The notes under the pieces are model-generated. The model had not been told where the DNA came from and did not search any database. It was given only the letters and a program-made list of their open reading frames with translations. A stretch of DNA of 64,000 nt, taken from Fabrea salina. Its lineage: Eukaryota > Ciliophora > Heterotrichea > Heterotrichida > Fabreidae. The stretch lies in the NCBI GenBank assembly GCA_022984795.1, contig JALIHJ010000019.1:1-64000 (forward strand), given 5' to 3'. A program made the position numbers and the translations under genes. This document shows, piece by piece, positions 1-64,000 of the stretch. How positions within the stretch are numbered: position 1 is the stretch's first letter; each line of letters starts with the position of its first letter.

Positions 1-575
1 TAACACCCTAACACCCTAACACCCTAACACCCTAACACCCTAACACCCTAACACCCTAACACCCTAACACCCTAACACCCTAACACCCTAACACCCTAAC
101 ACCCCTAACACCCTAACACCCTAACACCCTAACACCCTAACACCCTAACACCCTAACACCCTAACACCCTAACACCCTAACACCCTAACACCCTAACACC
201 CTAACACCCTAACACCCTAACACCCTAACACCCTAACACCCTAACACCCTAACACCCTAACACCCTAACACCCTAACACCCTAACACCCTAACACCCTAA
301 CACCCTAACACCCTAACACCCTAACACCCTAACACCCTAACACCCTAACACCCTAACACCCTAACACCCTAACACCCTAACACCCTAACACCCTAACACC
401 CTAACACCCTAACACCCTAACACCCTAACACCCTAACACCCTAACACCCTAACACCCTAACACCCTAACACCCTAACACCCTAACACCCTAACACCCTAA
501 CACCCTAACACCCTAACACCCAACACTCTAACACCCTAACACCCTAACACCCTAACACCCTAACACCCTAACACC
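1..575. repeat. Telomere, (CCCTAACA)n C-rich strand
   Basis: About 70 uninterrupted copies of the 8-nt unit CCCTAACA run from base 1, read as the C-rich strand from the chromosome end inward. The G-rich strand TGTTAGGG therefore points outward, as telomerase would make it. Two variant spots are visible: an extra C near 102 and a slipped pair of units near 519-530. The array ends sharply at 575. The unit is the one known from heterotrich ciliates, so this is a natural end of a macronuclear chromosome. Confidence 0.97.
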
Positions 576-2682
576 AATAAAAATAAATATCAACATAAAC
601 CCTAACACACTAACATAAAGAAGAAATAGTTAATAATGAAGAGTATGAATATAGATAGAAGTAAAAGTAATATAAAGTGTAAAGAGTAAGTAATAAAGTA
701 TAAGTATCTAAGAGTTAGTTATAGAAGATAAAGAACAACAGGAGTTAATCACACAAGTTAGTAAGTACTTAGTGAAGAAGGTGCTAATACATACAGTGAA
801 TAAGTTAACTAAATAGTAATGGAGTATTGTAAGTTAGTTTGTAGATCAAGTATGAGACATAGTTTAAATCAGTAAAGTAGATGAAGTAATTTCTGAGTAC
901 TTAGAGTAAACAACAGTGTTGGAACTAAGCAATGAATAAGTACATGGAATATGAATGACTTAAAGCATTCAATAGTTTGTGAGTAAACTAGAATGTCTGA
1001 ATACAGTCTACAAGACTAAGCAGAATGCACAAGTAACAGAAAGGTAGATACAAGGTTGCTCATCACTCAGAATAAACTGGTCACTAAATAAGAGTATTGG
1101 TATGTCTGTGAACTAAAGCAAGCACTGGAGTCTTAAGTAATGAGTTGTTAAGTAGTTACTTAGTAGATCACTAAGAGATAACTAAGGCAGTGTCTATTAG
1201 ATGGTGAGTTCTGAATGTTACTCAGTAGAAGACACTCTAGTCATCAAGAATAATTGTGTTGAGTGTTTAATTGAAGTAGGATTAAATTGAGTAGTGGCAA
1301 GAAGTCTAAACCCTAACAACCTTGAATACTTAGTCACTCAACATAGTTCCTTCTCATGAATATGAGCAGTTTAGAGACTTACAAAAGGAATCAATTAGTC
1401 AAGGACTACTAAGTAGTAACCTTCAAAGCACTCACTTCAAACTTGACTCTATTAAATACCTCCAAAGAGTTCTTTAGAGTCTTGTTGGTTGATTGCTTTG
1501 ACAATGCACTTCTCTCAGCAGTCAAGTACTTCTCCAGGATTAGTGTTCTTTGGTCTAAGTCTTTAGTTGTCATCAATGTTCAATGAAGTTAACAAAGTCT
1601 CTTCAGTTGTTCTGAGTATTGAAAGAAAGTATTCAAAACACTTCAAAAGACTGCATTGGGTTGTTTGATTAAGTACTCTTCAAGAGGTTTTCTAGAGAAC
1701 AAAAGTTAAGACTGTGAGTACCTTTAAACGTTATGCACCTTCAAAAACGAAAGTATTCAGTTAAGTTTTAAACTAACATATTTTCTGCACACTATAGATC
1801 TTAATACTTTTAGGCTCAGAAACTCTGGCAACAAAGATCATGATCCTGAAGAAGAACTCAAAATCAAAGAGACTGAAGAAGTAACTACCATAAACAAGTA
1901 GTAAAGCATCTAGTTATTTGCATTCTGTCCTTTGAGTTGTGTAATGAATGCATTGCTACTAGACTTATAGGTAGACAAGAACAAAAACTACATAGTGTGT
2001 AATGTCCTAATTGGTAACTAGAAACAGAACATACACTAAAGGAATTCCAAGTTAGAGAAGTTTGGTAGATCTAAATGTCCTTGATCTTAGAGTGAATTTC
2101 GAAGGAAGTATTAAGTAACAATGCAACCTAAAATTATCTGAGTCTTCTAAAAGACAAGACCCAGGTACAGTCAATAATAGACTCCATAAGTACTTAACAG
2201 GTTTTCTAATTTTAGGTGCTCCAAACAAGTACTTCTGAAGCTAGGATAGAAAGTGGTACTGAACAAAGCACACCATCATAGACTTCTGGTGTATTATTAA
2301 GGGTAGGTAAATGAAGACTTTTAAATGCAATTTCAGTTTTGGATAATCTGAACTCTGTAGAGATGAACTGGGTGTAGCATCCATAAAGTACTTGAGTTAG
2401 AACTCAAAATAAAAGCATGACAAAGAAGTTGTTGAGCTTAACAAAGAAGGACTCAGAAGTAACTGAAAAAGAACACTCAATACAACTTAGCGGTTAGCTT
2501 AAAGAATCCAAGTTGTGATATGCTACTTAAAGACTGCAGAGTCAAACACTTGTTATAGTAATGCTAGTTTAGTAATTTAATTAAATTGGCCAAGTAGTTG
2601 TTGCTGAATATCCCTAAATCATTATGCATCAAGACCCAGCAACAAACAAGTTAATCAATAATTGGATAATTAATAAGATTAG
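576..2682. other. Subtelomeric non-coding region
   Basis: No convincing gene is seen in these 2.1 kb. The first part, about 610-900, is strikingly poor in C on the plus strand and built from words such as AGTAAGTA and AGTTAGTT. Single telomere units survive at 600-607 and 1311-1318. From about 1320 onward the composition resembles coding DNA on the minus strand, but every frame is broken by frequent stops. The longest coding-like piece, 54 codons at 1409-1573, is listed separately. Confidence 0.75.
1409..1573 (-). CDS. Doubtful short ORF, 54 aa
   Basis: This frame starts MTTKDLDQ, is rich in Lys, Leu, Ser and Thr, and ends ALKVTT before a TAG. Its codon use resembles the real genes nearby more than random AT-rich DNA does. 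No family is recognised. In-frame TGA and TAA triplets lie just upstream of the ATG. It may be a remnant exon of a decayed subtelomeric gene or chance. Confidence 0.12.
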   Translation of the reverse strand: MTTKDLDQRTLILEKYLTAERSALSKQSTNKTLKNSLEVFNRVKFEVSALKVTT

Positions 2683-4140
2683 TTATCTTGGTTGGTTAAT
2701 TAATTCTTTTAAGAACTCCGAGTCACCATGCTCTCCAAAGTAAACTCTCAAAACAGATTCAGAGATTCTTGAGTTGAATGTGATGTAATCCTCATCAAAT
2801 CTTCTGATGAAATTCTTCTCAATCAGTCTTAAGAACAACCCTTCCATTTCACCAGGAAATTCCATGACTGAGTCTTTGAAAAGAGGCTTGAGCACTTCTT
2901 CTAGTTCAGCCTCGTCAGTTTTTGAAATCTTAATTTGAGTCCTCAGTGTGGTTAAGCGCTTTTTGATCCTTGCTTTTAAGTACTCCATCAAACTCATGTC
3001 TTTGTAGTTAGAGCAGAAGTCCTTAAAATCTCTGAGTGAGCCATGGTGCTTCAGGTACAACTGCAGGTCTTCATCTGTCATTGACCTGCTATCCATTTCT
3101 GCTACTTGCTTCATCCAGTTGGTGACTTCTTCTCCTTCTGGATAGCTGAATGGGAAACTCTTGACATCAGATCCTTCATCGATTATGCTGAGTGATCCAA
3201 TTCGATCTGGAAGGTGTTGATCGCTACTGACCAGAATCACTTTGGCTAATCCCTTTGCAGCGAAATCGAGTATCAGGTCTTTGATGAAGCAAGCCCCTTC
3301 TGAAGATTTGTAGTCGCCTTGTAGAATGTCTTGCACGTTGTCAAAAATGAGGACTGGCTTCTTTCCTTCCTCAATCAAGTCTTTCAGACAGTCTCCGAGC
3401 ATAATTTTGTTATTTCTTGAGTAACCTTCAGCTCCCAAAACTGAGTAAAGGTTCAGCCATAGATTCTCCTTTTGTTCTCTCAAGTCTACGTACACAGAAA
3501 CAAACTGGGTCTTAGTGTCTGAGTACTTCTTGAGCACTTGAGGGTTGCTAATCACATGGCAAAGTCTCTCCATAAAGGTAGACTTGCCTATGCCTTTGGG
3601 TCCGTAGACCACATCAACCCCCCTTCGGATAGGCTTTTCAAGGTGGTCGATCCACTTTTGAGTGAGTTCAGGGTTTTCAATCAAGGGACCTTCTACTTTG
3701 GGTCCCGGCTTAGACTGGGTCAGAGTCTCTTTGATTTTTTGGACGCTGAATTGAGGGTCTCTAAGCCCGATCTCTATATTATTGTTTTGAATTTGTTCTT
3801 TGTTGAATTTCTTTTGGTTTATGTAGGCCAGGTAGGCCACAAAGAGTGCGAGGAAGGATATAGCTGCATTCGGAGGAATCATTCTTAGCCAAGGAGGGAA
3901 GTTGACGACTTCGTAGATTTCTGTGCCTTCCTCAACAGTGAGGTTGTCTTGCTTGAGCTTTTTCCACACAATGCCGTCACCGCTTGCGAATAAGGACTTT
4001 CCGCCTATTTCAGCGATATTCTCTCCCTGAGTGAACCTTTCGAATCTGAACTTGTAAAGTCTCAAGTCTCCGGAGTATCCCTGGGGAACTCTGAGCTTGT
4101 GGAAGTTGCGGACGACTCGACTGAACATTTTATTAGCCAT
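2683..4140 (-). CDS. Membrane-anchored P-loop (STAND/AAA-type) ATPase, 485 aa
   Basis: Seen: a basic N-terminus (MANKMFSRVVRNFHKL) that could be a mitochondrial presequence, a short beta-rich segment around 45-80, one hydrophobic helix at about 90-107, then an ATPase module with Walker A GPKGIGKST (180-188) and Walker B VLIFD (263-267). The C-terminal 150 residues look like a helical winged-helix lid. This order resembles single-pass ATPases related to archaeal STAND proteins, some of which are mitochondrial. The substrate or partner is unknown. It is the gene closest to the telomere, isolated between two non-coding stretches. The start at 4140 is the first Met and the frame is intact. Confidence 0.8.
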   Translation of the reverse strand: MANKMFSRVVRNFHKLRVPQGYSGDLRLYKFRFERFTQGENIAEIGGKSLFASGDGIVWKKLKQDNLTVEEGTEIYEVVNFPPWLRMIPPNAAISFLALFVAYLAYINQKKFNKEQIQNNNIEIGLRDPQFSVQKIKETLTQSKPGPKVEGPLIENPELTQKWIDHLEKPIRRGVDVVYGPKGIGKSTFMERLCHVISNPQVLKKYSDTKTQFVSVYVDLREQKENLWLNLYSVLGAEGYSRNNKIMLGDCLKDLIEEGKKPVLIFDNVQDILQGDYKSSEGACFIKDLILDFAAKGLAKVILVSSDQHLPDRIGSLSIIDEGSDVKSFPFSYPEGEEVTNWMKQVAEMDSRSMTDEDLQLYLKHHGSLRDFKDFCSNYKDMSLMEYLKARIKKRLTTLRTQIKISKTDEAELEEVLKPLFKDSVMEFPGEMEGLFLRLIEKNFIRRFDEDYITFNSRISESVLRVYFGEHGDSEFLKELINQPR

Positions 4141-5689
4141 TGAATTAGGGGGATATGAGTTTGACTGGGTTATAGCAACTAGGACTTGGTTGAATTAATC
4201 AATGGGTTAGGGTGATGTCTGAAAGATGATCTTGGAGTCACAGCTACGGGATTCTAATTAGCAATGTGAGTTTACTAAGTTAAAGTCTAGGACATAGAAG
4301 GCTGGAGGCAGTGAGTAAACTTGGAAGGTTATGAGTGGACACCCATCGAGAGAAGTCTGAAGAGAACATAGCTGTGAATAAGTAATTAGAGCATCTGCAT
4401 ACTAAGCTAGTAATCACAATGTTCATGCACAGTACAAACAAAGCAAGAAATCAACGAAGACAACTCTGAGTCTCACCTAACAGAACTTAAAACTTAGACA
4501 ACAGATTGATACGAGAAGACGAATAGTTACTTCTCTGTATAGGTTGAATAATTCTTAAAGTAGTCAAAATAAGAAATGATTTGATGGACTTTGCAATGCT
4601 TAGACTTTGCTTTGTAGAGCGTATGCTTGCAAGGTAGTTAGAAGAAGAGCTTGATGTCGTGACTAGTTGTGTGAAGGGCTATTGAGTTAACTAGCAGGGG
4701 TTTAAAACCACTGGGAACTTCTTCACAAAGAAGCAAAAGGCAAACACACACAGATTGCAACAAAAGAAAGGGGATTGAAGCGAGGAACAACCAAGGAAGC
4801 TAACACTAGATTATTAAACAGAAGGAAACAAGAAATGCTGGTTAGGGTGAATTGAGCAATTTCTACCTAGACTGAAGTCTAAAGGTTTTTGTTCAGTTGA
4901 AATAACTTACTAATTCTAGCAAGGTTTTTAGAGACCTAGTGAAAGCACACCCTAACAATAAGGAAGCAATAAACAAACAGAATAACAACTCATTAAACTT
5001 CTTAAATTTGAGTTCTAATTCTAAAGTATGTAAGTCTATTGCAGTGTGGATGCTTTAAGCTTGGGATTTAAGAACCCTAACACCCTAGCATTCAATCAAA
5101 AGGAGTGGGAATATTAGTATAAATACTAGTGTTCTAACTTCTACATACAAGCAATCAAACTCTGAATATTGCCTATCCTTAGTCTTTATGTAAATGGAAA
5201 GTAACCCAGTACTTGCATTAGACTCAGAGGTGTGTAAAGACTCACTCGGTACATTTGTTTGGTCTATCTCCAAGAATTACAATGACTCAGAACTTTCTCA
5301 AAAAGAACACTCAGTAACACTTTGAAGAGACTCAAGAAAGTAAATGGTAACCAGTTAGAGACTCAGTTATTAGGGTTCAAGAACTAGCTGAGTTTGTACT
5401 GCATAATCCTAATTGGAATGAATCTCTAGAAAGTTTCAGGAAGAACTACAAACAAGGAATTGATAAAGAACAGAAGTCATTCAAGATGAAGAAGCTTTCT
5501 GGATGCTTCATCAAATCAATAAACTAAACACTCTAAGTAGTCTATTAAGAGTAATGCAAAACACTTGATAGCTAAACAACATCAAGTAGCAAAGACGACA
5601 ATAACTTTGAAAGTACTTGTGCTAAGTAGACTGTTCAAGCATGCATTTAACTACTCTTACTGAATTACTTAAAGTAGATAGAATTATTA
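4141..5689. other. Second subtelomeric non-coding stretch
   Basis: Non-coding by appearance, with stops frequent in all frames. Telomere-like words are scattered in both orientations: near 4204-4213 and 4840-4850 (minus sense), 4950-4957, and 13 nt CCCTAACACCCTA at 5075-5087. A 62-codon minus-strand frame at 5085-5273 starts inside the last of these and ends in a hydrophobic run. I do not consider it a gene. Confidence 0.7.
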
Positions 5690-6487
5690 CTACTCATGCA
5701 ATCCACAGAAGGGCCTGTCTCTGTGTTTGAGAGTCATACTGAGTTTGTTGCTTCTGTCCATGTTGAGTTGTTGGAATCTTTGGTCAATTCCATCAACCCA
5801 ACTGTTGGGGTCCAGGATCATCCTTGCTGCGTCTTCAACCACTACTTGGGACCTTGTTTCTTGTTCTCCTAGTAGTTTCTCCTCCATGTAGAATCCAGTT
5901 TCCTCGTTGTACTTGAAGTTGTCTGGTGAGTTTTCAAGTCTTACAAACTCAATTCCTCTGCCCAGTTTAGCTCTAGCCAGGACATGAGCAAACTCGTGTA
6001 TGAAGCAGATCAGAATTGAAGCAGTGCCTAAGTCAGTATCTTCTTCGTACTTAGGCTTCTTACACGGAGTTTCACCAGAGTTAGAGTCTTTGGGAGCACT
6101 TAGGTAGTCCTTGATGATTAAGTTGCCAGTCATCAAGGACACTCCGCATATCCCAAATACATTGTAGTCGCACAAGAAAGTCTTGTCTAGAGTAGCTTGA
6201 AGTATTTGGGTGTAGTTGTCGTCTAGCTCTAACTCTTCGGAGTACTTTTGCTTCACAAACTCAGTGTTCATGACACTGAATATTGAGTTCTTGGTGCTTT
6301 CTGGAATAGGCTTTGTCACGGAGGAGTTGTGGTATTCTAGCTTGAGAAGTGTAGTTTCGAACATGTAGGCTATTGGACACCTGAAGTCAAAGTAGTACAG
6401 GAATCTGTCACAGAAAAAGATTTCCATGAGTCTGTCTTGAATGCTTTTGATCTTAAGCCAGATTCCTAACAAACTGACTTGCTGCAT
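5690..6487 (-). CDS. Putative HExxH zinc metallopeptidase, unresolved N-terminus
   Basis: The 265-residue frame carries ILICFIHEFAHVLAR, with HEFAH at about 164-168. This is the zinc-binding HExxH signature in a hydrophobic helix, as in gluzincins. A third zinc ligand is not obvious, although acidic residues follow (about 180-200). No named family is recognised. The first ATG is at 6487, but the same frame stays open and coding-like for about 50 more codons upstream, to a TAA near 6640 (for example YKGTALVIQTLFNKLDEEDF). No ATG occurs there in frame. The ATG near 6635 is in a different frame, and I found no 15- or 16-nt GT..AG intron joining them. The 5' end is therefore uncertain: a shifted frame, an assembly error, or a true start at 6487. 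Confidence 0.6.
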   Translation of the reverse strand: MQQVSLLGIWLKIKSIQDRLMEIFFCDRFLYYFDFRCPIAYMFETTLLKLEYHNSSVTKPIPESTKNSIFSVMNTEFVKQKYSEELELDDNYTQILQATLDKTFLCDYNVFGICGVSLMTGNLIIKDYLSAPKDSNSGETPCKKPKYEEDTDLGTASILICFIHEFAHVLARAKLGRGIEFVRLENSPDNFKYNEETGFYMEEKLLGEQETRSQVVVEDAARMILDPNSWVDGIDQRFQQLNMDRSNKLSMTLKHRDRPFCGLHE

Positions 6488-6729
6488 GTAGTTCCAGGTG
6501 ACTCCAAAGTCTTCAACTCTGCAGCTGAGGAAGTCTTCTTCATCCAGCTTATTGAAGAGTGTCTGGATTACTAAGGCAGTTCCTTTGTAGTTTCCTCTGA
6601 GTCGAGTTGAGTAGGAAGTAATTTGTGGTTTCCATAAATCTTAAGAAACCTTTCTAGGGAGTTATTCTGGGCCTTCTATCTTATATTTAAAGCCAATAAG
6701 TGAAGCTTTGAAGCATTAGGACATTAAAA

Positions 6730-8010
6730 TTAAAGAAGAGGTTCAATGAACTCTGCTGGGATTTCACCTGGTTTGTAGCTTTCTTGAACGCGCCAACTCA
6801 AAAGGATGCTGAGCACTACCACAAAAGCTTGAGCGATGTAGGCCTGGAAGTACCCCACTGAGTCTGCCATAAGTTTTATGAGGATTACACTGACTGATGC
6901 AATGCCTACTCCACTATACACGAAAGGCCATACTTGAGAAGAAAGCTCTTCAAATATCTTTCCAGTTTGAACTGCTATGCAGGGGTAGTGAGCAGATCCC
7001 ACAAAAAACACCGAAATGATGAGTACTGCATAGGTCGCCTTGGCCCCTACTGCGTACCATATTAAAATGTTTGCTAGGATTTCGAAGCTCATGCACAGAG
7101 TCATTACGGTTTTGAAAGGGAAGTAGTCCAAAAGAGTGGGCCAGAAGCACCTGCCAAGCACCCCGACTATATTGGCGACTGATCCTAGATAGGCTAAAAA
7201 GTGGTCGTCTTGTATATACAGGATTCCGAAGGACTTGTAATAGGCCGTTATAAAGTACCAAAAGACAAGTGATGCAGAAACAAAGAAAAACATGTTCCAC
7301 ACGTTGCTCATTTTAAGGAATTCCTTGACTGGAAGTCCGGGAGTGGAATTAGTCCGCATTTGTGAGCGAATAGGACGAACCAAAGCAAAGGCAATTAGAG
7401 CTAATGCTGAAAAAATACAGCCTATCCAGAAAAAGGCACTAGGAACGTTCCCATCGACTTCGGATCCGAAGAAGACATTATTCCCGCTTCGCACAGGAGA
7501 GACATTGTACGGGTTTGCAATGTAAGTAAAAATGAGACCAAAGATCATACAAGCAGTGCTGTAACCAGCCATAATGATGCCAGTGATTTTGCCCTTAGAT
7601 TCAGGAAAGTAATCCCAGCCAGGCTGTAGTGAAGTTATAGAAATTATACCTGCTCCTATTCCTAATAAGCCTGAGTATCCGAAGACGAACAAGTAAGGAT
7701 CAGAAGTAGCTGAGCAAAGCAGGTAAGCTGCTGAAACAAGTAACCCGCCTAAAAGTAAGCATAGTCTCACCCCCAGCTTCCTTGAGAGTATCGGAGCAAC
7801 TACTGTACCTAGAATTTCTGATATCAGTGAAAAAGACTGTGCGCCGTAGACCAGAGAAGAATTTGCACCGGAGTCAGTAGAAGACAAGTAAGATGCTGCG
7901 TAGGGCAAAAGGGCTCCCCAGTTCATGATGTTGCCTGAAATCAAATTGAGAAGGAGACCTCCTACCACTGTCATCACTCCGTTAACTTTTTTGCTATTTG
8001 TAAGAGTCAT
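6730..8010 (-). CDS. Major facilitator superfamily transporter, 426 aa
   Basis: Twelve hydrophobic segments span the protein, with a longer cytoplasmic loop after the sixth. The N-terminal helix contains NGVMTVVGGLLLNLISGNIMNWG. The run LSRKLGVRLCLLLGG matches the basic MFS loop between helices 2 and 3. Overall it resembles the monocarboxylate / oxalate-formate antiporter branch, though the substrate cannot be read from sequence. The start at 8010 is the only plausible Met (ATAATAATG context). The stop is TAA at 6730. A 585-bp gap lies upstream. Confidence 0.85.
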   Translation of the reverse strand: MTLTNSKKVNGVMTVVGGLLLNLISGNIMNWGALLPYAASYLSSTDSGANSSLVYGAQSFSLISEILGTVVAPILSRKLGVRLCLLLGGLLVSAAYLLCSATSDPYLFVFGYSGLLGIGAGIISITSLQPGWDYFPESKGKITGIIMAGYSTACMIFGLIFTYIANPYNVSPVRSGNNVFFGSEVDGNVPSAFFWIGCIFSALALIAFALVRPIRSQMRTNSTPGLPVKEFLKMSNVWNMFFFVSASLVFWYFITAYYKSFGILYIQDDHFLAYLGSVANIVGVLGRCFWPTLLDYFPFKTVMTLCMSFEILANILIWYAVGAKATYAVLIISVFFVGSAHYPCIAVQTGKIFEELSSQVWPFVYSGVGIASVSVILIKLMADSVGYFQAYIAQAFVVVLSILLSWRVQESYKPGEIPAEFIEPLL

Positions 8011-8595
8011 TATTATTCGAGATTAATCCATTTAAAAATTTGTTTTTACCTGCGTTTTTTGTCCAGTGAATTCGTTCAAAGAAAAATGGTAACCTGTTAA
8101 ATTCGTTAGGACTGGCTAGCTTCGGTCAAATAGCTGTATTTGGATTCGTGTTTAATCTGGCATTTTCTTGTTAAGTTAAGTAATGTTTAGTTTAGTTCAA
8201 CCGGTGCGGTCAGTACTGATGGTTAGCAACTTGGGGTACTTGGACTGAAAAAAGATCAGTTGTGGAGGATTCTGAAGCAAGAAGCGGTACGGTTTACGTA
8301 TGCCTGTGAACAATTAGTTGGACTGGGGCTTAGGAACTATTGTGCTTGCCAGAACGTTTAATTTAAATTTGACTGAAATGCCTAAGGGCAAATTAAATTT
8401 ATGATGAAATAGCTTCTGAGTATCGGTATAATTGTCCGAGACCTTGTGTTTGATGTTTTAAGTGCTCTTGTGGACCAACTGGATTTAGTATTGTGCTTGA
8501 GTTGATAGATGCCTATGAGTCGTTGCTCCATGAGTGGTTTTTTCGTCTTTTGTACTCTTTTATGCAGTTTAAGTTAAATAGATTGTTGAGTTAAA
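8011..8595. other. Longest gap in the gene-dense part; possible ncRNA site
   Basis: No protein frame is supported. Base composition is more balanced than in the subtelomere, and T6 runs sit near both ends. A small hairpin is visible around 8357-8397 (TTTAATTT pairing with AAATTAAA, with TGCC-TAAG-GGCA in the loop). An ATGATGA word, like a snoRNA C box, follows at about 8401, but no properly spaced D box is seen. Given gaps of 0-110 bp elsewhere, this space may hold an RNA gene plus the promoters of its neighbours, but nothing is proven. Confidence 0.35.
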
Positions 8596-11127
8596 TTATC
8601 TTAAAAGTATGTTGTCACCTTTCTTCCTTTCTGCGAAGTTGTTTCTCCTAATGCCTTCAACTAGGCCCTCTTTGAATTTGATCCAGTCGACGAAAAATTT
8701 GTCCATTAGTTTAGAGTCTATGTCTGAAGGGGCATCAATCTCGTAACCTCTTTTGAGGACAGTTTTTAACTGGGAGATTACTTTTTCATTAAGGTTAGCA
8801 ATGTCTTCTTTTTTGATGCAGAAAACTTCGACCTCTGCTGTTTCGGCAACAACAGTGAACTTTGTTGGTTCGATTTCAAATGTTTCCGTTTTGTTGGTTT
8901 CTGTGTTGTAGTAAGTATCCCCGCTTAAAAGAGCCCTGCCTCCGAAATACTGGCCTTTTTGTATCATTTTGAATTCTATTTTTTCTTTAAACAGTTTTTG
9001 GTCTTTGCTAATTGAGTTTAGTTTTTCTTGGGGAATGAACTCTGATGCCTTTTCGAGAAATACAGAGTCTTCTTCGCCTGAGTCTTCCGTGGGTTTTGTG
9101 TTTTCATAAGGTCCGTACTTCGGGAGTTCAACTTTCCCAGTTATGAAAGGTTTTGGTTCAGGTTTTCTGAGCTTAGCGTTGCCAAACTGGTTTGCGTACT
9201 TACTTTTCAGGGTGTATCCTTCAGTGTAGGCTGTGAGGTAACCGTTTTTGACAATGTAAAGTCCTTGGGGGAACTGCCCTTTTTCTAGGACCACGTCTTT
9301 GTACTCGTACTTGGTTGACTTTATTTTAGAAGCCAGAGGAATCAAGTAAACTGGGTCAATCCCCTTGAAAAACGGAAGTTTAGTAATGAACTTTATAGTG
9401 CCGTCAATGTCCTGTTTAAGGTGAGTTATGATGATTTCTCTGTACTCTGACTTGGGAAGTGCGAAGAGAGTAGAGTCTTCATTTGCAATGGCAGTGCAGT
9501 TGCGTTCGTTTGAGTTGTTGCCTAAGTTGCTTGCTAGTGTGGCTAGTCCAAACTGGTCTCCGTCATACAAAGAATTCACGTAAATGTTTTTGTTGCCGAA
9601 AGCATCTGAGGTTTTCATGACTGAAACAGAGCCTTGGAAGATGACGTACATCATGCTTCCAGTGTCTCCTTGACTGAACACTACGTCGTCTTTCAAGCAA
9701 GACAAAAGAGAACCCATTTTGAGTAAGTTGATTTTCATTTCGTCAGAAAACTTTTCAAAAAACTGGAGTTTCTTTACAATTTTGCACAGGGAATTGTAGC
9801 TCCTTTCGTAGTAGGGTTTTTCGAACTCTTCTTTGATGGTGTGGATCTCCAACTCAGTAAAGTTTTTGCTTTTCAAGTCACTCTGCTCGATTTCATTAAT
9901 GTTTTTAATGCGGACTGAGTCGATTTTCTTTTTGAGTTTTTCTAACTTTTCAGTAAGTTTGGAGTTCTCTATGTTGCTTTTAAAGGGATTTTGGCTCTTT
10001 TTAGTTTTTGAAACGTTAGACTGCACAAAAGCAGGTAGCTCTTCTGGAAGATCGAAAGAGTGCTTTTTTTGGTGTTTTTTTTCTGGTTTGGGTCTTTGTT
10101 TTTGCACAGAAAAACTGTAGAAGTTTTTGGAAACTTCAACTCCAAAGGGACGGGTTGGTTTCTTGGTTGTTGAGGGGAACCTCCTGATGGACTTGGCAGG
10201 CGTTGAGTACTTTTTGCGTGTGGCGAAAGTGGAGTCTCTGGAATTACTTGAAAACCTCAAACTGTTGAATTCTTCAACTTTGCGGAATGTTTGCCAGAAC
10301 TGCTTTGTGGTGCCTACTTCGCAACTGAACTGGTTGACTGGTCTGTAACTTTCTTCTGACTTAGCAATTATTTCGAGTTTCGAAGCAGAAGTCTTCTTAG
10401 GCTGTTCTGTATTGTAACTTTTGCAAAAGTCTTCCCTCGAGTACTTCATTTCGTAGTTGATAGCTGCTGAAACTCTTCCGGACCTGTAGAGAGCTAAAGC
10501 TCTGAGTTTAAGTATGTGTTGAGGGAGGTCTGAGATTTCTTCAAGTAGGGTGTCTAGGCACTGAACGGCTTCGGGGTAGCACCTTATGTAGATCAGAGCA
10601 ATTGCTTTGTTGAAGTAAGGTATGTAGTTTTTGGGGTTTAAGTTCCGGGCTTTATCGAATTGCTGGATGCTTTCAGTAATTAGTCCTGAGTTGAGTAAAC
10701 AAACTCCCAAGTTAACAAGTGTCTCGAGGTGGTCGCTGTCGTAACTCAGTATTTTTTGATAAAACTTAATTGCTTGTGTGAAGTTGCCTTTTTCTCTGAA
10801 TCTCAAAGCTTTGTTGAAAAAAAAGTTAACAGTTGAGATTTTAGTTGGAACAAAGGCATCTCGGGTGATTTCTTCAGGACGCATTAGAACTGCTTGACTT
10901 AGAGGCTTTTCTTCTTTGTTTAGTTCTTCAATGGTGTTCTTTTCCAACTCAACGGATTCACGAGCATCGGTTTTGATTGAAGAATTATTGTTAGGTATGG
11001 GACTGATTCCAGTGATGTCGAGGTACTTCTTTGCTGAGTTAGAAATAGCTAAGTCATCGTAGTAAGGAATTTCTTGTCTGGCTTTTCCAATGAGAGGAGT
11101 CCTTGCTTTTCTGGGATGCTTTTCCAT
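8596..11127 (-). CDS. TPR protein with two cyclic-nucleotide-binding domains, 843 aa
   Basis: TPR helices occupy about residues 95-225 (for example GNFTQAIKFYQKILSYDSDHLETLV). A basic low-complexity linker follows. Then come two CAP-family cNMP folds: the first about 450-565 (SQGDTGSMMYVIFQGSVSV), the second from about 585 and interrupted by a charged insert before GQYFGGRALLSGDTYY. The first phosphate-binding cassette reads FGLATLA..RNCTA instead of the usual FGELAL..RAA, so cAMP or cGMP binding is doubtful there. The second is closer to consensus (FGGRALL). CNBD2-like ciliary proteins are the nearest idea. The divergent neighbour is katanin, 69 bp away. Confidence 0.8.
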   Translation of the reverse strand: MEKHPRKARTPLIGKARQEIPYYDDLAISNSAKKYLDITGISPIPNNNSSIKTDARESVELEKNTIEELNKEEKPLSQAVLMRPEEITRDAFVPTKISTVNFFFNKALRFREKGNFTQAIKFYQKILSYDSDHLETLVNLGVCLLNSGLITESIQQFDKARNLNPKNYIPYFNKAIALIYIRCYPEAVQCLDTLLEEISDLPQHILKLRALALYRSGRVSAAINYEMKYSREDFCKSYNTEQPKKTSASKLEIIAKSEESYRPVNQFSCEVGTTKQFWQTFRKVEEFNSLRFSSNSRDSTFATRKKYSTPAKSIRRFPSTTKKPTRPFGVEVSKNFYSFSVQKQRPKPEKKHQKKHSFDLPEELPAFVQSNVSKTKKSQNPFKSNIENSKLTEKLEKLKKKIDSVRIKNINEIEQSDLKSKNFTELEIHTIKEEFEKPYYERSYNSLCKIVKKLQFFEKFSDEMKINLLKMGSLLSCLKDDVVFSQGDTGSMMYVIFQGSVSVMKTSDAFGNKNIYVNSLYDGDQFGLATLASNLGNNSNERNCTAIANEDSTLFALPKSEYREIIITHLKQDIDGTIKFITKLPFFKGIDPVYLIPLASKIKSTKYEYKDVVLEKGQFPQGLYIVKNGYLTAYTEGYTLKSKYANQFGNAKLRKPEPKPFITGKVELPKYGPYENTKPTEDSGEEDSVFLEKASEFIPQEKLNSISKDQKLFKEKIEFKMIQKGQYFGGRALLSGDTYYNTETNKTETFEIEPTKFTVVAETAEVEVFCIKKEDIANLNEKVISQLKTVLKRGYEIDAPSDIDSKLMDKFFVDWIKFKEGLVEGIRRNNFAERKKGDNILLR

Positions 11128-11187
11128 ATAAGTAATTAACTCTGGGAAGATTAACAGTGCAATGATTTAAGTTCTGTGAGAACTTAG

Positions 11188-12798
<1,611 letters not shown>

Positions 12799-12814
12799 CT
12801 AAATGATTTATAGA

Positions 12815-15412
12815 TTACTTTTCTAGAAGTTCGCGGTAGCCAGGCCAGTCAGGTGGTGCTCTGCCACCTTGCTCATTGATGAACTCCATTAGAGTTAGAC
12901 TGGGTCCATCAGGCATTCCTTTGACTTCTTGGGCTCTTTTGAAGGACTGCACAGCAGGTTCCCATTCTCCAGCTAAGTAAAGTTGAAGTCCAATCTTGAA
13001 TTCTTTCAAAAACTCGTTAGGTATAGTGCTGCGCATTTTCCTCAAGTCAGGGTCAGTTTCGAAGTAGTCTGAAATCCTAACTTCTCCTTCCATGGCGTCT
13101 TTTCTTAGTTTTTCGCCACGCATTTTGCTGACTACTTTGGTTTCGTAAGTTTCATTGTCTTCAGAAAGAGTTTGTCTTTCGAGGTTTTTGGAGTCAAGGT
13201 CACAAGTGAATAGTTCCATTGGCTCAATGCTTCCTTTGACAGTAACTCTGTCAATTAGTCGCAGGAAGGTTTGGGTGCGTGCTGAACATATAGATTGCAG
13301 AGCTCCACTAATTAAAAGCGGAACTCCGAACTGCTTAGTTGCAGCTTCCAGACGAGAAGCCATGTTGACGTTGGGGGACAAGTAAGAAGCGTCAATTTTG
13401 AACTCACTGCCTATAGCTCCTTCAATAGCCCACCCTTGGTGAAGTCCAAAGCCCATTTTGACTGAGTAGCCAGGCATTCTTTGGTTGAGTCCAGGGTGTT
13501 CTTTGTACTTGAGTATTTTGGGGTTCTTGTTGATTTCAGCGATGATTTTGAGGAAGGAAATCACAGACATGTCTGCTAGTTGCCTCACAAAGTTGTGGTT
13601 AGACAACTTCAACTGTTGGTTTTCTTTGAGAACAAACTCTTCAGGGAACTTCCAAACCAGCAAAAATGCGTCTCCTATGTTTTTGTTGGCGTTTCCTGAG
13701 AAGTTGTCTACAATTTTATGCACGACGTGGGCTATTTCGTTCACAAAGACCATCACGTCTTTTTGGAGTATTTCCGTTGCGTCGGTGAAGTTCCTTATGT
13801 CGCAGAACCCAAAAATGCAAAGGGACTTTTTGCCTGGAATCATGGGGTCTACGTCTCCACTCCCTCTTTGCATGTTGGCAGCTATGATTTCTGAGCCTGC
13901 TTCTCCAAAGCCCAAAGCCAGAAGTGCTCCGATTTTGCTGAGTGTGTTTTCCAACACAGCAGTTTCCATGTTTTTGTTTTTGGTTTCTTTTTCCTGCATG
14001 AGTTCCTTTTTTGCCAGTTTTTCTCTTTCTTCTTCTTGAACAGCCTTCAGGGGATTCTTGGACATCTTCTTGACTTTTTCTATCATGTTTTCGATGGGTT
14101 CCAAAACCAGTTCTTGCGTGTCTTTAGAAAACAGAATTGAAGAAACTGAAAGAACCACACACACAAAAACAGTCCTGCACATGTTCAGCCAAGCCTCAAG
14201 TCGAGTGTCCGAGCGAAGGTCAAACACTCCCAAGGGAGCGTACTCGTAGTTTTCGTCTATTACGCTAAGAGTAACTAGCTCCTTTTCTGTGTTTCTGAGT
14301 TCGTCCGGGCTGGTCGAAGTTTCCCACTTGTGAGGAGTGTTTTCGATTTCTAAGTAGATTAAAGGAGTACTTAGGTCTTTGTGCTCATCAATGTAGTAGT
14401 TCCAGGCTTGGTTAAAGTCCTCAGACCCAGAGAGTCTGAGTCTATCAAGCACTTCGATTCCGTATTGGTAAGAAGTGTTTACGTCTAACCACATAGTGTT
14501 GTAGAACAGAGGCAAGAGAAAAAGCATTCCCAACACCAGCATGATAACTCTTTTAGTAGTTAACTCAGAGAGTTTTTTGCCTACTTTGGTTTCTTCGGGA
14601 GGTTTGAATTCTTCTTCCGCAGGGGTTTCTTGGTGATCAACTGGACTATTAGGCTGGACACTGATGTCTTCTTTGAAGGTTTGGGAAGCACTCATTTGGA
14701 AGTCAGTTAACGAGTGGGGGTCTCCCCAGTCGAAGTTGAAGTCTGGAGTGTAAGAAGCTCCCCTGAAAACAACACTGGTTCTCCTTAGTCCTCCATTGCT
14801 TTGGGTGTTGTTTTTGGCTTCTTGGGAGAGTTTGTAGAGTTTGACAATCCTTATCAAACGGATGACTCTGAGGATTCTGATGATTCGGCCTGCCCTTGTT
14901 CCGGCCCTCGAAGCCCTTCCAGCCCTTGCAATTTTGCTGGCTTGGGTGGCGTCATTTCCTGAAGCAGACTCGCCAATGATTTCATCCCAAATCCAGCCAA
15001 TATCTGGAATCAGGGACAAAGTAGCTATCACGTCTAACCAAAAGAAGAAAGACAACAAGTACCCTTCTTTGGCTACGCAGCCCAAAACGATTTCTAACGT
15101 AAAGAAAAACAAACAAACTACACTTAACGAATAAAAAACGTCGTCAGAGTCTTTATCCGTAGCTGCTAGTCGGATGTCGTCTCCAAAAAGTGCGTAGATG
15201 GTTAAAACAGTCATCCAGATTGTAAAGCTCCAGTGGTCAATAAACTTTTGAACCTTTTTCTTATAGGCTGGAGTTTTCAAGGTTGAGTTGGGGTCGGAAT
15301 TAAAAGGTCCTCTAGAGTGTTCAGGTGCTCTTTCCTCGTTTGCGAACTTTTCGTCCAAACTAGTTTTTCTCCCAGCTTTTTTAGTTGGGGTTTCTATTCC
15401 ATCTTCAGCCAT
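12815..15412 (-). CDS. Adenylyl cyclase fused to a voltage-sensor-like membrane domain, 865 aa
   Basis: Residues 55-195 form an S1-S4 type module. The S4-like helix (about 173-194) has Arg or Lys at every third position (RIIRILRVIRLIRIVK). No pore helix or selectivity filter follows. Next are a cytoplasmic linker, a helix (289-309), a roughly 100-residue outer segment, another helix (409-429), a coiled coil, and a class III cyclase domain (about 530-720). Metal-binding Asp residues are visible in FGFCDIRNFT and IGDAFLLVW. A Lys (NANKNIGD) sits at the purine-specifying position, which favours ATP, and VNMASR carries the transition-state Asn and Arg. The C-terminus adds a helical tail. One chain has one catalytic domain, so it should work as a dimer. 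Voltage control of cAMP synthesis is inference. Confidence 0.85.
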   Translation of the reverse strand: MAEDGIETPTKKAGRKTSLDEKFANEERAPEHSRGPFNSDPNSTLKTPAYKKKVQKFIDHWSFTIWMTVLTIYALFGDDIRLAATDKDSDDVFYSLSVVCLFFFTLEIVLGCVAKEGYLLSFFFWLDVIATLSLIPDIGWIWDEIIGESASGNDATQASKIARAGRASRAGTRAGRIIRILRVIRLIRIVKLYKLSQEAKNNTQSNGGLRRTSVVFRGASYTPDFNFDWGDPHSLTDFQMSASQTFKEDISVQPNSPVDHQETPAEEEFKPPEETKVGKKLSELTTKRVIMLVLGMLFLLPLFYNTMWLDVNTSYQYGIEVLDRLRLSGSEDFNQAWNYYIDEHKDLSTPLIYLEIENTPHKWETSTSPDELRNTEKELVTLSVIDENYEYAPLGVFDLRSDTRLEAWLNMCRTVFVCVVLSVSSILFSKDTQELVLEPIENMIEKVKKMSKNPLKAVQEEEREKLAKKELMQEKETKNKNMETAVLENTLSKIGALLALGFGEAGSEIIAANMQRGSGDVDPMIPGKKSLCIFGFCDIRNFTDATEILQKDVMVFVNEIAHVVHKIVDNFSGNANKNIGDAFLLVWKFPEEFVLKENQQLKLSNHNFVRQLADMSVISFLKIIAEINKNPKILKYKEHPGLNQRMPGYSVKMGFGLHQGWAIEGAIGSEFKIDASYLSPNVNMASRLEAATKQFGVPLLISGALQSICSARTQTFLRLIDRVTVKGSIEPMELFTCDLDSKNLERQTLSEDNETYETKVVSKMRGEKLRKDAMEGEVRISDYFETDPDLRKMRSTIPNEFLKEFKIGLQLYLAGEWEPAVQSFKRAQEVKGMPDGPSLTLMEFINEQGGRAPPDWPGYRELLEK

Positions 15413-15476
15413 TGCAACTAATTATACTAAAATTAAATTAACCAAATCTAGAATTCTTGTTGGCCTTCAGTAATAA

Positions 15477-16523
15477 ATGGCAATTTGTGTGCTTTCTGAC
15501 ATTGGAGGGACCAACGCTAGGTTTGTTTTGGCCAACATCAGTGAAGCTGGGTATGAAAAGCTCAAGTCTGAAACACTGAGGCCACAAGACTTTGGGACTT
15601 TCAAAGACTGTTTGGGTGAGTTCCTCAAGGAGCAACCCACTCCCAAGTATGCAGTCATTGGAGCAGCAGGGTCTATTTTTGAAGGAATTGTTCGTTTTGT
15701 GAACACAGGCTGGCCTGTTGCTTCTGAAAGAGAAACCGAAGAAGCCTTTGGAATAGAGCACGTAAAGTTCTTAAATGACTTCGTAGTAGCAGGGTACGGA
15801 GTAATCGAACTCCAAGAGTCCGATTTAATTCAAGTAAACGAGGGAACAACTTGCACTGCGAAAGCAGTTAAGGCTGTTTTAGGACCAGGAACTGGACTGG
15901 GTGAGTGCTTCCTTACCTGGAACGGAAGTCACTACGACGCCTGGCCTTCTGAAGGAGGTCACTCTGATTTTGTTCCTAAAGAAGACTTGGACTGGAAGTA
16001 CGCTAAGTACATGACTAAGAAAGTCGAAGAGGCAGAAAGTGAATTTAAGCAGTTCAAGCCAATGAGAGGTGTGAGTAACGAAATATGCTTTGCAGGTGTA
16101 GGAGCGCACCACCTGTACTACTTTTTGAAGGAAGAATTCCCTGACCTTGTGGACTCCGAGTTTGACCAGTTCTTTGAAGCAGAGCCTAGGGACAGGCTCA
16201 AAAACATCATGGAGTACGGGTTCTCTGGGAGGAACGAGTTGTGTGTCAAGGCTGTAGAAATGTGGCTTAAGTTCCTGGCATACGAAACAGGCAACATGGT
16301 TTGCAAGACTTTGCCCTACGGAGGAGTCTACATTATAGGGGGAGTTGTTATGAAGAACGCTGAAAACATTGCAAACAGCCAAGTTTTCAAGGAAGCTTTG
16401 TTCAGCAAACCCCCTCATATTTGTGAAATCATCCGGAACTGCCCTGTTTACGTTGTCACTAACGAAGAAGTTGGATTCTTGGGCACCGTCAGGTACGCGA
16501 AAAACCTACTTAATATAGATTAA
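15477..16523 (+). CDS. glk: Glucokinase, bacterial type (Glk family)
   Basis: Phosphorylates glucose to glucose 6-phosphate with ATP (EC 2.7.1.2). Seen: the N-terminal phosphate loop LSDIGGTNARFVLAN, HVKFLNDFVVAGYG with the catalytic Asp, the LGPGTGLGE nucleotide loop, and SEGGHSDFVP. It belongs to the bacterial Glk family found in several protists, not to the hexokinase fold variant of animals. At 348 aa it is slightly longer than E. coli Glk (321). The start context is TAATAAATGG, shared by several genes here. It ends 4 bp from the convergent arginase stop. Confidence 0.93.
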   Translation: MAICVLSDIGGTNARFVLANISEAGYEKLKSETLRPQDFGTFKDCLGEFLKEQPTPKYAVIGAAGSIFEGIVRFVNTGWPVASERETEEAFGIEHVKFLNDFVVAGYGVIELQESDLIQVNEGTTCTAKAVKAVLGPGTGLGECFLTWNGSHYDAWPSEGGHSDFVPKEDLDWKYAKYMTKKVEEAESEFKQFKPMRGVSNEICFAGVGAHHLYYFLKEEFPDLVDSEFDQFFEAEPRDRLKNIMEYGFSGRNELCVKAVEMWLKFLAYETGNMVCKTLPYGGVYIIGGVVMKNAENIANSQVFKEALFSKPPHICEIIRNCPVYVVTNEEVGFLGTVRYAKNLLNID

Positions 16524-16527
16524 GTTA

Positions 16528-17433
16528 TTAGTTGAAAGTGAACTTCAGAAGGTTTTGGACGGTTTCTAGGGTCTTTTCTTTTTCGATGTCAAAATTAATT
16601 TCTACAAGGTCCATCGACACCCACCTTTGCAGGCTCTTGAGATGAGAAATAACGTGCTTTACGTGCTCTATGTCCAGTCCTCCGGGAACAGCTGTTCCTG
16701 TTCCAGGGATAAACAAAGGGTCTATTCCATCTACATCCAAACTAAGGTGAATAGGGCGTTCGGACTTAGGGTCTATTTGGTTCATAGCGTCTTTAAGTAC
16801 ACTTTGGATTCCTCTAGAGTTGACTTCTTCCATAGTGAAGTACTTAATGTTGTGCTGGTCCATAAGGGCTTTTTCTGAAGAGTCAAGAGCTCTGATGCCA
16901 ATCAAAGCTACTCTTTCTGGAGGTATAGTTTTAGTTCTCCAGGAAAAGGCCCCAGTTTCCTGGAACAAGTCCATGATGTGGGCAAGGGGCATTCCGTGGT
17001 AGTTCTGGGAAGGGGATGTGTCAGGGGTGTTGCAGTCTCCATGGGCGTCTATCCAGATAACTCCTAAGTCAGGGTGTTTTTCTAGAACCCCTGCAATGGT
17101 GCTGCTGCCTATGGAATGGTCTCCACCTATGTTTAGTAAAAAGGCGTCTTCTTGCAAAGCACTGCAAACTGCTTCTTTGAGTTCTTTTCCGTAGATGTCA
17201 AGTGCTTCTTGGTTTTTGATTCTGGAGTTGCTTTTGGTTAGGGGGAACTGAGTAGGGTGGACTACTGATTTCCAAGCAGCGTCCCAGTTTTTTGTGTTGA
17301 AAAAGGAAGAGAGTGGCAAAGACTTAAGGACTTCTGGTGTTTTTTCAACTCCCTTTTTGGGCTGTCCTAGAGAAACAGCAGCTCCAACTAAGTTAAGTTT
17401 TTTACTGAAAGAACGCAAAATAACTTGGTTCAT
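16528..17433 (-). CDS. Arginase
   Basis: Hydrolyses arginine to ornithine and urea with a binuclear Mn2+ centre. All ligand motifs are visible: GGDHS, IDAHGD, and LDVDGIDP, plus YHGMPLAHIM as in arginases rather than agmatinases. The length of 301 aa is typical. The N-terminus MNQVILRSFSKKLNL is basic and amphipathic and may target mitochondria, although it overlaps the start of the conserved fold. The ATG follows the upstream DUF1295 gene's stop by only 3 nt (TAA TAA ATG at 17431-17439). Confidence 0.94.
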   Translation of the reverse strand: MNQVILRSFSKKLNLVGAAVSLGQPKKGVEKTPEVLKSLPLSSFFNTKNWDAAWKSVVHPTQFPLTKSNSRIKNQEALDIYGKELKEAVCSALQEDAFLLNIGGDHSIGSSTIAGVLEKHPDLGVIWIDAHGDCNTPDTSPSQNYHGMPLAHIMDLFQETGAFSWRTKTIPPERVALIGIRALDSSEKALMDQHNIKYFTMEEVNSRGIQSVLKDAMNQIDPKSERPIHLSLDVDGIDPLFIPGTGTAVPGGLDIEHVKHVISHLKSLQRWVSMDLVEINFDIEKEKTLETVQNLLKFTFN

Positions 17434-17436
17434 TTA

Positions 17437-18312
17437 TTATGGGTTGAAACTTGGTTTTTCGGAGCAAAACCAAGGAATTAAGCGGGAAGTTCTTTGTTGG
17501 TAAATCTTGTACTGAGGGTACTTGGAAAGAGTGATTTCTTCAGTGAAGTCAGTTGAAAAGTGGAAAAGCAAACTCAAAGCAGTTGGACCCACAATTGAAA
17601 GGTTGAGTCCCCGGGTGAAGAGGTAAAGACTCCACCAAATAAGTTGCTCTGCAAAAAAGTTAGGGTGTCTTGAGTACTTGAAGAGCCCACTTGTGCAGAA
17701 ACCCCTGGAATAGTAAGGCTCCATTTCAACCTTTTTGTCGATTAGTTCGTACTTCTTGGTTTGGAAGTTCCACTGTTGTTGGTCTGCAAGTGTTTCAAGG
17801 CCTAAGAAGAAGAGAGTCACTCCTCCAAACAACAAGTCAAGTTGTTCATAGTCGCCTGAGGGCACGTAGTGGACTGGCAAGGTAAAGGCCATGATCAGCA
17901 TGTTTTGGATTATGCAAATGAACCCTATGTTGAAGAGCTGCCAAAGAACTGGGTTGGGAATCTTCTTTCTAAGAACAGCCCACCTGTAGTCTTCTTCGCC
18001 CTGGAATCCTCCTCTTCTGCAGAAGTTCAAAGTGAGTCTGGAGCCCCAGACAAAAACCAAAGCAAACACCAAAAGTCCCCTAGTTCCGCTTTGCTTTAGT
18101 ACCCAAGCGTAGAGCATAGGAGAAACACTCCAAATCTCGTCAACTTGGGAGTAGTTCCCAGTGACAATTGACCCCAGGTATGCGTAGATTATTTGGTAGG
18201 CACATATGAAACAAGACTTTTCGAACTGCGAGTAGTGAGGAACTAAGAGTTCGCTCAGAACTAAAGGAAGAGTAATCAAACTCAACTTTACTGCAATTAA
18301 AGCTAGTTTCAT
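17437..18312 (-). CDS. DUF1295 / steroid 5-alpha-reductase-like membrane enzyme, 291 aa
   Basis: A polytopic membrane protein with about seven hydrophobic segments. The C-terminal signature GLFKYSRHPNFFAEQLIWW matches the DUF1295 family, related to steroid 5-alpha reductases and isoprenylcysteine methyltransferases. The KYSRHPNF box is the family's cofactor-binding region. The N-terminal MKLALIAVKLSLITLPLVL could be a signal anchor. The substrate is unknown. The stop TAA is followed by a second TAA and then the arginase ATG on the same strand. Confidence 0.85.
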   Translation of the reverse strand: MKLALIAVKLSLITLPLVLSELLVPHYSQFEKSCFICAYQIIYAYLGSIVTGNYSQVDEIWSVSPMLYAWVLKQSGTRGLLVFALVFVWGSRLTLNFCRRGGFQGEEDYRWAVLRKKIPNPVLWQLFNIGFICIIQNMLIMAFTLPVHYVPSGDYEQLDLLFGGVTLFFLGLETLADQQQWNFQTKKYELIDKKVEMEPYYSRGFCTSGLFKYSRHPNFFAEQLIWWSLYLFTRGLNLSIVGPTALSLLFHFSTDFTEEITLSKYPQYKIYQQRTSRLIPWFCSEKPSFNP

Positions 18313-18341
18313 AAAAATTCTAAGCCATTAAATGGATAACA

Positions 18342-19556
18342 TTAAGAAAGGTGAGAACTAATGAACTCTTGAATTCTGCTTAAGCACTCTTCAAGGACTC
18401 TTTTGGGGTGGCACAACACCACTCTAAAGGCTCCTTGACTCATAAAGGCTTCGGCAGGCATAACCAGAACTCCTTGTTCTCTAGCTAGTTTTTCAGCAAA
18501 TTCTTTGGAACTTGCTATGTCTCTGAAGGCACTTTGTTCGACCATCACTAAGCAGTACAGTGCTCCTTCTGGCATAGTCATGCTTAGTCCAGGGATGTTT
18601 TGGACTTTGTTGTAGACCAGTTCCGCCCTTTCCTTGACTTTTTCCATGACGCTTTCAATGTAGTTGTCAGGCAAGTTCTGGAAGATCTCAGGAACAGCCT
18701 TGCAAATAAAGGGCACAGGGTGCAAAAGCATGTTTTTCACTTTTAAAATGCTTTCGCGGATTTGTTTGCACAGGCTTAATTTGTCGTAAATCATAGTCCA
18801 GCCACAGCGCCACCCTGGAACTAAAAACATTTTGCTAAGTGCAGTCACAGAAAACACAGGCACTTCTTCAGTCAGTGACCCCAAAGGGTAGTGCTTTTTT
18901 CCGTAAGTCATTCCGTTGTAAACTTCGTCAGCCAAAATACAAATCTTGTGTTCTTGGGCCCAGTTAAGGATTTCTAGCAAGTGTTCTCTGGAAAAAACAG
19001 TTCCGCAGGGGTTAGAGGGGTTAACAATCACTAGCAGCTTAGTTTTGCTGTCCACTAACGAATTCAGCTGTTCGAAGTCAATTTCCCAGTTGCTTTCTGG
19101 AACTAGCCTGTAGTACCTAGTTTCGGCACTTAAGTTGCCAGAAATGGTGTTGTACAAAGGGAACCCAGGGGAGGGTATAAGTATGTTGTCGCCTGGGTTC
19201 AGAAAAGCCTGCATAACTGTGTGGATGGCTCCAGAACCCCCCACGTCCATAATTACATCTTCGGCTGTGAGCTTAATGTTGTCGTAAGAAAACCTTTGGG
19301 CAAGGAACTCCCTTACGTCGGGAGGTCCCATAGAGTTGATGTACCCGTTGCCTTTTCCGGAACTCAGCAAGTTCTGCACACTTTTCACAGCTTCTTCGTG
19401 GACTTCGAAGTCCTCGTAAACAGAAGGGTCTCCTAAAGCCAGTGAGTAAGTGGGTTTGGGAAAATCTGGAGGCAAAATGATGTTTGAAACAGTTTCGCGG
19501 ATGGGGTTATTGGTGTTTTGGGAGTGAACTGACGCGGATATATTCCAACCTTCCAT
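18342..19556 (-). CDS. Class I/II PLP aminotransferase, tyrosine-aminotransferase-like (copy A)
   Basis: Fold type I aminotransferase of 404 aa. Seen: GNGYINSMGPPDVREFLA, GGSGAIHTVMQAFLNPGDNIL, NPSNPCGTVFSREH (with the Asn that contacts PLP), ADEVYNGM, and the lysine loop VTALSKMFLVPGWRCGW. The ALSK..LVPGWR loop matches tyrosine aminotransferases and related branches. The C-terminal Arg (FRVVLCHP) for substrate carboxylate binding is present. It is a tandem duplicate of the next gene upstream, 18 bp away, same length and same strand, but clearly diverged. Preferred amino acid unknown. Confidence 0.88.
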   Translation of the reverse strand: MEGWNISASVHSQNTNNPIRETVSNIILPPDFPKPTYSLALGDPSVYEDFEVHEEAVKSVQNLLSSGKGNGYINSMGPPDVREFLAQRFSYDNIKLTAEDVIMDVGGSGAIHTVMQAFLNPGDNILIPSPGFPLYNTISGNLSAETRYYRLVPESNWEIDFEQLNSLVDSKTKLLVIVNPSNPCGTVFSREHLLEILNWAQEHKICILADEVYNGMTYGKKHYPLGSLTEEVPVFSVTALSKMFLVPGWRCGWTMIYDKLSLCKQIRESILKVKNMLLHPVPFICKAVPEIFQNLPDNYIESVMEKVKERAELVYNKVQNIPGLSMTMPEGALYCLVMVEQSAFRDIASSKEFAEKLAREQGVLVMPAEAFMSQGAFRVVLCHPKRVLEECLSRIQEFISSHLS

Positions 19557-19574
19557 TTATCTCTCCACAAGAAA

Positions 19575-20789
19575 TTACTTAGAGTAAGCTTGGACAAATT
19601 CTTGAATTCGGTCCATGCTTTCTGCCAGGGCTTCTTCGGTGTGGCACAAGTTAACTCTAAAGGCGTCAGAGGCCATAAAAATTTCACAAGGAATAACCAA
19701 CACTCCATGCTCGTTTGCCAATTTCTTTGCAAAGTCCATTGAAGTTTCGATTCCTTGGAACTTAGAAAGGTCAATCTTAATCATGCAGTAAAAGGCCCCC
19801 TGAGGCATGTCCATGCTAAGTCCTTGGATGAACTCCACTTTTGAGTAAACTAACTCTGCCCTTTTTTTGATCTTGCTCATCATGTTCGGCATGTAGTCCT
19901 CCGGAATTTCCGACAGTATCCTTGGAAGGGCATTTGCAATGAACGGAGGAGGGTGCAGCAGCATGTACTTGATGCGGTTGATGGCTTCACGGACTTGGGT
20001 GAGTCTTTTGTACTTGTCATAAATAAGGATCCACCCACACCTCCAGCCAGGAACTAAAAAGGGTTTGCTCAAAGCTGTGACACTCACAACTGGGACTTCG
20101 TCGGTCAGAGAACCCATGGGAAAGTGCTCTCTGCCATAAACCATTCCGTGGTACACTTCGTCTGCAAAAACTACAATTTTGTGTCTGCGTGCCCAGTCAA
20201 GGATTTCTAAAAGGTGCTCTTTAGAAAACACAGTTCCACAGGGGTTGGAAGGATTAACTACAACGAGCAATTTAGTTCTTTCGTCAACTTGGCGGTCTAG
20301 GTCTTGGAAGTCAACTTTCCAGTTTTGGTCTGGCTTCAAAGCATAGGTTTTGCAGTCAGCACCTATGTTCCAGGCCATGGTTTTGAACCCTGGGTACCCT
20401 GGAGCTGGAATCAAAATGTTGTCACCTGCGTCCAGAAAGGCCTGGAGTGTAGTGTGCATTGCACCACATGCTCCGATGTCAATAACAACGTCTTGCCAAG
20501 TAAGTTGCATGTTTTCGTACGAAAATTTAGCTGCAAGGGCCTCTCTAGCTTCTCTGGGGCCCTCTGCATCAATGTAGCCATTTCCAGTGTAGGATTCAAG
20601 TTGTTCCTTGACTGCTTCAATTAGTACTGGATGCGCTGAAAATTCTGGAAACTTAGTAGGATCCCCTATGGCAAGGTTAAAGGTAGTTTTTGGGAACTCC
20701 GAAGGCAATGAAAGGTCACTCATTGTCTCTTTGATGAGGTTTCTGGTGTTCATAGCGTGTTGGGATCCAGGCACTACCCAGTCTTCCAT
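19575..20789 (-). CDS. Class I/II PLP aminotransferase, tyrosine-aminotransferase-like (copy B)
   Basis: Tandem paralogue of copy A with exactly the same length (404 aa). Seen: GNGYIDAEGPREAREALA, GACGAMHTTLQAFLDAGDNIL, NPSNPCGTVFSKEH, ADEVYHGM, the PLP lysine in ALSKPFLVPGWRCGW, and FRVNLCHT near the C-terminus. All catalytic features are intact in both copies, so both are probably active. Differences lie mainly in the N-terminal arm and the helix after the lysine loop (RLTQVREAINRIKYML), which shape substrate preference. Cytosolic by default, since no targeting signal is apparent. Confidence 0.88.
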   Translation of the reverse strand: MEDWVVPGSQHAMNTRNLIKETMSDLSLPSEFPKTTFNLAIGDPTKFPEFSAHPVLIEAVKEQLESYTGNGYIDAEGPREAREALAAKFSYENMQLTWQDVVIDIGACGAMHTTLQAFLDAGDNILIPAPGYPGFKTMAWNIGADCKTYALKPDQNWKVDFQDLDRQVDERTKLLVVVNPSNPCGTVFSKEHLLEILDWARRHKIVVFADEVYHGMVYGREHFPMGSLTDEVPVVSVTALSKPFLVPGWRCGWILIYDKYKRLTQVREAINRIKYMLLHPPPFIANALPRILSEIPEDYMPNMMSKIKKRAELVYSKVEFIQGLSMDMPQGAFYCMIKIDLSKFQGIETSMDFAKKLANEHGVLVIPCEIFMASDAFRVNLCHTEEALAESMDRIQEFVQAYSK

Positions 20790-20818
20790 TTAGAAATTAC
20801 ATTTCTCTTTAAAACCTA

Positions 20819-21778
20819 TTAGGTAAAAACAAACTTAGCAAACAAAGGCAAGTGGTCTGAAGGGTACTTTGAGTTGGGCAGTGCCTTTTCGGATTTGCAC
20901 TCTTCTTCAGATGGCAAACTCGAGATCTGCACAGTGTCTAAGTGTTCTGAGTAAAAGATGTGGTCCAAACACCCACTGAAGTCTTCGGTGAAGTTTGTGA
21001 ACTGGGGATGGCCAGAGTCTGTGTAGTTCTCGTAAGCTGACTTTAAACTAATTGGGTTCCCTTTGTAGTTAGACTCTATTTCAGAGTCAACGAGGGGAAT
21101 CTTTGTTAAGAAAGGCTCTTTCCCAAGGAACAGGTTGAAAACATTGCTGTCGGGCATAGAGTTAAAGTCTCCACAGAGAACTACCTCACAGTCATGAGTC
21201 TCACTGAGGAACTTAGCTTCTTCAAGGAACTTCATTGCCTGTGCGTACTTTACATAAGAAAACTTTTCGTCCCAGTAAAGGTGAGTGTTCCCCACTATGA
21301 GTTTTCTACCGTTTTTAAGACTCTCAAAGACACCAAATAAGGCTATGTTGTTTCTGATGTAGTCTGGGTTTTCTTTACACTTAGGCATTTCATTGAATTC
21401 AATGTGGGTTGAAGTCACTAAGTTCCAACTTTCAGTTTTCCAAGCTAAAACACACCCATCCTCCGAAAGTCCGGTTCTGCGTTGGTACTTAGAGCTGTAA
21501 CCTAGCTTCTGAAGAGTTCTGTAGTAGAATTCGTGGTACTTGTCTACTTCCTGCAAAGCTACAAAGTCTGAGTCGAAACTTGCAAGGATATTGGCAGTTA
21601 GTTTGCTTCTGTAATTAAAGTGTCTGTAAGGTTTACTGCAGTAGCGGTGGTACTTAGCGTAGGCATCTGCAAGAGTGTTGAAGGTCACAACAGAGAAGCT
21701 TTCGGAACTGGACTCCTTTAAGTTGATCAACCCAAATACTTCCTCTTTAGGTTGTGGTTTGGAAAACAAAAATCCCAT
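20819..21778 (-). CDS. CCR4/nocturnin-type endonuclease-exonuclease-phosphatase protein
   Basis: 319 aa with the EEP fold: VVTFNTLADAYAKYHRYC (N-terminal Asn), FVALQEVDKY (catalytic Glu), NTHLYW, VVLCGDFNSMPDS (Asp/Asn pair), LDHIFYS and YPSDHLPL (catalytic His). The opening FNTLADAYA and the RYC segment are typical of the CCR4, nocturnin and Angel deadenylase branch, not of AP endonucleases. It lacks the leucine-rich repeats of CCR4 itself. MGFLFSKPQ at the start, with Gly at position 2, may be N-myristoylated, which would place it on membranes. Target RNA or dinucleotide unknown. Confidence 0.85.
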   Translation of the reverse strand: MGFLFSKPQPKEEVFGLINLKESSSESFSVVTFNTLADAYAKYHRYCSKPYRHFNYRSKLTANILASFDSDFVALQEVDKYHEFYYRTLQKLGYSSKYQRRTGLSEDGCVLAWKTESWNLVTSTHIEFNEMPKCKENPDYIRNNIALFGVFESLKNGRKLIVGNTHLYWDEKFSYVKYAQAMKFLEEAKFLSETHDCEVVLCGDFNSMPDSNVFNLFLGKEPFLTKIPLVDSEIESNYKGNPISLKSAYENYTDSGHPQFTNFTEDFSGCLDHIFYSEHLDTVQISSLPSEEECKSEKALPNSKYPSDHLPLFAKFVFT

Positions 21779-21790
21779 TAAAACTAGTTA

Positions 21791-24700
21791 TTAATAATGT
21801 TGACTAGATAAGCATTCTTGACTGTCTAAACTAGAATGCAGAGACCTGTAGCTTGAGTTTAAGGAGTTTTCACCTGGGAAAAACAGCTCAGAAAAAGTAG
21901 GTTCAAGACTAACTTGTCCAGAAGACCGGGACTTCTGGGCTTTGGTGTAGTTCTTCCAGGATCTAAATACGGTTTTGGCGTAGATCATAGTGAAAAACAA
22001 GTTAAAGCTCTTCATGCCCCTGAAGTAGTCAGCTCTGGAACTTGGGTAAAAGTTAACTCTGGCTTTTTCCCTAATTCGGTCGAGTTTTTTCTTGCAGGTT
22101 TTTTCTTGCTTTGAAAGCACCAACTTTCTGAACTTTCCGTTCAGATTTTTAGAGTGGGAATGCTTTATCAGGTTTTTTCCGTGCTTCCTTTTGAGCACAG
22201 CATAAAGCATGTCGTTGTAGTAAACATAGCCGTCATAGTCAATGTTCAGGTCCATTGTAGAAAGGATCTTAATCACCTTGTCGTGCTCTAGAGTGCTGTC
22301 CACCCCTAGTCCGTGTTCTAGTTCCTGCATTAAGTCTACCAAGTACTTGTAATTCATTCGAGTTCCCTCAGTCAAGTGCGTGTAGTGACTCCAAAGGGCT
22401 CTGAAGTGCTTGACGTCTTTGTTGAAAACGTTCAAAACACTTTCTGGGTTCTGCTTGTAGTCTTCATAGTTCTGTATCAGCACCATCACAAACATGTTAA
22501 GCATCACGAACATAGTGATTATGGTGAAGCTTCCAAAGTAGAGTCCTGGAACTAAACTGCTGTAGTTTTGCATGCAGTCGTACATGATCAAGTTCCACTC
22601 CTCACCTGTACTCACTCTCAGCAGCATCACCATAGCCATTCCGAAGTTGCTGAAGTTGTTGTATTCGTCTATAATGCTGCCTTGGGTGATTGAGTTGAAC
22701 AAGTACACTCCCAGCACTGCGTATATGAAAAAGATCAACAGAAGCAAAGAAAGCACGTTCAGCATTGCAGGCAAGGAGTACACTATGATCATCATTAACT
22801 CGTGGACTTCATTAAGACTCCTTGCAATGCGGATAGTGCGTGAAATCCTCAGCACTCTCAGAATTCTAGCTACTTGGGGGCCTATGCGCAGTAAGTTGGT
22901 AGAAGTTTGCACAAAGTACGAAAGACAAATATCCAGCACTGAAGCTATCACTACGAAAAAGTCAAATCTGTTCCAACTGCTTTTAAAGTATCCTGCTGGT
23001 CCAAAAGCAATGTTTTTTAGTCCTGCTTCAGCTATAAACACAAAAGTAAACCCTAAGTTTATGTACTCCAAGGTTTCCATGTACTCCTGGGAAGCTCCAT
23101 CGTAAACTATGGCCATTTGGATCATGTTAAGCACAATGCACCCCTGGATCAAGGCGTCGAAGCCCCAGTGTTTCACTAGTTTGTGAACTCTGGTTCTGAA
23201 GACTCCTTTGGCTTCTCCTGAGATGGGCAACTGGGGTTTGGACTTAGCTATGAGTTTCTGGAGTTCCACCCACTTAACTTGTTCTTTGGTGAGAATCTGG
23301 ACTACAAGTGAACTCTCGTTTTTCTTTGCCTTCATGAATTCCTGGAACACCACACCAATGAAAAAGTTCAAAAAGAAAAAGCTGCCTATCAAAATAAAAG
23401 CAATGAAGTAGTAAGCTGCTGCTGGGTTGTAGTTTTTTTCGGGGGCTTTTCCCTCTTCAACTGCGTCTACAGTTTGGTACATAATGGTAGGCCAGCCCTC
23501 AAGTGAACTCACGATGAAAAGTGTCATCATAGCTTCAATAACGTTATCAAAGTTAGAGTCTGCGTTCTTCCATTTGTAACCATAAGCTTCGCAGTCGTTC
23601 TGAGTTTTGATGTTTGGGTTTTCGCAACTGTACATCTTGCCTCCGAAAAGACTGACTCCCAGTATAGCGAAAATCAACCAAATCACCATTAAGACAACCA
23701 CCACGTTCACAATAGCTGCTATGCTTTCCAACAAAGCAGTCACCACTATCTTCATGGACAAGTTGTGGGATATGAACCTAAGAGGCCTCAAAATCCTTAC
23801 AAGTCTGAAAACCTTGATTATGGGCATTTCGAGTTCGGACAAAAAGAACTCAGACCAAGAAAAGATCACAATCAAAAAGTCCAAACGGTTCCAGGAGTCC
23901 CTTAGGTAAGTTCCTTTTTCCACTACAAACCCTGAAGCTACTGCTTTCACGAGGAATTCGATTGTAAAGGAGATTGAAAAAAACAAATCCAGGTACCCCG
24001 AAACTTGGAGTTCTACCGAGTCTGATGGTTTGTTTAGTAAGTAAGTGTCCCAAACTAACTTGACTGAACCAGTGATTATTAGAACTAAAATGCACTCTTC
24101 GAACCTAGAAGAAGCACTGGCTCTTTGGCAAAGCACTCTGAATTTGTTGGTTTTAGAGAATATGTAAAAGCTTTTTTCGCAGTGAATTTCAGAGGAGGTG
24201 TTTTGTTGGGGTCTTTCTTCTTGAGAAGATAAGCTGTTTTCGCTTTTTTGGTTAACAAAGTCTTCCATAAGTTTGAACTTCTGTTCCTGTCTTTTTTTCT
24301 CCTTTTTGTGAGCAGTGCTTCCCAAGATTGACTTCTTTTGAGTGAACTGGGTGGTGGAACTGTCAACTGAAGTGTCTTCTTCGTCTTCTTCGTCAACATT
24401 GTTGAAGCTGTCCAAAAGTATTGCCAAAAACAAGTTCAGAAGCACAAAGTTCCCAAAGAACACCCAAACAATCAAAAACAAGGAACTAAAAGGCCCTGCT
24501 GAAGACCTCATAGCACTATAAAGAATGTCTTGCCAGTTCTCCATAGATAATACTTGGAATATAGTCACAAAAGCCCAGTGGAAACTGTCGAAGTTCGACC
24601 TAGGAACTCCTTCCTCAAAGTTGAACCTCCCACTAAAGAGTTGCATTCCCAAAAGTGCAAAAATCAAAATAAACAGCAAAAGCAGCAAAGCTAAGTTTAT

Positions 24701-27493
24701 GAACTTAGAAAACGATTGCGACATAACCTTAGTAATCGTAACCATACTCTGCATGTACCTGAAAAGCCTCGCCACCCTTAAAACTCTGATCACCTTAAAT
24801 ATCCTAATAGCTCGAAAGGCCGAAATAGTGCTGCTCCCTGTTAAAAACACCAACTCAACTATACTCAGCAGCACCACCACTCCGTCAAAGTAGTTCATGG
24901 GGTCCCCCAAGTACCCTCGCAAACCTAGACCTACTAGTTTCAAACACATTTCAACTATGAAAATTATAGTGAACACAAAATTCATAGTGCTGAGTGCATC
25001 TTCCATTTCAGTTGAAATCCCGTAGTGGTCCAGAGCTAGCACTATTGTATTTACCATCACAGCAACTGTCATCGAACTATCGAAAAGACTGTTCTTGACT
25101 ACTGAACGCACGGGGTACCTAACTTTCTGCCAAAGTCCCAGAATTCCTGTTTTCCAGAGTTTGTACTTCATACTAGAAAGAGACTCAATCACTTCTTTCT
25201 TATTGCTTTGAGAATTTAAGTTGCCTACTTGGTGTCCTGACCAGACCCCGACAACCCTTTTAGTCAGTCTGTCGCTTTCGTAGGTTTCAAAAACCTGTTT
25301 ACTTCCTTTAACCACTAACTGTGAAAAGGCTTCTTTGAGGGGCATTTTCTGGCAGAGGTGGCTGAATATTGTAAACTTGTCTCCTATTTTAGAGTACTTT
25401 TCCAAAGTGGCTTCTAGGTCTTCATTTCGGTGGGCTTCTAAAATGTCAACTTCTGGGAGTTCGTCGAAGCAGCAGTAACTGAAGCTGTATTCTGAGTTTC
25501 CGGGGTGGGCTTTATACAAGGTTTCAACTCCTCTTTCAGGCGGCAGAATTTCAAAGTCGGAGTTTTTACTGAGTTCTTGGTTCTCAGATACGGTGAACTT
25601 TACTTTGTCCAGGTCTGAACCTTGTTTGAGTATGTCAAGTACGTTTTTTTTGACTTTTAAAGAAGTTCTGATTCTCCTGAGCATTTTCTTTCCAAGGTCT
25701 TTGTCTTGAATTAGGTCTTCCCTGAAGGACTTAGAGTCCACTAGTTTGGCTTTGCTGAGTTTTTCTCCGTTGTTGATGCCTGTGGCTTTCTTCTGGAGCG
25801 AACGACTGTCTTGGTCAATGGAGTTCTTTTTGGGTTCTGTCTGGGCTGGGTTGAAACTTTTGTGGTTAAAGGTGCTAATCACGAATCTAGATTCTATGGG
25901 TTTCTGAGTTTTGGGAGTTTTTGTGGACTCTTCCACTAGATTGTGGTCTGTGCCAGAATCTTGGTGGTTCAACTTGGGGATTTTTTCTTTTTGTGGGTCT
26001 GAACTCCCGACTGAGTCTTCTAGTTCATCAGACTCGTCAGATTCGTTGGAGTCATTTTCCTGAGGAGATACTTTGGCAGTGTTGATGAAGTTGCCACTTG
26101 TTACTTTGGACAGAAACGAGCCGTCAATGCTCTCTTCCAAGTCTTCAGTAGTGCTTTTGTTGTTCATTTTGCTCATGGCTTGAGAAAAGCTTTCCTTAAC
26201 TACGGCGAGTGTCAAGTTCAACAACAAAAAGGCTCCTATAGATATCAAAGGCACAAAGTAAAAAATAGAATAGAAACTAAAAGACTTCTGCGAAAAAATC
26301 ATAGTCCCAGTCCACCCCTCCAGTGTTACACTTTGGAACACTGCTAAACTTGCGTAAAGGATGTTGTCGAAGTTGGTGTTTCCATAGTTGGGGTTTTCCA
26401 AGCCTTTGGCGCACTCTTCAAGTATCCCACAGCTAGCAAACCCACAAACTTCACTGTCGCCCCCTAGAACTCCAGTTTCCAAGTCCATGCACCGGAACTT
26501 AAAACTGCCCATCAACAAGTGGACTCCAGCTATTGCAAATATCAACAAAAAGAAAAACAGAACTATCAACGCTGCAAACAAAGGCCTGGCTGAGTTCATC
26601 AGGGCTATAAACAGAACACGCAAACTAGGAATTGAAGTGATGCTTCTAAGTGGTCGCAGAACTCTGAGGGTCCTAAGTGCGTTTAAGTTAAGACCTTCCT
26701 GACCAAGTTCACTCACCCAGCCCGAAACCACAATTATGAAGTCCAGGATATTCCACTTGTCTTTAAGATAAGCTCCAGTGCTGAACAACAAGCCCATTCC
26801 TCCTATTTTCAGAAGAGCTTCTACCGTGTAAGCATAGAGAAAGAAGTCGTTGATTGCAGTTATTTCAGGACTGCTTTCATTGCCGTTGGGGTCCTCCAAA
26901 GCCAACACAATTGTGTTGGCCAGTATTATCAGAATTATTATAGTTTCAAACAAAGGACTTTCAATGATTACTCTGCAGAGTTGCGAAATGGAAGACTTGA
27001 TTCTAAGTAAAGCTTTTCTTAAGCTAAGGCAGGGGTAAGTGTCGTCCATTTTGTCTATCAGCTCGTAGGAAGTCAGTTGTCGCATTAATACAAAGTCTTT
27101 GAGAAGGTCAGGGTTGTTTTTCATAGAGTCCAGTTCAGCAAAGGTTTCCAAGGAGTTTCTGATTCCCGGAGTGTTTACTTCCCAAAGGTTGTTTTCGTAA
27201 TATCTAGAGTCTTCTCTAAGTGACTTGTTCAGTAATGTTGGTCCCTCAATTTCGTAGTTTTCTTCCACAGAACTACTTTCTACTACGTTGGAATGTTCGT
27301 TCATAAACGGAATGAAGGAAGGCTGGGCTACAAAACTAGGCTCAATTAGATTTGAAACATCCAACTCAGGAGTTTCTCTCTGGAATGCATCCTGCAACGG
27401 GGGACTGTGGACCTCACGCAATTCGGTGTCGGACCTTCTCGAAGAAGCTCTACGGCTTGAATCACTACCGGTATAGTAGTCAATTTCCTTCAT
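21791..27493 (-). CDS. Four-domain voltage-gated calcium channel alpha-1 subunit, 1900 aa
   Basis: Four repeats of six transmembrane helices. S4 segments are visible in all domains (ALRTLRVLRPLRSI; AIRIFKVIRVLRVARLF; VFRLVRILRPLRF; ARILRVLRISRTIRIARSL). The pore loops read SVTLEGW, VLSMENW, VSSLEGW and VSTGEEW, giving a Glu in each domain. This EEEE ring marks a high-voltage-activated Ca2+ channel rather than a Na+ channel. The I-II linker (about 430-760) is long, acidic and Ser-rich. In ciliates such channels sit in the ciliary membrane and trigger ciliary reversal; placement here is by family knowledge. The 5.7-kb frame has no intron. Confidence 0.95.
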   Translation of the reverse strand: MKEIDYYTGSDSSRRASSRRSDTELREVHSPPLQDAFQRETPELDVSNLIEPSFVAQPSFIPFMNEHSNVVESSSVEENYEIEGPTLLNKSLREDSRYYENNLWEVNTPGIRNSLETFAELDSMKNNPDLLKDFVLMRQLTSYELIDKMDDTYPCLSLRKALLRIKSSISQLCRVIIESPLFETIIILIILANTIVLALEDPNGNESSPEITAINDFFLYAYTVEALLKIGGMGLLFSTGAYLKDKWNILDFIIVVSGWVSELGQEGLNLNALRTLRVLRPLRSITSIPSLRVLFIALMNSARPLFAALIVLFFFLLIFAIAGVHLLMGSFKFRCMDLETGVLGGDSEVCGFASCGILEECAKGLENPNYGNTNFDNILYASLAVFQSVTLEGWTGTMIFSQKSFSFYSIFYFVPLISIGAFLLLNLTLAVVKESFSQAMSKMNNKSTTEDLEESIDGSFLSKVTSGNFINTAKVSPQENDSNESDESDELEDSVGSSDPQKEKIPKLNHQDSGTDHNLVEESTKTPKTQKPIESRFVISTFNHKSFNPAQTEPKKNSIDQDSRSLQKKATGINNGEKLSKAKLVDSKSFREDLIQDKDLGKKMLRRIRTSLKVKKNVLDILKQGSDLDKVKFTVSENQELSKNSDFEILPPERGVETLYKAHPGNSEYSFSYCCFDELPEVDILEAHRNEDLEATLEKYSKIGDKFTIFSHLCQKMPLKEAFSQLVVKGSKQVFETYESDRLTKRVVGVWSGHQVGNLNSQSNKKEVIESLSSMKYKLWKTGILGLWQKVRYPVRSVVKNSLFDSSMTVAVMVNTIVLALDHYGISTEMEDALSTMNFVFTIIFIVEMCLKLVGLGLRGYLGDPMNYFDGVVVLLSIVELVFLTGSSTISAFRAIRIFKVIRVLRVARLFRYMQSMVTITKVMSQSFSKFINLALLLLLFILIFALLGMQLFSGRFNFEEGVPRSNFDSFHWAFVTIFQVLSMENWQDILYSAMRSSAGPFSSLFLIVWVFFGNFVLLNLFLAILLDSFNNVDEEDEEDTSVDSSTTQFTQKKSILGSTAHKKEKKRQEQKFKLMEDFVNQKSENSLSSQEERPQQNTSSEIHCEKSFYIFSKTNKFRVLCQRASASSRFEECILVLIITGSVKLVWDTYLLNKPSDSVELQVSGYLDLFFSISFTIEFLVKAVASGFVVEKGTYLRDSWNRLDFLIVIFSWSEFFLSELEMPIIKVFRLVRILRPLRFISHNLSMKIVVTALLESIAAIVNVVVVLMVIWLIFAILGVSLFGGKMYSCENPNIKTQNDCEAYGYKWKNADSNFDNVIEAMMTLFIVSSLEGWPTIMYQTVDAVEEGKAPEKNYNPAAAYYFIAFILIGSFFFLNFFIGVVFQEFMKAKKNESSLVVQILTKEQVKWVELQKLIAKSKPQLPISGEAKGVFRTRVHKLVKHWGFDALIQGCIVLNMIQMAIVYDGASQEYMETLEYINLGFTFVFIAEAGLKNIAFGPAGYFKSSWNRFDFFVVIASVLDICLSYFVQTSTNLLRIGPQVARILRVLRISRTIRIARSLNEVHELMMIIVYSLPAMLNVLSLLLLIFFIYAVLGVYLFNSITQGSIIDEYNNFSNFGMAMVMLLRVSTGEEWNLIMYDCMQNYSSLVPGLYFGSFTIITMFVMLNMFVMVLIQNYEDYKQNPESVLNVFNKDVKHFRALWSHYTHLTEGTRMNYKYLVDLMQELEHGLGVDSTLEHDKVIKILSTMDLNIDYDGYVYYNDMLYAVLKRKHGKNLIKHSHSKNLNGKFRKLVLSKQEKTCKKKLDRIREKARVNFYPSSRADYFRGMKSFNLFFTMIYAKTVFRSWKNYTKAQKSRSSGQVSLEPTFSELFFPGENSLNSSYRSLHSSLDSQECLSSQHY

Positions 27494-27534
27494 TATTACT
27501 TATATCTGTTTATTGACGATGTTTAAGTTATGGT

Positions 27535-28749
27535 TTAGAGAAGTTCAATCAACACAGAGGTGGACCCTCCTCCGCCATTGCAAATTCCAGTCATGCCAAG
27601 GGACTTGTTGCTTTCTTGGAGGGCGTAAATCAGTGTGGACAAAATTCTAGCCCCTGAAGCTCCCACAGGATGCCCGAGTGCAACGGCTCCTCCGTTCACG
27701 TTGACTTTTTCAGGGTCGAGTTCAAGTGCTTTCATGTTCGCCAAAACTATTGCTGAAAAAGCTTCGTTGACTTCGTAAAGGTCTACTTGGTCTTTGGTGA
27801 CTCCTCCCAAGTTAAGGGCTTTCGTGATTGATTGGGAAGGAGCTATTCCGAAGTGCATGGGTTCAGTTTCGGCGTCTGCAAAGCTCCTGATTCTGGCTAG
27901 AGGTTTGGCACCTACTGACTTGGCTTTTTCTGCGCTCATCAAAACTAAAGCACCAGCTCCGTCGTTAATTGAAGAAGCGTTTGCGGCAGTGATGGTTCCT
28001 TCTTTTTCGAAAACAGGTTTCAAAGAACTGATTTTGTCGAACTTAACTTTGGTGTACTCTTCGTCAATGTCTACAATAGTTGTTCCCTTCTTGGTTTTGA
28101 CCTCAAAAGGTTCTACTTCCTTTTTGAAGAATCCTCTTTTCCAAGCTTCAGCTGCCCGTTCGTAACTGCGTCTACAGTATACGTCTTGTTCTTCACGCTT
28201 CACGTCATACTTTTCAGCTGTGCGTTCGGCACAAGCTCCCATCATTTTTTTGTTGAAGGGACAAAACAAACCATCGTGAGTCATAGAGTCCACAACCACA
28301 GAGTCACCCATCATTTGGCCAGAGCGGTAGTTAGGGAGTAGGAAGGGGGCCAAACTCATGTTTTCCATGCCTCCTGCCACAACAACATCTGCTTGGCCCA
28401 AAGCTATGGACTGAGCTCCTAAAACTACTGACTTTAGTCCTGAAGCACACATTTTGTTGAGTGAAAAGGTAATTACGTTGTCAGGGAGTCCTGCGTAGGT
28501 GGCAGCCTGACGTGCAGGGTTTTGGCCAGTTCCTGCAGCTACGATTTGTCCCAAAATAACTTCGTTAACATCAGAGGGCTTAATGTTGGACTGAGACAAA
28601 GCAGCTTTGATGGCTTGGGCTCCTAGTTGGACTGCTGGGACTGTGCTGAGAGACCCCATGAAGGACCCGATGGGGGTTCTTTTTGCTGCAGTGATCACAA
28701 CATCTTTAGGAAGGAAAGAAAAGTGTCGTCCTACCACCTTAGATAGCAT
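27535..28749 (-). CDS. Acetyl-CoA acetyltransferase (thiolase), probably mitochondrial
   Basis: Interconverts two acetyl-CoA and acetoacetyl-CoA. Seen: the nucleophile Cys in [11 protein letters not shown], the [17 protein letters not shown] block with its His, and the second catalytic Cys in [11 protein letters not shown]. The length of 404 aa suits the ACAT1/AtoB branch. The N-terminus [12 protein letters not shown] before the conserved [13 protein letters not shown] looks like a mitochondrial presequence. It could finish the breakdown of acetoacetate released by the FAH enzymes encoded farther right, although a CoA transferase would also be needed. Confidence 0.93.
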
Positions 28750-28783
28750 TTTTATAATGCCTTAAACTCATATAATTCAAACT

Positions 28784-30037
28784 ATGGAAACCCACCACTC
28801 CCGCTCAAGGTCTACTAAAGAAGACTTCAGCAACCACGCTTACATGCAGCAGTTGTTTGAAAGGCTCAGTAAAGAGAACCTTCAACTCAAACTAGAAATC
28901 AGTGACAAAGCAGCTGCAGTTGAAGAAGCTAACACAGAGTCAAGTGCTTTGCGGGAACTTTTGGACTCCAAAGAAGACTTAATAGCCAAACTGAGAGAAG
29001 AAGCGCAAGAACTCAAACTGGCAAAAAGCAAAGCTTTAGGCGAGCAAAGATACTTGCAAGAGCAGATGCTATCAATGCAGCAAGAACAATCCCACTTGCT
29101 GGAGAACTACGAACAAGTGCTTTTGAAACTCGAAGAACTTTCTTCGCAAGAAGAAACTGAGTTCTTGCTGCAAGAAAACCAGAAACTCAAAAAAGAAATT
29201 GAAAGACTTACCCAGCAAGAAAGTTCCTACGCCGAAGACGTTATGAATCTGCACCAGAACTCTGAAAAGATCGACCAAGAACTCAAACGGACTAAAAGTT
29301 ACATTTCCCAAATGGAACATAAACTCGAAAGCAAAGACTTAACCATCAAAGAACTCAGAGACCTAAACCACCAAAAAGACCAAGAAGTAACCTCTAAAGA
29401 CTTCCAGTTGCAAGAAGTTTCCAGGTCACTAAGTAGTTTGCAGAACCAGCTCAACCAACTTGCTGAGGAACTCCAAACCAAAAACACCCAAATTAACTAC
29501 CTTGAAAACCAAAACCAAACCCTAAAAGACCAACTAGTGATCAAAGAAAAGGAATCCCAAGTCCTTAAAACTGACTTTGAAGAGTTCATTAAAACTAAAC
29601 TTGACCAAAAGGAAAAGGAACTCCAAGAAAAAGAATGGCAATTCCAGTCCCAACAAACTAAAATCAAAGAATTAACTCAAGAAAACCTCAAGTACTCAGA
29701 GTCAAGCCGCGAAGCCAACGAAACAAAAACACTTCTGAGCCAAAAAGAAACCCAAATTCAAAACTTACACTCCGAAGTGAAGGTTCTGAACGAAAAACTA
29801 AACTCAGTCGAAGAAGAAAACGAAGAGTTGAGTCAAACTGTGAGCAACTACAACGGAGAACTCCAGAAACTTAGGAGGCTCTGTGAAGACTACAAAGTGC
29901 AAATCAACGAACTCAAACAAAAAGACGTTGAAGTGAGGTCTTACTTACAAAGAAAGGGCAAACTCCTGGACTTAAGAGCCAGGGCAGAAAAGGAACTCCA
30001 GCAAGCTATAGAAGCTTTTGAGTTCAACCCTAAATAA
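28784..30037 (+). CDS. Long coiled-coil protein, 417 aa
   Basis: Nearly the whole chain is heptad-rich, dominated by Glu, Lys, Gln and Leu with few Gly or Pro, so a long parallel coiled coil is expected from about residue 20 to 410. No enzyme motif is seen. It resembles generic ciliary or basal-body structural proteins, but no specific family is recognised. It starts 34 bp from the divergent thiolase and ends 28 bp before enolase on the same strand. Confidence 0.75.
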   Translation: METHHSRSRSTKEDFSNHAYMQQLFERLSKENLQLKLEISDKAAAVEEANTESSALRELLDSKEDLIAKLREEAQELKLAKSKALGEQRYLQEQMLSMQQEQSHLLENYEQVLLKLEELSSQEETEFLLQENQKLKKEIERLTQQESSYAEDVMNLHQNSEKIDQELKRTKSYISQMEHKLESKDLTIKELRDLNHQKDQEVTSKDFQLQEVSRSLSSLQNQLNQLAEELQTKNTQINYLENQNQTLKDQLVIKEKESQVLKTDFEEFIKTKLDQKEKELQEKEWQFQSQQTKIKELTQENLKYSESSREANETKTLLSQKETQIQNLHSEVKVLNEKLNSVEEENEELSQTVSNYNGELQKLRRLCEDYKVQINELKQKDVEVRSYLQRKGKLLDLRARAEKELQQAIEAFEFNPK

Positions 30038-30065
30038 GTGTATTATGTTTCACCATTAGTAATAA

Positions 30066-31391
30066 ATGGCTGAAATTAGAGACATTAAGTCCAGAGAAAT
30101 TCTCGACTCCAGAGGAAACCCTACTGTGGAAGTAGACATCATTACCAGTCTAGGCTGCCACAGAGCTTCTGTTCCTTCTGGGGCTTCTACAGGAGTGTAT
30201 GAAGCCCTGGAACTTAGGGACTGCGACAAGTCCCGATACATGGGAAAAGGAGTTTTGGACGCAGTAAACAATGTACAAATTACAATAAAACCAGCCCTGA
30301 TAGGAGCAGACTCTAGAGAAGTGCACGATAAACTAATGGTGGAGGAACTAGACGGGTCAAGTAATGAATGGGGTTGGTCCAAAGGGCGTCTAGGAGCCAA
30401 TGCGATTCTAGCAGTATCTTTGGCACTAGCTCGGGCAGCGTCAGCTCATTTAAGCATTCCTTTGTACAAGTACATTGCAAGGCTAGCAGGGAGGGATGAG
30501 TCAACTTTCACTATGCCTGTGCCTGCTATGAACGTAATAAACGGAGGCTCCCACGCAGGAAACAAACTTGCAATGCAGGAGTTCATGATCTTGCCTACTG
30601 GAGCCTCTTCTTTTAAAGAGGCCCTGCGCATGGGCACTGAGGTTTACCACAACCTTAAAAACGTCATAAAGGCTAAGTACGGTTTGGACGCCACCAACGT
30701 AGGGGACGAAGGAGGATTTGCCCCTAACATCCAGGACAGTTCTGAAGCCCTGACTTTATTGATGGAAGCCATTGAAAAGGCAGGACACACTGGGAAGGTC
30801 AAACTAGCAATGGATGTTGCTGCTTCTGAGTTTTACAGAAGCGAAGAAAACAAATATGACCTGGACTTCAAAAGTCCCAACAACGACGGGTCCCAAAGAC
30901 TCACAGGAGCAGAAATGACTAACGTGTACAAAAACCTTGTAAGCAACTACCCCCTTGTATCCATAGAGGACCCTTTTGATCAGGACGACTGGGAGTCCTA
31001 TGCTTCTCTGAACAAGGAAATAGGCGATAATGTCCAAATAGTAGGTGACGACTTATTAGTAACTAACCCTACAAGGGTGCGCAAAGCAGCTGACTTAGGA
31101 GCCTGCAACGCCCTTTTGCTGAAAGTGAACCAGATAGGCAGTTTGAGTGAAGCAATTGAAGCCGGCAAAATAGCTAGGGACTCGGGAATGGGGGTGATGG
31201 TTAGTCACCGGAGTGGAGAAACGGAAGACCACTTTATAGCTGACTTGGCAGTTGGCTTGGGAACAGGGCAAATCAAGACAGGGGCTCCTTGCAGATCAGA
31301 AAGACTTTCTAAGTACAACCAACTGCTTAGAATAGAACAAGAACTCGGAGAAAGGGCAGTGTTTGCTGGAGAAAACTTCAGAAACCCATAA
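30066..31391 (+). CDS. ENO: Enolase
   Basis: Converts 2-phosphoglycerate to phosphoenolpyruvate (EC 4.2.1.11). Full length (441 aa). Seen: the mobile loop [33 protein letters not shown], the [10 protein letters not shown] acid, metal ligands in [15 protein letters not shown] and VGDDLL, the catalytic Lys in LLLKVNQIG, and [18 protein letters not shown]. Starts with TAATAAATGG. It stops 3 bp before the stop of the convergent UBX gene. Confidence 0.97.
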
Positions 31392-31394
31392 GAG

Positions 31395-32543
31395 TTATGA
31401 ACTAATTACTTCTTTAACATGCAGCAGAGCTTTAGGGTACAAGCCTTGTTCTTCCAGAGTAGACTCAAGATCTTTGAGGGGGGTGATGGGGAAGGGAGTT
31501 ACTATTTCGTATTCCAGTCCCAAGTCCAGTGTTTCCACGAAGTCGTAGAGTTTCTGGACTTTGTGGTCCTTTAAGAAGCGCCTGTCAAGTTTGGAACCAC
31601 TAGGAAGTCTCAAGGAAATATGTACAGTTTCGGGGGAAGCAGAGGGTTCTTCACCGAGTTCCTCGAGCTTGCTTTGTATGTAGTTTTGCTTTTCTTGGAG
31701 TTTTTGTTGTTCCAGTAACTGCTGCTGAAGTAACTGTTGTTGCCTTTCTTTTTCAGCTTGTTGTTTTTCAAGCATGATTCTTTCAGCTTCTTTGAGTTCT
31801 TCTTCTTGTCTTTGTCTGATTAGTCTGTCATGGTCAAAAGCTGGAGTGGAGTTCCTCAAAGACTGGAACTGCAGCAAGTTCCTGTCTAAAAACTCTACCA
31901 GTGCAGGAAAGCCACAGGGACACCTTAAAGTTCCAACCACACCGGGGGCTTCTATGTTTTCTACAACCAGAACTGCAAGAAAGGGTTCCGAACTCCCAAT
32001 GCACTGCAGGGCTTGTCTTCCTTCGTGTGAGTTGGCGTCTTCTCCCCAGAGCAAAAAGTTCTGGTTAATCAGGCCTGTTGCAATTTCACTGCAAAGCACT
32101 TCTCGGAAAAAGGCCGAACTTTGAGGAGTTTCTAAGTAAACCAACAAAGGCCTGCCTGAGTTCTTAGCTCCTCGTAAAACACCTCTGAAACTACTCGAAC
32201 TGAAGTTGAGTTGTGAACCTCTTACTCGGGCTTGGAAAGACTCGGCGGGTTCTTCTTGTGAAGTTTGCGAACCAAAAAAGTTCCAAACAAAACCAGTAAG
32301 TGCAGAAGTAATAGAAGCAATAGTAGAAACGCCGTAACTTAAAAGTCCTAAAACTGACCAGCTAGATTCAGTACTTTCAGGAACTTGGTTGGGTTCTGTT
32401 GGGAGGTTGGAACTGAAGTAGTGGTTAGTTGCAGCTTCTAAGTTCCAGTGGTGCCTTTCAAGTATTTCCCAGGCAACTCCTTCGTCTTGTTGGTGGGTAA
32501 TCTCTAAGAAACTCCTTAGAATTTGGTTACCAGAATCCTCCAT
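31395..32543 (-). CDS. FAF2/UBXD8-like UBA-UAS-UBX protein
   Basis: Order of parts: a UBA-like N-terminus (FLEITHQQDEGVAWEILERHHWNLEAA), a hydrophobic hairpin at about 65-90 (LGLLSYGVSTIASITSALTGFVW), a thioredoxin-like UAS domain (about 120-235), a Glu/Gln-rich coiled coil, and a C-terminal UBX domain (ISLRLPSGSKLDRRFLKD..). FAF2 inserts as a hairpin into the ER and lipid droplets and recruits p97/VCP in ER-associated degradation. All four modules are in the FAF2 order, so this function is likely. The CDS is 382 aa. Confidence 0.85.
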   Translation of the reverse strand: MEDSGNQILRSFLEITHQQDEGVAWEILERHHWNLEAATNHYFSSNLPTEPNQVPESTESSWSVLGLLSYGVSTIASITSALTGFVWNFFGSQTSQEEPAESFQARVRGSQLNFSSSSFRGVLRGAKNSGRPLLVYLETPQSSAFFREVLCSEIATGLINQNFLLWGEDANSHEGRQALQCIGSSEPFLAVLVVENIEAPGVVGTLRCPCGFPALVEFLDRNLLQFQSLRNSTPAFDHDRLIRQRQEEELKEAERIMLEKQQAEKERQQQLLQQQLLEQQKLQEKQNYIQSKLEELGEEPSASPETVHISLRLPSGSKLDRRFLKDHKVQKLYDFVETLDLGLEYEIVTPFPITPLKDLESTLEEQGLYPKALLHVKEVISS

Positions 32544-32655
32544 TCTTATATTATAATTACGTTTTGAATCGAAGGCACTGAAGAATCCTTTTATTAGTTG
32601 CTACTTCATAGTTAGTAGTCCAACTACTTAAGATGTAATTACGTTAAAACTTAGA

Positions 32656-33060
32656 CTAAGAATACTTTTTCTCAGCAGCTTCTTCTCTTTCAAACCCTAT
32701 TTGCCTTTCCAAAGCTCTGATTCTTGCTTCGTAAGACTCACGCAAGTAAGGCACCAAAAGTATTGAAAACAAGGCACACATTTCTATGAACTGCATGTAA
32801 ACGTCTCTCTGTAATTCTGAAAACTCGTGCTTCTTTTTGTAAAGCTCAACTTCTGTCTTTGCAGAAAAGGTAGGCATGTTGTTCATAGTTGTAAGGTCAG
32901 ACACCCAACTAAACGCTGAAAACAGCAGCAGCAAAAACACTCCTAGTTTCAAAGGCTTGGGCTCAAACACCTTGCAAAAACCACTTGAAAAGAAGCATCC
33001 CAAGGCTCCCCCCAACCCAAACCACATTATGTAAAAGTGCACTATTGGCTGCAAAATCAT
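32656..33060 (-). CDS. BAP31-like ER membrane protein, 134 aa
   Basis: Three hydrophobic segments (about 7-28, 38-54 and 88-105) are followed by a charged helix (SYEARIRALERQIGFEREEAAEKKYS) likely to form a coiled coil ending in basic residues. The pattern of three membrane spans, a FSELQRDVYMQFIEMCALFSILLV third span and a cytosolic coiled coil fits the B-cell-receptor-associated protein 29/31 family, chaperones of ER export. The protein is shorter than animal BAP31 and the match is by pattern only. It is divergent from the next gene with a 43-bp space. Confidence 0.5.
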   Translation of the reverse strand: MILQPIVHFYIMWFGLGGALGCFFSSGFCKVFEPKPLKLGVFLLLLFSAFSWVSDLTTMNNMPTFSAKTEVELYKKKHEFSELQRDVYMQFIEMCALFSILLVPYLRESYEARIRALERQIGFEREEAAEKKYS

Positions 33061-33103
33061 TTTTATTGCTAAGAGTTTAATATAAATATGCCAGACTTAT
33101 ATT

Positions 33104-33772
33104 ATGGAAGTTAGCGACCAACAAGAAGCCTCCCAAGAAACCCAACAAGTTGCTTTTAGCGACTCTCAAGAGAGTGAAGACGACTTTGGAGACTTTGAAG
33201 AAGCAAACACCGAAGAAGACTTCAGCAACTTCGAAGAACCCAGTCAAACACTAGAGTTAGACCAGGAAGGCAGACCCCTTTCTAAACTTTCAGTTGCCAA
33301 AGAGTTCAGTTTAAACGGGCTTTTAGAAGAACTTCAAGTAAATCAGGAAAAGTGGGAAGAACTAGAGTCCCCTGAGCTTCCAATAACTCCCTCCAACAGT
33401 CAAAGTGTCTCCTCAGAACCTCTTTCGAAAAGGTTGCAAGACTTCCAAAACTCTCTTGGTGCAGAGTCTGACCAAACCTCTTTCCAAAGTCCAGACCCTC
33501 AACTAGCTGAAACTTTAAGAGCCCAAACACTTTATTTCTGCGAAAAACTCTGGCCAAGACTCTCTATAAGGGAAGTGTTTTTGAAGTACACAGAACTAGC
33601 TGAGAAACCCCAAAACTTCGAGGACCTTCCTGTCATGACTGAAGCTGACGAAGAAACCCCCAATAAACTCCTTGCCAAAGAAGTTCTGGGCGAGCCCATT
33701 CCTGATCTTTCTTTCATGCTTGCTAAAAGCATTCAGTGGCCAGAGGAGTACCTTGAAAGTGTTGTTAACTAA
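33104..33772 (+). CDS. Acidic DDFGDF-motif protein, 222 aa
   Basis: The N-terminal third is very acidic and has repeated acidic-aromatic motifs (ESEDDFGDFEE, EEDFSNFEEP). Such motifs bind the ear domains of clathrin adaptors in aftiphilin and gamma-synergin. The rest is predicted helical and ends with PDLSFMLAKSIQWPEEYLESVVN. A role as an adaptor accessory protein in vesicle traffic is inference. Only one base separates its stop from the stop of the convergent F-box gene. Confidence 0.55.
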   Translation: MEVSDQQEASQETQQVAFSDSQESEDDFGDFEEANTEEDFSNFEEPSQTLELDQEGRPLSKLSVAKEFSLNGLLEELQVNQEKWEELESPELPITPSNSQSVSSEPLSKRLQDFQNSLGAESDQTSFQSPDPQLAETLRAQTLYFCEKLWPRLSIREVFLKYTELAEKPQNFEDLPVMTEADEETPNKLLAKEVLGEPIPDLSFMLAKSIQWPEEYLESVVN

Positions 33773-33773
33773 A

Positions 33774-34526
33774 CTATAGATTAAAAAGCCTCAAAAAGCA
33801 AAACCCAAACCTAGCTCCGTACCACCCCTTCCAAAACTGAAGGTCTTTTCCATGGAACTCAACCTCGACTTCGCAGACACTGCTATCAATGTCTTCTTGT
33901 ATGCAAAGGGTGTTCCACTCTTGGATGAACTCTGGAGTTTCTTTTCCTGAAGGCACTATTGCGCTAGTCACCACTTTTGGAGGTTGATTTTTATGTTTCA
34001 AAACCTTTAAAACTACCCTGGCTTCAGCACGGCAGTCTACTCTACGAGCAACTGGAGACCCTACTAAAAGACGTCTGTGACCTCCTGGAGGTATTTTGAC
34101 CTTTTGACTCAGAGTGCACCATCCAAAACTACTTACAAACACAGTGCTGCGTCCTCCCCAAGTTCCCCAGTCCTCAATGAGCCAGCCATCGCCCCCGTCT
34201 TTTTTTTTCCAACCTTCAAACTGGGATTCTCCACAAGGGTTTTTGATTCTGTTAAAAGAGTTTGCTAAGCACCTGTAGAGTTCGGAGTAGTTGTTAACTA
34301 GAATTCCTGAGAACTCACGGAATTCTTCTTGGAAGTTTTGGTCTGTGATGGGCTTGCCTAGTATTTCAGATAGAATCAAGAGAGAAATGTCCCTTTTGAA
34401 TTCCAAAGACATCACACACTGAGAGATTCCTTTATTAAGAACTAGCAACTTGTAGGACTCCTTCGGACCCAAGAACTCTGCAGACCTTCTGAATACTAAC
34501 CCTAGAGTTTTTGGTCTTTTTTCCAT
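33774..34526 (-). CDS. F-box protein with FBA (F-box-associated) domain
   Basis: Residues about 95-250 match the FBA sugar-binding-type domain of FBXO2/6/44 proteins: NPCGESQFEGWKKKDGGDGW, FVSSFGWCTLSQKVKI and GWYGARFGFCFLRL. The N-terminal part (LGPKESYKLLVLNKGISQCV) corresponds to a degenerate F-box that would contact Skp1. Such proteins are substrate receptors of SCF ubiquitin ligases, some recognising N-glycans in ER-associated degradation. Whether glycan-binding residues are kept cannot be judged here. The start follows the ELP5 stop by 3 nt (TAA TAA ATG). Confidence 0.8.
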   Translation of the reverse strand: MEKRPKTLGLVFRRSAEFLGPKESYKLLVLNKGISQCVMSLEFKRDISLLILSEILGKPITDQNFQEEFREFSGILVNNYSELYRCLANSFNRIKNPCGESQFEGWKKKDGGDGWLIEDWGTWGGRSTVFVSSFGWCTLSQKVKIPPGGHRRLLVGSPVARRVDCRAEARVVLKVLKHKNQPPKVVTSAIVPSGKETPEFIQEWNTLCIQEDIDSSVCEVEVEFHGKDLQFWKGWYGARFGFCFLRLFNL

Positions 34527-34529
34527 TTA

Positions 34530-35303
34530 TTATAGCTGAATGTCTTCATCGCCTTCTTCATCTTCAGAAGGAATGTCTTGGGGGTCCACTACTATTAACT
34601 TGTCTGTTTGTTCGTAAGGCAGTGGAGTTTGCAAGCGCATTTTTTCTTCTTCCTCAGTGCGTTGGATTCTAAAAGTGCTAACAGGTTCTTCTTGTTCCAC
34701 AGTAGCAGGTTTGTACTTGCCAGCCTTGACGGACTTGCCCTCCACCCAAAAAGAGCAGAGTTCCTGTGTAAACTTAAGGTTTCCTCTGTGGTGCAGACAC
34801 TGAGCAGTGCCTTGTGTTTTGTAGTGGTTTGTTATTTTCACAAAGATAGAAGCTAGTTGCTGATAAGCACTGTAGGTTTTCTGGGGAATGTACAAAGGAC
34901 TGCCTAGTGCTAAAACTCCAGTTGCTTGTTGCACGCGGTGGTAAACGAAGTCTTGGAGCCTAGCTTCTCCTACCCAAGCCCCTAAAGCTTGCAAGCTGTC
35001 TATTGCTACAAACAAGTTTTCAGGGATTCCTTCAATGTCTACTTCTTTGTCCAGTGTTGGAATTGCCCTAACTGCAAAGGACCCTTGGAGTGCTTGGTGG
35101 TGACTCACTATAGGAATTCCCAGTTCCTCTGCTATCCACAAGTGTTGGTGCTGGCTGAGAAGTAAGCAAAAGTTCTGTTGTAAGTTTTTAAGGAATTCCA
35201 ATATAAAGCAGCCAGAGACTCCCTGTGTTTCCTCTGCAATCAAGCAAAAAGAATTACTTGAGTTTGACAGAGAAGCTTTTAAGATATTAGAAAGAAGTAC
35301 CAT
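34530..35303 (-). CDS. ELP5: Elongator complex protein 5
   Basis: The RecA-like fold of Elongator subunits 4-6 is suggested by LFVAIDSLQALGAW in the middle. The C-terminus is diagnostic: STFRIQRTEEEEKMRLQTPLPYE followed by a DPQD..EDEEGDED acidic end, as in ELP5/Iki1. Elongator modifies the wobble uridine of cytosolic tRNAs; the ELP4-5-6 ring binds tRNA. The length of 257 aa is near the family norm. It sits in a same-strand trio, TFB5-ELP5-F-box, with 3-nt gaps. Confidence 0.75.
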   Translation of the reverse strand: MVLLSNILKASLSNSSNSFCLIAEETQGVSGCFILEFLKNLQQNFCLLLSQHQHLWIAEELGIPIVSHHQALQGSFAVRAIPTLDKEVDIEGIPENLFVAIDSLQALGAWVGEARLQDFVYHRVQQATGVLALGSPLYIPQKTYSAYQQLASIFVKITNHYKTQGTAQCLHHRGNLKFTQELCSFWVEGKSVKAGKYKPATVEQEEPVSTFRIQRTEEEEKMRLQTPLPYEQTDKLIVVDPQDIPSEDEEGDEDIQL

Positions 35304-35306
35304 TTA

Positions 35307-35528
35307 TTAGTATAATTCTGGCTTTTTGAAAGTGTGCTGGTCTAGGAAACTCTCAAGTTGATCCTTTACAAAGTCTTTAAACTCGCTTTTTATAAACAGT
35401 TGCTTTTCTCCTAAGTCTCTGATGATGAATCTGTGAGTTTGGTCTAGGTATTTAAGTAGTTGTTTTGTGGGTTCGTCACTACTTAGGAATTACGTGCTGA
35501 TGAATACACCCTCTGCTTTTCTAACCAT
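35307..35528 (-). CDS. GTF2H5: TFIIH subunit TFB5/GTF2H5 (one 15-nt intron)
   Basis: Exons 35528-35494 and 35478-35307 join across the intron GTAATTCCTAAGTAG to give a 68-residue protein. It begins MVRKAEGVFIST and continues DEPTKQLLKYLD, RFIIRDLGEKQLFI and LESFLDQHTF, ending KPELY. This matches TFB5 throughout (human: GVLIECDP, FIIQDIDDTHVFV, DQNAF) at the usual length of about 70 aa. TFB5 stabilises the p52/Tfb2 subunit of TFIIH in transcription and nucleotide excision repair. The second exon alone lacks a start, so ORF-based annotation would miss the gene. Its TAA is followed by TAA ATG of ELP5. Its ATG lies 16 bp from the divergent FAH gene. Confidence 0.9.
35479..35493 (-). other. 15-nt intron in TFB5
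   Basis: Reads GTAATTCCTAAGTAG on the coding strand. Removal restores the conserved TFB5 frame (phase 2, codon AC|T). It contains in-frame stops, so an unspliced mRNA would be truncated. Confidence 0.9.
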
Positions 35529-35544
35529 TATTATACAGGCTTAA

Positions 35545-35927
35545 ATGGCAAAGTCTTTTATTCCTGTGGCTAGTGAACATCACTTCCCCGTCCAAAACAT
35601 TCCTTTTGGCACTGGCATCAAGCCTGGCGACTCCCTTCCCAGGTGTGTTTCCCGCATTGGAGACTTTGCAGTTGACCTCAAAGAGCTCGAGAACCAGGGC
35701 TTTTTTGCAGATGTTTTGCCTCACCCAGTGTTCCAGAGTTCCTTTTTGAACGACTTCATGAGTCTTTCAAGGACTCAGTGGGTGGGAGTGCGTGGGAAAC
35801 TGCAGCACTTACTGAGTGAAGATACACCTACTTTGAGGGACAACCAGGAGTTGAGGCAAGCTGTACTGGTTCCAATCGAGAACTTCACCAGCACTCTTCC
35901 TGTCCAAATTGGCGACTACACTGACTT
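35545..35927 (+). repeat. 383-bp perfect inverted repeat, left arm (FAH copy 1)
   Basis: Base-for-base identical to the reverse complement of 48404-48786, checked line by line. It begins at the ATG and ends at GACTT of the conserved DYTDF codons. Flanks differ immediately on both sides. Confidence 0.97.
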
Positions 35928-36804
35928 CAGCTCTTCAAAGCATCATGCTTTAAATCTGAGTTTTATGTTTGGTGGATCTAATAGTTCTCTAAGACCCAAC
36001 TGGTTAAGGCTCCCAGTAGCCTACCACAGCAGGGCTTCTAGTGTTAGAATTTCAGGACACCCAGTAACAAGGCCTAAGGGTCAAGTCAAACTTCCAGACA
36101 AAGAAGACTCAGTTTACCAAATCTCGGAGAAAGTAGACTACGAGTTGGAAATGGCCTTTTTCATAGGAGGAAAAGTCAATGAACTAGGACATCCTATTGA
36201 CGTAAACGAAGCCAAAGAAAGTATCTTTGGTTTGAGTTTACTAAACGACTGGTCTTCAAGGGACCTGAAAGTTTGGGAGTACGTTCCACTAGGCTGTTTT
36301 AACTCCAAAAACTTTATTTCAACAATATCGCCTTGGATAGTTACTTTGGAGGCATTAGAACCTTTTAAACAAAGTTTGCCTGCCCAAGACCCCCAGCCTC
36401 TTCCCTACCTCAACGAAACTGACCACTCCTCCTACAATATTAAACTTGAAACCTTTATTCAAACTCCTTCGCTTGAGCAGCCACACAAAATATCAGTTTC
36501 CAACGCCCTTAATTTGTACTGGTCAATCACCCAGCAGCTAGCCCACCATACTGTTACAGGGTGCAACTTAAGGCCAGGAGATATGATGGGAACTGGGACT
36601 ATTTCAGGCCCAGGCAATGACAGTATGGGGTGCCTGCTTGAAATCACATACGACGGAAAACAGTGCCTAGAACTGCCAAACGGGGAACGAAGAGTTTATT
36701 TGGAGGATGGAGACTCAGTTACTCTCAAGGCATTTTGCTCTGGAGAAGGCTACACAGTAGGATTTGGCGAGTTGACTTCGCAAGTTGTTCCAGCTAGGCC
36801 TTAA
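35545..36804 (+). CDS. FAH: Fumarylacetoacetase-like protein, copy 1 (substituted active site)
   Basis: 419 aa, full FAH fold: an N-terminal SH3-like domain and a C-terminal catalytic domain. Last step of tyrosine catabolism (fumarylacetoacetate to fumarate and acetoacetate). Metal ligands are kept: DYTDF, ELEMAFF with two Glu, and NDWSSRD. The catalytic His (KHHALN), the Lys after PLG and the Tyr of AYHSRASS also remain. Compared with mammalian FAH numbering, however, Tyr128 is Ser (DFSSS), Arg142 is Gly (MFGG) and Gln240 is Lys (RDLKVW). All three are substrate contacts that copy 2 retains. Its first 383 bases are identical to copy 2, an apparent gene conversion. Activity on the usual substrate is doubtful. 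Confidence 0.9.
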   Translation: MAKSFIPVASEHHFPVQNIPFGTGIKPGDSLPRCVSRIGDFAVDLKELENQGFFADVLPHPVFQSSFLNDFMSLSRTQWVGVRGKLQHLLSEDTPTLRDNQELRQAVLVPIENFTSTLPVQIGDYTDFSSSKHHALNLSFMFGGSNSSLRPNWLRLPVAYHSRASSVRISGHPVTRPKGQVKLPDKEDSVYQISEKVDYELEMAFFIGGKVNELGHPIDVNEAKESIFGLSLLNDWSSRDLKVWEYVPLGCFNSKNFISTISPWIVTLEALEPFKQSLPAQDPQPLPYLNETDHSSYNIKLETFIQTPSLEQPHKISVSNALNLYWSITQQLAHHTVTGCNLRPGDMMGTGTISGPGNDSMGCLLEITYDGKQCLELPNGERRVYLEDGDSVTLKAFCSGEGYTVGFGELTSQVVPARP

Positions 36805-36822
36805 TTATAACTTTTAAATACT

Positions 36823-38061
36823 ATGGCAAACAAGTACTTGAAGCAGTTCCCAGTTCCAGGCAGTTTCCCCAATGTTTTAAGGGACCTTACAAGGGAGATT
36901 CTCAGACTTCAACCCAGAGACATAGTTGGGTTTTCTGCACACTACTTTAAATGCTTGGAAAACGGTCAAGACTTCGTGTGGGACGACCCCAATCCCCGGG
37001 CACCTAGGCCGTGTGACTACCCTAAAGTGAAGTCGCAGTCTGGAATTCAAAAACCTGTGAAGCCCAAAGAAGCTGCTCCTAAACCCAGTCCAAAATCCAT
37101 GAGTCACATAACTGAAGAGAAGCTTAAAAAATACAGAGAAGCTTTTCAAAATTTTGACAAGGACAACAGTGGAGGTGTTAGTAAAGACGAGTTAAGAGAA
37201 GTAATGAAGTCACTAGGAGCGGACCCTAGCAATGAAGAACTTGAAGAAATGGTTAAAGAAGTGGATCTAGACGAAAATGGGTTGATTGGCTTCGAAGAGT
37301 TTGCAGATCTTATGCACAGAAAGGAGAAACAACAAAGCCAGTCGAACGATGAAATTCTTGATGCATTTCGAACATTTGACAGAGATAGAAGTGGGTTAAT
37401 AACCCGTGCTGAATTGTTGCATGTTATGGAAATTCTAGGCGATCCACTCAGTCAAGAGGAAGTTAATGAAATGATTCAAGAAGCTGACATGGATAAGGAC
37501 GGCTGTATCAACTACGAAGAGTTTGTGAGAATGATGACTGGAACCCAAGAACCTCAAGAAACTGGAGAAGCGCCTCAAACTGAAGAAGTTAAACAAGATC
37601 CTGCAGAAGCTCAACAAGAAACTCCAGAACAACCCTCAGAAGTCCAAGCAGAAGTTAAACAAGAAACTCCAGAACAACCCTCAGAAGTTCAAGCAGAACC
37701 GCCTCAGACCGAAGAAGTTAAACAAGAACCAGAGGCTCAAAAAGAAACACCTCAAACTGAAGAAGTTAAACAAGATCCTGCAGAAGCTCCACAAGAGCCA
37801 CCTCAAACTGAAGAAGTTAAACAAGAGCCACCTCAAACTGAAGAAGTTAAACAAGAGCCACCTCAAACTGAAGAAGTTAAACATGCAGAAGCTTCACAAG
37901 AACCACTTCAGACTGAAGAAGTTAAACAAGAGCCAGAGGCTCAAAAAGAAACACCTCAAACTGAAGAAAATCAAGAACAGCCCTCTCAAGTCCAAGCAGA
38001 GGCTCCAAAAGAAACACCTCAAACTGAGGAAACTCAACAAGAAGCCCAAGCAGAAGCTTAA
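36823..38061 (+). CDS. RSP7-like radial spoke protein: RIIa domain, four EF-hands, repeat tail
   Basis: Residues 10-45 ([20 protein letters not shown]) form an RIIa dimerisation/docking domain like that of protein kinase A regulatory subunits. Four calmodulin-type EF-hand loops follow at 112-123, 148-159, 186-197 and 222-233 ([48 protein letters not shown]), all with Asp at position 1 and Glu at 12, so all should bind Ca2+. The tail (241-412) is a Pro/Glu/Gln/Thr repeat based on [10 protein letters not shown]. RIIa plus EF-hands is the architecture of radial spoke protein 7 in cilia. Same-strand neighbours are FAH copy 1 and the USP. Confidence 0.82.
37560..38050 (+). repeat. Coding tandem repeat, 30-bp unit
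   Basis: Encodes the [10 protein letters not shown] tail. The unit CCTCAAACTGAAGAAGTTAA(ACAAGAGCCA) occurs as two exact and one nearly exact copy at 37801-37890, with diverged copies on both sides. Likely to vary in copy number between strains. Confidence 0.9.
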
Positions 38062-38092
38062 TCATGTAAGGGAATTTATTCTAAGATATATT

Positions 38093-39079
38093 ATGGACAC
38101 AGAAAGGCTGCCAGTGTCATCTAAACTAAGACCGCATGGACTAAGGAACTCAGGGAATGCATGCTTTTTAAACTGTTCAGTGCACTTGTTGATGTGCTTA
38201 GGACCCTTAAACTCAATAACTAACAACAACTACGGAGACTTTACCTCCGCACTAAAAGAAGCGTACACAGCAACCTCTTTACTAGTGCCCAACTCAGCCT
38301 TTTGGAGAGTGACAGAACTGTACCTAGGCTACTCTCCCCGGGTTTTGCAACAAAACTGCGCAGGAGAGTTTCTGAGGTTTTTCTTGGAAATGCTCAACTC
38401 AGAAATTAAGGAACACTGGCCTAGGAGACAAGACCCTGACTCTTGGGTGGAAGTAAGTAACAGACACGAGCCAGAAAGTGTGAGTTTAAGAGCCCAGGGA
38501 GACAGCATTTTGTACGACATGCTGGGACTGTGCTTGAAAACTGAGTACACTACCAAACGGACTGTTTCGTACAGCTTCCAAGAAGAACTTATTCTGAGTC
38601 TGCAACTTGAAGACAAACTCACCACAGCTCTGCAAAAAGCCTTTGAAAGCAGGGAGATCACTGACTACGAAGCTGAAGGAGTGCGCACTACTTGCAAAGC
38701 AAGGTCCTTAATTGCTAACTTCACTCCTTTTTTATTGATGCAGTTGCAAAGGTTCCAGATCGTTGAAGGCACTGTGCAGAAGCTCAACCAGCGCATGAGT
38801 TTTCCGCCTAAGTTCACGATTCCTAAGAAGTTTTGCACGCCTACTTTGCAAGCACAGGTAGAAAGAAAACAAAAGTTGCCTCCTGAGTACGAACTCAAAG
38901 CACTTGTGGAACACCACGGAGCAACTGTAAACTCAGGCCACTACACTGCCATAGTTAAGCGGAAAGACGACTGGGTGCTTATAGACGACAACTTAGTAAA
39001 GCCAATTTCAAACGAAGCAGTGGCAAGAGCTAGACCTTACCTTTTGCTGTACCAACAAGTTTGCAAGAAGACATTGTAA
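38093..39079 (+). CDS. Ubiquitin-specific protease (USP, peptidase C19)
   Basis: 328 aa. Cys box GLRNSGNACFLNCSVHLLMCL (catalytic Cys in NACF) and His box YELKALVEHHGATVNSGHYTAIVKR..WVLIDD with the catalytic His in SGHY and the acidic residue after it. The order and distance fit a minimal USP core. The zinc-finger Cys pairs of the fingers region are not evident, as in several small USPs. The CDS starts at the MDTERLPV methionine. The same frame is open farther left, but there it overlaps the RSP7-like gene in another frame and is not real. Confidence 0.85.
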   Translation: MDTERLPVSSKLRPHGLRNSGNACFLNCSVHLLMCLGPLNSITNNNYGDFTSALKEAYTATSLLVPNSAFWRVTELYLGYSPRVLQQNCAGEFLRFFLEMLNSEIKEHWPRRQDPDSWVEVSNRHEPESVSLRAQGDSILYDMLGLCLKTEYTTKRTVSYSFQEELILSLQLEDKLTTALQKAFESREITDYEAEGVRTTCKARSLIANFTPFLLMQLQRFQIVEGTVQKLNQRMSFPPKFTIPKKFCTPTLQAQVERKQKLPPEYELKALVEHHGATVNSGHYTAIVKRKDDWVLIDDNLVKPISNEAVARARPYLLLYQQVCKKTL

Positions 39080-39105
39080 TTGTTCCAGTAACACATATAT
39101 TAACA

Positions 39106-40575
39106 TTACTTCCTTCTATTCAAAATTGGCCTGAAAGACTTTAAGCTCAAGCGAGGAGGAGTTCTGCATAGACTAGCAACTACAGAACCTGTGCGTGGAG
39201 TTGACTTAGGAGGGGGCTGGTAGTACTCGTCTTCTTCAGGCACAGGGTACAGGTTGTTAGAGTACTCACTGGCTGTGGACATTTCTGTAAAGGTTTCGCT
39301 TTTGCTGCGGGTGTGCTTGCTTCCTTCTTTGACCCATTCGTTGAAAAGCAGTACCTTTTTGCCTTGTTCTATGTAAAGAATTCCGTTTTTCACGAAAAGA
39401 TGCACTGTTTCTTTGTTAATTCTGTAAATGTTATCAGTGACTTTTTCTATTTGGGGTGGAAGAGTCATGGACCTGGTAACGTTGTCCAGCAGTTCCTCTA
39501 TACTGGGTTCTCTGACTACTATTTCTTCTGAGTAGTCTCCTACCCATTCTTTGAGTTTGCTTTCTAAAAGTCCACATTCTGCTTGCAGTTCGTTGTTGAA
39601 TTCGTGGGCGTAGTCTAGTTGTTTCATGGCTTCGCGGGTGAGTTTGGTTTGTTCTTCGTAGGAAAATTTTAGGTTCGAAAGTTCGTTTTCTAAGTCGTGT
39701 ATTTTGGTTTTTAGGTACTCTTGGTCTTCTTGGGCGTTTTTGAGTTTTTGCAGTTTAAGTTCGCTTTCGTTGTACTTATTTTGGCTTTCGAGGACTGTTA
39801 CTTTGTTTTTGAGGTTTGAGATTTCTGAGTGGAGTTTGGACTTTTCGTCTTCAGTTTGTTTGAGTTGCTGGATGAGTTGGGTTTCTCTAGACTTCCAAGA
39901 CTCTAATTCTTGGGCGTAAGTATTTGCTAGTTTGTTGTACTGAGCCATGATTGCTTGGCGCTTAGCCTTTTCTTTTCGAACTAAGTCAGTTTCTTTTAGT
40001 GTTTGTGACTCAGATAAGTCTTCACGGAGTTTTTCTATGATGTCACACAGTTCACTTATTCTAGAGTCGTAGTGGACTTTTAGTTTCTCGATTTTGCTGA
40101 GTAAAGACACTCTAGAAAGTTCACAGACATTAAGTTGTTCTTGGAGTTTGGTGTTGTTTTCAGACCTTTTTTTTTCAAACTCTAAGTTGCGCTTAGCTGA
40201 ACTTAAGTTGTCTTTTAAAGTCTCGGTTTCACTTGGTTGTGAGTTTGATTCAACAAATTCGTACTTTACTTCAATCCAAGTCTTTTGCAACTGGTTATTT
40301 TTGTTAAGTTGCAATTGAGCAGTAGAGGAGTTGTTTTCCCATCGGTCTTTTAGTTGGTGCATTTCAATAAAGGCTTCTCCTGGAGAGTTTTCTTCAACGA
40401 CTAAGTCAACTACTGAAATCTTCAAAGTGCCTTCTGAGTACTTGAACCACTCTATGTCGTTAGGTTCAATTTCTGTGTAGACATCCAACAAAGTGTTTTG
40501 GATGTAAAGGTAAAATGCAAGGTCCTTTTCTGAGTGCTCAGAACTAATTCTTGAAATCGTTAAGCGGAACTCCAT
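39106..40575 (-). CDS. C2-like/coiled-coil protein, 489 aa
   Basis: The first 110 residues are beta-rich (FRLTISRISSE.., TLKISVVDLVVEENSPGEAFIEMHQL) and could be a C2-like domain of the kind found in centriole and transition-zone proteins. Residues about 120-340 form a long coiled coil. The C-terminus is Ser/Thr/Pro-rich and basic (PPPKSTPRTGSV..PILNRRK). A basal-body role is a guess; no specific family is recognised. Its ATG immediately follows the TAA of the upstream gene with no base between (AAA TAA ATG). Confidence 0.7.
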   Translation of the reverse strand: MEFRLTISRISSEHSEKDLAFYLYIQNTLLDVYTEIEPNDIEWFKYSEGTLKISVVDLVVEENSPGEAFIEMHQLKDRWENNSSTAQLQLNKNNQLQKTWIEVKYEFVESNSQPSETETLKDNLSSAKRNLEFEKKRSENNTKLQEQLNVCELSRVSLLSKIEKLKVHYDSRISELCDIIEKLREDLSESQTLKETDLVRKEKAKRQAIMAQYNKLANTYAQELESWKSRETQLIQQLKQTEDEKSKLHSEISNLKNKVTVLESQNKYNESELKLQKLKNAQEDQEYLKTKIHDLENELSNLKFSYEEQTKLTREAMKQLDYAHEFNNELQAECGLLESKLKEWVGDYSEEIVVREPSIEELLDNVTRSMTLPPQIEKVTDNIYRINKETVHLFVKNGILYIEQGKKVLLFNEWVKEGSKHTRSKSETFTEMSTASEYSNNLYPVPEEDEYYQPPPKSTPRTGSVVASLCRTPPRLSLKSFRPILNRRK

Positions 40576-41571
40576 TTATTTAAGTTTTCTTTTTTTAGAA
40601 GGGGTTTTGTTGATAGCGAAGTGGTGCTTAATTTTCCAGTACTTGCGATTTGAAACAGGGGGCAAGTCTTTCCAGTGGATTTGTTCAGGAGTCTCTTCAA
40701 TGGTTTCAGTAGGCAAGTAGTCTTTAGGAAGTCTTTTTTCTCTTCTAGCAAGTTTGGTTTCGAAGTCCTTTTTGTTGTACTTAGCAACTGACTTGGGTTG
40801 GGTTCTGAGTTTTTCAGGCAACAAGTACTCAGGAACTGAAGCTAGGTGTCTGGGAGGTTTCTTTTTTTTCTTGGCTTCTTTCAAGATTTGTTTGTCTTGT
40901 GGGTTGAAATCCAGTTGGTTTTTGAGGTTTTTGGAACCAAGAAGTGCTTTTTTCACGTCGTTCATTCTTTCGTTGTGGACTGTTTTCTCAGTGATTGAAC
41001 GAAGGATGTCTTCACAGCGGTACCTGAACCTTTCGAATTCGCCCATTCTGAGGTTGAGTTCTTCGAGCTGGGGAGTCCCTTTTTTTTGGTTGCGAGAGTT
41101 GAGTTTTTGCAGTCTTTTGTGGTCTTCTGGAAGCACCAAGCTGAGGATAGACATGTTGTTGTTGCACTCAGCGTTGAGGTCTTCAACTCTTTTGCGGTAA
41201 AGTTTGGTTCTGCTGGGGAAGTCGAAGTTAATCAGCACAGACACTGAAGTTTTAAAGACTTTAACTCGTTCAGTTCCTTTGTTTTGGCTTTGTTTTTCAT
41301 CAGGGTCGACTACTATTAAGTAGTTGATGTTTTTGTTGACGAAGTTGGACACAGCTAAGTGCCTTGTTGACTTGGGATGCTCGTAGTTGAGCAGAAGCGA
41401 GTGCATGTGGAACTCTTCTAAGAACAACTTAACTTTGTAGCCAGTTTCTACTGTGTTGGTGTAAATTAAAACTTTGCCTGAAATCAGTCCGAGTTTCAGA
41501 AGTGTGTACAGAACTATGTAGCGGTCGTTCTCTTTGGAAATGTTTAAGTACACATCTGTGTGACTATCCAT
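40576..41571 (-). CDS. Dbp9/DDX56-like protein, RecA2 half only, catalytic motifs lost
   Basis: 331 aa. YIVLYTLLKLGLISGKVLIYTNTVETGYKVKLFLEEF matches the start of the second RecA lobe of DDX56/Dbp9 (a ribosome-biogenesis DEAD-box helicase). The family-specific tail is also present: GEFERFRYRCEDILRSIT, KNQLDFNPQDKQILK, HLASVPEYLLPEKLR and a basic end. The N-terminal lobe with motifs Q to III is absent, and an in-frame TAA precedes the ATG. The motif V region (ARGID) is gone, and motif VI (HRAGRTAR) is replaced by YRKRVEDLNAE. It cannot be an ATPase alone. It may be a scaffold, or the partner of a lobe encoded elsewhere. Confidence 0.8.
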   Translation of the reverse strand: MDSHTDVYLNISKENDRYIVLYTLLKLGLISGKVLIYTNTVETGYKVKLFLEEFHMHSLLLNYEHPKSTRHLAVSNFVNKNINYLIVVDPDEKQSQNKGTERVKVFKTSVSVLINFDFPSRTKLYRKRVEDLNAECNNNMSILSLVLPEDHKRLQKLNSRNQKKGTPQLEELNLRMGEFERFRYRCEDILRSITEKTVHNERMNDVKKALLGSKNLKNQLDFNPQDKQILKEAKKKKKPPRHLASVPEYLLPEKLRTQPKSVAKYNKKDFETKLARREKRLPKDYLPTETIEETPEQIHWKDLPPVSNRKYWKIKHHFAINKTPSKKRKLK

Positions 41572-41580
41572 TTATTATAA
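41572..41580. promoter_or_regulatory. 9-bp divergent intergenic site between two ATGs
   Basis: Only TTATTATAA separates the start codons of the Dbp9-like gene (minus) and the LYR gene (plus). With the starts the site is near-palindromic: CCATTTATTATAAATGGG. It looks like a shared TATA/initiator element. Promoter signals must overlap the opposite coding region. Confidence 0.5.
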
Positions 41581-41931
41581 ATGGGCTGGAACCCTGGTTT
41601 GGCTTTTTACAGAAGAATGATCAAAGCCCTGCGCTTGAAGTTCGAAGGTGACTCCAAAACTTATGGGCAGTTCAAGTACGCCATCAAGATGGAAACTCTT
41701 TCGCACAAAGAAGAAAAAGACCAAGTTAAACTTTCCAAAATGATTTACGACTTCGACGTAGCTCGTGAGTGGCTTCTCAAAGACGTCATGCGTGCAGACT
41801 TGCAAGAAGACGGCAAGTACAAACTAAGAGTCAACAAAGAACAACTCCAAGGCACTGAAGTCAAGCCAGTCAAGAACCCGCACTACTTTGAATTTGACCT
41901 TCCTCCTGAACTCATACAGAATGCTAATTAG
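41581..41931 (+). CDS. LYR-motif mitochondrial protein, 116 aa
   Basis: The N-terminal helix MGWNPGLAFYRRMIKALRLKF has the LYR-type pattern (here FYR) followed by basic and aromatic residues. It is followed by helices with YDFDVAREWLLKDVMRADLQ. LYR proteins are small three-helix mitochondrial factors that bind the acyl carrier protein and assist assembly of respiratory complexes or iron-sulfur transfer. Which subfamily is unclear. Its stop TAG overlaps the stop of the convergent kelch gene (TTAG at 41928-41931). Confidence 0.6.
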   Translation: MGWNPGLAFYRRMIKALRLKFEGDSKTYGQFKYAIKMETLSHKEEKDQVKLSKMIYDFDVAREWLLKDVMRADLQEDGKYKLRVNKEQLQGTEVKPVKNPHYFEFDLPPELIQNAN

Positions 41932-43784
41932 ACTCTATTAGTGATTTCTTCAATTTCAATTTCTTCCCAAAACCGAGTGTTTAAGTCAAGTTTGTACAAA
42001 TCGCCGCAACTTGAAAAAATGTACCCATAGTCCCCCCTGACGCAAGGCGGGTCGTTGAACTCCAACACTGAAGAGTTCCCTGGCAGGTCTTCTCTTTTAT
42101 GGAGGTTTTTCCCATCAAACTCAAAAGAAGCTTTGAAGGGGTTTCCTTCTTCGTCTTCACCCCCAAAGATTATCAAACTCGCACTCAGAGGCAAGATTCC
42201 CATGCCTTTGCAGGGGACTTCGTAAGTTAGTTCTAGTTTGGACCACTTCATAGTGTTGGTTTTGTAGACTTGAACTATGCTAACTAGTTCTTCGTAGCCG
42301 TCGTTGCTGAGTCTTTCTCCTCCAAAGGTGTAAATGTCCTCTTTGAAGATGCTTACAGAGGGGTAGCGGATGTTTTCCATTTCAGAGTTCATTTCGTACC
42401 AAGTCTTGTCTGTGAGACTGAAAACGTAGTTAAACACCTTTGGGGAAGAGTCGTCAAAGCCAGCTACAGCGTAGACGTACTGTAGGTTGGAGTTAACTGC
42501 TAAACGCATTCCCCGCAGGTTCCTGGGGAGCTCGGGGGTTTCGAACTCTTGTTTTGTAGCTGTGTCAAACATGAAGCACAGGTTAGTGGTGCTGTAGGTT
42601 TCTGGGTCGTAGCCACCTACAAAGAACAGGTTGCCTTGGGGCAGAGTGACCATTCCACAGTCAAGGTACTTGATTTTGGAGAGTTGGCAGGAGTGCTTTT
42701 CTTCAGAGAGGTTGTTAAACGAAACTAAGCACATTGTGTTGATGTTGGAGTGGTACACGTTTAAGCTTTTATCCCTTGGCTTCAAGGACTTTGCTATCTC
42801 TTCAAAGTTGGGTTCGTCCAAGCAAGCGTTAATGGACTGTTCTGTGAACTCAAGAGTTTGGACATCGAATTTAAGAAGAAACCCAGAATCTGTGTTGAAG
42901 TAAATGGCTTTTTTCGAAGGAAAAGCTGGAGCTAAGATTTGTTTGTCACTGGTGTTGTTAGCTAGGTTTTGGAACTGGTTGTCTTTGAGTATGTAAGCTT
43001 TGCCAGAGTGAGCACCTTCTAGGTTCTCTCCTCCAAATATAAGTATGTTGTCGTTGAAACAGTGCACAATCGATTTAAAAGTTGGAAGTGAAAACTTAAG
43101 TCCGCTGTAAGTCCAAGTTGCTTGTTGGATGTCGTAGACCTGAATAGACTCACTAGGAGTCATCTCTCCTTCTAAGCTCCTGAAGCCCCCTGCTGAGTAG
43201 ATCTTGTCACCGTGCAGGTAGCATGTTGGACAGCACAGAAGTTCGGGCATCTGTGCTAAACTTTCCCACTCGTTTTTCACAAGGTTGAAGCTTGCAAAAT
43301 GGCCTTGCACAAACTCACTGTCGTCGTTTTCGTCAATGTCTTTTTTCATAAGGCCTCCTACAGCGTAGACTTTTTGGTGGCGTTCTGAGTAAAGCAAAGT
43401 TTGGGAACAGGTAGGCACTGGCAAGGAACTTAGTTTGACTCCTGTTAGTTGGGAAGCTTCCAGCAGCATGCAGTCGTCTACAAGTTCTCCTTCGTCGGTT
43501 CCACCTGCCAGCAGAAACCTGAACTCGCTGATTCTAACTATGCCTGCGTCTTGTCTGAAGCTGAAGGGCAAAGAAAGTTTTAGTTGGTAAGCTTTGTTGG
43601 AAGAAGAGTTGAAGAAAAGCATCGAGCGGGTGTTGGGAAGAGGTTTGAAAACCAAAACTTTTTCAGGAGGTTCTGAAGGTCTGGGGGGTTGGTTGGTGGG
43701 TCTAGGTGGGTTAGTTGACTGTTTAGGGTTCTGAGGGGGTTTTTGTGGTTTTTTTGCCTGTTGTTTGCCGCAGCAGTTTCCCAT
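41928..43784 (-). CDS. Kelch-repeat protein with acylated N-terminus, 618 aa
   Basis: The start MGNCCGKQQ has Gly2 followed by Cys residues, a classic dual myristoylation/palmitoylation signal, so membrane attachment is expected. A Pro-rich linker follows. From about residue 50 onward kelch blades appear (RFLLAGGTDEGE, QKVYAVGGLMKKD, DKIYSAGGFRS, DNILIFGGENLEG, LFFVGGYDPETYST, DIYTFGGERLSNDGYEE, LIIFGGEDEEGNPF), consistent with one or two beta propellers. The partner is unknown. It is a large family in ciliates. Confidence 0.85.
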   Translation of the reverse strand: MGNCCGKQQAKKPQKPPQNPKQSTNPPRPTNQPPRPSEPPEKVLVFKPLPNTRSMLFFNSSSNKAYQLKLSLPFSFRQDAGIVRISEFRFLLAGGTDEGELVDDCMLLEASQLTGVKLSSLPVPTCSQTLLYSERHQKVYAVGGLMKKDIDENDDSEFVQGHFASFNLVKNEWESLAQMPELLCCPTCYLHGDKIYSAGGFRSLEGEMTPSESIQVYDIQQATWTYSGLKFSLPTFKSIVHCFNDNILIFGGENLEGAHSGKAYILKDNQFQNLANNTSDKQILAPAFPSKKAIYFNTDSGFLLKFDVQTLEFTEQSINACLDEPNFEEIAKSLKPRDKSLNVYHSNINTMCLVSFNNLSEEKHSCQLSKIKYLDCGMVTLPQGNLFFVGGYDPETYSTTNLCFMFDTATKQEFETPELPRNLRGMRLAVNSNLQYVYAVAGFDDSSPKVFNYVFSLTDKTWYEMNSEMENIRYPSVSIFKEDIYTFGGERLSNDGYEELVSIVQVYKTNTMKWSKLELTYEVPCKGMGILPLSASLIIFGGEDEEGNPFKASFEFDGKNLHKREDLPGNSSVLEFNDPPCVRGDYGYIFSSCGDLYKLDLNTRFWEEIEIEEITNRV

Positions 43785-43822
43785 TTTAAATAAATACTAA
43801 AACATTATTGGGACTTACTTAA

Positions 43823-44458
43823 ATGGAAGCTATTGAGTTCCCAGACGTTTATGACTTGTTCCAGACCTACAACTTTCAGTTCTTCGAAGGCAAGTTAGGA
43901 GCAGTGCAACTGACTTGGAGCAAAAGGATGACCCTGTGCGCGGGAATCTGCGAAAAGAAACAGGGACTTATAACTATAAAGCTTTCAGAACCCCTGCTTA
44001 AGTACAGAACTGCAAGTGATGTCAAAGAAACCCTACTGCACGAAATGATCCACGCTTACCTTTGGGTACTGAACATTCCTTCAGGCAGAGATGGGCACGG
44101 ACCTGAGTTTTTAAGTGTGATGTTTTACGTTAACCAAAAAACCAACTTAAATGTAACAGTGCGGCATAACTTTTCGGACGAGGTTGACTACTACCGCAAA
44201 CACGTTTGGAGATGTGATGGAGTTTGCAAAGACTGGAAGCCTTTCTTTGGGTACGTGAAGAGAGCTATGAACAGAGCTCCTTCTAGCAGAGATCACTGGT
44301 GTAAGTGATATTTAGGGGCTAGGCACCAAAGTCAGTGCGGAGGTGTGTTTCACAAAGTTTCTGAACCACTGCCTCAAAAAAGGAAACTCCAAAACCAACC
44401 CAGAATCACTAAGTTCATCAAAAACAACCAAGAAAAGAAACAAGGTAATTACAGTTAA
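43823..44458 (+). CDS. SPRTN: Spartan (SPRTN) DNA-protein crosslink protease, one 15-nt intron
   Basis: Exon 1 is 43823-44300 and exon 2 is 44316-44458, giving 206 aa. SprT zinc protease core: KETLLHEMIHAYLWVLN (HExxH) and GHGPEF with the third ligand. The zinc-binding tail WRCDGVC..PFFGYVKRAMNRAPSSRDHW is completed only by splicing, which adds WARHQSQCGGVF (human: WWAEHQKTCGG). Without the intron the reading ends at a TGA inside it. It is close to human SPRTN over the SprT domain, but the long C-terminal SHP/PIP/UBZ tail is absent. It repairs DNA-protein crosslinks during replication. Confidence 0.93.
44301..44315 (+). other. 15-nt intron in SPRTN
   Basis: GTAAGTGATATTTAG. Splicing joins T|GG into the second Trp of the conserved WWA and restores the C-terminal zinc ligands. 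Unspliced message meets TGA within the intron. Confidence 0.93.
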
Positions 44459-44568
44459 TTAGTTCTTCCAAATAATGCTAGCAAACCAAATGTATAAATA
44501 ACTGCAGAAAAGCATGTTCCTACTTTAATGCCTAATATTTGCTTGGAGTTTAAGTCGAAGTACTTTAT

Positions 44569-45264
44569 CTAAGTAAACCTTACACAAAGCAACCCTAATG
44601 CACTAAAAAAGACTCCAACTGCGGCTCCCCAAATAAAGTCAAAAAAGTCTCCATTGCTAAAAGTTTCTTCATCTAGTATGTGTGCTCTGTCTAATGAGTT
44701 AGAATTGATAGCTGGCAAGTTGCCTTCCATCCACTTGTTCTCCAAAGCAATCTTTTGTTCTTCAGAACTGCTGAGGTACCCTGAGTAGCTGCACATAGCT
44801 TGAAAGTGGTACCTCAGATTCTGGATGTCGTCAGAATTGAACCCTGAAGACTCTAGTCTGCCTATTCCTCTGTAGCGCGATGTGCTTCTTGGAGATAATT
44901 GTTCTTGGGCCGAAACCTGGTCTGAAACTAAAGCATGTATAAAAGACTGGTCTTTTAGGTCTGCTTAAAACTCACTGTGATAACTTAAAGGTGTTTCGTC
45001 GTGCATTAACTTCCCCGAAAAGACAAGACGGACTCTTTTGTTGTTTTTGAGTTCTTCGGAGAAAAGCTAAGTAGTAAGTACTAGTTCTTTCAAAGTCAGC
45101 CCTGTTGAATTATTAGGATCAACTTCAATAGTTCGAAGATCAGAGTCAGTTACTTTAACGTTGAGTGTTATGAGTGGAGTGGTTTTGCCGTAGTCCTCCG
45201 TTTGTTCTTGTTCAGACACAAAACTAGGGTTCTCAGACTCGTCAATTACTTCGTATGACTTCAT
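44569..45264 (-). CDS. Dsc3-like ubiquitin-like-domain membrane protein, two 15-nt introns
   Basis: Exons 45264-45082, 45066-44976 and 44960-44569 give 221 aa. The N-terminal half is a ubiquitin-like domain (TPLITLNVKVTDSDLRTIEVD..TLKELLFSEE..KRVRLVFSGKLMHDETPL). The middle has GIGRLESSGFNSDDIQNLRYHFQ, the signature of the Dsc3/DUF2407 C-terminal domain. Near the end is a membrane span (FFDFIWGAAVGVFFSALGLLC). Dsc3 is part of a Golgi/endosomal membrane ubiquitin ligase. The domain order matches exactly. Each exon alone looks like an unrelated small frame. The ATG is 14 bp from the divergent gene. Confidence 0.85.
44961..44975 (-). other. 15-nt intron 2 of the Dsc3-like gene
   Basis: GTGAGTTTTAAGCAG on the coding strand, phase 1 (A|AC). 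It has the only CAG acceptor among the four introns. Removal connects the ubiquitin-like half to the Dsc3 C-terminal domain. Confidence 0.88.
45067..45081 (-). other. 15-nt intron 1 of the Dsc3-like gene
   Basis: GTACTTACTACTTAG on the coding strand, phase 0 (CTA|CTT). Removal extends the ubiquitin-like domain in frame. Confidence 0.88.
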
Positions 45265-45278
45265 ATTTAAACTCTAAA

Positions 45279-45983
45279 ATGGAAAGCGAAAAGATATGCT
45301 TGCACAAAGAACAAGAAGATACAAACAAGTACCTAAGCGTTCCTCAAAAACCCTGGAACTCTGAACTGCTTTGGGCAGTTGCTCAAATCAAGCAAAAAAG
45401 GAGCCAAGCTAAAGAAACCAACTTTAAGTGCTTGAACGATTACTACAAAACCTACTCCCAAATCAAAAGGGTCATTGATAACCAGTTTAACTTCATCAAA
45501 AAAAAGATAGACTCAGTTGAAGTCCAAAACGACAAACTAGAACAAGTTTACCTCGAAAAGTACACAGAACTCCTCCAAAGCAACTCTGAAGAGACTCAAG
45601 ATGTACTAGCAAACCTAAGGTTCAAAAGCTTTGCCCATACAGGATGTCCTATAAACCCCAAAGCTATGTCTTACTCTTTAGGCCAGATTCGCATCAAAGA
45701 CTCCACAACCCACATCAATAACACAACAGAAGTCACAGGCAGCCAGGACTCGAAGTTCTTAAAAACCTGGTTCATCCGTAAAGGCACAGAAGAAGTTAAG
45801 CTGCCAGGCTGGGTAAGCAGAGACATTGACAAAGCCGTCAGAGAAGGCTACCAACAAAAACCACTTCTGAACTTATCTGGCAAAGTAGTATACTTCGTTG
45901 ACATTAAAAATGGACTCATAACTACGTTTGACAAACAAGGCAACCTCCAAAACACTTACCAAGTCTTATACTACATAAACTAA
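45279..45983 (+). CDS. Coiled-coil protein with possible WWE-like C-terminus, 234 aa
   Basis: Helical N-terminal 110 residues (WNSELLWAVAQIKQKRSQAKETNFKCL..) with heptad character. The last 60 residues (LPGWVSRDIDKAVREGYQQKP..VVYFVDIKNGLITTFDKQGNLQNTYQVLYY) are beta-like and faintly resemble a WWE domain, but this is weak. I prefer the ATG at 45279 over the upstream in-frame ATG at 45255, because the latter overlaps the start of the divergent Dsc3-like gene and 45279 has the usual A/T-rich leader. The stop overlaps that of the convergent RING gene. Confidence 0.65.
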   Translation: MESEKICLHKEQEDTNKYLSVPQKPWNSELLWAVAQIKQKRSQAKETNFKCLNDYYKTYSQIKRVIDNQFNFIKKKIDSVEVQNDKLEQVYLEKYTELLQSNSEETQDVLANLRFKSFAHTGCPINPKAMSYSLGQIRIKDSTTHINNTTEVTGSQDSKFLKTWFIRKGTEEVKLPGWVSRDIDKAVREGYQQKPLLNLSGKVVYFVDIKNGLITTFDKQGNLQNTYQVLYYIN

Positions 45984-46519
45984 TAGTAGTCTTCGTCTGA
46001 GTCAATCTCTAAAGGCTGGGGTTCAGGAATTAGTTCTGGAGGTACGTTTCCGTTCATGACCATTTTTAGTTTGGAGTCTAGGTCGTACACTTCAGTCAGC
46101 AACTCTTCAGGGTTAAACTGGACGTAGTTGTGGTTCTGTTCAGTTAGGGTCTGTATTCTTTCAGACAAAGCCCTGAGTAACTTCCACTCGTGGGGTTGTC
46201 CGGGTGAGTTCCTTTGTTTAAAGCGCCTTATTTCTATGTCATAAGCAAGGCGTGAAAGCTTAGCTAGTTCGTTTCTGAAGTAAGAGTGGTCTAGACAGTC
46301 AAGGGACTGCACAGGTTGGGAAGTGCCTGGTTTCAAAACTAGTTCTTTTTTAGAGTCTTCTTCTGTTACCAAAGAGGCTTTTCCTAGTTCACTGCTGCAA
46401 ACAGGACATTTAGAGTGTTCTTCACACCACTTTTGGATGCACTTTTGACAGAAAACGTGGGTGCACTCCAGTTCGCAGTAAGGAACAGCGACTTCGCCCA
46501 GGCATATTACGCAGTTCAT
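45980..46519 (-). CDS. Small RING-HC ubiquitin ligase, 179 aa
   Basis: The N-terminal RING finger CVICLGEVAVPYCELECTHVFCQKCIQKWC..CPVC has the C3HC4 pattern at about residues 4-41. The rest is helical, with RIQTLTEQNHNYVQFNPEELLTEVYDLDSKL, and ends acidic (EIDSDEDYY). Probably an E3 ligase with an unknown target. Stop codons of this gene (TAG) and the convergent gene (TAA) overlap in CTAA at 45980-45983. Confidence 0.82.
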   Translation of the reverse strand: MNCVICLGEVAVPYCELECTHVFCQKCIQKWCEEHSKCPVCSSELGKASLVTEEDSKKELVLKPGTSQPVQSLDCLDHSYFRNELAKLSRLAYDIEIRRFKQRNSPGQPHEWKLLRALSERIQTLTEQNHNYVQFNPEELLTEVYDLDSKLKMVMNGNVPPELIPEPQPLEIDSDEDYY

Positions 46520-46545
46520 TTATAAGCAACTAACATAATTTTTAA

Positions 46546-47493
46546 ATGGGAAATTCTTGTTCGTGCATAGGAAGTTCCACGAATGTAGAAGAGAATGCAG
46601 ATGTTGTGCTTGAAGAAGTTAAGTCTAAAGCCAAAGTTGAGTCAATAAAATATGAATCCAGTACAGACAAAAAGTTAGAAGTTGATATTTACCCTAGCAA
46701 AAGCGAAAAAGCCAGAATTGCTGAGAACAGAATGGGCACGTTCAAGTGGCTGAACAACGAACCACCTGAGTTAGGGGAACCTTTGAGGTCTGAAGAAGGG
46801 TGGACTTATATTGGACAATCTAATGCAGATGGACTGAAAGAAGGCAAAGGCATCTTTTTGTGGGAAGATGGGTCTAAGTATACTGGTTACTTCAAAAACG
46901 GCAGAGCTAACGGGTGGGGGCGCTTAGTCCACGCAGACGGGGACCTGTACGAAGGAGACTGGGTTAACGACATGGCAGAGGGCAAAGGCAAGTACATTCA
47001 CTTTGACGGAGCCACTTACGAAGGCGAGTGGGCCAAAGACAAACAAGAAGGATACGGAGTTGAAACCTGGACGGACGGGGCGTACTACAAAGGTTACTAC
47101 AAAGAAGGACTCAAGCACGGGTTTGGGGAGTTCCACTGGGCAGACCGTTCGATGTACAAAGGAGAGTTTTCGAACAACAACATTGAAGGAAGGGGACTGT
47201 ATGTGTGGAACGACGGCAGGAAGTACGAAGGCGAGTGGGCGAACAACAAAATGCACGGCCAAGGCAAGTTTATCTGGCCTGACGGCAGAGTTTATAAAGG
47301 GTCTTATGAAAAGGACAAGAAGCAAGGTTACGGAGAGTTCTTTTGGCCAAACGGCAAAAAGTACTCTGGGTACTGGAAAAACGGAAAGCAGCACGGAAGA
47401 GGTACTTTCGTTAACGAGTTCGGGGTTTCTCAGGAAGCTGAGTGGGTCAAAGGCAAAAGAGTCAAGGTCTATAATGACATCCCTACAAAGTAG
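46546..47493 (+). CDS. MORN-repeat protein with acylated N-terminus, 315 aa
   Basis: Starts MGNSCSCIGSS, a myristoylation (Gly2) and palmitoylation (Cys5, Cys7) signal. From about residue 85 there are about nine MORN repeats of 23 residues (for example YEGDWVNDMAEGKGKYIHFDG, YKGSYEKDKKQGYGEFFWPNG). MORN proteins form elongated hairpin rods that bind membranes or cytoskeleton in cilia and cortex. It is divergent from the RING gene with a 26-bp gap. Confidence 0.88.
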   Translation: MGNSCSCIGSSTNVEENADVVLEEVKSKAKVESIKYESSTDKKLEVDIYPSKSEKARIAENRMGTFKWLNNEPPELGEPLRSEEGWTYIGQSNADGLKEGKGIFLWEDGSKYTGYFKNGRANGWGRLVHADGDLYEGDWVNDMAEGKGKYIHFDGATYEGEWAKDKQEGYGVETWTDGAYYKGYYKEGLKHGFGEFHWADRSMYKGEFSNNNIEGRGLYVWNDGRKYEGEWANNKMHGQGKFIWPDGRVYKGSYEKDKKQGYGEFFWPNGKKYSGYWKNGKQHGRGTFVNEFGVSQEAEWVKGKRVKVYNDIPTK

Positions 47494-47508
47494 TATTTAA
47501 TTCATAAC

Positions 47509-48786
47509 TTAATTATGAAAGTATTTGTCCTGGAGAGCAGGAGTGACTTTGGAAATAACTTCTCCGAAACCGATTGTATAGCCCTCCCCTGTGCAAGCTC
47601 CTGTAAGAATTAGCTCGTCTCCGTCTTCCAAAAAGGTTCTTTTTTCTCCACTGGGCAACTCAATGGGGTTCTTGCCAGCCCAAGTCAACTCGAGCAGACA
47701 GCCTAAACTGCTTTGGTCAGGACCTGAAATAGTTCCAGTTCCCATCATGTCTCCTACTCTCAAGTTGCACCCTGACTCAGTGTGGTGGGCTAGCTGCTGG
47801 GTGATTGACCAGTACAAGTAAAGCATGTTTGACTCAGAAATTTTGTGAGGAGCTTCCATTGAAGGAGTTTTAATCAAACTGTCCAGTCTGATGTTGTAGG
47901 AGGAGTGGTCAGTTTCGTTGAGGTAGGGAAGAGGCTGGGGGTCTTGGGCAGGCAAACTTTGTTTAAAAGGTTCTAATGCCTCCAAAGTAACTATCCAAGG
48001 CGATATTGTTGAAATAAAGTTTTTGGCATTGAAAGGTCCTAGAGGAACGTACTCCCAAGCCTGGAGGTCCCTGGCTGACCAATCGTTGAGGAGTGCTAAT
48101 CCAAAGATACTTTCTCTGGCTTCGTTTACGTCAATAGTTTCTCCTAGTTCATTGACTTTTCCTCCTATGAAAAAGGCCATTTCCAACTCGTAGTCCACTC
48201 TTTTGCTTGCGGTGAACAAAGGCTCTGGTGCATCTGGTGGCTTGACTTGGCCTCTGGGTCTGCGCACTGGATGCCCTGAGATCACTATGCTTGATGCTCT
48301 TCCGTGGTATCCTACGGGCAAGCGTGTCCAATTAGGCTGAAGAGCGTTTTCAGGACCTCTGAACATCGAGCCAACGTTAAAGGCGTGGTTTTTGGATGCG
48401 TAAAAGTCAGTGTAGTCGCCAATTTGGACAGGAAGAGTGCTGGTGAAGTTCTCGATTGGAACCAGTACAGCTTGCCTCAACTCCTGGTTGTCCCTCAAAG
48501 TAGGTGTATCTTCACTCAGTAAGTGCTGCAGTTTCCCACGCACTCCCACCCACTGAGTCCTTGAAAGACTCATGAAGTCGTTCAAAAAGGAACTCTGGAA
48601 CACTGGGTGAGGCAAAACATCTGCAAAAAAGCCCTGGTTCTCGAGCTCTTTGAGGTCAACTGCAAAGTCTCCAATGCGGGAAACACACCTGGGAAGGGAG
48701 TCGCCAGGCTTGATGCCAGTGCCAAAAGGAATGTTTTGGACGGGGAAGTGATGTTCACTAGCCACAGGAATAAAAGACTTTGCCAT
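47509..48786 (-). CDS. FAH: Fumarylacetoacetase, copy 2 (canonical active site)
   Basis: 425 aa, close to animal FAH. All known active-site residues appear to be kept: DYTDFYASKNHAFNVGSMFRG (Asp, Tyr, catalytic His, Arg), GYHGRASS, ELEMAFF, NDWSARDLQAWEYVPLGPF with Gln and the Lys that follows, and GTISG. This is likely the working enzyme of tyrosine breakdown. It lies 10.7 kb beyond copy 1 (gene end to gene end), in inverted orientation, sharing 383 identical bases at the 5' end and another identical block in the middle. Confidence 0.95.
   Translation of the reverse strand: MAKSFIPVASEHHFPVQNIPFGTGIKPGDSLPRCVSRIGDFAVDLKELENQGFFADVLPHPVFQSSFLNDFMSLSRTQWVGVRGKLQHLLSEDTPTLRDNQELRQAVLVPIENFTSTLPVQIGDYTDFYASKNHAFNVGSMFRGPENALQPNWTRLPVGYHGRASSIVISGHPVRRPRGQVKPPDAPEPLFTASKRVDYELEMAFFIGGKVNELGETIDVNEARESIFGLALLNDWSARDLQAWEYVPLGPFNAKNFISTISPWIVTLEALEPFKQSLPAQDPQPLPYLNETDHSSYNIRLDSLIKTPSMEAPHKISESNMLYLYWSITQQLAHHTESGCNLRVGDMMGTGTISGPDQSSLGCLLELTWAGKNPIELPSGEKRTFLEDGDELILTGACTGEGYTIGFGEVISKVTPALQDKYFHN
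48404..48786 (-). repeat. 383-bp perfect inverted repeat, right arm (FAH copy 2)
   Basis: Exact reverse complement of 35545-35927. The identity starts at the ATG and stops within the DYTDF codons. Bases upstream of the ATG differ from copy 1 apart from the AA before it. Confidence 0.97.
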
Positions 48787-48898
48787 TTATAAAGAATAAG
48801 CTGATTTCTAATGGTAGACTTAAATCAGGCATGACCATAAAACTAAGATTCTGATTGGTCAAATTAAGTCTAAAATAGCCAATAGATTCTTAATTAAA
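48787..48898. promoter_or_regulatory. Divergent promoter region with CCAAT pair
   Basis: This 112-bp space is long for this window. It holds an inverted pair of CCAAT-type words (ATTGG at 48854-48858, CCAAT at 48879-48883) and TATA-like A/T tracts next to both start codons (TTTATAAATGG for FAH, TTAATTAAAATG for the thioredoxin gene). Function is inference. Confidence 0.3.
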
Positions 48899-50803
48899 AT
48901 GTTAAAAGACTCTATCAGGCCCGGTAAAGCACTTTTGCAAAAAGCCTCAGAAATAGGCTTATCAGAGCTAAAACTCATAGGAACTCAAACAATAAACGTT
49001 AAAACTGGAGATTCTCAAAAACGCAACCAAGTTATGCTTCTAGGAAAAAGTAGTCCTGAAGCATTCAAACAGTTAAATTCTCAATTAGAAGAAGAAGAAA
49101 AATCAGTTATCATAGACGTTGATGCCTCTCCTAAAATAGGCCAAACTTTTCCTGACCTAGAAGTATATGACCTAGAAGAAAGCACCACCACTCTTACTCT
49201 CCAAGACAACAAAGTTTACTTCATTGACATTTGGGCAACTTGGTGTGGACCTTGCCAAGGACCTATGAGGCACAATCAAACTATGCTGCAAAACAACTCT
49301 CACTGGGAAGGCAAAGCTGAAATAATTGCTGTTTCACTGGACAAAGACCTTTCTGCTCTTAAGTCAAGAATTCCAGATTTCGATAAGGTTACTCATTACT
49401 GGGCAGGACAACTAGGCTTCAACAGTGAGACAGCCAAAACCTTAAACGTTGAAGGAATTCCGTTTTGTGTGTTAGTAAACAACAAGCAACTCTTGTGGAG
49501 TGGGCACCCTAGTGATATTGACGTTGAAAAGTCCATAAACCAGCTAGTCAACGGAGAAACTCCCCAACTGCCACCTCCGCCTCCTAAAGAAGGAGACTCT
49601 TGTCCTAGTCTTAAAGTATTAGAAACCCAAACCAAGAACCCAGTTGAAATCGAGTTTACAGATTCTAAAGTTTACTTACTGGACTTCTGGGCTACTTGGT
49701 GCGGACCTTGCCAGAGACCCATGCAGCACAACCAAGACATGCTAGAAAAGAACCCCCACTGGGAAGGCAAAGCTGAAATACTAGCAATATCCCTTGACGA
49801 CTCTGCTGAAGAAGTACTTAAAAGGTTCCAAGAGAAGCAGTGGGACAAGATCAAAAACTACTGGGCTGGGGAACAGGGCTTCGGGGCAGAGACTCCTTCG
49901 CTCTTTGGAATCAATGGAATTCCTGAGTGCTTTTTAGTGAAGGAAGGAAAAGTGCTATGGTCAGGACACCCTAATGACAGGGATCTCGAAAGCGATATCA
50001 ATGCCTTAATCAGAGGAGAACCACTTTCCGATGGACCTAACTGCGAAGTAACTGAAGAGGAACTAAACCAAAAAGTCACCCAGGCAGAAGAAGTACTCCA
50101 AGAATTCCGAAGTGAGTTTCCTCATCTTAAAGCTCCTGAGGTACGAGTTTCGTGGACTGTAACTGTTAAAAGCAACGGTGATGAGTTTGGTGCTTTGAAG
50201 TGTGCTATTCATGGGTTTTACCCCGAAAAGTACACAGAACCAGTTAAGTCCAAAGTATCTAAAATCAAGGAAATCTTTGAAAACTTAGAGGACTGCATAG
50301 AGTTCCAAAAGACCCAAGAAGTACAAAGGGGAGAAACCTGCAGTTTATGTGGCAAAGCTTTAGGCGATCAAACTCAGTATATTTGTCTTTGGTGCACTCA
50401 CTACCACTGTGAAGACTGTGAAAAAACCCCAAGAGAAGGCAAAGGGTCTCATAAACTAGCCCACCCCCACATTGTGTACCGAATTCACCCTGAAGCTAGT
50501 AACTTAGACGAAATCGTTTTCGGAAAGAATGAAAAACCAGAACCTAACTCTGTGCTAGAGGAAGACCCTCAAGACCTGACCCACCACTGCGTGGGTTGTG
50601 ATAATCGAAACTCCGAAGACGGATGCCAAGGAGAAGTTGTAGGGACAAGGTGGAAGTGTGCACACTGCGAAGACTACGACTACTGCCAGAACTGTGCAGA
50701 GAGTTGGTTCAGTGAGCCTAGCCAAAGCATGAAGAGCACTGCAGCCAATATGGGGCACTACCCCTGGCACGTGATGGTCAAGATTCCCTTTAGTCTTTAT
50801 TAA
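48899..50803 (+). CDS. Double TlpA-like thioredoxin with two ZZ-like zinc fingers, 634 aa
   Basis: Two thioredoxin-fold domains of the TlpA/nucleoredoxin type, each with WATWCGPC (CGPC at 116-119 and 268-271) and a downstream cis-Pro (GIPFC, GIPEC). They are followed by a helical linker and two Cys/His-rich fingers. One has CSLCGKAL..YICLWCTHYHCEDC at about 450-480. The other is a clear ZZ finger, HCVGCDNR..TRWKCAHCEDYDYCQNC. ZZ fingers bind N-terminal or histone peptides. There is no signal peptide. The order of two redox domains plus two fingers is unusual. Its stop overlaps that of eL22 (TTAA at 50800-50803). Confidence 0.85.
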   Translation: MLKDSIRPGKALLQKASEIGLSELKLIGTQTINVKTGDSQKRNQVMLLGKSSPEAFKQLNSQLEEEEKSVIIDVDASPKIGQTFPDLEVYDLEESTTTLTLQDNKVYFIDIWATWCGPCQGPMRHNQTMLQNNSHWEGKAEIIAVSLDKDLSALKSRIPDFDKVTHYWAGQLGFNSETAKTLNVEGIPFCVLVNNKQLLWSGHPSDIDVEKSINQLVNGETPQLPPPPPKEGDSCPSLKVLETQTKNPVEIEFTDSKVYLLDFWATWCGPCQRPMQHNQDMLEKNPHWEGKAEILAISLDDSAEEVLKRFQEKQWDKIKNYWAGEQGFGAETPSLFGINGIPECFLVKEGKVLWSGHPNDRDLESDINALIRGEPLSDGPNCEVTEEELNQKVTQAEEVLQEFRSEFPHLKAPEVRVSWTVTVKSNGDEFGALKCAIHGFYPEKYTEPVKSKVSKIKEIFENLEDCIEFQKTQEVQRGETCSLCGKALGDQTQYICLWCTHYHCEDCEKTPREGKGSHKLAHPHIVYRIHPEASNLDEIVFGKNEKPEPNSVLEEDPQDLTHHCVGCDNRNSEDGCQGEVVGTRWKCAHCEDYDYCQNCAESWFSEPSQSMKSTAANMGHYPWHVMVKIPFSLY

Positions 50804-51159
50804 TCTTCTTCACTGAAAATATTGAGGTACCTTATTTCGTAGTTGTGTTTGTTAGTAGAAATGACTCTGAGGTACTCAGATATCTTAGCTTTTCTAAGGT
50901 ACTTCTTTGTGAGGTATTTCAAGTATCTTTTCGAAAAAGGAAGCTCGCTGTGCACATTGACAGCGTCAGGTGTGCTTTGAACATTAAGTTCGTTTCCCAA
51001 GTTGCCTTTTTTGCCGTTGACTTTAATGTGTTCTTTCAAGAACTTTTCGAAGTCCCTGATGACAACGACTTTGTCGTCGACGACACGGCCACAGTCAATT
51101 GAGTACTTAAGAGAAATCTTCCTTTGAGCAGGAGCTCCTTTCTGTTTAAAGACTGACAT
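50800..51159 (-). CDS. RPL22: 60S ribosomal protein eL22
   Basis: 119 aa. KYSIDCGRVVDD, FEKFLKEHIKVNGKKGNLG, SELPFSKRYLKYLTKKYLRK and LRVISTNKHNYEIRYLNI match eL22 over its whole length. The frame is open further upstream, but the start is set at MSVFKQKGAPAQ (51159), because upstream codons overlap the CDC73 3' end antisense-free but non-homologous, and eL22 N-termini are short and basic. Confidence 0.95.
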   Translation of the reverse strand: MSVFKQKGAPAQRKISLKYSIDCGRVVDDKVVVIRDFEKFLKEHIKVNGKKGNLGNELNVQSTPDAVNVHSELPFSKRYLKYLTKKYLRKAKISEYLRVISTNKHNYEIRYLNIFSEED

Positions 51160-51172
51160 CCACTCAATATGT

Positions 51173-52231
51173 CTAAATAGACTTATGTCTAGAAGAAAAT
51201 AAAAACTTATCCAGTTCCGCCCAGAACTCGTGCTGAACAGTCTTATCAAAGTGCCGCTTGTTGCGGTGGATCTGCATCACCTTCACGTTCCACCTCTTGA
51301 CATTGTCTTCCATAGGCACGTCTTGGTACTTCAAGTAAAAACCTTTGAAAGTCAGGAACAAGTTGACTAAGTCGTTTCCAGACGGCCAGTCCTTAAACTG
51401 GTACCTGGGGCCTTGCACAAACACTCCCACTACTCTCCTCCAGTGCTTCTTAGTAAAACCCAGTATGGAGTCGTAGATTTCAAAAGTCACTTTCTTACCC
51501 CTGACATTGCGGGACAAGTACACTGGTTGCTGGATGGGCTGCACAGAAGTAACTTCGTGGTAGTTGCCTTTTTCAAGGAACTCTTTGGCGTTCTGGAGAC
51601 TTAGGTTGCCAGGAATGGGGTTTGAAGGAACTATGATGATGGGATGGGGAGGTTGGTCTCTGTGTGCTTGGGCCAAAGCAAGTACTTCTTCCAGAACTGT
51701 TTTCGTGGAGCTAGTTTCTCGTTTCCTTTTTTCCTTTATGAAGTTTTTGCAGTAGTCAATTAAGTAAGCAAAGTTAGCGTTGGGGGTTTGCAGAATGCTT
51801 TCTTTGGTGCAGAGTGGTCTTTCGAGAACTTCCCTCACAGAGCTTTTGTGCTCCTCTTTGGTTTCGTCAGACTTGAGTTTTTCTATGAGTGTGTTCATGC
51901 GGAGTTCTTCGTCAATAGACTCTGCTGTGTCTGACTGGCCTGTGAAGTAAGAAATGATTTCTTGGTAGTCGGGTCTAGAAACTATCTCCACTCCTGACTT
52001 GCTGCATTCTTTAATGTAACTCCTGATGTCTTTGTTGTCTTTGTTTTTCAAAAACAACCACAATGCACCAATTGTATACTGCTTGCCTGAGTGCTTGGGC
52101 TTCCAAGCTGTGGGGTGGCTCAGGTTGACTTCTAAGTTCCCGAAGTACAAGTTCTTTCCTACACAGTCAATCTTCTTGTCGTTAATTGTGTAGTCTCTGA
52201 GTAAACTTATGGGATCATGGTAAGTTGCCAT
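51173..52231 (-). CDS. CDC73: CDC73/parafibromin, PAF1 complex subunit
   Basis: 352 aa. The N-terminal segment (MATYHDPISLLRDYTINDKKI) is typical of Cdc73. The C-terminal Ras-like domain is clear: PIIIVPSNPIPGNLSLQNAKEFLEKG, ILGFTKKHWRRVVGVFVQGPRYQFKDWP, FKGFYLKYQDVPMEDNVKRWNVKVMQI and a final FWAELDKFLF. It associates with RNA polymerase II in elongation and histone modification. Its ATG comes 3 nt after the AlaX gene stop (TAA TAA ATG), and eL22 begins 13 nt beyond its own stop. Confidence 0.94.
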   Translation of the reverse strand: MATYHDPISLLRDYTINDKKIDCVGKNLYFGNLEVNLSHPTAWKPKHSGKQYTIGALWLFLKNKDNKDIRSYIKECSKSGVEIVSRPDYQEIISYFTGQSDTAESIDEELRMNTLIEKLKSDETKEEHKSSVREVLERPLCTKESILQTPNANFAYLIDYCKNFIKEKRKRETSSTKTVLEEVLALAQAHRDQPPHPIIIVPSNPIPGNLSLQNAKEFLEKGNYHEVTSVQPIQQPVYLSRNVRGKKVTFEIYDSILGFTKKHWRRVVGVFVQGPRYQFKDWPSGNDLVNLFLTFKGFYLKYQDVPMEDNVKRWNVKVMQIHRNKRHFDKTVQHEFWAELDKFLFSSRHKSI

Positions 52232-52234
52232 TTA

Positions 52235-53005
52235 TTAAACTACTTTGTAGTAGAGTCTGATGTTTTTGCCTTTCTTTTGGATTTTAGTAACTTCGACTGA
52301 ACCTATTTCGCTTACGTGCTTAACGTGGGTTCCTCCGCAGGGACACCCTTCATCGAGTTCGTTGAGTCTGATGATCCTTATGGGTTTTCCTTCAGGCAAG
52401 TAACTAGGAACCTCTATTACTTCTTTGGCTTCTTCGTGTTTGAGGATCATCATTTTAACAGCTTCGGAGCTTTCAGAGATAAGTTTTTGCATGGTCTCGT
52501 TGATTGCAGTGATAGCTTGGGGTCTTTCTTCATTAGAGATGTTGCCTAGGTACTCTACGTAAGCACCTTGGGGGAAGTGGTAGCCTTTACCTGGAACTAA
52601 TTGGTACCCAAGCATCTTAACTGCTACGTCCAGCAAGTGCCCAGCTGAGTGGATCTTAGCATGGGTGCGTCTGGAACCTTCGTCGATCTGAACAGTAACT
52701 GGTTGATCAGCTTCGAACTGGGAAGAAGAAAGGTACTTTCCAATATGCCAGACGTTATCTAGTACTTGGTCTTGTTCAGCTTGCTCTATTTGGAACTCGG
52801 TGCTTCCTTGCAAAAGCTTGCCAGCATCAGAGGGCTGGCCACCGCCTTGTGGGTGGAACACTGTTTGACTCAGCATGATTTTGAACCTGTCAGGTTCCAA
52901 AGCTTGGTGGTTGAGTATACTTGCAACAGTTGAAAACTTATAAGTGTCGAGTAAGTACTCCTTAGCAAAAGCAGTCTCCATTAAACTATTGAGCATTCTA
53001 AGCAT
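52235..53005 (-). CDS. AlaX-type alanyl-tRNA editing protein
   Basis: 256 aa. FHPQGGGQPSDAGKL is the editing-domain opening of AlaRS/AlaX. Zinc ligands are visible in HSAGHLL (HxxxH) and CPCGGTHV (CxxxH). These free-standing proteins hydrolyse Ser or Gly mischarged on tRNA-Ala. No synthetase domain is attached, and the size fits AlaX-M/AARSD1-like. The first Met (53005) is used, but the third, at METAFAKEY, is also possible. Confidence 0.9.
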   Translation of the reverse strand: MLRMLNSLMETAFAKEYLLDTYKFSTVASILNHQALEPDRFKIMLSQTVFHPQGGGQPSDAGKLLQGSTEFQIEQAEQDQVLDNVWHIGKYLSSSQFEADQPVTVQIDEGSRRTHAKIHSAGHLLDVAVKMLGYQLVPGKGYHFPQGAYVEYLGNISNEERPQAITAINETMQKLISESSEAVKMMILKHEEAKEVIEVPSYLPEGKPIRIIRLNELDEGCPCGGTHVKHVSEIGSVEVTKIQKKGKNIRLYYKVV

Positions 53006-53046
53006 TATCTAACGTTAGTAAGTTCATTGTAAATTTAAAAGCGAAG

Positions 53047-54357
53047 ATGGCTCACTACTGGAAAGAAGAGAAGTCGTACGACAGAAGTAAGTACCTAGAA
53101 ACCCCCTCTGAGTTCTACTCAGGCAATGCGTCACCTTCAAAGCAGTCTTACGAAGAATTCAACTCTATTAAAGCACTTGAATTCCGAGAAATGCAGGAAG
53201 AAGAAAAGTACATCCAAGGCCTGCGCATGCAACGCGAAAAAATAGAACAGTTCATAAAAGAAGTAGCTAAAAAAGACAAACGCATCAAAGAACTCGAAGC
53301 CCAACTCTACGAGTCTAAAATGCAAACTGGAGAGCGTGATAGGATGGCGCTTGAAATCTCCCGACTGCAAAACGAACTCAACAACAAAGACTACGAAAAC
53401 GAAGAACTTCGACAAGGAATGCGCAAGCAAATGGAAGAGTACGAATACTCCTTGCAAGAACTCCACCAAGTCATGCTTAGAGAACGCGAAGACAAAGCCA
53501 AAGAAATCCGCAACTTAAAAGCCCAACTCTCAGAAAAAGACCAAGAAACTACCTACAGTTACTCAGAAGTCGAAAAAATCAAAAAGCAAATGAAACTACT
53601 TGAAGAAAAACTCAACATGGAAATCAAAGCTAGCAAGGACAAAGACAAACAAGCCAACGAACAAGTAAAAACCTGGAAGAACTTCGAAAAGATGCTTAAG
53701 GACCAAGTAACTGAGTTGGCCCACGAAAAGTCAATCATGGAAAACAAGCTCAAGGAAATGAGGACTTACGTAGAAAACACAGAAACCACAGTCCAGAAAC
53801 TCCCTGAGTTGGAACAAAGTCTCAACAAAGAAAAAAGGAAGTCTGAAGAACTCCAAAAAATCATAGAACAAAAAAACCAAGAACTCAACTCTTTCAAACA
53901 AGCAAACACCCAAGAAAAGTCCCAAGTCGAAGAAGAACTTCACTCTCTGCAACAAGAACTAAACAGAGCCATTGACCTTATTTCAAGGCAAGAAACCACT
54001 ATTGTCAACCTCAGAATGCGCAAGCAAGAAGACGACAACTCCATTTCTTCCTTAAAAGACGAGTTAAGTGCTAAGGCTTCCGAGAACCAAAGACTCCACT
54101 CCCAGAACCAAAAACTCCAACAAGAGATTGAAGACTACTACGCAAAAATATCTTCTTTAGAAGCCTCTAACCACTCTTTGAGACACGAAAACGACAACAT
54201 GGAAAAACAACTCAGAACTTACTATGAAAAAGAACAACAAGAAAAACTAGAAAGGCAACACCTAGCCAAACTCAAAGCTGACTTAATCAACCAAAGAACT
54301 GATGAAATAAATAAACTCTCCAAAGCTATAGAGTCTTTTTCGTACAATAATAAATAA
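53047..54357 (+). CDS. Long coiled-coil protein, 436 aa
   Basis: After about 40 residues of Tyr/Ser-rich head (WKEEKSYDRSKYLETPSEF), nearly the entire chain is heptad-repeat coiled coil rich in Glu, Lys and Gln, ending KAIESFSYNN. It is similar in style and length to the coiled-coil gene at 28784 and may belong to the same structural class, but no specific family is recognised. It ends 6 nt before the AP endonuclease ATG. Confidence 0.75.
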   Translation: MAHYWKEEKSYDRSKYLETPSEFYSGNASPSKQSYEEFNSIKALEFREMQEEEKYIQGLRMQREKIEQFIKEVAKKDKRIKELEAQLYESKMQTGERDRMALEISRLQNELNNKDYENEELRQGMRKQMEEYEYSLQELHQVMLREREDKAKEIRNLKAQLSEKDQETTYSYSEVEKIKKQMKLLEEKLNMEIKASKDKDKQANEQVKTWKNFEKMLKDQVTELAHEKSIMENKLKEMRTYVENTETTVQKLPELEQSLNKEKRKSEELQKIIEQKNQELNSFKQANTQEKSQVEEELHSLQQELNRAIDLISRQETTIVNLRMRKQEDDNSISSLKDELSAKASENQRLHSQNQKLQQEIEDYYAKISSLEASNHSLRHENDNMEKQLRTYYEKEQQEKLERQHLAKLKADLINQRTDEINKLSKAIESFSYNNK

Positions 54358-54363
54358 CCTTTA

Positions 54364-55215
54364 ATGAGTAAACGAAAAGTAACCCAGACACTTAAACCCC
54401 TCAAAAAACTAAAGTCCAACTCTGAAAGCATTCGAATCGCTACCTGGAACGTTTGTGGACTCCGCGCACTACTCAAACGGAATGCCTTAGTCCAGTTACT
54501 TGAAGAAGAAGACCCCCACATCCTGTGCTTGAATGAAACCAAACTCCAAGAAAACCACGTTGAACAAATAAAAGCCCAGTTACCCTCTACTTACTACTCT
54601 TACTGGAACTGCTCTACTGCCAAGAAGGGGTACTCTGGAGTAGCTATTTTGTCCAAAACAGAACCCCTGAACGTTACTTATGGAATTGGAATATCCAAAC
54701 ACGACTTAGAAGGACGTGCAGTCATTGCAGAGTACAACAGGTTCTACGTAGTAAGTACTTATGTCCCCAATGCTGGCGACGGACTCTGGCGACTTGGCTA
54801 CCGCACTCAGGAGTGGGACTTAGACCTAAGGACTTACTTAGACAAGCTCCAGAAAACCAAACCAGTAATTTGGGCAGGCGACTTAAACGTGATTCACGAA
54901 GACATCGACATACACAACATCAAAGGAAAAGAGAAGTGTGCTTGCTGCACTCCAGAAGAAAGAGGCAACTTTTCAGAGACCTTGGAAACCAACAAGTTTC
55001 TAGACACTTTTCGGATGCTGAACCCAGGAGTGAAGGGGTGGTCTTACTACCCAAGAAGAAACGTGAAGGCCAAAGAAAAGGGCCAGGGCTGGAGACTGGA
55101 CTACATAGTTGTGAGTCAAGCCCTTAAAAGGTCAGTAATGAAAGCTTACATTAGGGATGATATAGACGGGAGTGACCATCACCCTTGTCTTTTAGACTTA
55201 TCTTTTAGGAAATAA
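54364..55215 (+). CDS. AP endonuclease (ExoIII/APE1 family), copy 1
   Basis: 283 aa. Base-excision-repair nuclease. Seen: ATWNVCGLRALL, ILCLNETKLQ (metal Glu), WAGDLNVIHEDIDI (catalytic Asp and Asn), CCTPEERGNFSETL, WRLDYIVVS and GSDHHPC (catalytic Asp-His). Human APE1 has NVDGL, where Asp70 helps bind metal. Here it is NVCGL, with Cys, in both copies. The N-terminal 20 residues are basic (KRKVTQTLKPLKKLK), possibly nuclear targeting. Confidence 0.92.
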   Translation: MSKRKVTQTLKPLKKLKSNSESIRIATWNVCGLRALLKRNALVQLLEEEDPHILCLNETKLQENHVEQIKAQLPSTYYSYWNCSTAKKGYSGVAILSKTEPLNVTYGIGISKHDLEGRAVIAEYNRFYVVSTYVPNAGDGLWRLGYRTQEWDLDLRTYLDKLQKTKPVIWAGDLNVIHEDIDIHNIKGKEKCACCTPEERGNFSETLETNKFLDTFRMLNPGVKGWSYYPRRNVKAKEKGQGWRLDYIVVSQALKRSVMKAYIRDDIDGSDHHPCLLDLSFRK

Positions 55216-55218
55216 TTA

Positions 55219-56037
55219 ATGAAAGTTACCAAAAAACTCAAAAGGAACCCCAGAGCTACCAGAATAGTGAGTTGGAACGTCTGTGGACTCCGTGCACAAC
55301 TAAGGAAAGGGAGCTTTCTGGAGTTTTTGGAAAGCTTCAAACCAGAAGTTATGTGTTTGAACGAAACCATGCTTCAGGACAAACACATCCAGGAAATCAA
55401 AGCCCAAATACCTAAGGAGTACTTTTCCTACTGGTTTTGTTCAGAAGCAAAAAAGGGGTACTCAGGAGTAGCTATTCTGTCTTTAAAGGAGCCCTTAAAC
55501 GTAACTTATGGAATGGGAGTAACTCAACACGACCAAACGGGAAGAACAATCACAGCAGAGTACCAAGACTACTTTTTAGTATCCACTTACGTGCCTAGTG
55601 CAGGCAACGAAGTCTGGAGAAGGGACTACAGAACCAAAAACTGGGACTTGGACTTAAGGAGTTACCTTCAGGAGTTACAGAAACAGAAACCAGTAGTTTG
55701 GGCAGGAGACATGAACGTTGTCCACCAAGACTGCGACGTTTACAACATTAAGGGAAAAAGCGACTGGGCGTGCTGCACCCCTGAAGAAAGAAACAACTTT
55801 GGAGAGACGCTTCTAGCTAACCAGATGGTAGACAGTTTTAGATTTATGAACCCTAGAGTGAAGGGGTGGTCTTACTTCAGCAGAAAGAACGTTGGAGCTA
55901 GACTCAAAGGCCAGGGCTGGAGACTTGACTACATAGTTGTAAGTGAAGCCCTTAAAAGCAAGATCCAAGAAGCTTACATTAGGGACGACGTAATGGGAAG
56001 CGACCACCACCCTTGCGTTTTAAGTCTTTTACTATAG
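55219..56037 (+). CDS. AP endonuclease (ExoIII/APE1 family), copy 2
   Basis: 272 aa, tandem duplicate 3 nt downstream of copy 1 (TAA TTA ATG). Seen: VSWNVCGLRAQL, VMCLNETMLQ, WAGDMNVVHQDCDV, ACCTPEERNNFGETL, WRLDYIVVS and GSDHHPC. The catalytic residues are kept, but the Lys in the NETK motif is Met. It shares long blocks with copy 1 (for example KGQGWRLDYIVVS), and both retain the Cys-Cys before TPEER. It may be specialised for a different substrate. Confidence 0.92.
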   Translation: MKVTKKLKRNPRATRIVSWNVCGLRAQLRKGSFLEFLESFKPEVMCLNETMLQDKHIQEIKAQIPKEYFSYWFCSEAKKGYSGVAILSLKEPLNVTYGMGVTQHDQTGRTITAEYQDYFLVSTYVPSAGNEVWRRDYRTKNWDLDLRSYLQELQKQKPVVWAGDMNVVHQDCDVYNIKGKSDWACCTPEERNNFGETLLANQMVDSFRFMNPRVKGWSYFSRKNVGARLKGQGWRLDYIVVSEALKSKIQEAYIRDDVMGSDHHPCVLSLLL

Positions 56038-56040
56038 TAA

Positions 56041-59000
56041 CTAAACTTCGCTTGTATTGACCTCGGATACAGCTGGGACTTCCAGTTCTTCTTCAATGGT
56101 ATGGCTGAACAGTTCTCTATTCCCGGTTGAAACTGGAGTTTCTTCTGAGTCTTCTTCGAGGATATGCTTGAACGCTTCTCTGTAGATGTCCAGCATGCTG
56201 TTGATGTCGTCTAGGTTATCTTGTTGGGGTTCTTCTCTTGGCCTGAGTAAAGTGAACTTTTTAATACCTCCTTCCATATAGGAACTCTGGATCATTTTTG
56301 AGTCGTTGTACATATCTGGGTCATATCCATCAGTTTTCCTGAGTCTATTTTTAATAGCAGGAAACAGTTCAAGCACCTTTTCGTAGAGGGCTTTAAGCAT
56401 GTACTTCAACCAGAAGCCCAGGAAGTATATGTTAGATCCCAGCATCAGCACAAAAAACACTACTTTAGTAGGCTGATCTAAGTTTTTTGTGAGGAAGTAA
56501 AGTCCGCAGTATATAGTGATGGCAGCAGTCAAGATAGCTGAGGTTTCTAGTTTGTTGAGGTGGTCCACTACAAAAGGCTTTTTAACCATTTGCATATACA
56601 AAGAAAGTATCAAAACCAACAAGCAAGTAAGAGCCTGGATCTGTACATAATTTGGAAGGGATACAACTAAGCATATCACCACTATCTTCCTGTAAAGGAT
56701 CACAAACTCCCAGTAAAACTTATTAGTTTTGTACCCGTTGAACAAGAACCCAAACTTGATTTTGTTGTGCTCCTTGAAAAGGTACCTTTTTTGCTTGTAA
56801 ATCAAAAACAGAACCACAGAAGGAGTGCCTACTCCCCACACCAGAATACTAGGCAAGGCCACTGCAAAAGCGTAGAAAGTGTGTTTTTGGTCCCAGCACT
56901 CAACTTCTAAGTTTTCTACTAGCCAATCACCTTTATCCTGGATATTTTTGCAATTAAACACCCTGAACATGAGTTTGACTATAGTAGGGTGGATCAAGAA
57001 GAACAGAACTACCATTGTAGCAATTAGTTCCCTTTTCAGGTAGAGGTAGTTTTCTTTGAACAGCGATATCAACCCCCAAACTACTGCTGAGACTGTCCAG
57101 ACGATCAGTGGAAGGAAAGACATAATTATGATTTTTTGGAAGTAAACTTCTGTGTTTTCTCCTTCTTCTTTGTCGTTTTCCATATAGCAGTCCACAGAAA
57201 ACACTTGCTCAGTTACTGTAGCTGTGGACTTCTGAATACTGAACATGCTCAATACTATTTCTGGCCACTCTAAGCTGAACTGCGTCGTTAGGTACACTAA
57301 CTGGATATAGTTAGCAAAGATTTTTATGTAAATCGACTGCAGGGACTGGGATTTGTAGGCTGACTTTAGAGTAGTTAAAACCATGATGACTGAGATAGAT
57401 ACCATTAGGATCAGTATTCCTACTAGCTTTGCAAAGTTAGCGCCTGGCTCAGGACAAGGACTGCAAGTGTTTTCTGAGTCTCTCGAGTAGCCTTTTTCGC
57501 AGGCCTGGCACATGTTTCCTCTGTAGCCCTCTGAACAGTTGCCTAGGTAGTTGGAGTAGTCAGGCGATCCTAAACAAGCTTCTTTATTAGGGCATTTGTA
57601 GAATTTGTCAGTGTCATTGAAAGCCCTCCAGTAGCCTGGTCTTGGAAACATAGTCCAGTTGCCCAAGCAGTAGGCCCTAGAGGAGCAAGCAGTGCATTCC
57701 TTATCAGGAGATAAGCTGTATTCCCCATCAGGACATACTTTGCATTCATTTCCAGTGTTGTACTCCCCTTTCTGGCATTCTCTTAAGTGCACAGTAAAGG
57801 AAAGATTGGTGCTGAATCCTGGCGGAGCGTCAACTGGGGTTGTCTGAACTTGAATGCTGATGCTTTGATTTGGAGTGGCAGACAAAGTAAACTCATCAAA
57901 AGTAAAAACTCCCTTCTCTGCTTCTACTTCAGTCTCTCCAGAAATGCTTCCATTTAGATTTTTTACAGTTCCCTTGCTGTAGTTATCAGTCAGAACTACA
58001 TTGTTATAGTGGTCTATTAGAGCTATTTCAACGGGGTATTCTATTTTCCGACCAGCAACAGCTTCTACTGCCTCTTCAGAAAGAAACCTTTTTTGGGTCA
58101 TTAATCTCATACTCACGGGATAAGAGGCTACTTCAGCTCCATACTCTGCAGAGTTGTTTTGGTAGTAGTTGGAGCTTAGTTCAGGCTCAATATCTCTCCA
58201 GCGTATGGCACCTCCGTTAGTTTTGGCTGAGTTTTCCACAAAGGAGCAGTTGGAAATGTAAGTAAATTTGTAATCATCTCCTTCAAAGAAAACACCTCCT
58301 CCTTCATCTGCTGAGTTCCTTTCGAAGTAGCAGTTAGTGATGTTCAAGTCTGAATCTTCGGAGTACACAGCTCCTCCTTTTGAAGCTGAGTTATTTAAGA
58401 AAGTGGAGTCCTTTATTGTGGGTGCTGCGTCTGATACTAAAGTATTCTTTATACTGACTGCACCACCTTCATCTCCTACTGAGTTTGAAAAGGAGCAGTT
58501 TGATATTTCAATACCGCTGGCATGACTCAGAAAAAGTACTCCTCCTTGGCAGTTTTGGAACTCAGAGTTCTTCAGACTAAGACTATCAACACTGTTCAGT
58601 ACTAAGGACTCGTTGGAGTTGGTTACTTTAGAGTCTGATATTTGGATACTTCCAGAGTCCATGAAACCTAGTCCTGCCGAGACTTTAGCAAACACTTCAT
58701 TGAAAGTAGAGTTATGGATAGTAATAGCTGAATCTGTAGTACCATAGAATACTCCTCCCTGTGCTCGTGCATTAATCTTGTTAAAATGGGTGTTGCTGAT
58801 TTCAATTGAACTTTTTAGAAGGTGAATGGCCCCTCCTCTTTTTGAGCAAGCGATGTCTTCAAAGCTAGAGTCTTTAACTACTGCTGAGGAAGACTCTAGT
58901 TTAATGCTGCTTCCGAATTCTGAAATCTGGTTCTTGAATGTGGATCTATGCACAGTGAGGGAACTTTCTTTAATCAGAATATGGGAATCCGAAATCCCAG

Positions 59001-60804
59001 GATAGTTGTTATAAGAAATTGGTTTTTGTTGAAGCACTTTGTTTTTGAGCTCGTCAAAGGTGCTTTGATTGTACTTAGAGAAGCTAGAGTCCTCAATAGT
59101 GATATTTGAACTGTTTTCTGCCAAAATTGCTTCTTCAAGAACGTCTTCTACGGTAAGGTTCTTGATATTGAGTTCAGTCTTTCTTAAGTAGATTCCGGAG
59201 TTTGCACTTGATACTGAAGATGAGTTAATCTCTATAGAAACTCCTACAACCCAAGAGTTCAAGTAAATAAGTCTTTCTTCACAGGAGCTATTTGAAAACT
59301 GAGAGTTACTGATGCTTAGAAGCTCACCACTGGCACTGTAATCTCCATAAATTCCACAGTAGTACCCAGTTGAACCGGACATCTCCAAGCCAACAATCTC
59401 TAGCTTCCCTGCAAGATGTAAATCATTGATAGGAGCTCCTATTCTAGAGTAACTGTTTGAAACAATAAGACTTTCTAAGACACCATAATACAAAACAACT
59501 GCTTCTTCAATGAATATTACTGATCCCTTTAGTGCTATTGAGTCGTAAAACTGACTGTTGGTGATAGACAGTTCGATCTGTTTGTTTTTGGAATCGCTGC
59601 TTATATAAATAACTCCTCCATTGCCTGATGAAGCGCTTGATTGCCTGAAAGTAGAGTCTTTGATAGTTAGTTGCATTTTTTGATTACGGTTTTCGCGAGG
59701 AGTGTAATAAATGGCCCCTCCATTACCATCTTTACTTCCACACTTAAAACATTTCAGCCCATCCACTATCAACTTAACCACTTCTGCAAGCACTACCCCC
59801 TTTACTCCTCCATTGCAGTTCGAAATCTTGATGTTGTTTAAAGTTAAGACTGCTATCAGTCTAAATTCCATGACTGAGTTTTTTTCGTTTGCAATGCTTT
59901 CGAGGGCTACGTTTGACATGGTAACTATTTTGGTTTCTGAAGCTCTTATAACGTAGCCTACTTCTGAAGTTGATTTCATGTTCCTAAATTTCGAGTTGGA
60001 AATGGACACTTGACTGCCTGAGGTTATGTCAATTACAGGGGATTTGGAGTTACGGTCCTTTTGGCAAGGACATCCATCAACTTCCAATGCCTCAATTTGG
60101 ATGCTTTCTAAGTTATCAAACTGAATTAGGCTCTCGCATTCTTGTTCCTCTTTAAAACTAAGATTGATATCATTAAGAACTGCATCCTTTGCATCCTCAA
60201 AAAGTAAAAGTGTTTTGCCAAACGAAACATTACTGATTGTTATTTCTTCGAGTGAGAAACTGCTGCTTTCAAGTTCTAAAATATATTCATCTGAGTGAAC
60301 ATTGGTTATCGAGACATTCTTGAATTTTGAGTTTTTAGTTAATTCATACAAAGCAGAAGACAAATTAAAGTCTTTAAACTCCACGTTTTTAAACCAGAGT
60401 TCATTTTGGCTTTCAAATGCTTTTTCTAGCTTTGACCCATCAGATGTTAGGGTTAGGTCTTCTATGATCAACTTTTGAACATTGTCATTCAGCTTAAACT
60501 TATCACTCTTCATTACCAGACTTGTTGAAGAGGCACCCTTACCCTTTATGTGCAGAACAGTGGCATTCAAGTTACCATTCTTAGTCAAAGGGTCATTTCC
60601 ACACTTACTGGGTTCAACTTCAATTTTTTCACTTGGAAGTCCAATGACCACATATTTGTTAGAGGAACCGAAATTAGTATCATTAAGATAACACAAGAAG
60701 TCACTACCTGAGTAATTAAAACTCTGAGCACTTCCGCACTCCAGTGACTGATTAATATCAGTATAGCAAGCATAGGCACATACTAGTAACAATCCGAGGA
60801 ACAT
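56041..60804 (-). CDS. Large beta-helix surface receptor-like membrane protein, 1587 aa
   Basis: Signal peptide MFLGLLLVCAYA. About 900 residues form parallel beta-helix repeats with recurring I.NS.F / GGA.Y motifs (for example GGAIYYTPRENRNQ, GGVIYISSD, GGAVSIKN, GGAVYSEDSD, GGGVFFEGD), like polymorphic membrane protein repeats. A Cys-rich ephrin-receptor-like segment follows (CPDGEYSLSPDKECTACSS..CEKGYS). The C-terminus has about seven or eight membrane spans and an acidic cytoplasmic tail. This is a known type of very large protein family in ciliates and oomycetes with unknown ligand. N-glycosylation sites are abundant. The frame is intact over 4.8 kb. Confidence 0.85.
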   Translation of the reverse strand: MFLGLLLVCAYACYTDINQSLECGSAQSFNYSGSDFLCYLNDTNFGSSNKYVVIGLPSEKIEVEPSKCGNDPLTKNGNLNATVLHIKGKGASSTSLVMKSDKFKLNDNVQKLIIEDLTLTSDGSKLEKAFESQNELWFKNVEFKDFNLSSALYELTKNSKFKNVSITNVHSDEYILELESSSFSLEEITISNVSFGKTLLLFEDAKDAVLNDINLSFKEEQECESLIQFDNLESIQIEALEVDGCPCQKDRNSKSPVIDITSGSQVSISNSKFRNMKSTSEVGYVIRASETKIVTMSNVALESIANEKNSVMEFRLIAVLTLNNIKISNCNGGVKGVVLAEVVKLIVDGLKCFKCGSKDGNGGAIYYTPRENRNQKMQLTIKDSTFRQSSASSGNGGVIYISSDSKNKQIELSITNSQFYDSIALKGSVIFIEEAVVLYYGVLESLIVSNSYSRIGAPINDLHLAGKLEIVGLEMSGSTGYYCGIYGDYSASGELLSISNSQFSNSSCEERLIYLNSWVVGVSIEINSSSVSSANSGIYLRKTELNIKNLTVEDVLEEAILAENSSNITIEDSSFSKYNQSTFDELKNKVLQQKPISYNNYPGISDSHILIKESSLTVHRSTFKNQISEFGSSIKLESSSAVVKDSSFEDIACSKRGGAIHLLKSSIEISNTHFNKINARAQGGVFYGTTDSAITIHNSTFNEVFAKVSAGLGFMDSGSIQISDSKVTNSNESLVLNSVDSLSLKNSEFQNCQGGVLFLSHASGIEISNCSFSNSVGDEGGAVSIKNTLVSDAAPTIKDSTFLNNSASKGGAVYSEDSDLNITNCYFERNSADEGGGVFFEGDDYKFTYISNCSFVENSAKTNGGAIRWRDIEPELSSNYYQNNSAEYGAEVASYPVSMRLMTQKRFLSEEAVEAVAGRKIEYPVEIALIDHYNNVVLTDNYSKGTVKNLNGSISGETEVEAEKGVFTFDEFTLSATPNQSISIQVQTTPVDAPPGFSTNLSFTVHLRECQKGEYNTGNECKVCPDGEYSLSPDKECTACSSRAYCLGNWTMFPRPGYWRAFNDTDKFYKCPNKEACLGSPDYSNYLGNCSEGYRGNMCQACEKGYSRDSENTCSPCPEPGANFAKLVGILILMVSISVIMVLTTLKSAYKSQSLQSIYIKIFANYIQLVYLTTQFSLEWPEIVLSMFSIQKSTATVTEQVFSVDCYMENDKEEGENTEVYFQKIIIMSFLPLIVWTVSAVVWGLISLFKENYLYLKRELIATMVVLFFLIHPTIVKLMFRVFNCKNIQDKGDWLVENLEVECWDQKHTFYAFAVALPSILVWGVGTPSVVLFLIYKQKRYLFKEHNKIKFGFLFNGYKTNKFYWEFVILYRKIVVICLVVSLPNYVQIQALTCLLVLILSLYMQMVKKPFVVDHLNKLETSAILTAAITIYCGLYFLTKNLDQPTKVVFFVLMLGSNIYFLGFWLKYMLKALYEKVLELFPAIKNRLRKTDGYDPDMYNDSKMIQSSYMEGGIKKFTLLRPREEPQQDNLDDINSMLDIYREAFKHILEEDSEETPVSTGNRELFSHTIEEELEVPAVSEVNTSEV

Positions 60805-60853
60805 TTTATTATAAGGTTACCATTTGATGTCAAAGAGTTAAAGCCCTAGTAAG

Positions 60854-61651
60854 ATGGAAGGAATTGCTTACAAACTAGGAAACATCTACAGAAGTGTTGC
60901 TTCTAGCATTATGCCGCTTCCAAAAGAATCCCAGTTTCTGGAAACAGGAACTTTGACTCCAGATGAGTTCGTGCAAGCTGGTGACCAACTAGTTCACAGG
61001 TGTCCTACATGGGCTTGGAGCAACAGTGCACCTAACTACGAACAGAAGCATCTTCCTCCCAACAAACAGTTCTTAGTCACTAGAGGTGTCCCTTCAAGAA
61101 GGCGGATCAGCAGCATTCAAGACAGGGAAGTAAACGAACATGTGACTCAAGACGGATGGCTCGTCACTGAGGTTCTGGAGCCCGTTGAAGAGTCACCTCC
61201 AGAAATAGAAGAAATCACAGACCCCAACTCTGCAGACCAGTTGTTTACAGGAACTTACATAGTGGCTGAGGAGCCTGAAAGCAACTTTATTCCAACACGC
61301 ATTTACGACTTGTCTGTGACTTACGACACTTACTACCAAACTCCTCGGCTTTGGCTGAGTGGGTTTGACGAGAGCGTGAACCCTTTGAGTCCTGAGCAGA
61401 TGTTTGAGGACATCATGGAGGACTATGCCTACAAAACTGTGACAGTAGAAAGGCATCCTTGTCTAGGAACAAACCAAGTGTCAATTCACCCCTGCAACCA
61501 CTCTAAAATGCTTAAGCACTTCATAGACATTCTATCAGACAACGGAACACAAGCCCAGGTGCACCACGCTTTGTTTGTGTTTTTGAAGTTTTTGTCTTCA
61601 GTAGTTCCTACGATTGAGTATGACTTTACTATGGACCTTTCTTTGGAATAA
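60854..61651 (+). CDS. ATG3: ATG3, autophagy E2-like enzyme
   Basis: 265 aa. Transfers ATG8 to phosphatidylethanolamine. Seen: the N-terminal membrane helix (AYKLGNIYRSVASSIMPLPKESQF), FVQAGDQLVHRCPTWAW, RIYDLSVTYDTYYQTPRLWLSG, and the catalytic Cys in SIHPCNHSKMLKHF. The end, PTIEYDFT, matches other ATG3 proteins. The flexible middle region is shorter than in animals (314 aa). Confidence 0.96.
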   Translation: MEGIAYKLGNIYRSVASSIMPLPKESQFLETGTLTPDEFVQAGDQLVHRCPTWAWSNSAPNYEQKHLPPNKQFLVTRGVPSRRRISSIQDREVNEHVTQDGWLVTEVLEPVEESPPEIEEITDPNSADQLFTGTYIVAEEPESNFIPTRIYDLSVTYDTYYQTPRLWLSGFDESVNPLSPEQMFEDIMEDYAYKTVTVERHPCLGTNQVSIHPCNHSKMLKHFIDILSDNGTQAQVHHALFVFLKFLSSVVPTIEYDFTMDLSLE

Positions 61652-61656
61652 TAATA

Positions 61657-62151
61657 ATGAAAAGTAAACCAAACCCTTCCAAAAAACCAAGTCGATTTAA
61701 AGCTTTTAAGCAACTTGAGTCTCCTGATAGGATCCTAGAAGGACTTTACTTAGGACCTGTAACTGCAGCTCAGAACCAAGAAGTTCTGCACGAACTCAAG
61801 GTAACTCACATTTTAACTGTGGGTTACTGCATGCGTCCTCTATTCACTTCAGAGTTTAAATATAAAGTTATTCCAGTTTCAGACTCGCCTCAGTCCAAAC
61901 TCTGCAAGTACTTCGATGAGTGCACTGAGTTCATTAATGAGGCTTTGCAAACTGGAACTGTGCTAGTGCACTGCTTTGGAGGAGTGTCTCGGTCTCCTTC
62001 AGTAGTAATTGCGTACTTAATGCGCTACTGCAACCTTAACTTTTCAAATGCCCTGGCTTATGTGAAGGATAAAAGATCAGTAGTAAACCCTAACTCTGGG
62101 TTCCTGAACCAACTTAAGAACTACCAAAGAATACTGCGCAATAGACATTAA
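61657..62151 (+). CDS. Atypical dual-specificity phosphatase, 164 aa
   Basis: The signature VLVHCFGGVSRSPSVVIAYLM (HCx5RS, catalytic Cys and Arg) and an upstream general-acid Asp in VSDSPQSK are seen. The compact single domain has no CH2 or kinase-interaction region, so it is an atypical DUSP. It starts 5 nt after ATG3 on the same strand and ends 6 nt from the convergent RING-MORN stop. Substrate unknown. Confidence 0.93.
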   Translation: MKSKPNPSKKPSRFKAFKQLESPDRILEGLYLGPVTAAQNQEVLHELKVTHILTVGYCMRPLFTSEFKYKVIPVSDSPQSKLCKYFDECTEFINEALQTGTVLVHCFGGVSRSPSVVIAYLMRYCNLNFSNALAYVKDKRSVVNPNSGFLNQLKNYQRILRNRH

Positions 62152-62157
62152 GCTTAA

Positions 62158-63168
62158 TTAGCCAGAGTAGTACTGTGACCCCTCCTTCCACAATTCTGGG
62201 TGACGCGTTCCCTTAGGAGAAGTTCTTATTCCCCTATCGTGTTTTTTGCCGTTCCTGAAGTGGCCTCTGTACTTCGATCCGTCCGCATACCTGACCATTC
62301 CTTTTCCATGACGTTTGTCGTGCTGGAACTCCCCTATGTACACACTTCCATTCTTGGTTTTGAGTTTGCCGCGGCCTTTTCTCTGGTCATGCCGCCAGTA
62401 GCCTTCGTGCAAGTCTCCGTTTGAGTAAACCATTTCTCCATAACCACAGAACTCGTCCTTGGCAAAGTCTCCCCGGTACCTTGCTCCGTTGGGCCACTCG
62501 TAAATGCCTTTGCCTTCTTTGAGTCCAGCTTTGAACTCACCTTCGTAGTAGCTTCCGTCGTAATAGTGGAGTTTTCCTTTTCCCTGCATCTTGTCTTTGG
62601 ACCACTGGCCTAAGTAGTTGTTTCCACTTTCCCACTTTTGAAGACCAAAGCCTTCCCTTTTGTCGGCTTTCCAGTCTCCGCAGTAACAAAACCCGCTTTT
62701 ATTTACAAGCACTCCAAATCCTTCTCTTTTGCCGTTCTTGAACTCACCTTTGTAGTACTCTCCGTTCTTCCACACGTAGAGTCCGAATCCGTGGATTGAG
62801 TGACCTGAAGAGTCTCCGTGGAAGCCTACAGCTTTGTTTTCGGAGCTGTTGTTTTTGACTTCTTCGAGTTTGTCTTCAAGGTAACTTCTTTCGTAGGAGT
62901 TCTTTAAGTCGATTGAACTGGGAAGACTCATAGACTTGGAGTAGTCTTCTATGTAGTTAAGCATTTGAAGCACTAAAAAGTTCTTAGGAATGGACTCAGG
63001 GTCTCGGGTGTCTGTGGTGCGATCATGCGGGCACTCAATATGGTCCATTCTAGAAGACAAGTCCACAAGACACACCTTACAAAAAGAGTGCCCGCACATG
63101 AGTTGGAGTGGCAAGTGTTCGTTTTCATCGAACTCTTCCAGGCATACATCACATACAATTTCGTCCAT
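62158..63168 (-). CDS. RING finger plus MORN repeat protein, 336 aa
   Basis: The N-terminal RING (CDVCLEEFDENEHLPLQLMCGHSFCKVCL..CPHD) is at about residues 6-48. After a linker, about eight to nine MORN repeats (YKGEFKNGKREGFGVLVNKSG, YEGEFKAGLKEGKGIYEWPNG and others) run to about residue 320. A MORN rod fused to a ubiquitin ligase would place ubiquitination at membranes or the cortex. This is inference. Confidence 0.87.
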   Translation of the reverse strand: MDEIVCDVCLEEFDENEHLPLQLMCGHSFCKVCLVDLSSRMDHIECPHDRTTDTRDPESIPKNFLVLQMLNYIEDYSKSMSLPSSIDLKNSYERSYLEDKLEEVKNNSSENKAVGFHGDSSGHSIHGFGLYVWKNGEYYKGEFKNGKREGFGVLVNKSGFCYCGDWKADKREGFGLQKWESGNNYLGQWSKDKMQGKGKLHYYDGSYYEGEFKAGLKEGKGIYEWPNGARYRGDFAKDEFCGYGEMVYSNGDLHEGYWRHDQRKGRGKLKTKNGSVYIGEFQHDKRHGKGMVRYADGSKYRGHFRNGKKHDRGIRTSPKGTRHPELWKEGSQYYSG

Positions 63169-63253
63169 TTTATATTATTTCTTCTTCTTGAGTGTTTTTC
63201 TGCGGAAGGAACTCTCCTGACTCTAAAGAGTCAAACACACTTTTGGCTTCGTG

Positions 63254-64000
63254 CTAAGTAACCCTTACAAAGTGCTTGTTGAACTGGAACCCCAGTGCAG
63301 GTGCGTTTACGTGGAGTAAGCTTCCTGAAGTGCTCCCTGTTTCTTGCAAATAGCTTCCGAAGAACACTACTTCTACACCTAAGTTGGGAACTAAGTTTTG
63401 CAACGCAGCTAGGTCTTCCTGGTATCTGCTGCAAAAAGTGTACAAGTAAAGTAAACTGTACCCTTCTGGAACTACCATGTTGTCAGACGTCACTTGCAAA
63501 ATGTAGATAGCGTTGGGGTTCTCTATAGAATTAGGCGGAATTGAAAGAAACACAGGCCCTTCGTTTTGGTAAGCAATGCCTCTGGCAAGTACCACTCCTC
63601 TGAGCACTGAGCACTCAGGCACAAACTGAGCTGCTGGGTCTAGGTCTGCAAAGCTTCTGTTGACAACTACAGTTCTGGCCTTGAGTTCTCCCATTGCAGT
63701 TAAAACTACTTTGTGTTCTTCGTTTGAAGCAACACTAACTGGCTGGAGTTCTGGGTTGATCACATAAATTCCTCCGTCAACTGCACAAAGTCTGCAGAAA
63801 CCCTGGGAAACGTCGCTAGTTCCGTACATAGGGTACAGCATGGCGGAGTTCTCTTTGTAGACTCCAAGTGAGTAGATGTATTGTTGCAAAGCACTGAGTG
63901 CATTCCCCAAAGTGTAGTCCCTAATGTCTCCTTCAACCATTAAGACTCCAAACAGTATGATGTTTTGTAAGTTCTCAGGAACTTCTTGTGCAGCCATGAA
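63254..64000 (-). CDS. Rab escort protein / Rab GDI-like, C-terminal part (runs off window)
   Basis: YPMYGTSDVSQGFCRLCAVDGGIYVIN matches the conserved GDI/REP block (YPLYG..ELPQGFARLSAVYGGTYML). The following IPPNS..IYILQVTSDNMVVPEGYSLLYLYT fits Rab escort proteins better than GDI. REP presents new Rab proteins to geranylgeranyltransferase. The N-terminal FAD-like domain is missing, and the frame is still open at base 64000, so the true start lies beyond the window. Confidence 0.8.
   Translation of the reverse strand, partial: FMAAQEVPENLQNIILFGVLMVEGDIRDYTLGNALSALQQYIYSLGVYKENSAMLYPMYGTSDVSQGFCRLCAVDGGIYVINPELQPVSVASNEEHKVVLTAMGELKARTVVVNRSFADLDPAAQFVPECSVLRGVVLARGIAYQNEGPVFLSIPPNSIENPNAIYILQVTSDNMVVPEGYSLLYLYTFCSRYQEDLAALQNLVPNLGVEVVFFGSYLQETGSTSGSLLHVNAPALGFQFNKHFVRVT

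Follow-up and report, generated by a model that had tools for sequence, protein, structure and literature searches.

Blocks of perfect identity between silently saturated copies of an inverted fumarylacetoacetase gene pair in Fabrea salina

The gene pair and its identical blocks

We analysed the first 64 kb (the window) of contig C14 (293,964 bases) from Fabrea salina, together with a search of 18,328,466 bases of the genome in 103 contigs. The window contains two genes in opposite orientation that face each other as an inverted pair (copies 1 and 2, Table 1), both assigned to fumarylacetoacetase (FAH) by Pfam and NCBIfam. The FAH family search of the genome returned three matches, namely these two genes and a third, copy 3, on contig C50, which is 52% identical to copy 1. 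All three exceed the curated cut-off of 375.3 bits for TIGR01266, the fumarylacetoacetase family in which the mouse and human enzymes have been solved (507.4, 559.1 and 469.6 bits for copies 1, 2 and 3). By score, and for copy 1 also by fold comparison, copies 1 and 2 are thus full-length members, but copy 1 lacks three substrate-side residues that are invariant in the bacterial homologues examined. Upstream of their start codons, copies 1 and 2 have dissimilar sequences, with 10 of 60 bases matching. Contig C14 starts with TAACACCC repeats and carries their complement at its other end, with 70 and 98 units in the outer 800 bases, and since such arrays are found at both ends it runs from telomere to telomere. 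Genome matches to homogentisate dioxygenase (one), HPPD (one) and the maleylacetoacetate-isomerase model (seven, three of them above the cut-off) indicate that the tyrosine pathway, which copy 2 would serve, is present.

Identical runs of at least 20 bases were counted in a codon alignment of copies 1 and 2. As shown in Table 1, the runs measure 383 (35545-35927), 54 (36136-36189), 21 (36194-36214), 133 and 35 bases, and we grouped them into four blocks, B1 to B4, separated by divergent segments D1 to D4. The first run continues for 3 bases upstream of the ATG, bringing B1 to its full length; B1 covers the N-terminal domain up to the codon immediately preceding Tyr128. Genome-wide, the 383-base block has two matches, which are copies 1 and 2. 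Over the divergent segments as a whole the two copies are 62.5% identical. The first-pass annotation had reported stretches of 383, about 130 and about 35 bases, all of which reappear in the codon alignment, but it had missed the interrupted block at B2. Within B2 there are four nonsynonymous and no synonymous differences between the copies. Copy residue 217 is Thr in copy 2 and Pro in copy 1, Pro being the residue most often found there (55 of 80 among the best 80 of 595 bacterial homologues); at residue 216 it is copy 2 that has the commonest residue, Glu (58 of the same 80), and copy 1 has His. We read the differing patch as what may be a small unconverted remnant.

Table 1. Positions in the window of the two FAH genes, the blocks identical between them and the divergent segments of copy 1.
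Feature	Positions	Strand	Description
FAH copy 1	35545-36804	+	419 aa; frame intact
FAH copy 2	47509-48786	-	425 aa; frame intact
B1, copy 1 arm	35542-35927	+	386 identical bases
B1, copy 2 arm	48404-48789	-	
D1, copy 1	35928-36135	+	55% DNA identity; Tyr128Ser (35929-35931), Arg142Gly (35971-35973)
B2, copy 1	36136-36214	+	54+21 identical bases flanking a small differing patch
B2, copy 2 partner	48117-48195	-	
D2, copy 1	36229-36304	+	70% identity; Gln240Lys (36268-36270)
B3, copy 1	36305-36437	+	133 identical bases
B3, copy 2 partner	47894-48026	-	
D3, copy 1	36438-36513	+	65% identity
B4, copy 1	36514-36548	+	35 identical bases; weakest block
B4, copy 2 partner	47783-47817	-	
D4, copy 1	36549-36801	+	66% identity over the part measured

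Silent divergence inside and between the blocks

Among degenerate codons that encode the same residue in both copies, none of the 199 in the blocks differs, whereas 77 of the 120 between the blocks do. A random choice according to contig codon usage would give 73.2 differences in those 120 codons. Because the observed and expected values lie so close, the divergent parts carry no silent trace of common descent, i.e. they are saturated. Neither set includes seven more such codons, three of them differing, which lie at junctions and in the last four codons of B2. The same comparison led us to reject codon avoidance in the divergent segments overall; D1 alone is high, with 28 differing codons against 22.0 expected (sd 2.7) and a silent proportion of 0.94. 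When all 326 same-residue degenerate codons were considered together (80 differing), the identical ones fell in runs of 124, 42, 27 and 12, and the longest identical-codon run over 20,000 shuffles was 53. In the part past codon 128, with 201 codons of which 79 differ, none of 20,000 shuffles reached a run of 42 or of 27. The 12-codon run corresponding to B4 gave p = 0.16 in this second test, whose shuffled codon pool includes the other blocks, and is not significant taken alone.

Copy 3 served to distinguish conversion from constraint. Between copies 2 and 3, differences occur at 117 of 203 codons across the full gene, with 118.6 expected, and the DNA identity of these two copies within B1 is 48%. 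Since this pair is saturated over its entire length, the third paralog rules out a nucleotide-level constraint as the cause of the block identity. Conservation within the family also fails to explain it, because it is on average a little lower in the blocks (mean consensus frequency 0.70) than in the divergent segments (0.75). Given that zero and saturated silent divergence are found inside one 1.26-kb gene, interlocus gene conversion acting on an ancient duplication is strongly supported as the probable origin of the blocks. Gene conversion had been proposed in the first-pass annotation, with uniform silent divergence named as the result that would speak against it, and the codon counts are clearly not uniform.

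The copy 1 pocket and the direction of transfer

Human Tyr128, Arg142 and Gln240, which we take to be substrate-side residues of the FAH pocket, correspond by alignment to copy residues 129, 143 and 242. They are invariant in 80 of 80 bacterial homologues (the best 80 of 595), and are also present in the human and Burkholderia enzymes that were aligned. Copy 2 retains all three. Copy 1 has none of them, carrying Ser, Gly and Lys instead, and all three changes fall in unconverted segments. Other conserved positions altered in copy 1 include two changes from Pro to Cys. Both copies conserve the positions of Asp126, Glu199, Glu201 and Asp233, presumably the metal ligands, and of His133, presumably the catalytic His, as well as those of Arg237, Tyr244, Lys253, Thr350 and Glu364. 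The earlier description of copy 2 as canonical, and of copy 1 as altered at three residues with its frame and metal ligands intact, was therefore accurate. Copy 3 has a gap at Arg142, which together with the changes in copy 1 means that two of the three paralogs depart from the canonical pocket.

Structure prediction gave similar models for copies 1 and 2 (mean pLDDT of 89.8 and 90.4), and the copy 1 model lies close to mouse FAH 1qco (TM 0.96). We rejected a weak AlphaFold loop near residue 250 as the sign of a broken copy 1 pocket, since copy 2 has the same weak loop. Between copies 1 and 2, dN is ~0.29 against saturated dS, and this ratio combined with the intact frame shows past constraint. 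Judged from sequence, a second function for copy 1 is plausible, and it may have acquired a new activity.

A tree was built from the divergent segments only, using 43 sequences (the three copies plus every second one of the best 80 of 595 bacterial homologues). Copies 1 and 2 are sisters in this tree with a support of 0.96, and their branch lengths are 0.537 and 0.131, respectively. We then compared the copies using the 133 columns whose conservation reaches 95% or more in the best 80 of 595 bacterial homologues. This set contains no close outgroup, and it leans towards copy 2, because copy 2 was the query and Gln240 is part of one of the six peptides used in the search. Of such columns the blocks keep 51 of 55, and outside them the figures are 73 of 78 for copy 2, 58 of 78 for copy 1 and 62 of 78 for copy 3. 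In this respect the blocks resemble copy 2 outside the blocks (p = 1.0) and not copy 1 (p = 0.0064). Copy 3, as a control, shows no block effect (47/55 vs 62/78, p = 0.49). There is thus moderate support, within the bounds of a homologue set retrieved with copy 2, for copy 2 as the likelier donor and copy 1 as the recipient. The suggestion in the first-pass annotation that copy 1 is being overwritten gains the same moderate degree of support.

Proposed history, rival explanations and parallels

What any history of the locus has to accommodate is two intact genes, an alternation of zero and saturated silent divergence, a sister relation between the paralogs, and altered residues at conserved positions. 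We consider it quite probable that an ancient inverted FAH duplication was followed by divergence of copy 1 and, later, by patchy conversion from copy 2. An FAH gene would have been duplicated long ago, in inverted orientation, in this genome, and the copies would have drifted apart until their silent sites were saturated. The copy 1 protein would have changed at roughly four times the rate of copy 2, losing three conserved residues on the substrate side but retaining an intact frame, the metal-ligand and catalytic-His positions and the predicted fold. Patches of copy 2 would then have been written onto copy 1 by interlocus gene conversion, possibly through break repair with copy 2 as template, either as several short tracts or as one discontinuous tract. 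The unconverted islands would preserve the altered residues of copy 1, and might survive through selection against tracts that restore them. Such shielding of an altered pocket is attractive because B1 stops within the codon preceding that of Tyr128 and all three changes fall in D1 and D2. The survival of the D3 island, in which we know of no active-site residue, speaks against it.

According to the excerpted text of PMC3924818, gene conversion takes place chiefly at identities over 80% and works efficiently given ~200 identical bases, while rare events need much less. B1 alone reaches the length of ~200 bases. The route would therefore be unusual here, since the identity of 62.5% is below ~80% and B2 to B4 are shorter than ~200 bp. 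For B2 to B4 a discontinuous event or short template switches, routes that are described in the excerpted text of PMC3758752, would fit better than steady conversion. A loss of mismatch repair was considered as a cause and is unsupported, the genome having four MutS-type and two MutL-type matches. Coincidence of block junctions with conserved motifs is weak (seven junctions; p = 0.036 with five flanking residues, 0.053 with three). It is tentatively conceivable, and on balance doubtful, that the genome patches tens to hundreds of bases between ~62%-identical paralogs by template switching at conserved motifs, building chimeric enzymes. In that case the N-terminal domain and scaffold of FAH would be refreshed from the canonical copy and the rewritten pocket kept, possibly for another substrate.

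If the mosaic were an artefact of assembly or polishing, then software would have overwritten one gene with the other and the pattern would be absent in the cell. The evidence is a consensus assembly and the 386-base repeat exceeds typical short reads, but both frames are intact across all switches, there are four separate blocks of which some are much shorter than a read, and copy 1, at 62% identity, would hardly attract reads from copy 2. The telomere arrays of the contig, moreover, suggest long reads. An artefact is for these reasons highly unlikely. A mosaic of two sources looks alike from either side, and copy 1 could on that score be a recent duplicate of copy 2 that was patched from a divergent FAH, whether of a paralog since lost or of a different species; the transferred parts would then be the divergent segments. 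We regard this as very unlikely: the three family matches leave no further FAH donor in the genome, the upstream regions are dissimilar, which would not be expected after a fresh duplication, and in the set used, the divergent segments of either copy have those of the other as their nearest relatives.

The perfect inverted arms start 3 bases before both ATGs and are preceded by unrelated upstream sequences, so that an inversion would keep both frames whole. Inversion of the 12.5-kb interval between them is possible in view of the arms. That the arms form a working switch exchanging the promoters of two FAH isoforms is extremely unlikely, since Pfam scans of ten frames between the genes named no recombinase and B2 to B4, which lie outside the arms, would be left unexplained. 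A different alternative accepts the conversion and holds that copy 1 is functionless and in decay, its blocks having been renewed by accident. Copy 1 evolves faster, and outside the blocks it has lost 20 of 78 columns conserved in the best 80 of 595 homologues, against 5 of 78 for copy 2. Set against this are the lack of any stop or frameshift despite saturated silent sites, the dN of ~0.29 against saturated dS, and the predicted fold of copy 1 near that of the mouse enzyme. We judge decay unlikely.

The literature listings on fumarylacetoacetase with gene conversion and on conversion in ciliate paralogs, in the part available, included no such case. The closest parallel is the GOT1p1/GOT1p2 aspartate transaminase pair of Tigriopus californicus, as described in the excerpted text of PMC3728101. 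Like the FAH genes, these are linked intronless paralogs of a metabolic enzyme in which homogenised stretches alternate with divergent islands. Conversion there overlaps the stretches of low divergence, and selection on the islands has been proposed. Populations were compared there, whereas the FAH pair comes from one genome, and the FAH islands differ in being silently saturated and in having altered residues at conserved active-site positions. RH blood-group and opsin gene pairs are given in the same text as examples of divergence islands (PMC3728101). They too have islands of functional difference that persist despite conversion, although in those pairs the difference is known and in the FAH pair it is putative, from sequence. 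We regard the FAH pair as a sharp case of a known process, gene conversion, and not as a new genetic system; the unusual point is the presence of short perfect islands inside DNA that is just 62.5% identical. The locus would provide a clean record of conversion between silently saturated paralogs, which is unexpected under the usual homology requirements. Two of its unconverted islands contain the changed substrate pocket. The locus offers a test of selection shielding an altered active site from overwriting. A single gene may also hold several histories, by which paralog trees would be misled.

As a background for the silent-run test we used 252 stop-to-stop ORFs from all of C14 (294 kb of the 18.3 Mb genome), non-overlapping and 70 aa or longer, which yielded 39 paralog pairs when 35% identity or more over 60 aa was required. 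Among the 39, clustering of silent identity is strongest in the FAH pair. Two further pairs pass a 5% FDR, both in a same-strand repeat-rich cluster near the far telomere that presumably consists of WD40 repeats, recognised by eye. A link on C14 between conversion and inverted orientation is thus unsupported, since of the three significant pairs one is inverted (FAH) and two are same-strand. There is no conversion in the window's tandem tyrosine-aminotransferase-like pair, with 119 of 209 codons differing and a longest run of 7. Another inverted pair, C14:67310-68560 and 106648-107898, is 98.3% identical next to a neighbouring stretch at 69.6%, and either whole-gene conversion or a newer duplication could account for it.

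Tyrosine breakdown and a third FAH

The tandem aminotransferases are 55% identical to each other, and no conversion between the two was found. Since this pair shares one telomeric window with the FAH pair, tyrosine breakdown is duplicated there at its first and last steps. In the third FAH paralog, the Arg142 position (human numbering) falls in an alignment gap, and several further conserved positions are changed.

Features discussed in this section (C14, contig JALIHJ010000019.1; C50, contig with the third FAH; L, locus)
Feature	Position	Strand	Remark
Tyrosine/nicotianamine-family aminotransferase genes	window 18345-19556 and 19578-20789	-	tandem pair
L086 + L090	C14:67310-68560 and 106648-107898		inverted pair
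WD40-like gene cluster (L107 + L108)	C14:280874-288068	same for all members	likeness recognised by eye
EF-hand gene, repetitive 3' part	window 37538-38061		gene adjoins FAH copy 1
P-loop ATPase-like genes	window 2686-4194; C14:289709-291316 (L108)	-; +	one near either chromosome end
Third FAH paralog (L003)	C50:44533-45711

Other paralogs on the chromosome

The second inverted pair of C14 matches over 1,251 bases at 98.3% identity, while identity in the adjoining matched stretch is only 69.6%. Mosaic identity was observed among members of the WD40-like cluster. The two P-loop ATPase-like genes, close to opposite chromosome ends, are 69% identical, with p = 0.026 (uncorrected) for clustering of silently identical codons; the window copy matches the domains ATPase_2, AAA_22 and iSTAND.

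Overlapping frames beside FAH copy 1

Two frames are open across ~500 bases in the repetitive part of the EF-hand gene, the second of which continues into a UCH-family peptidase.
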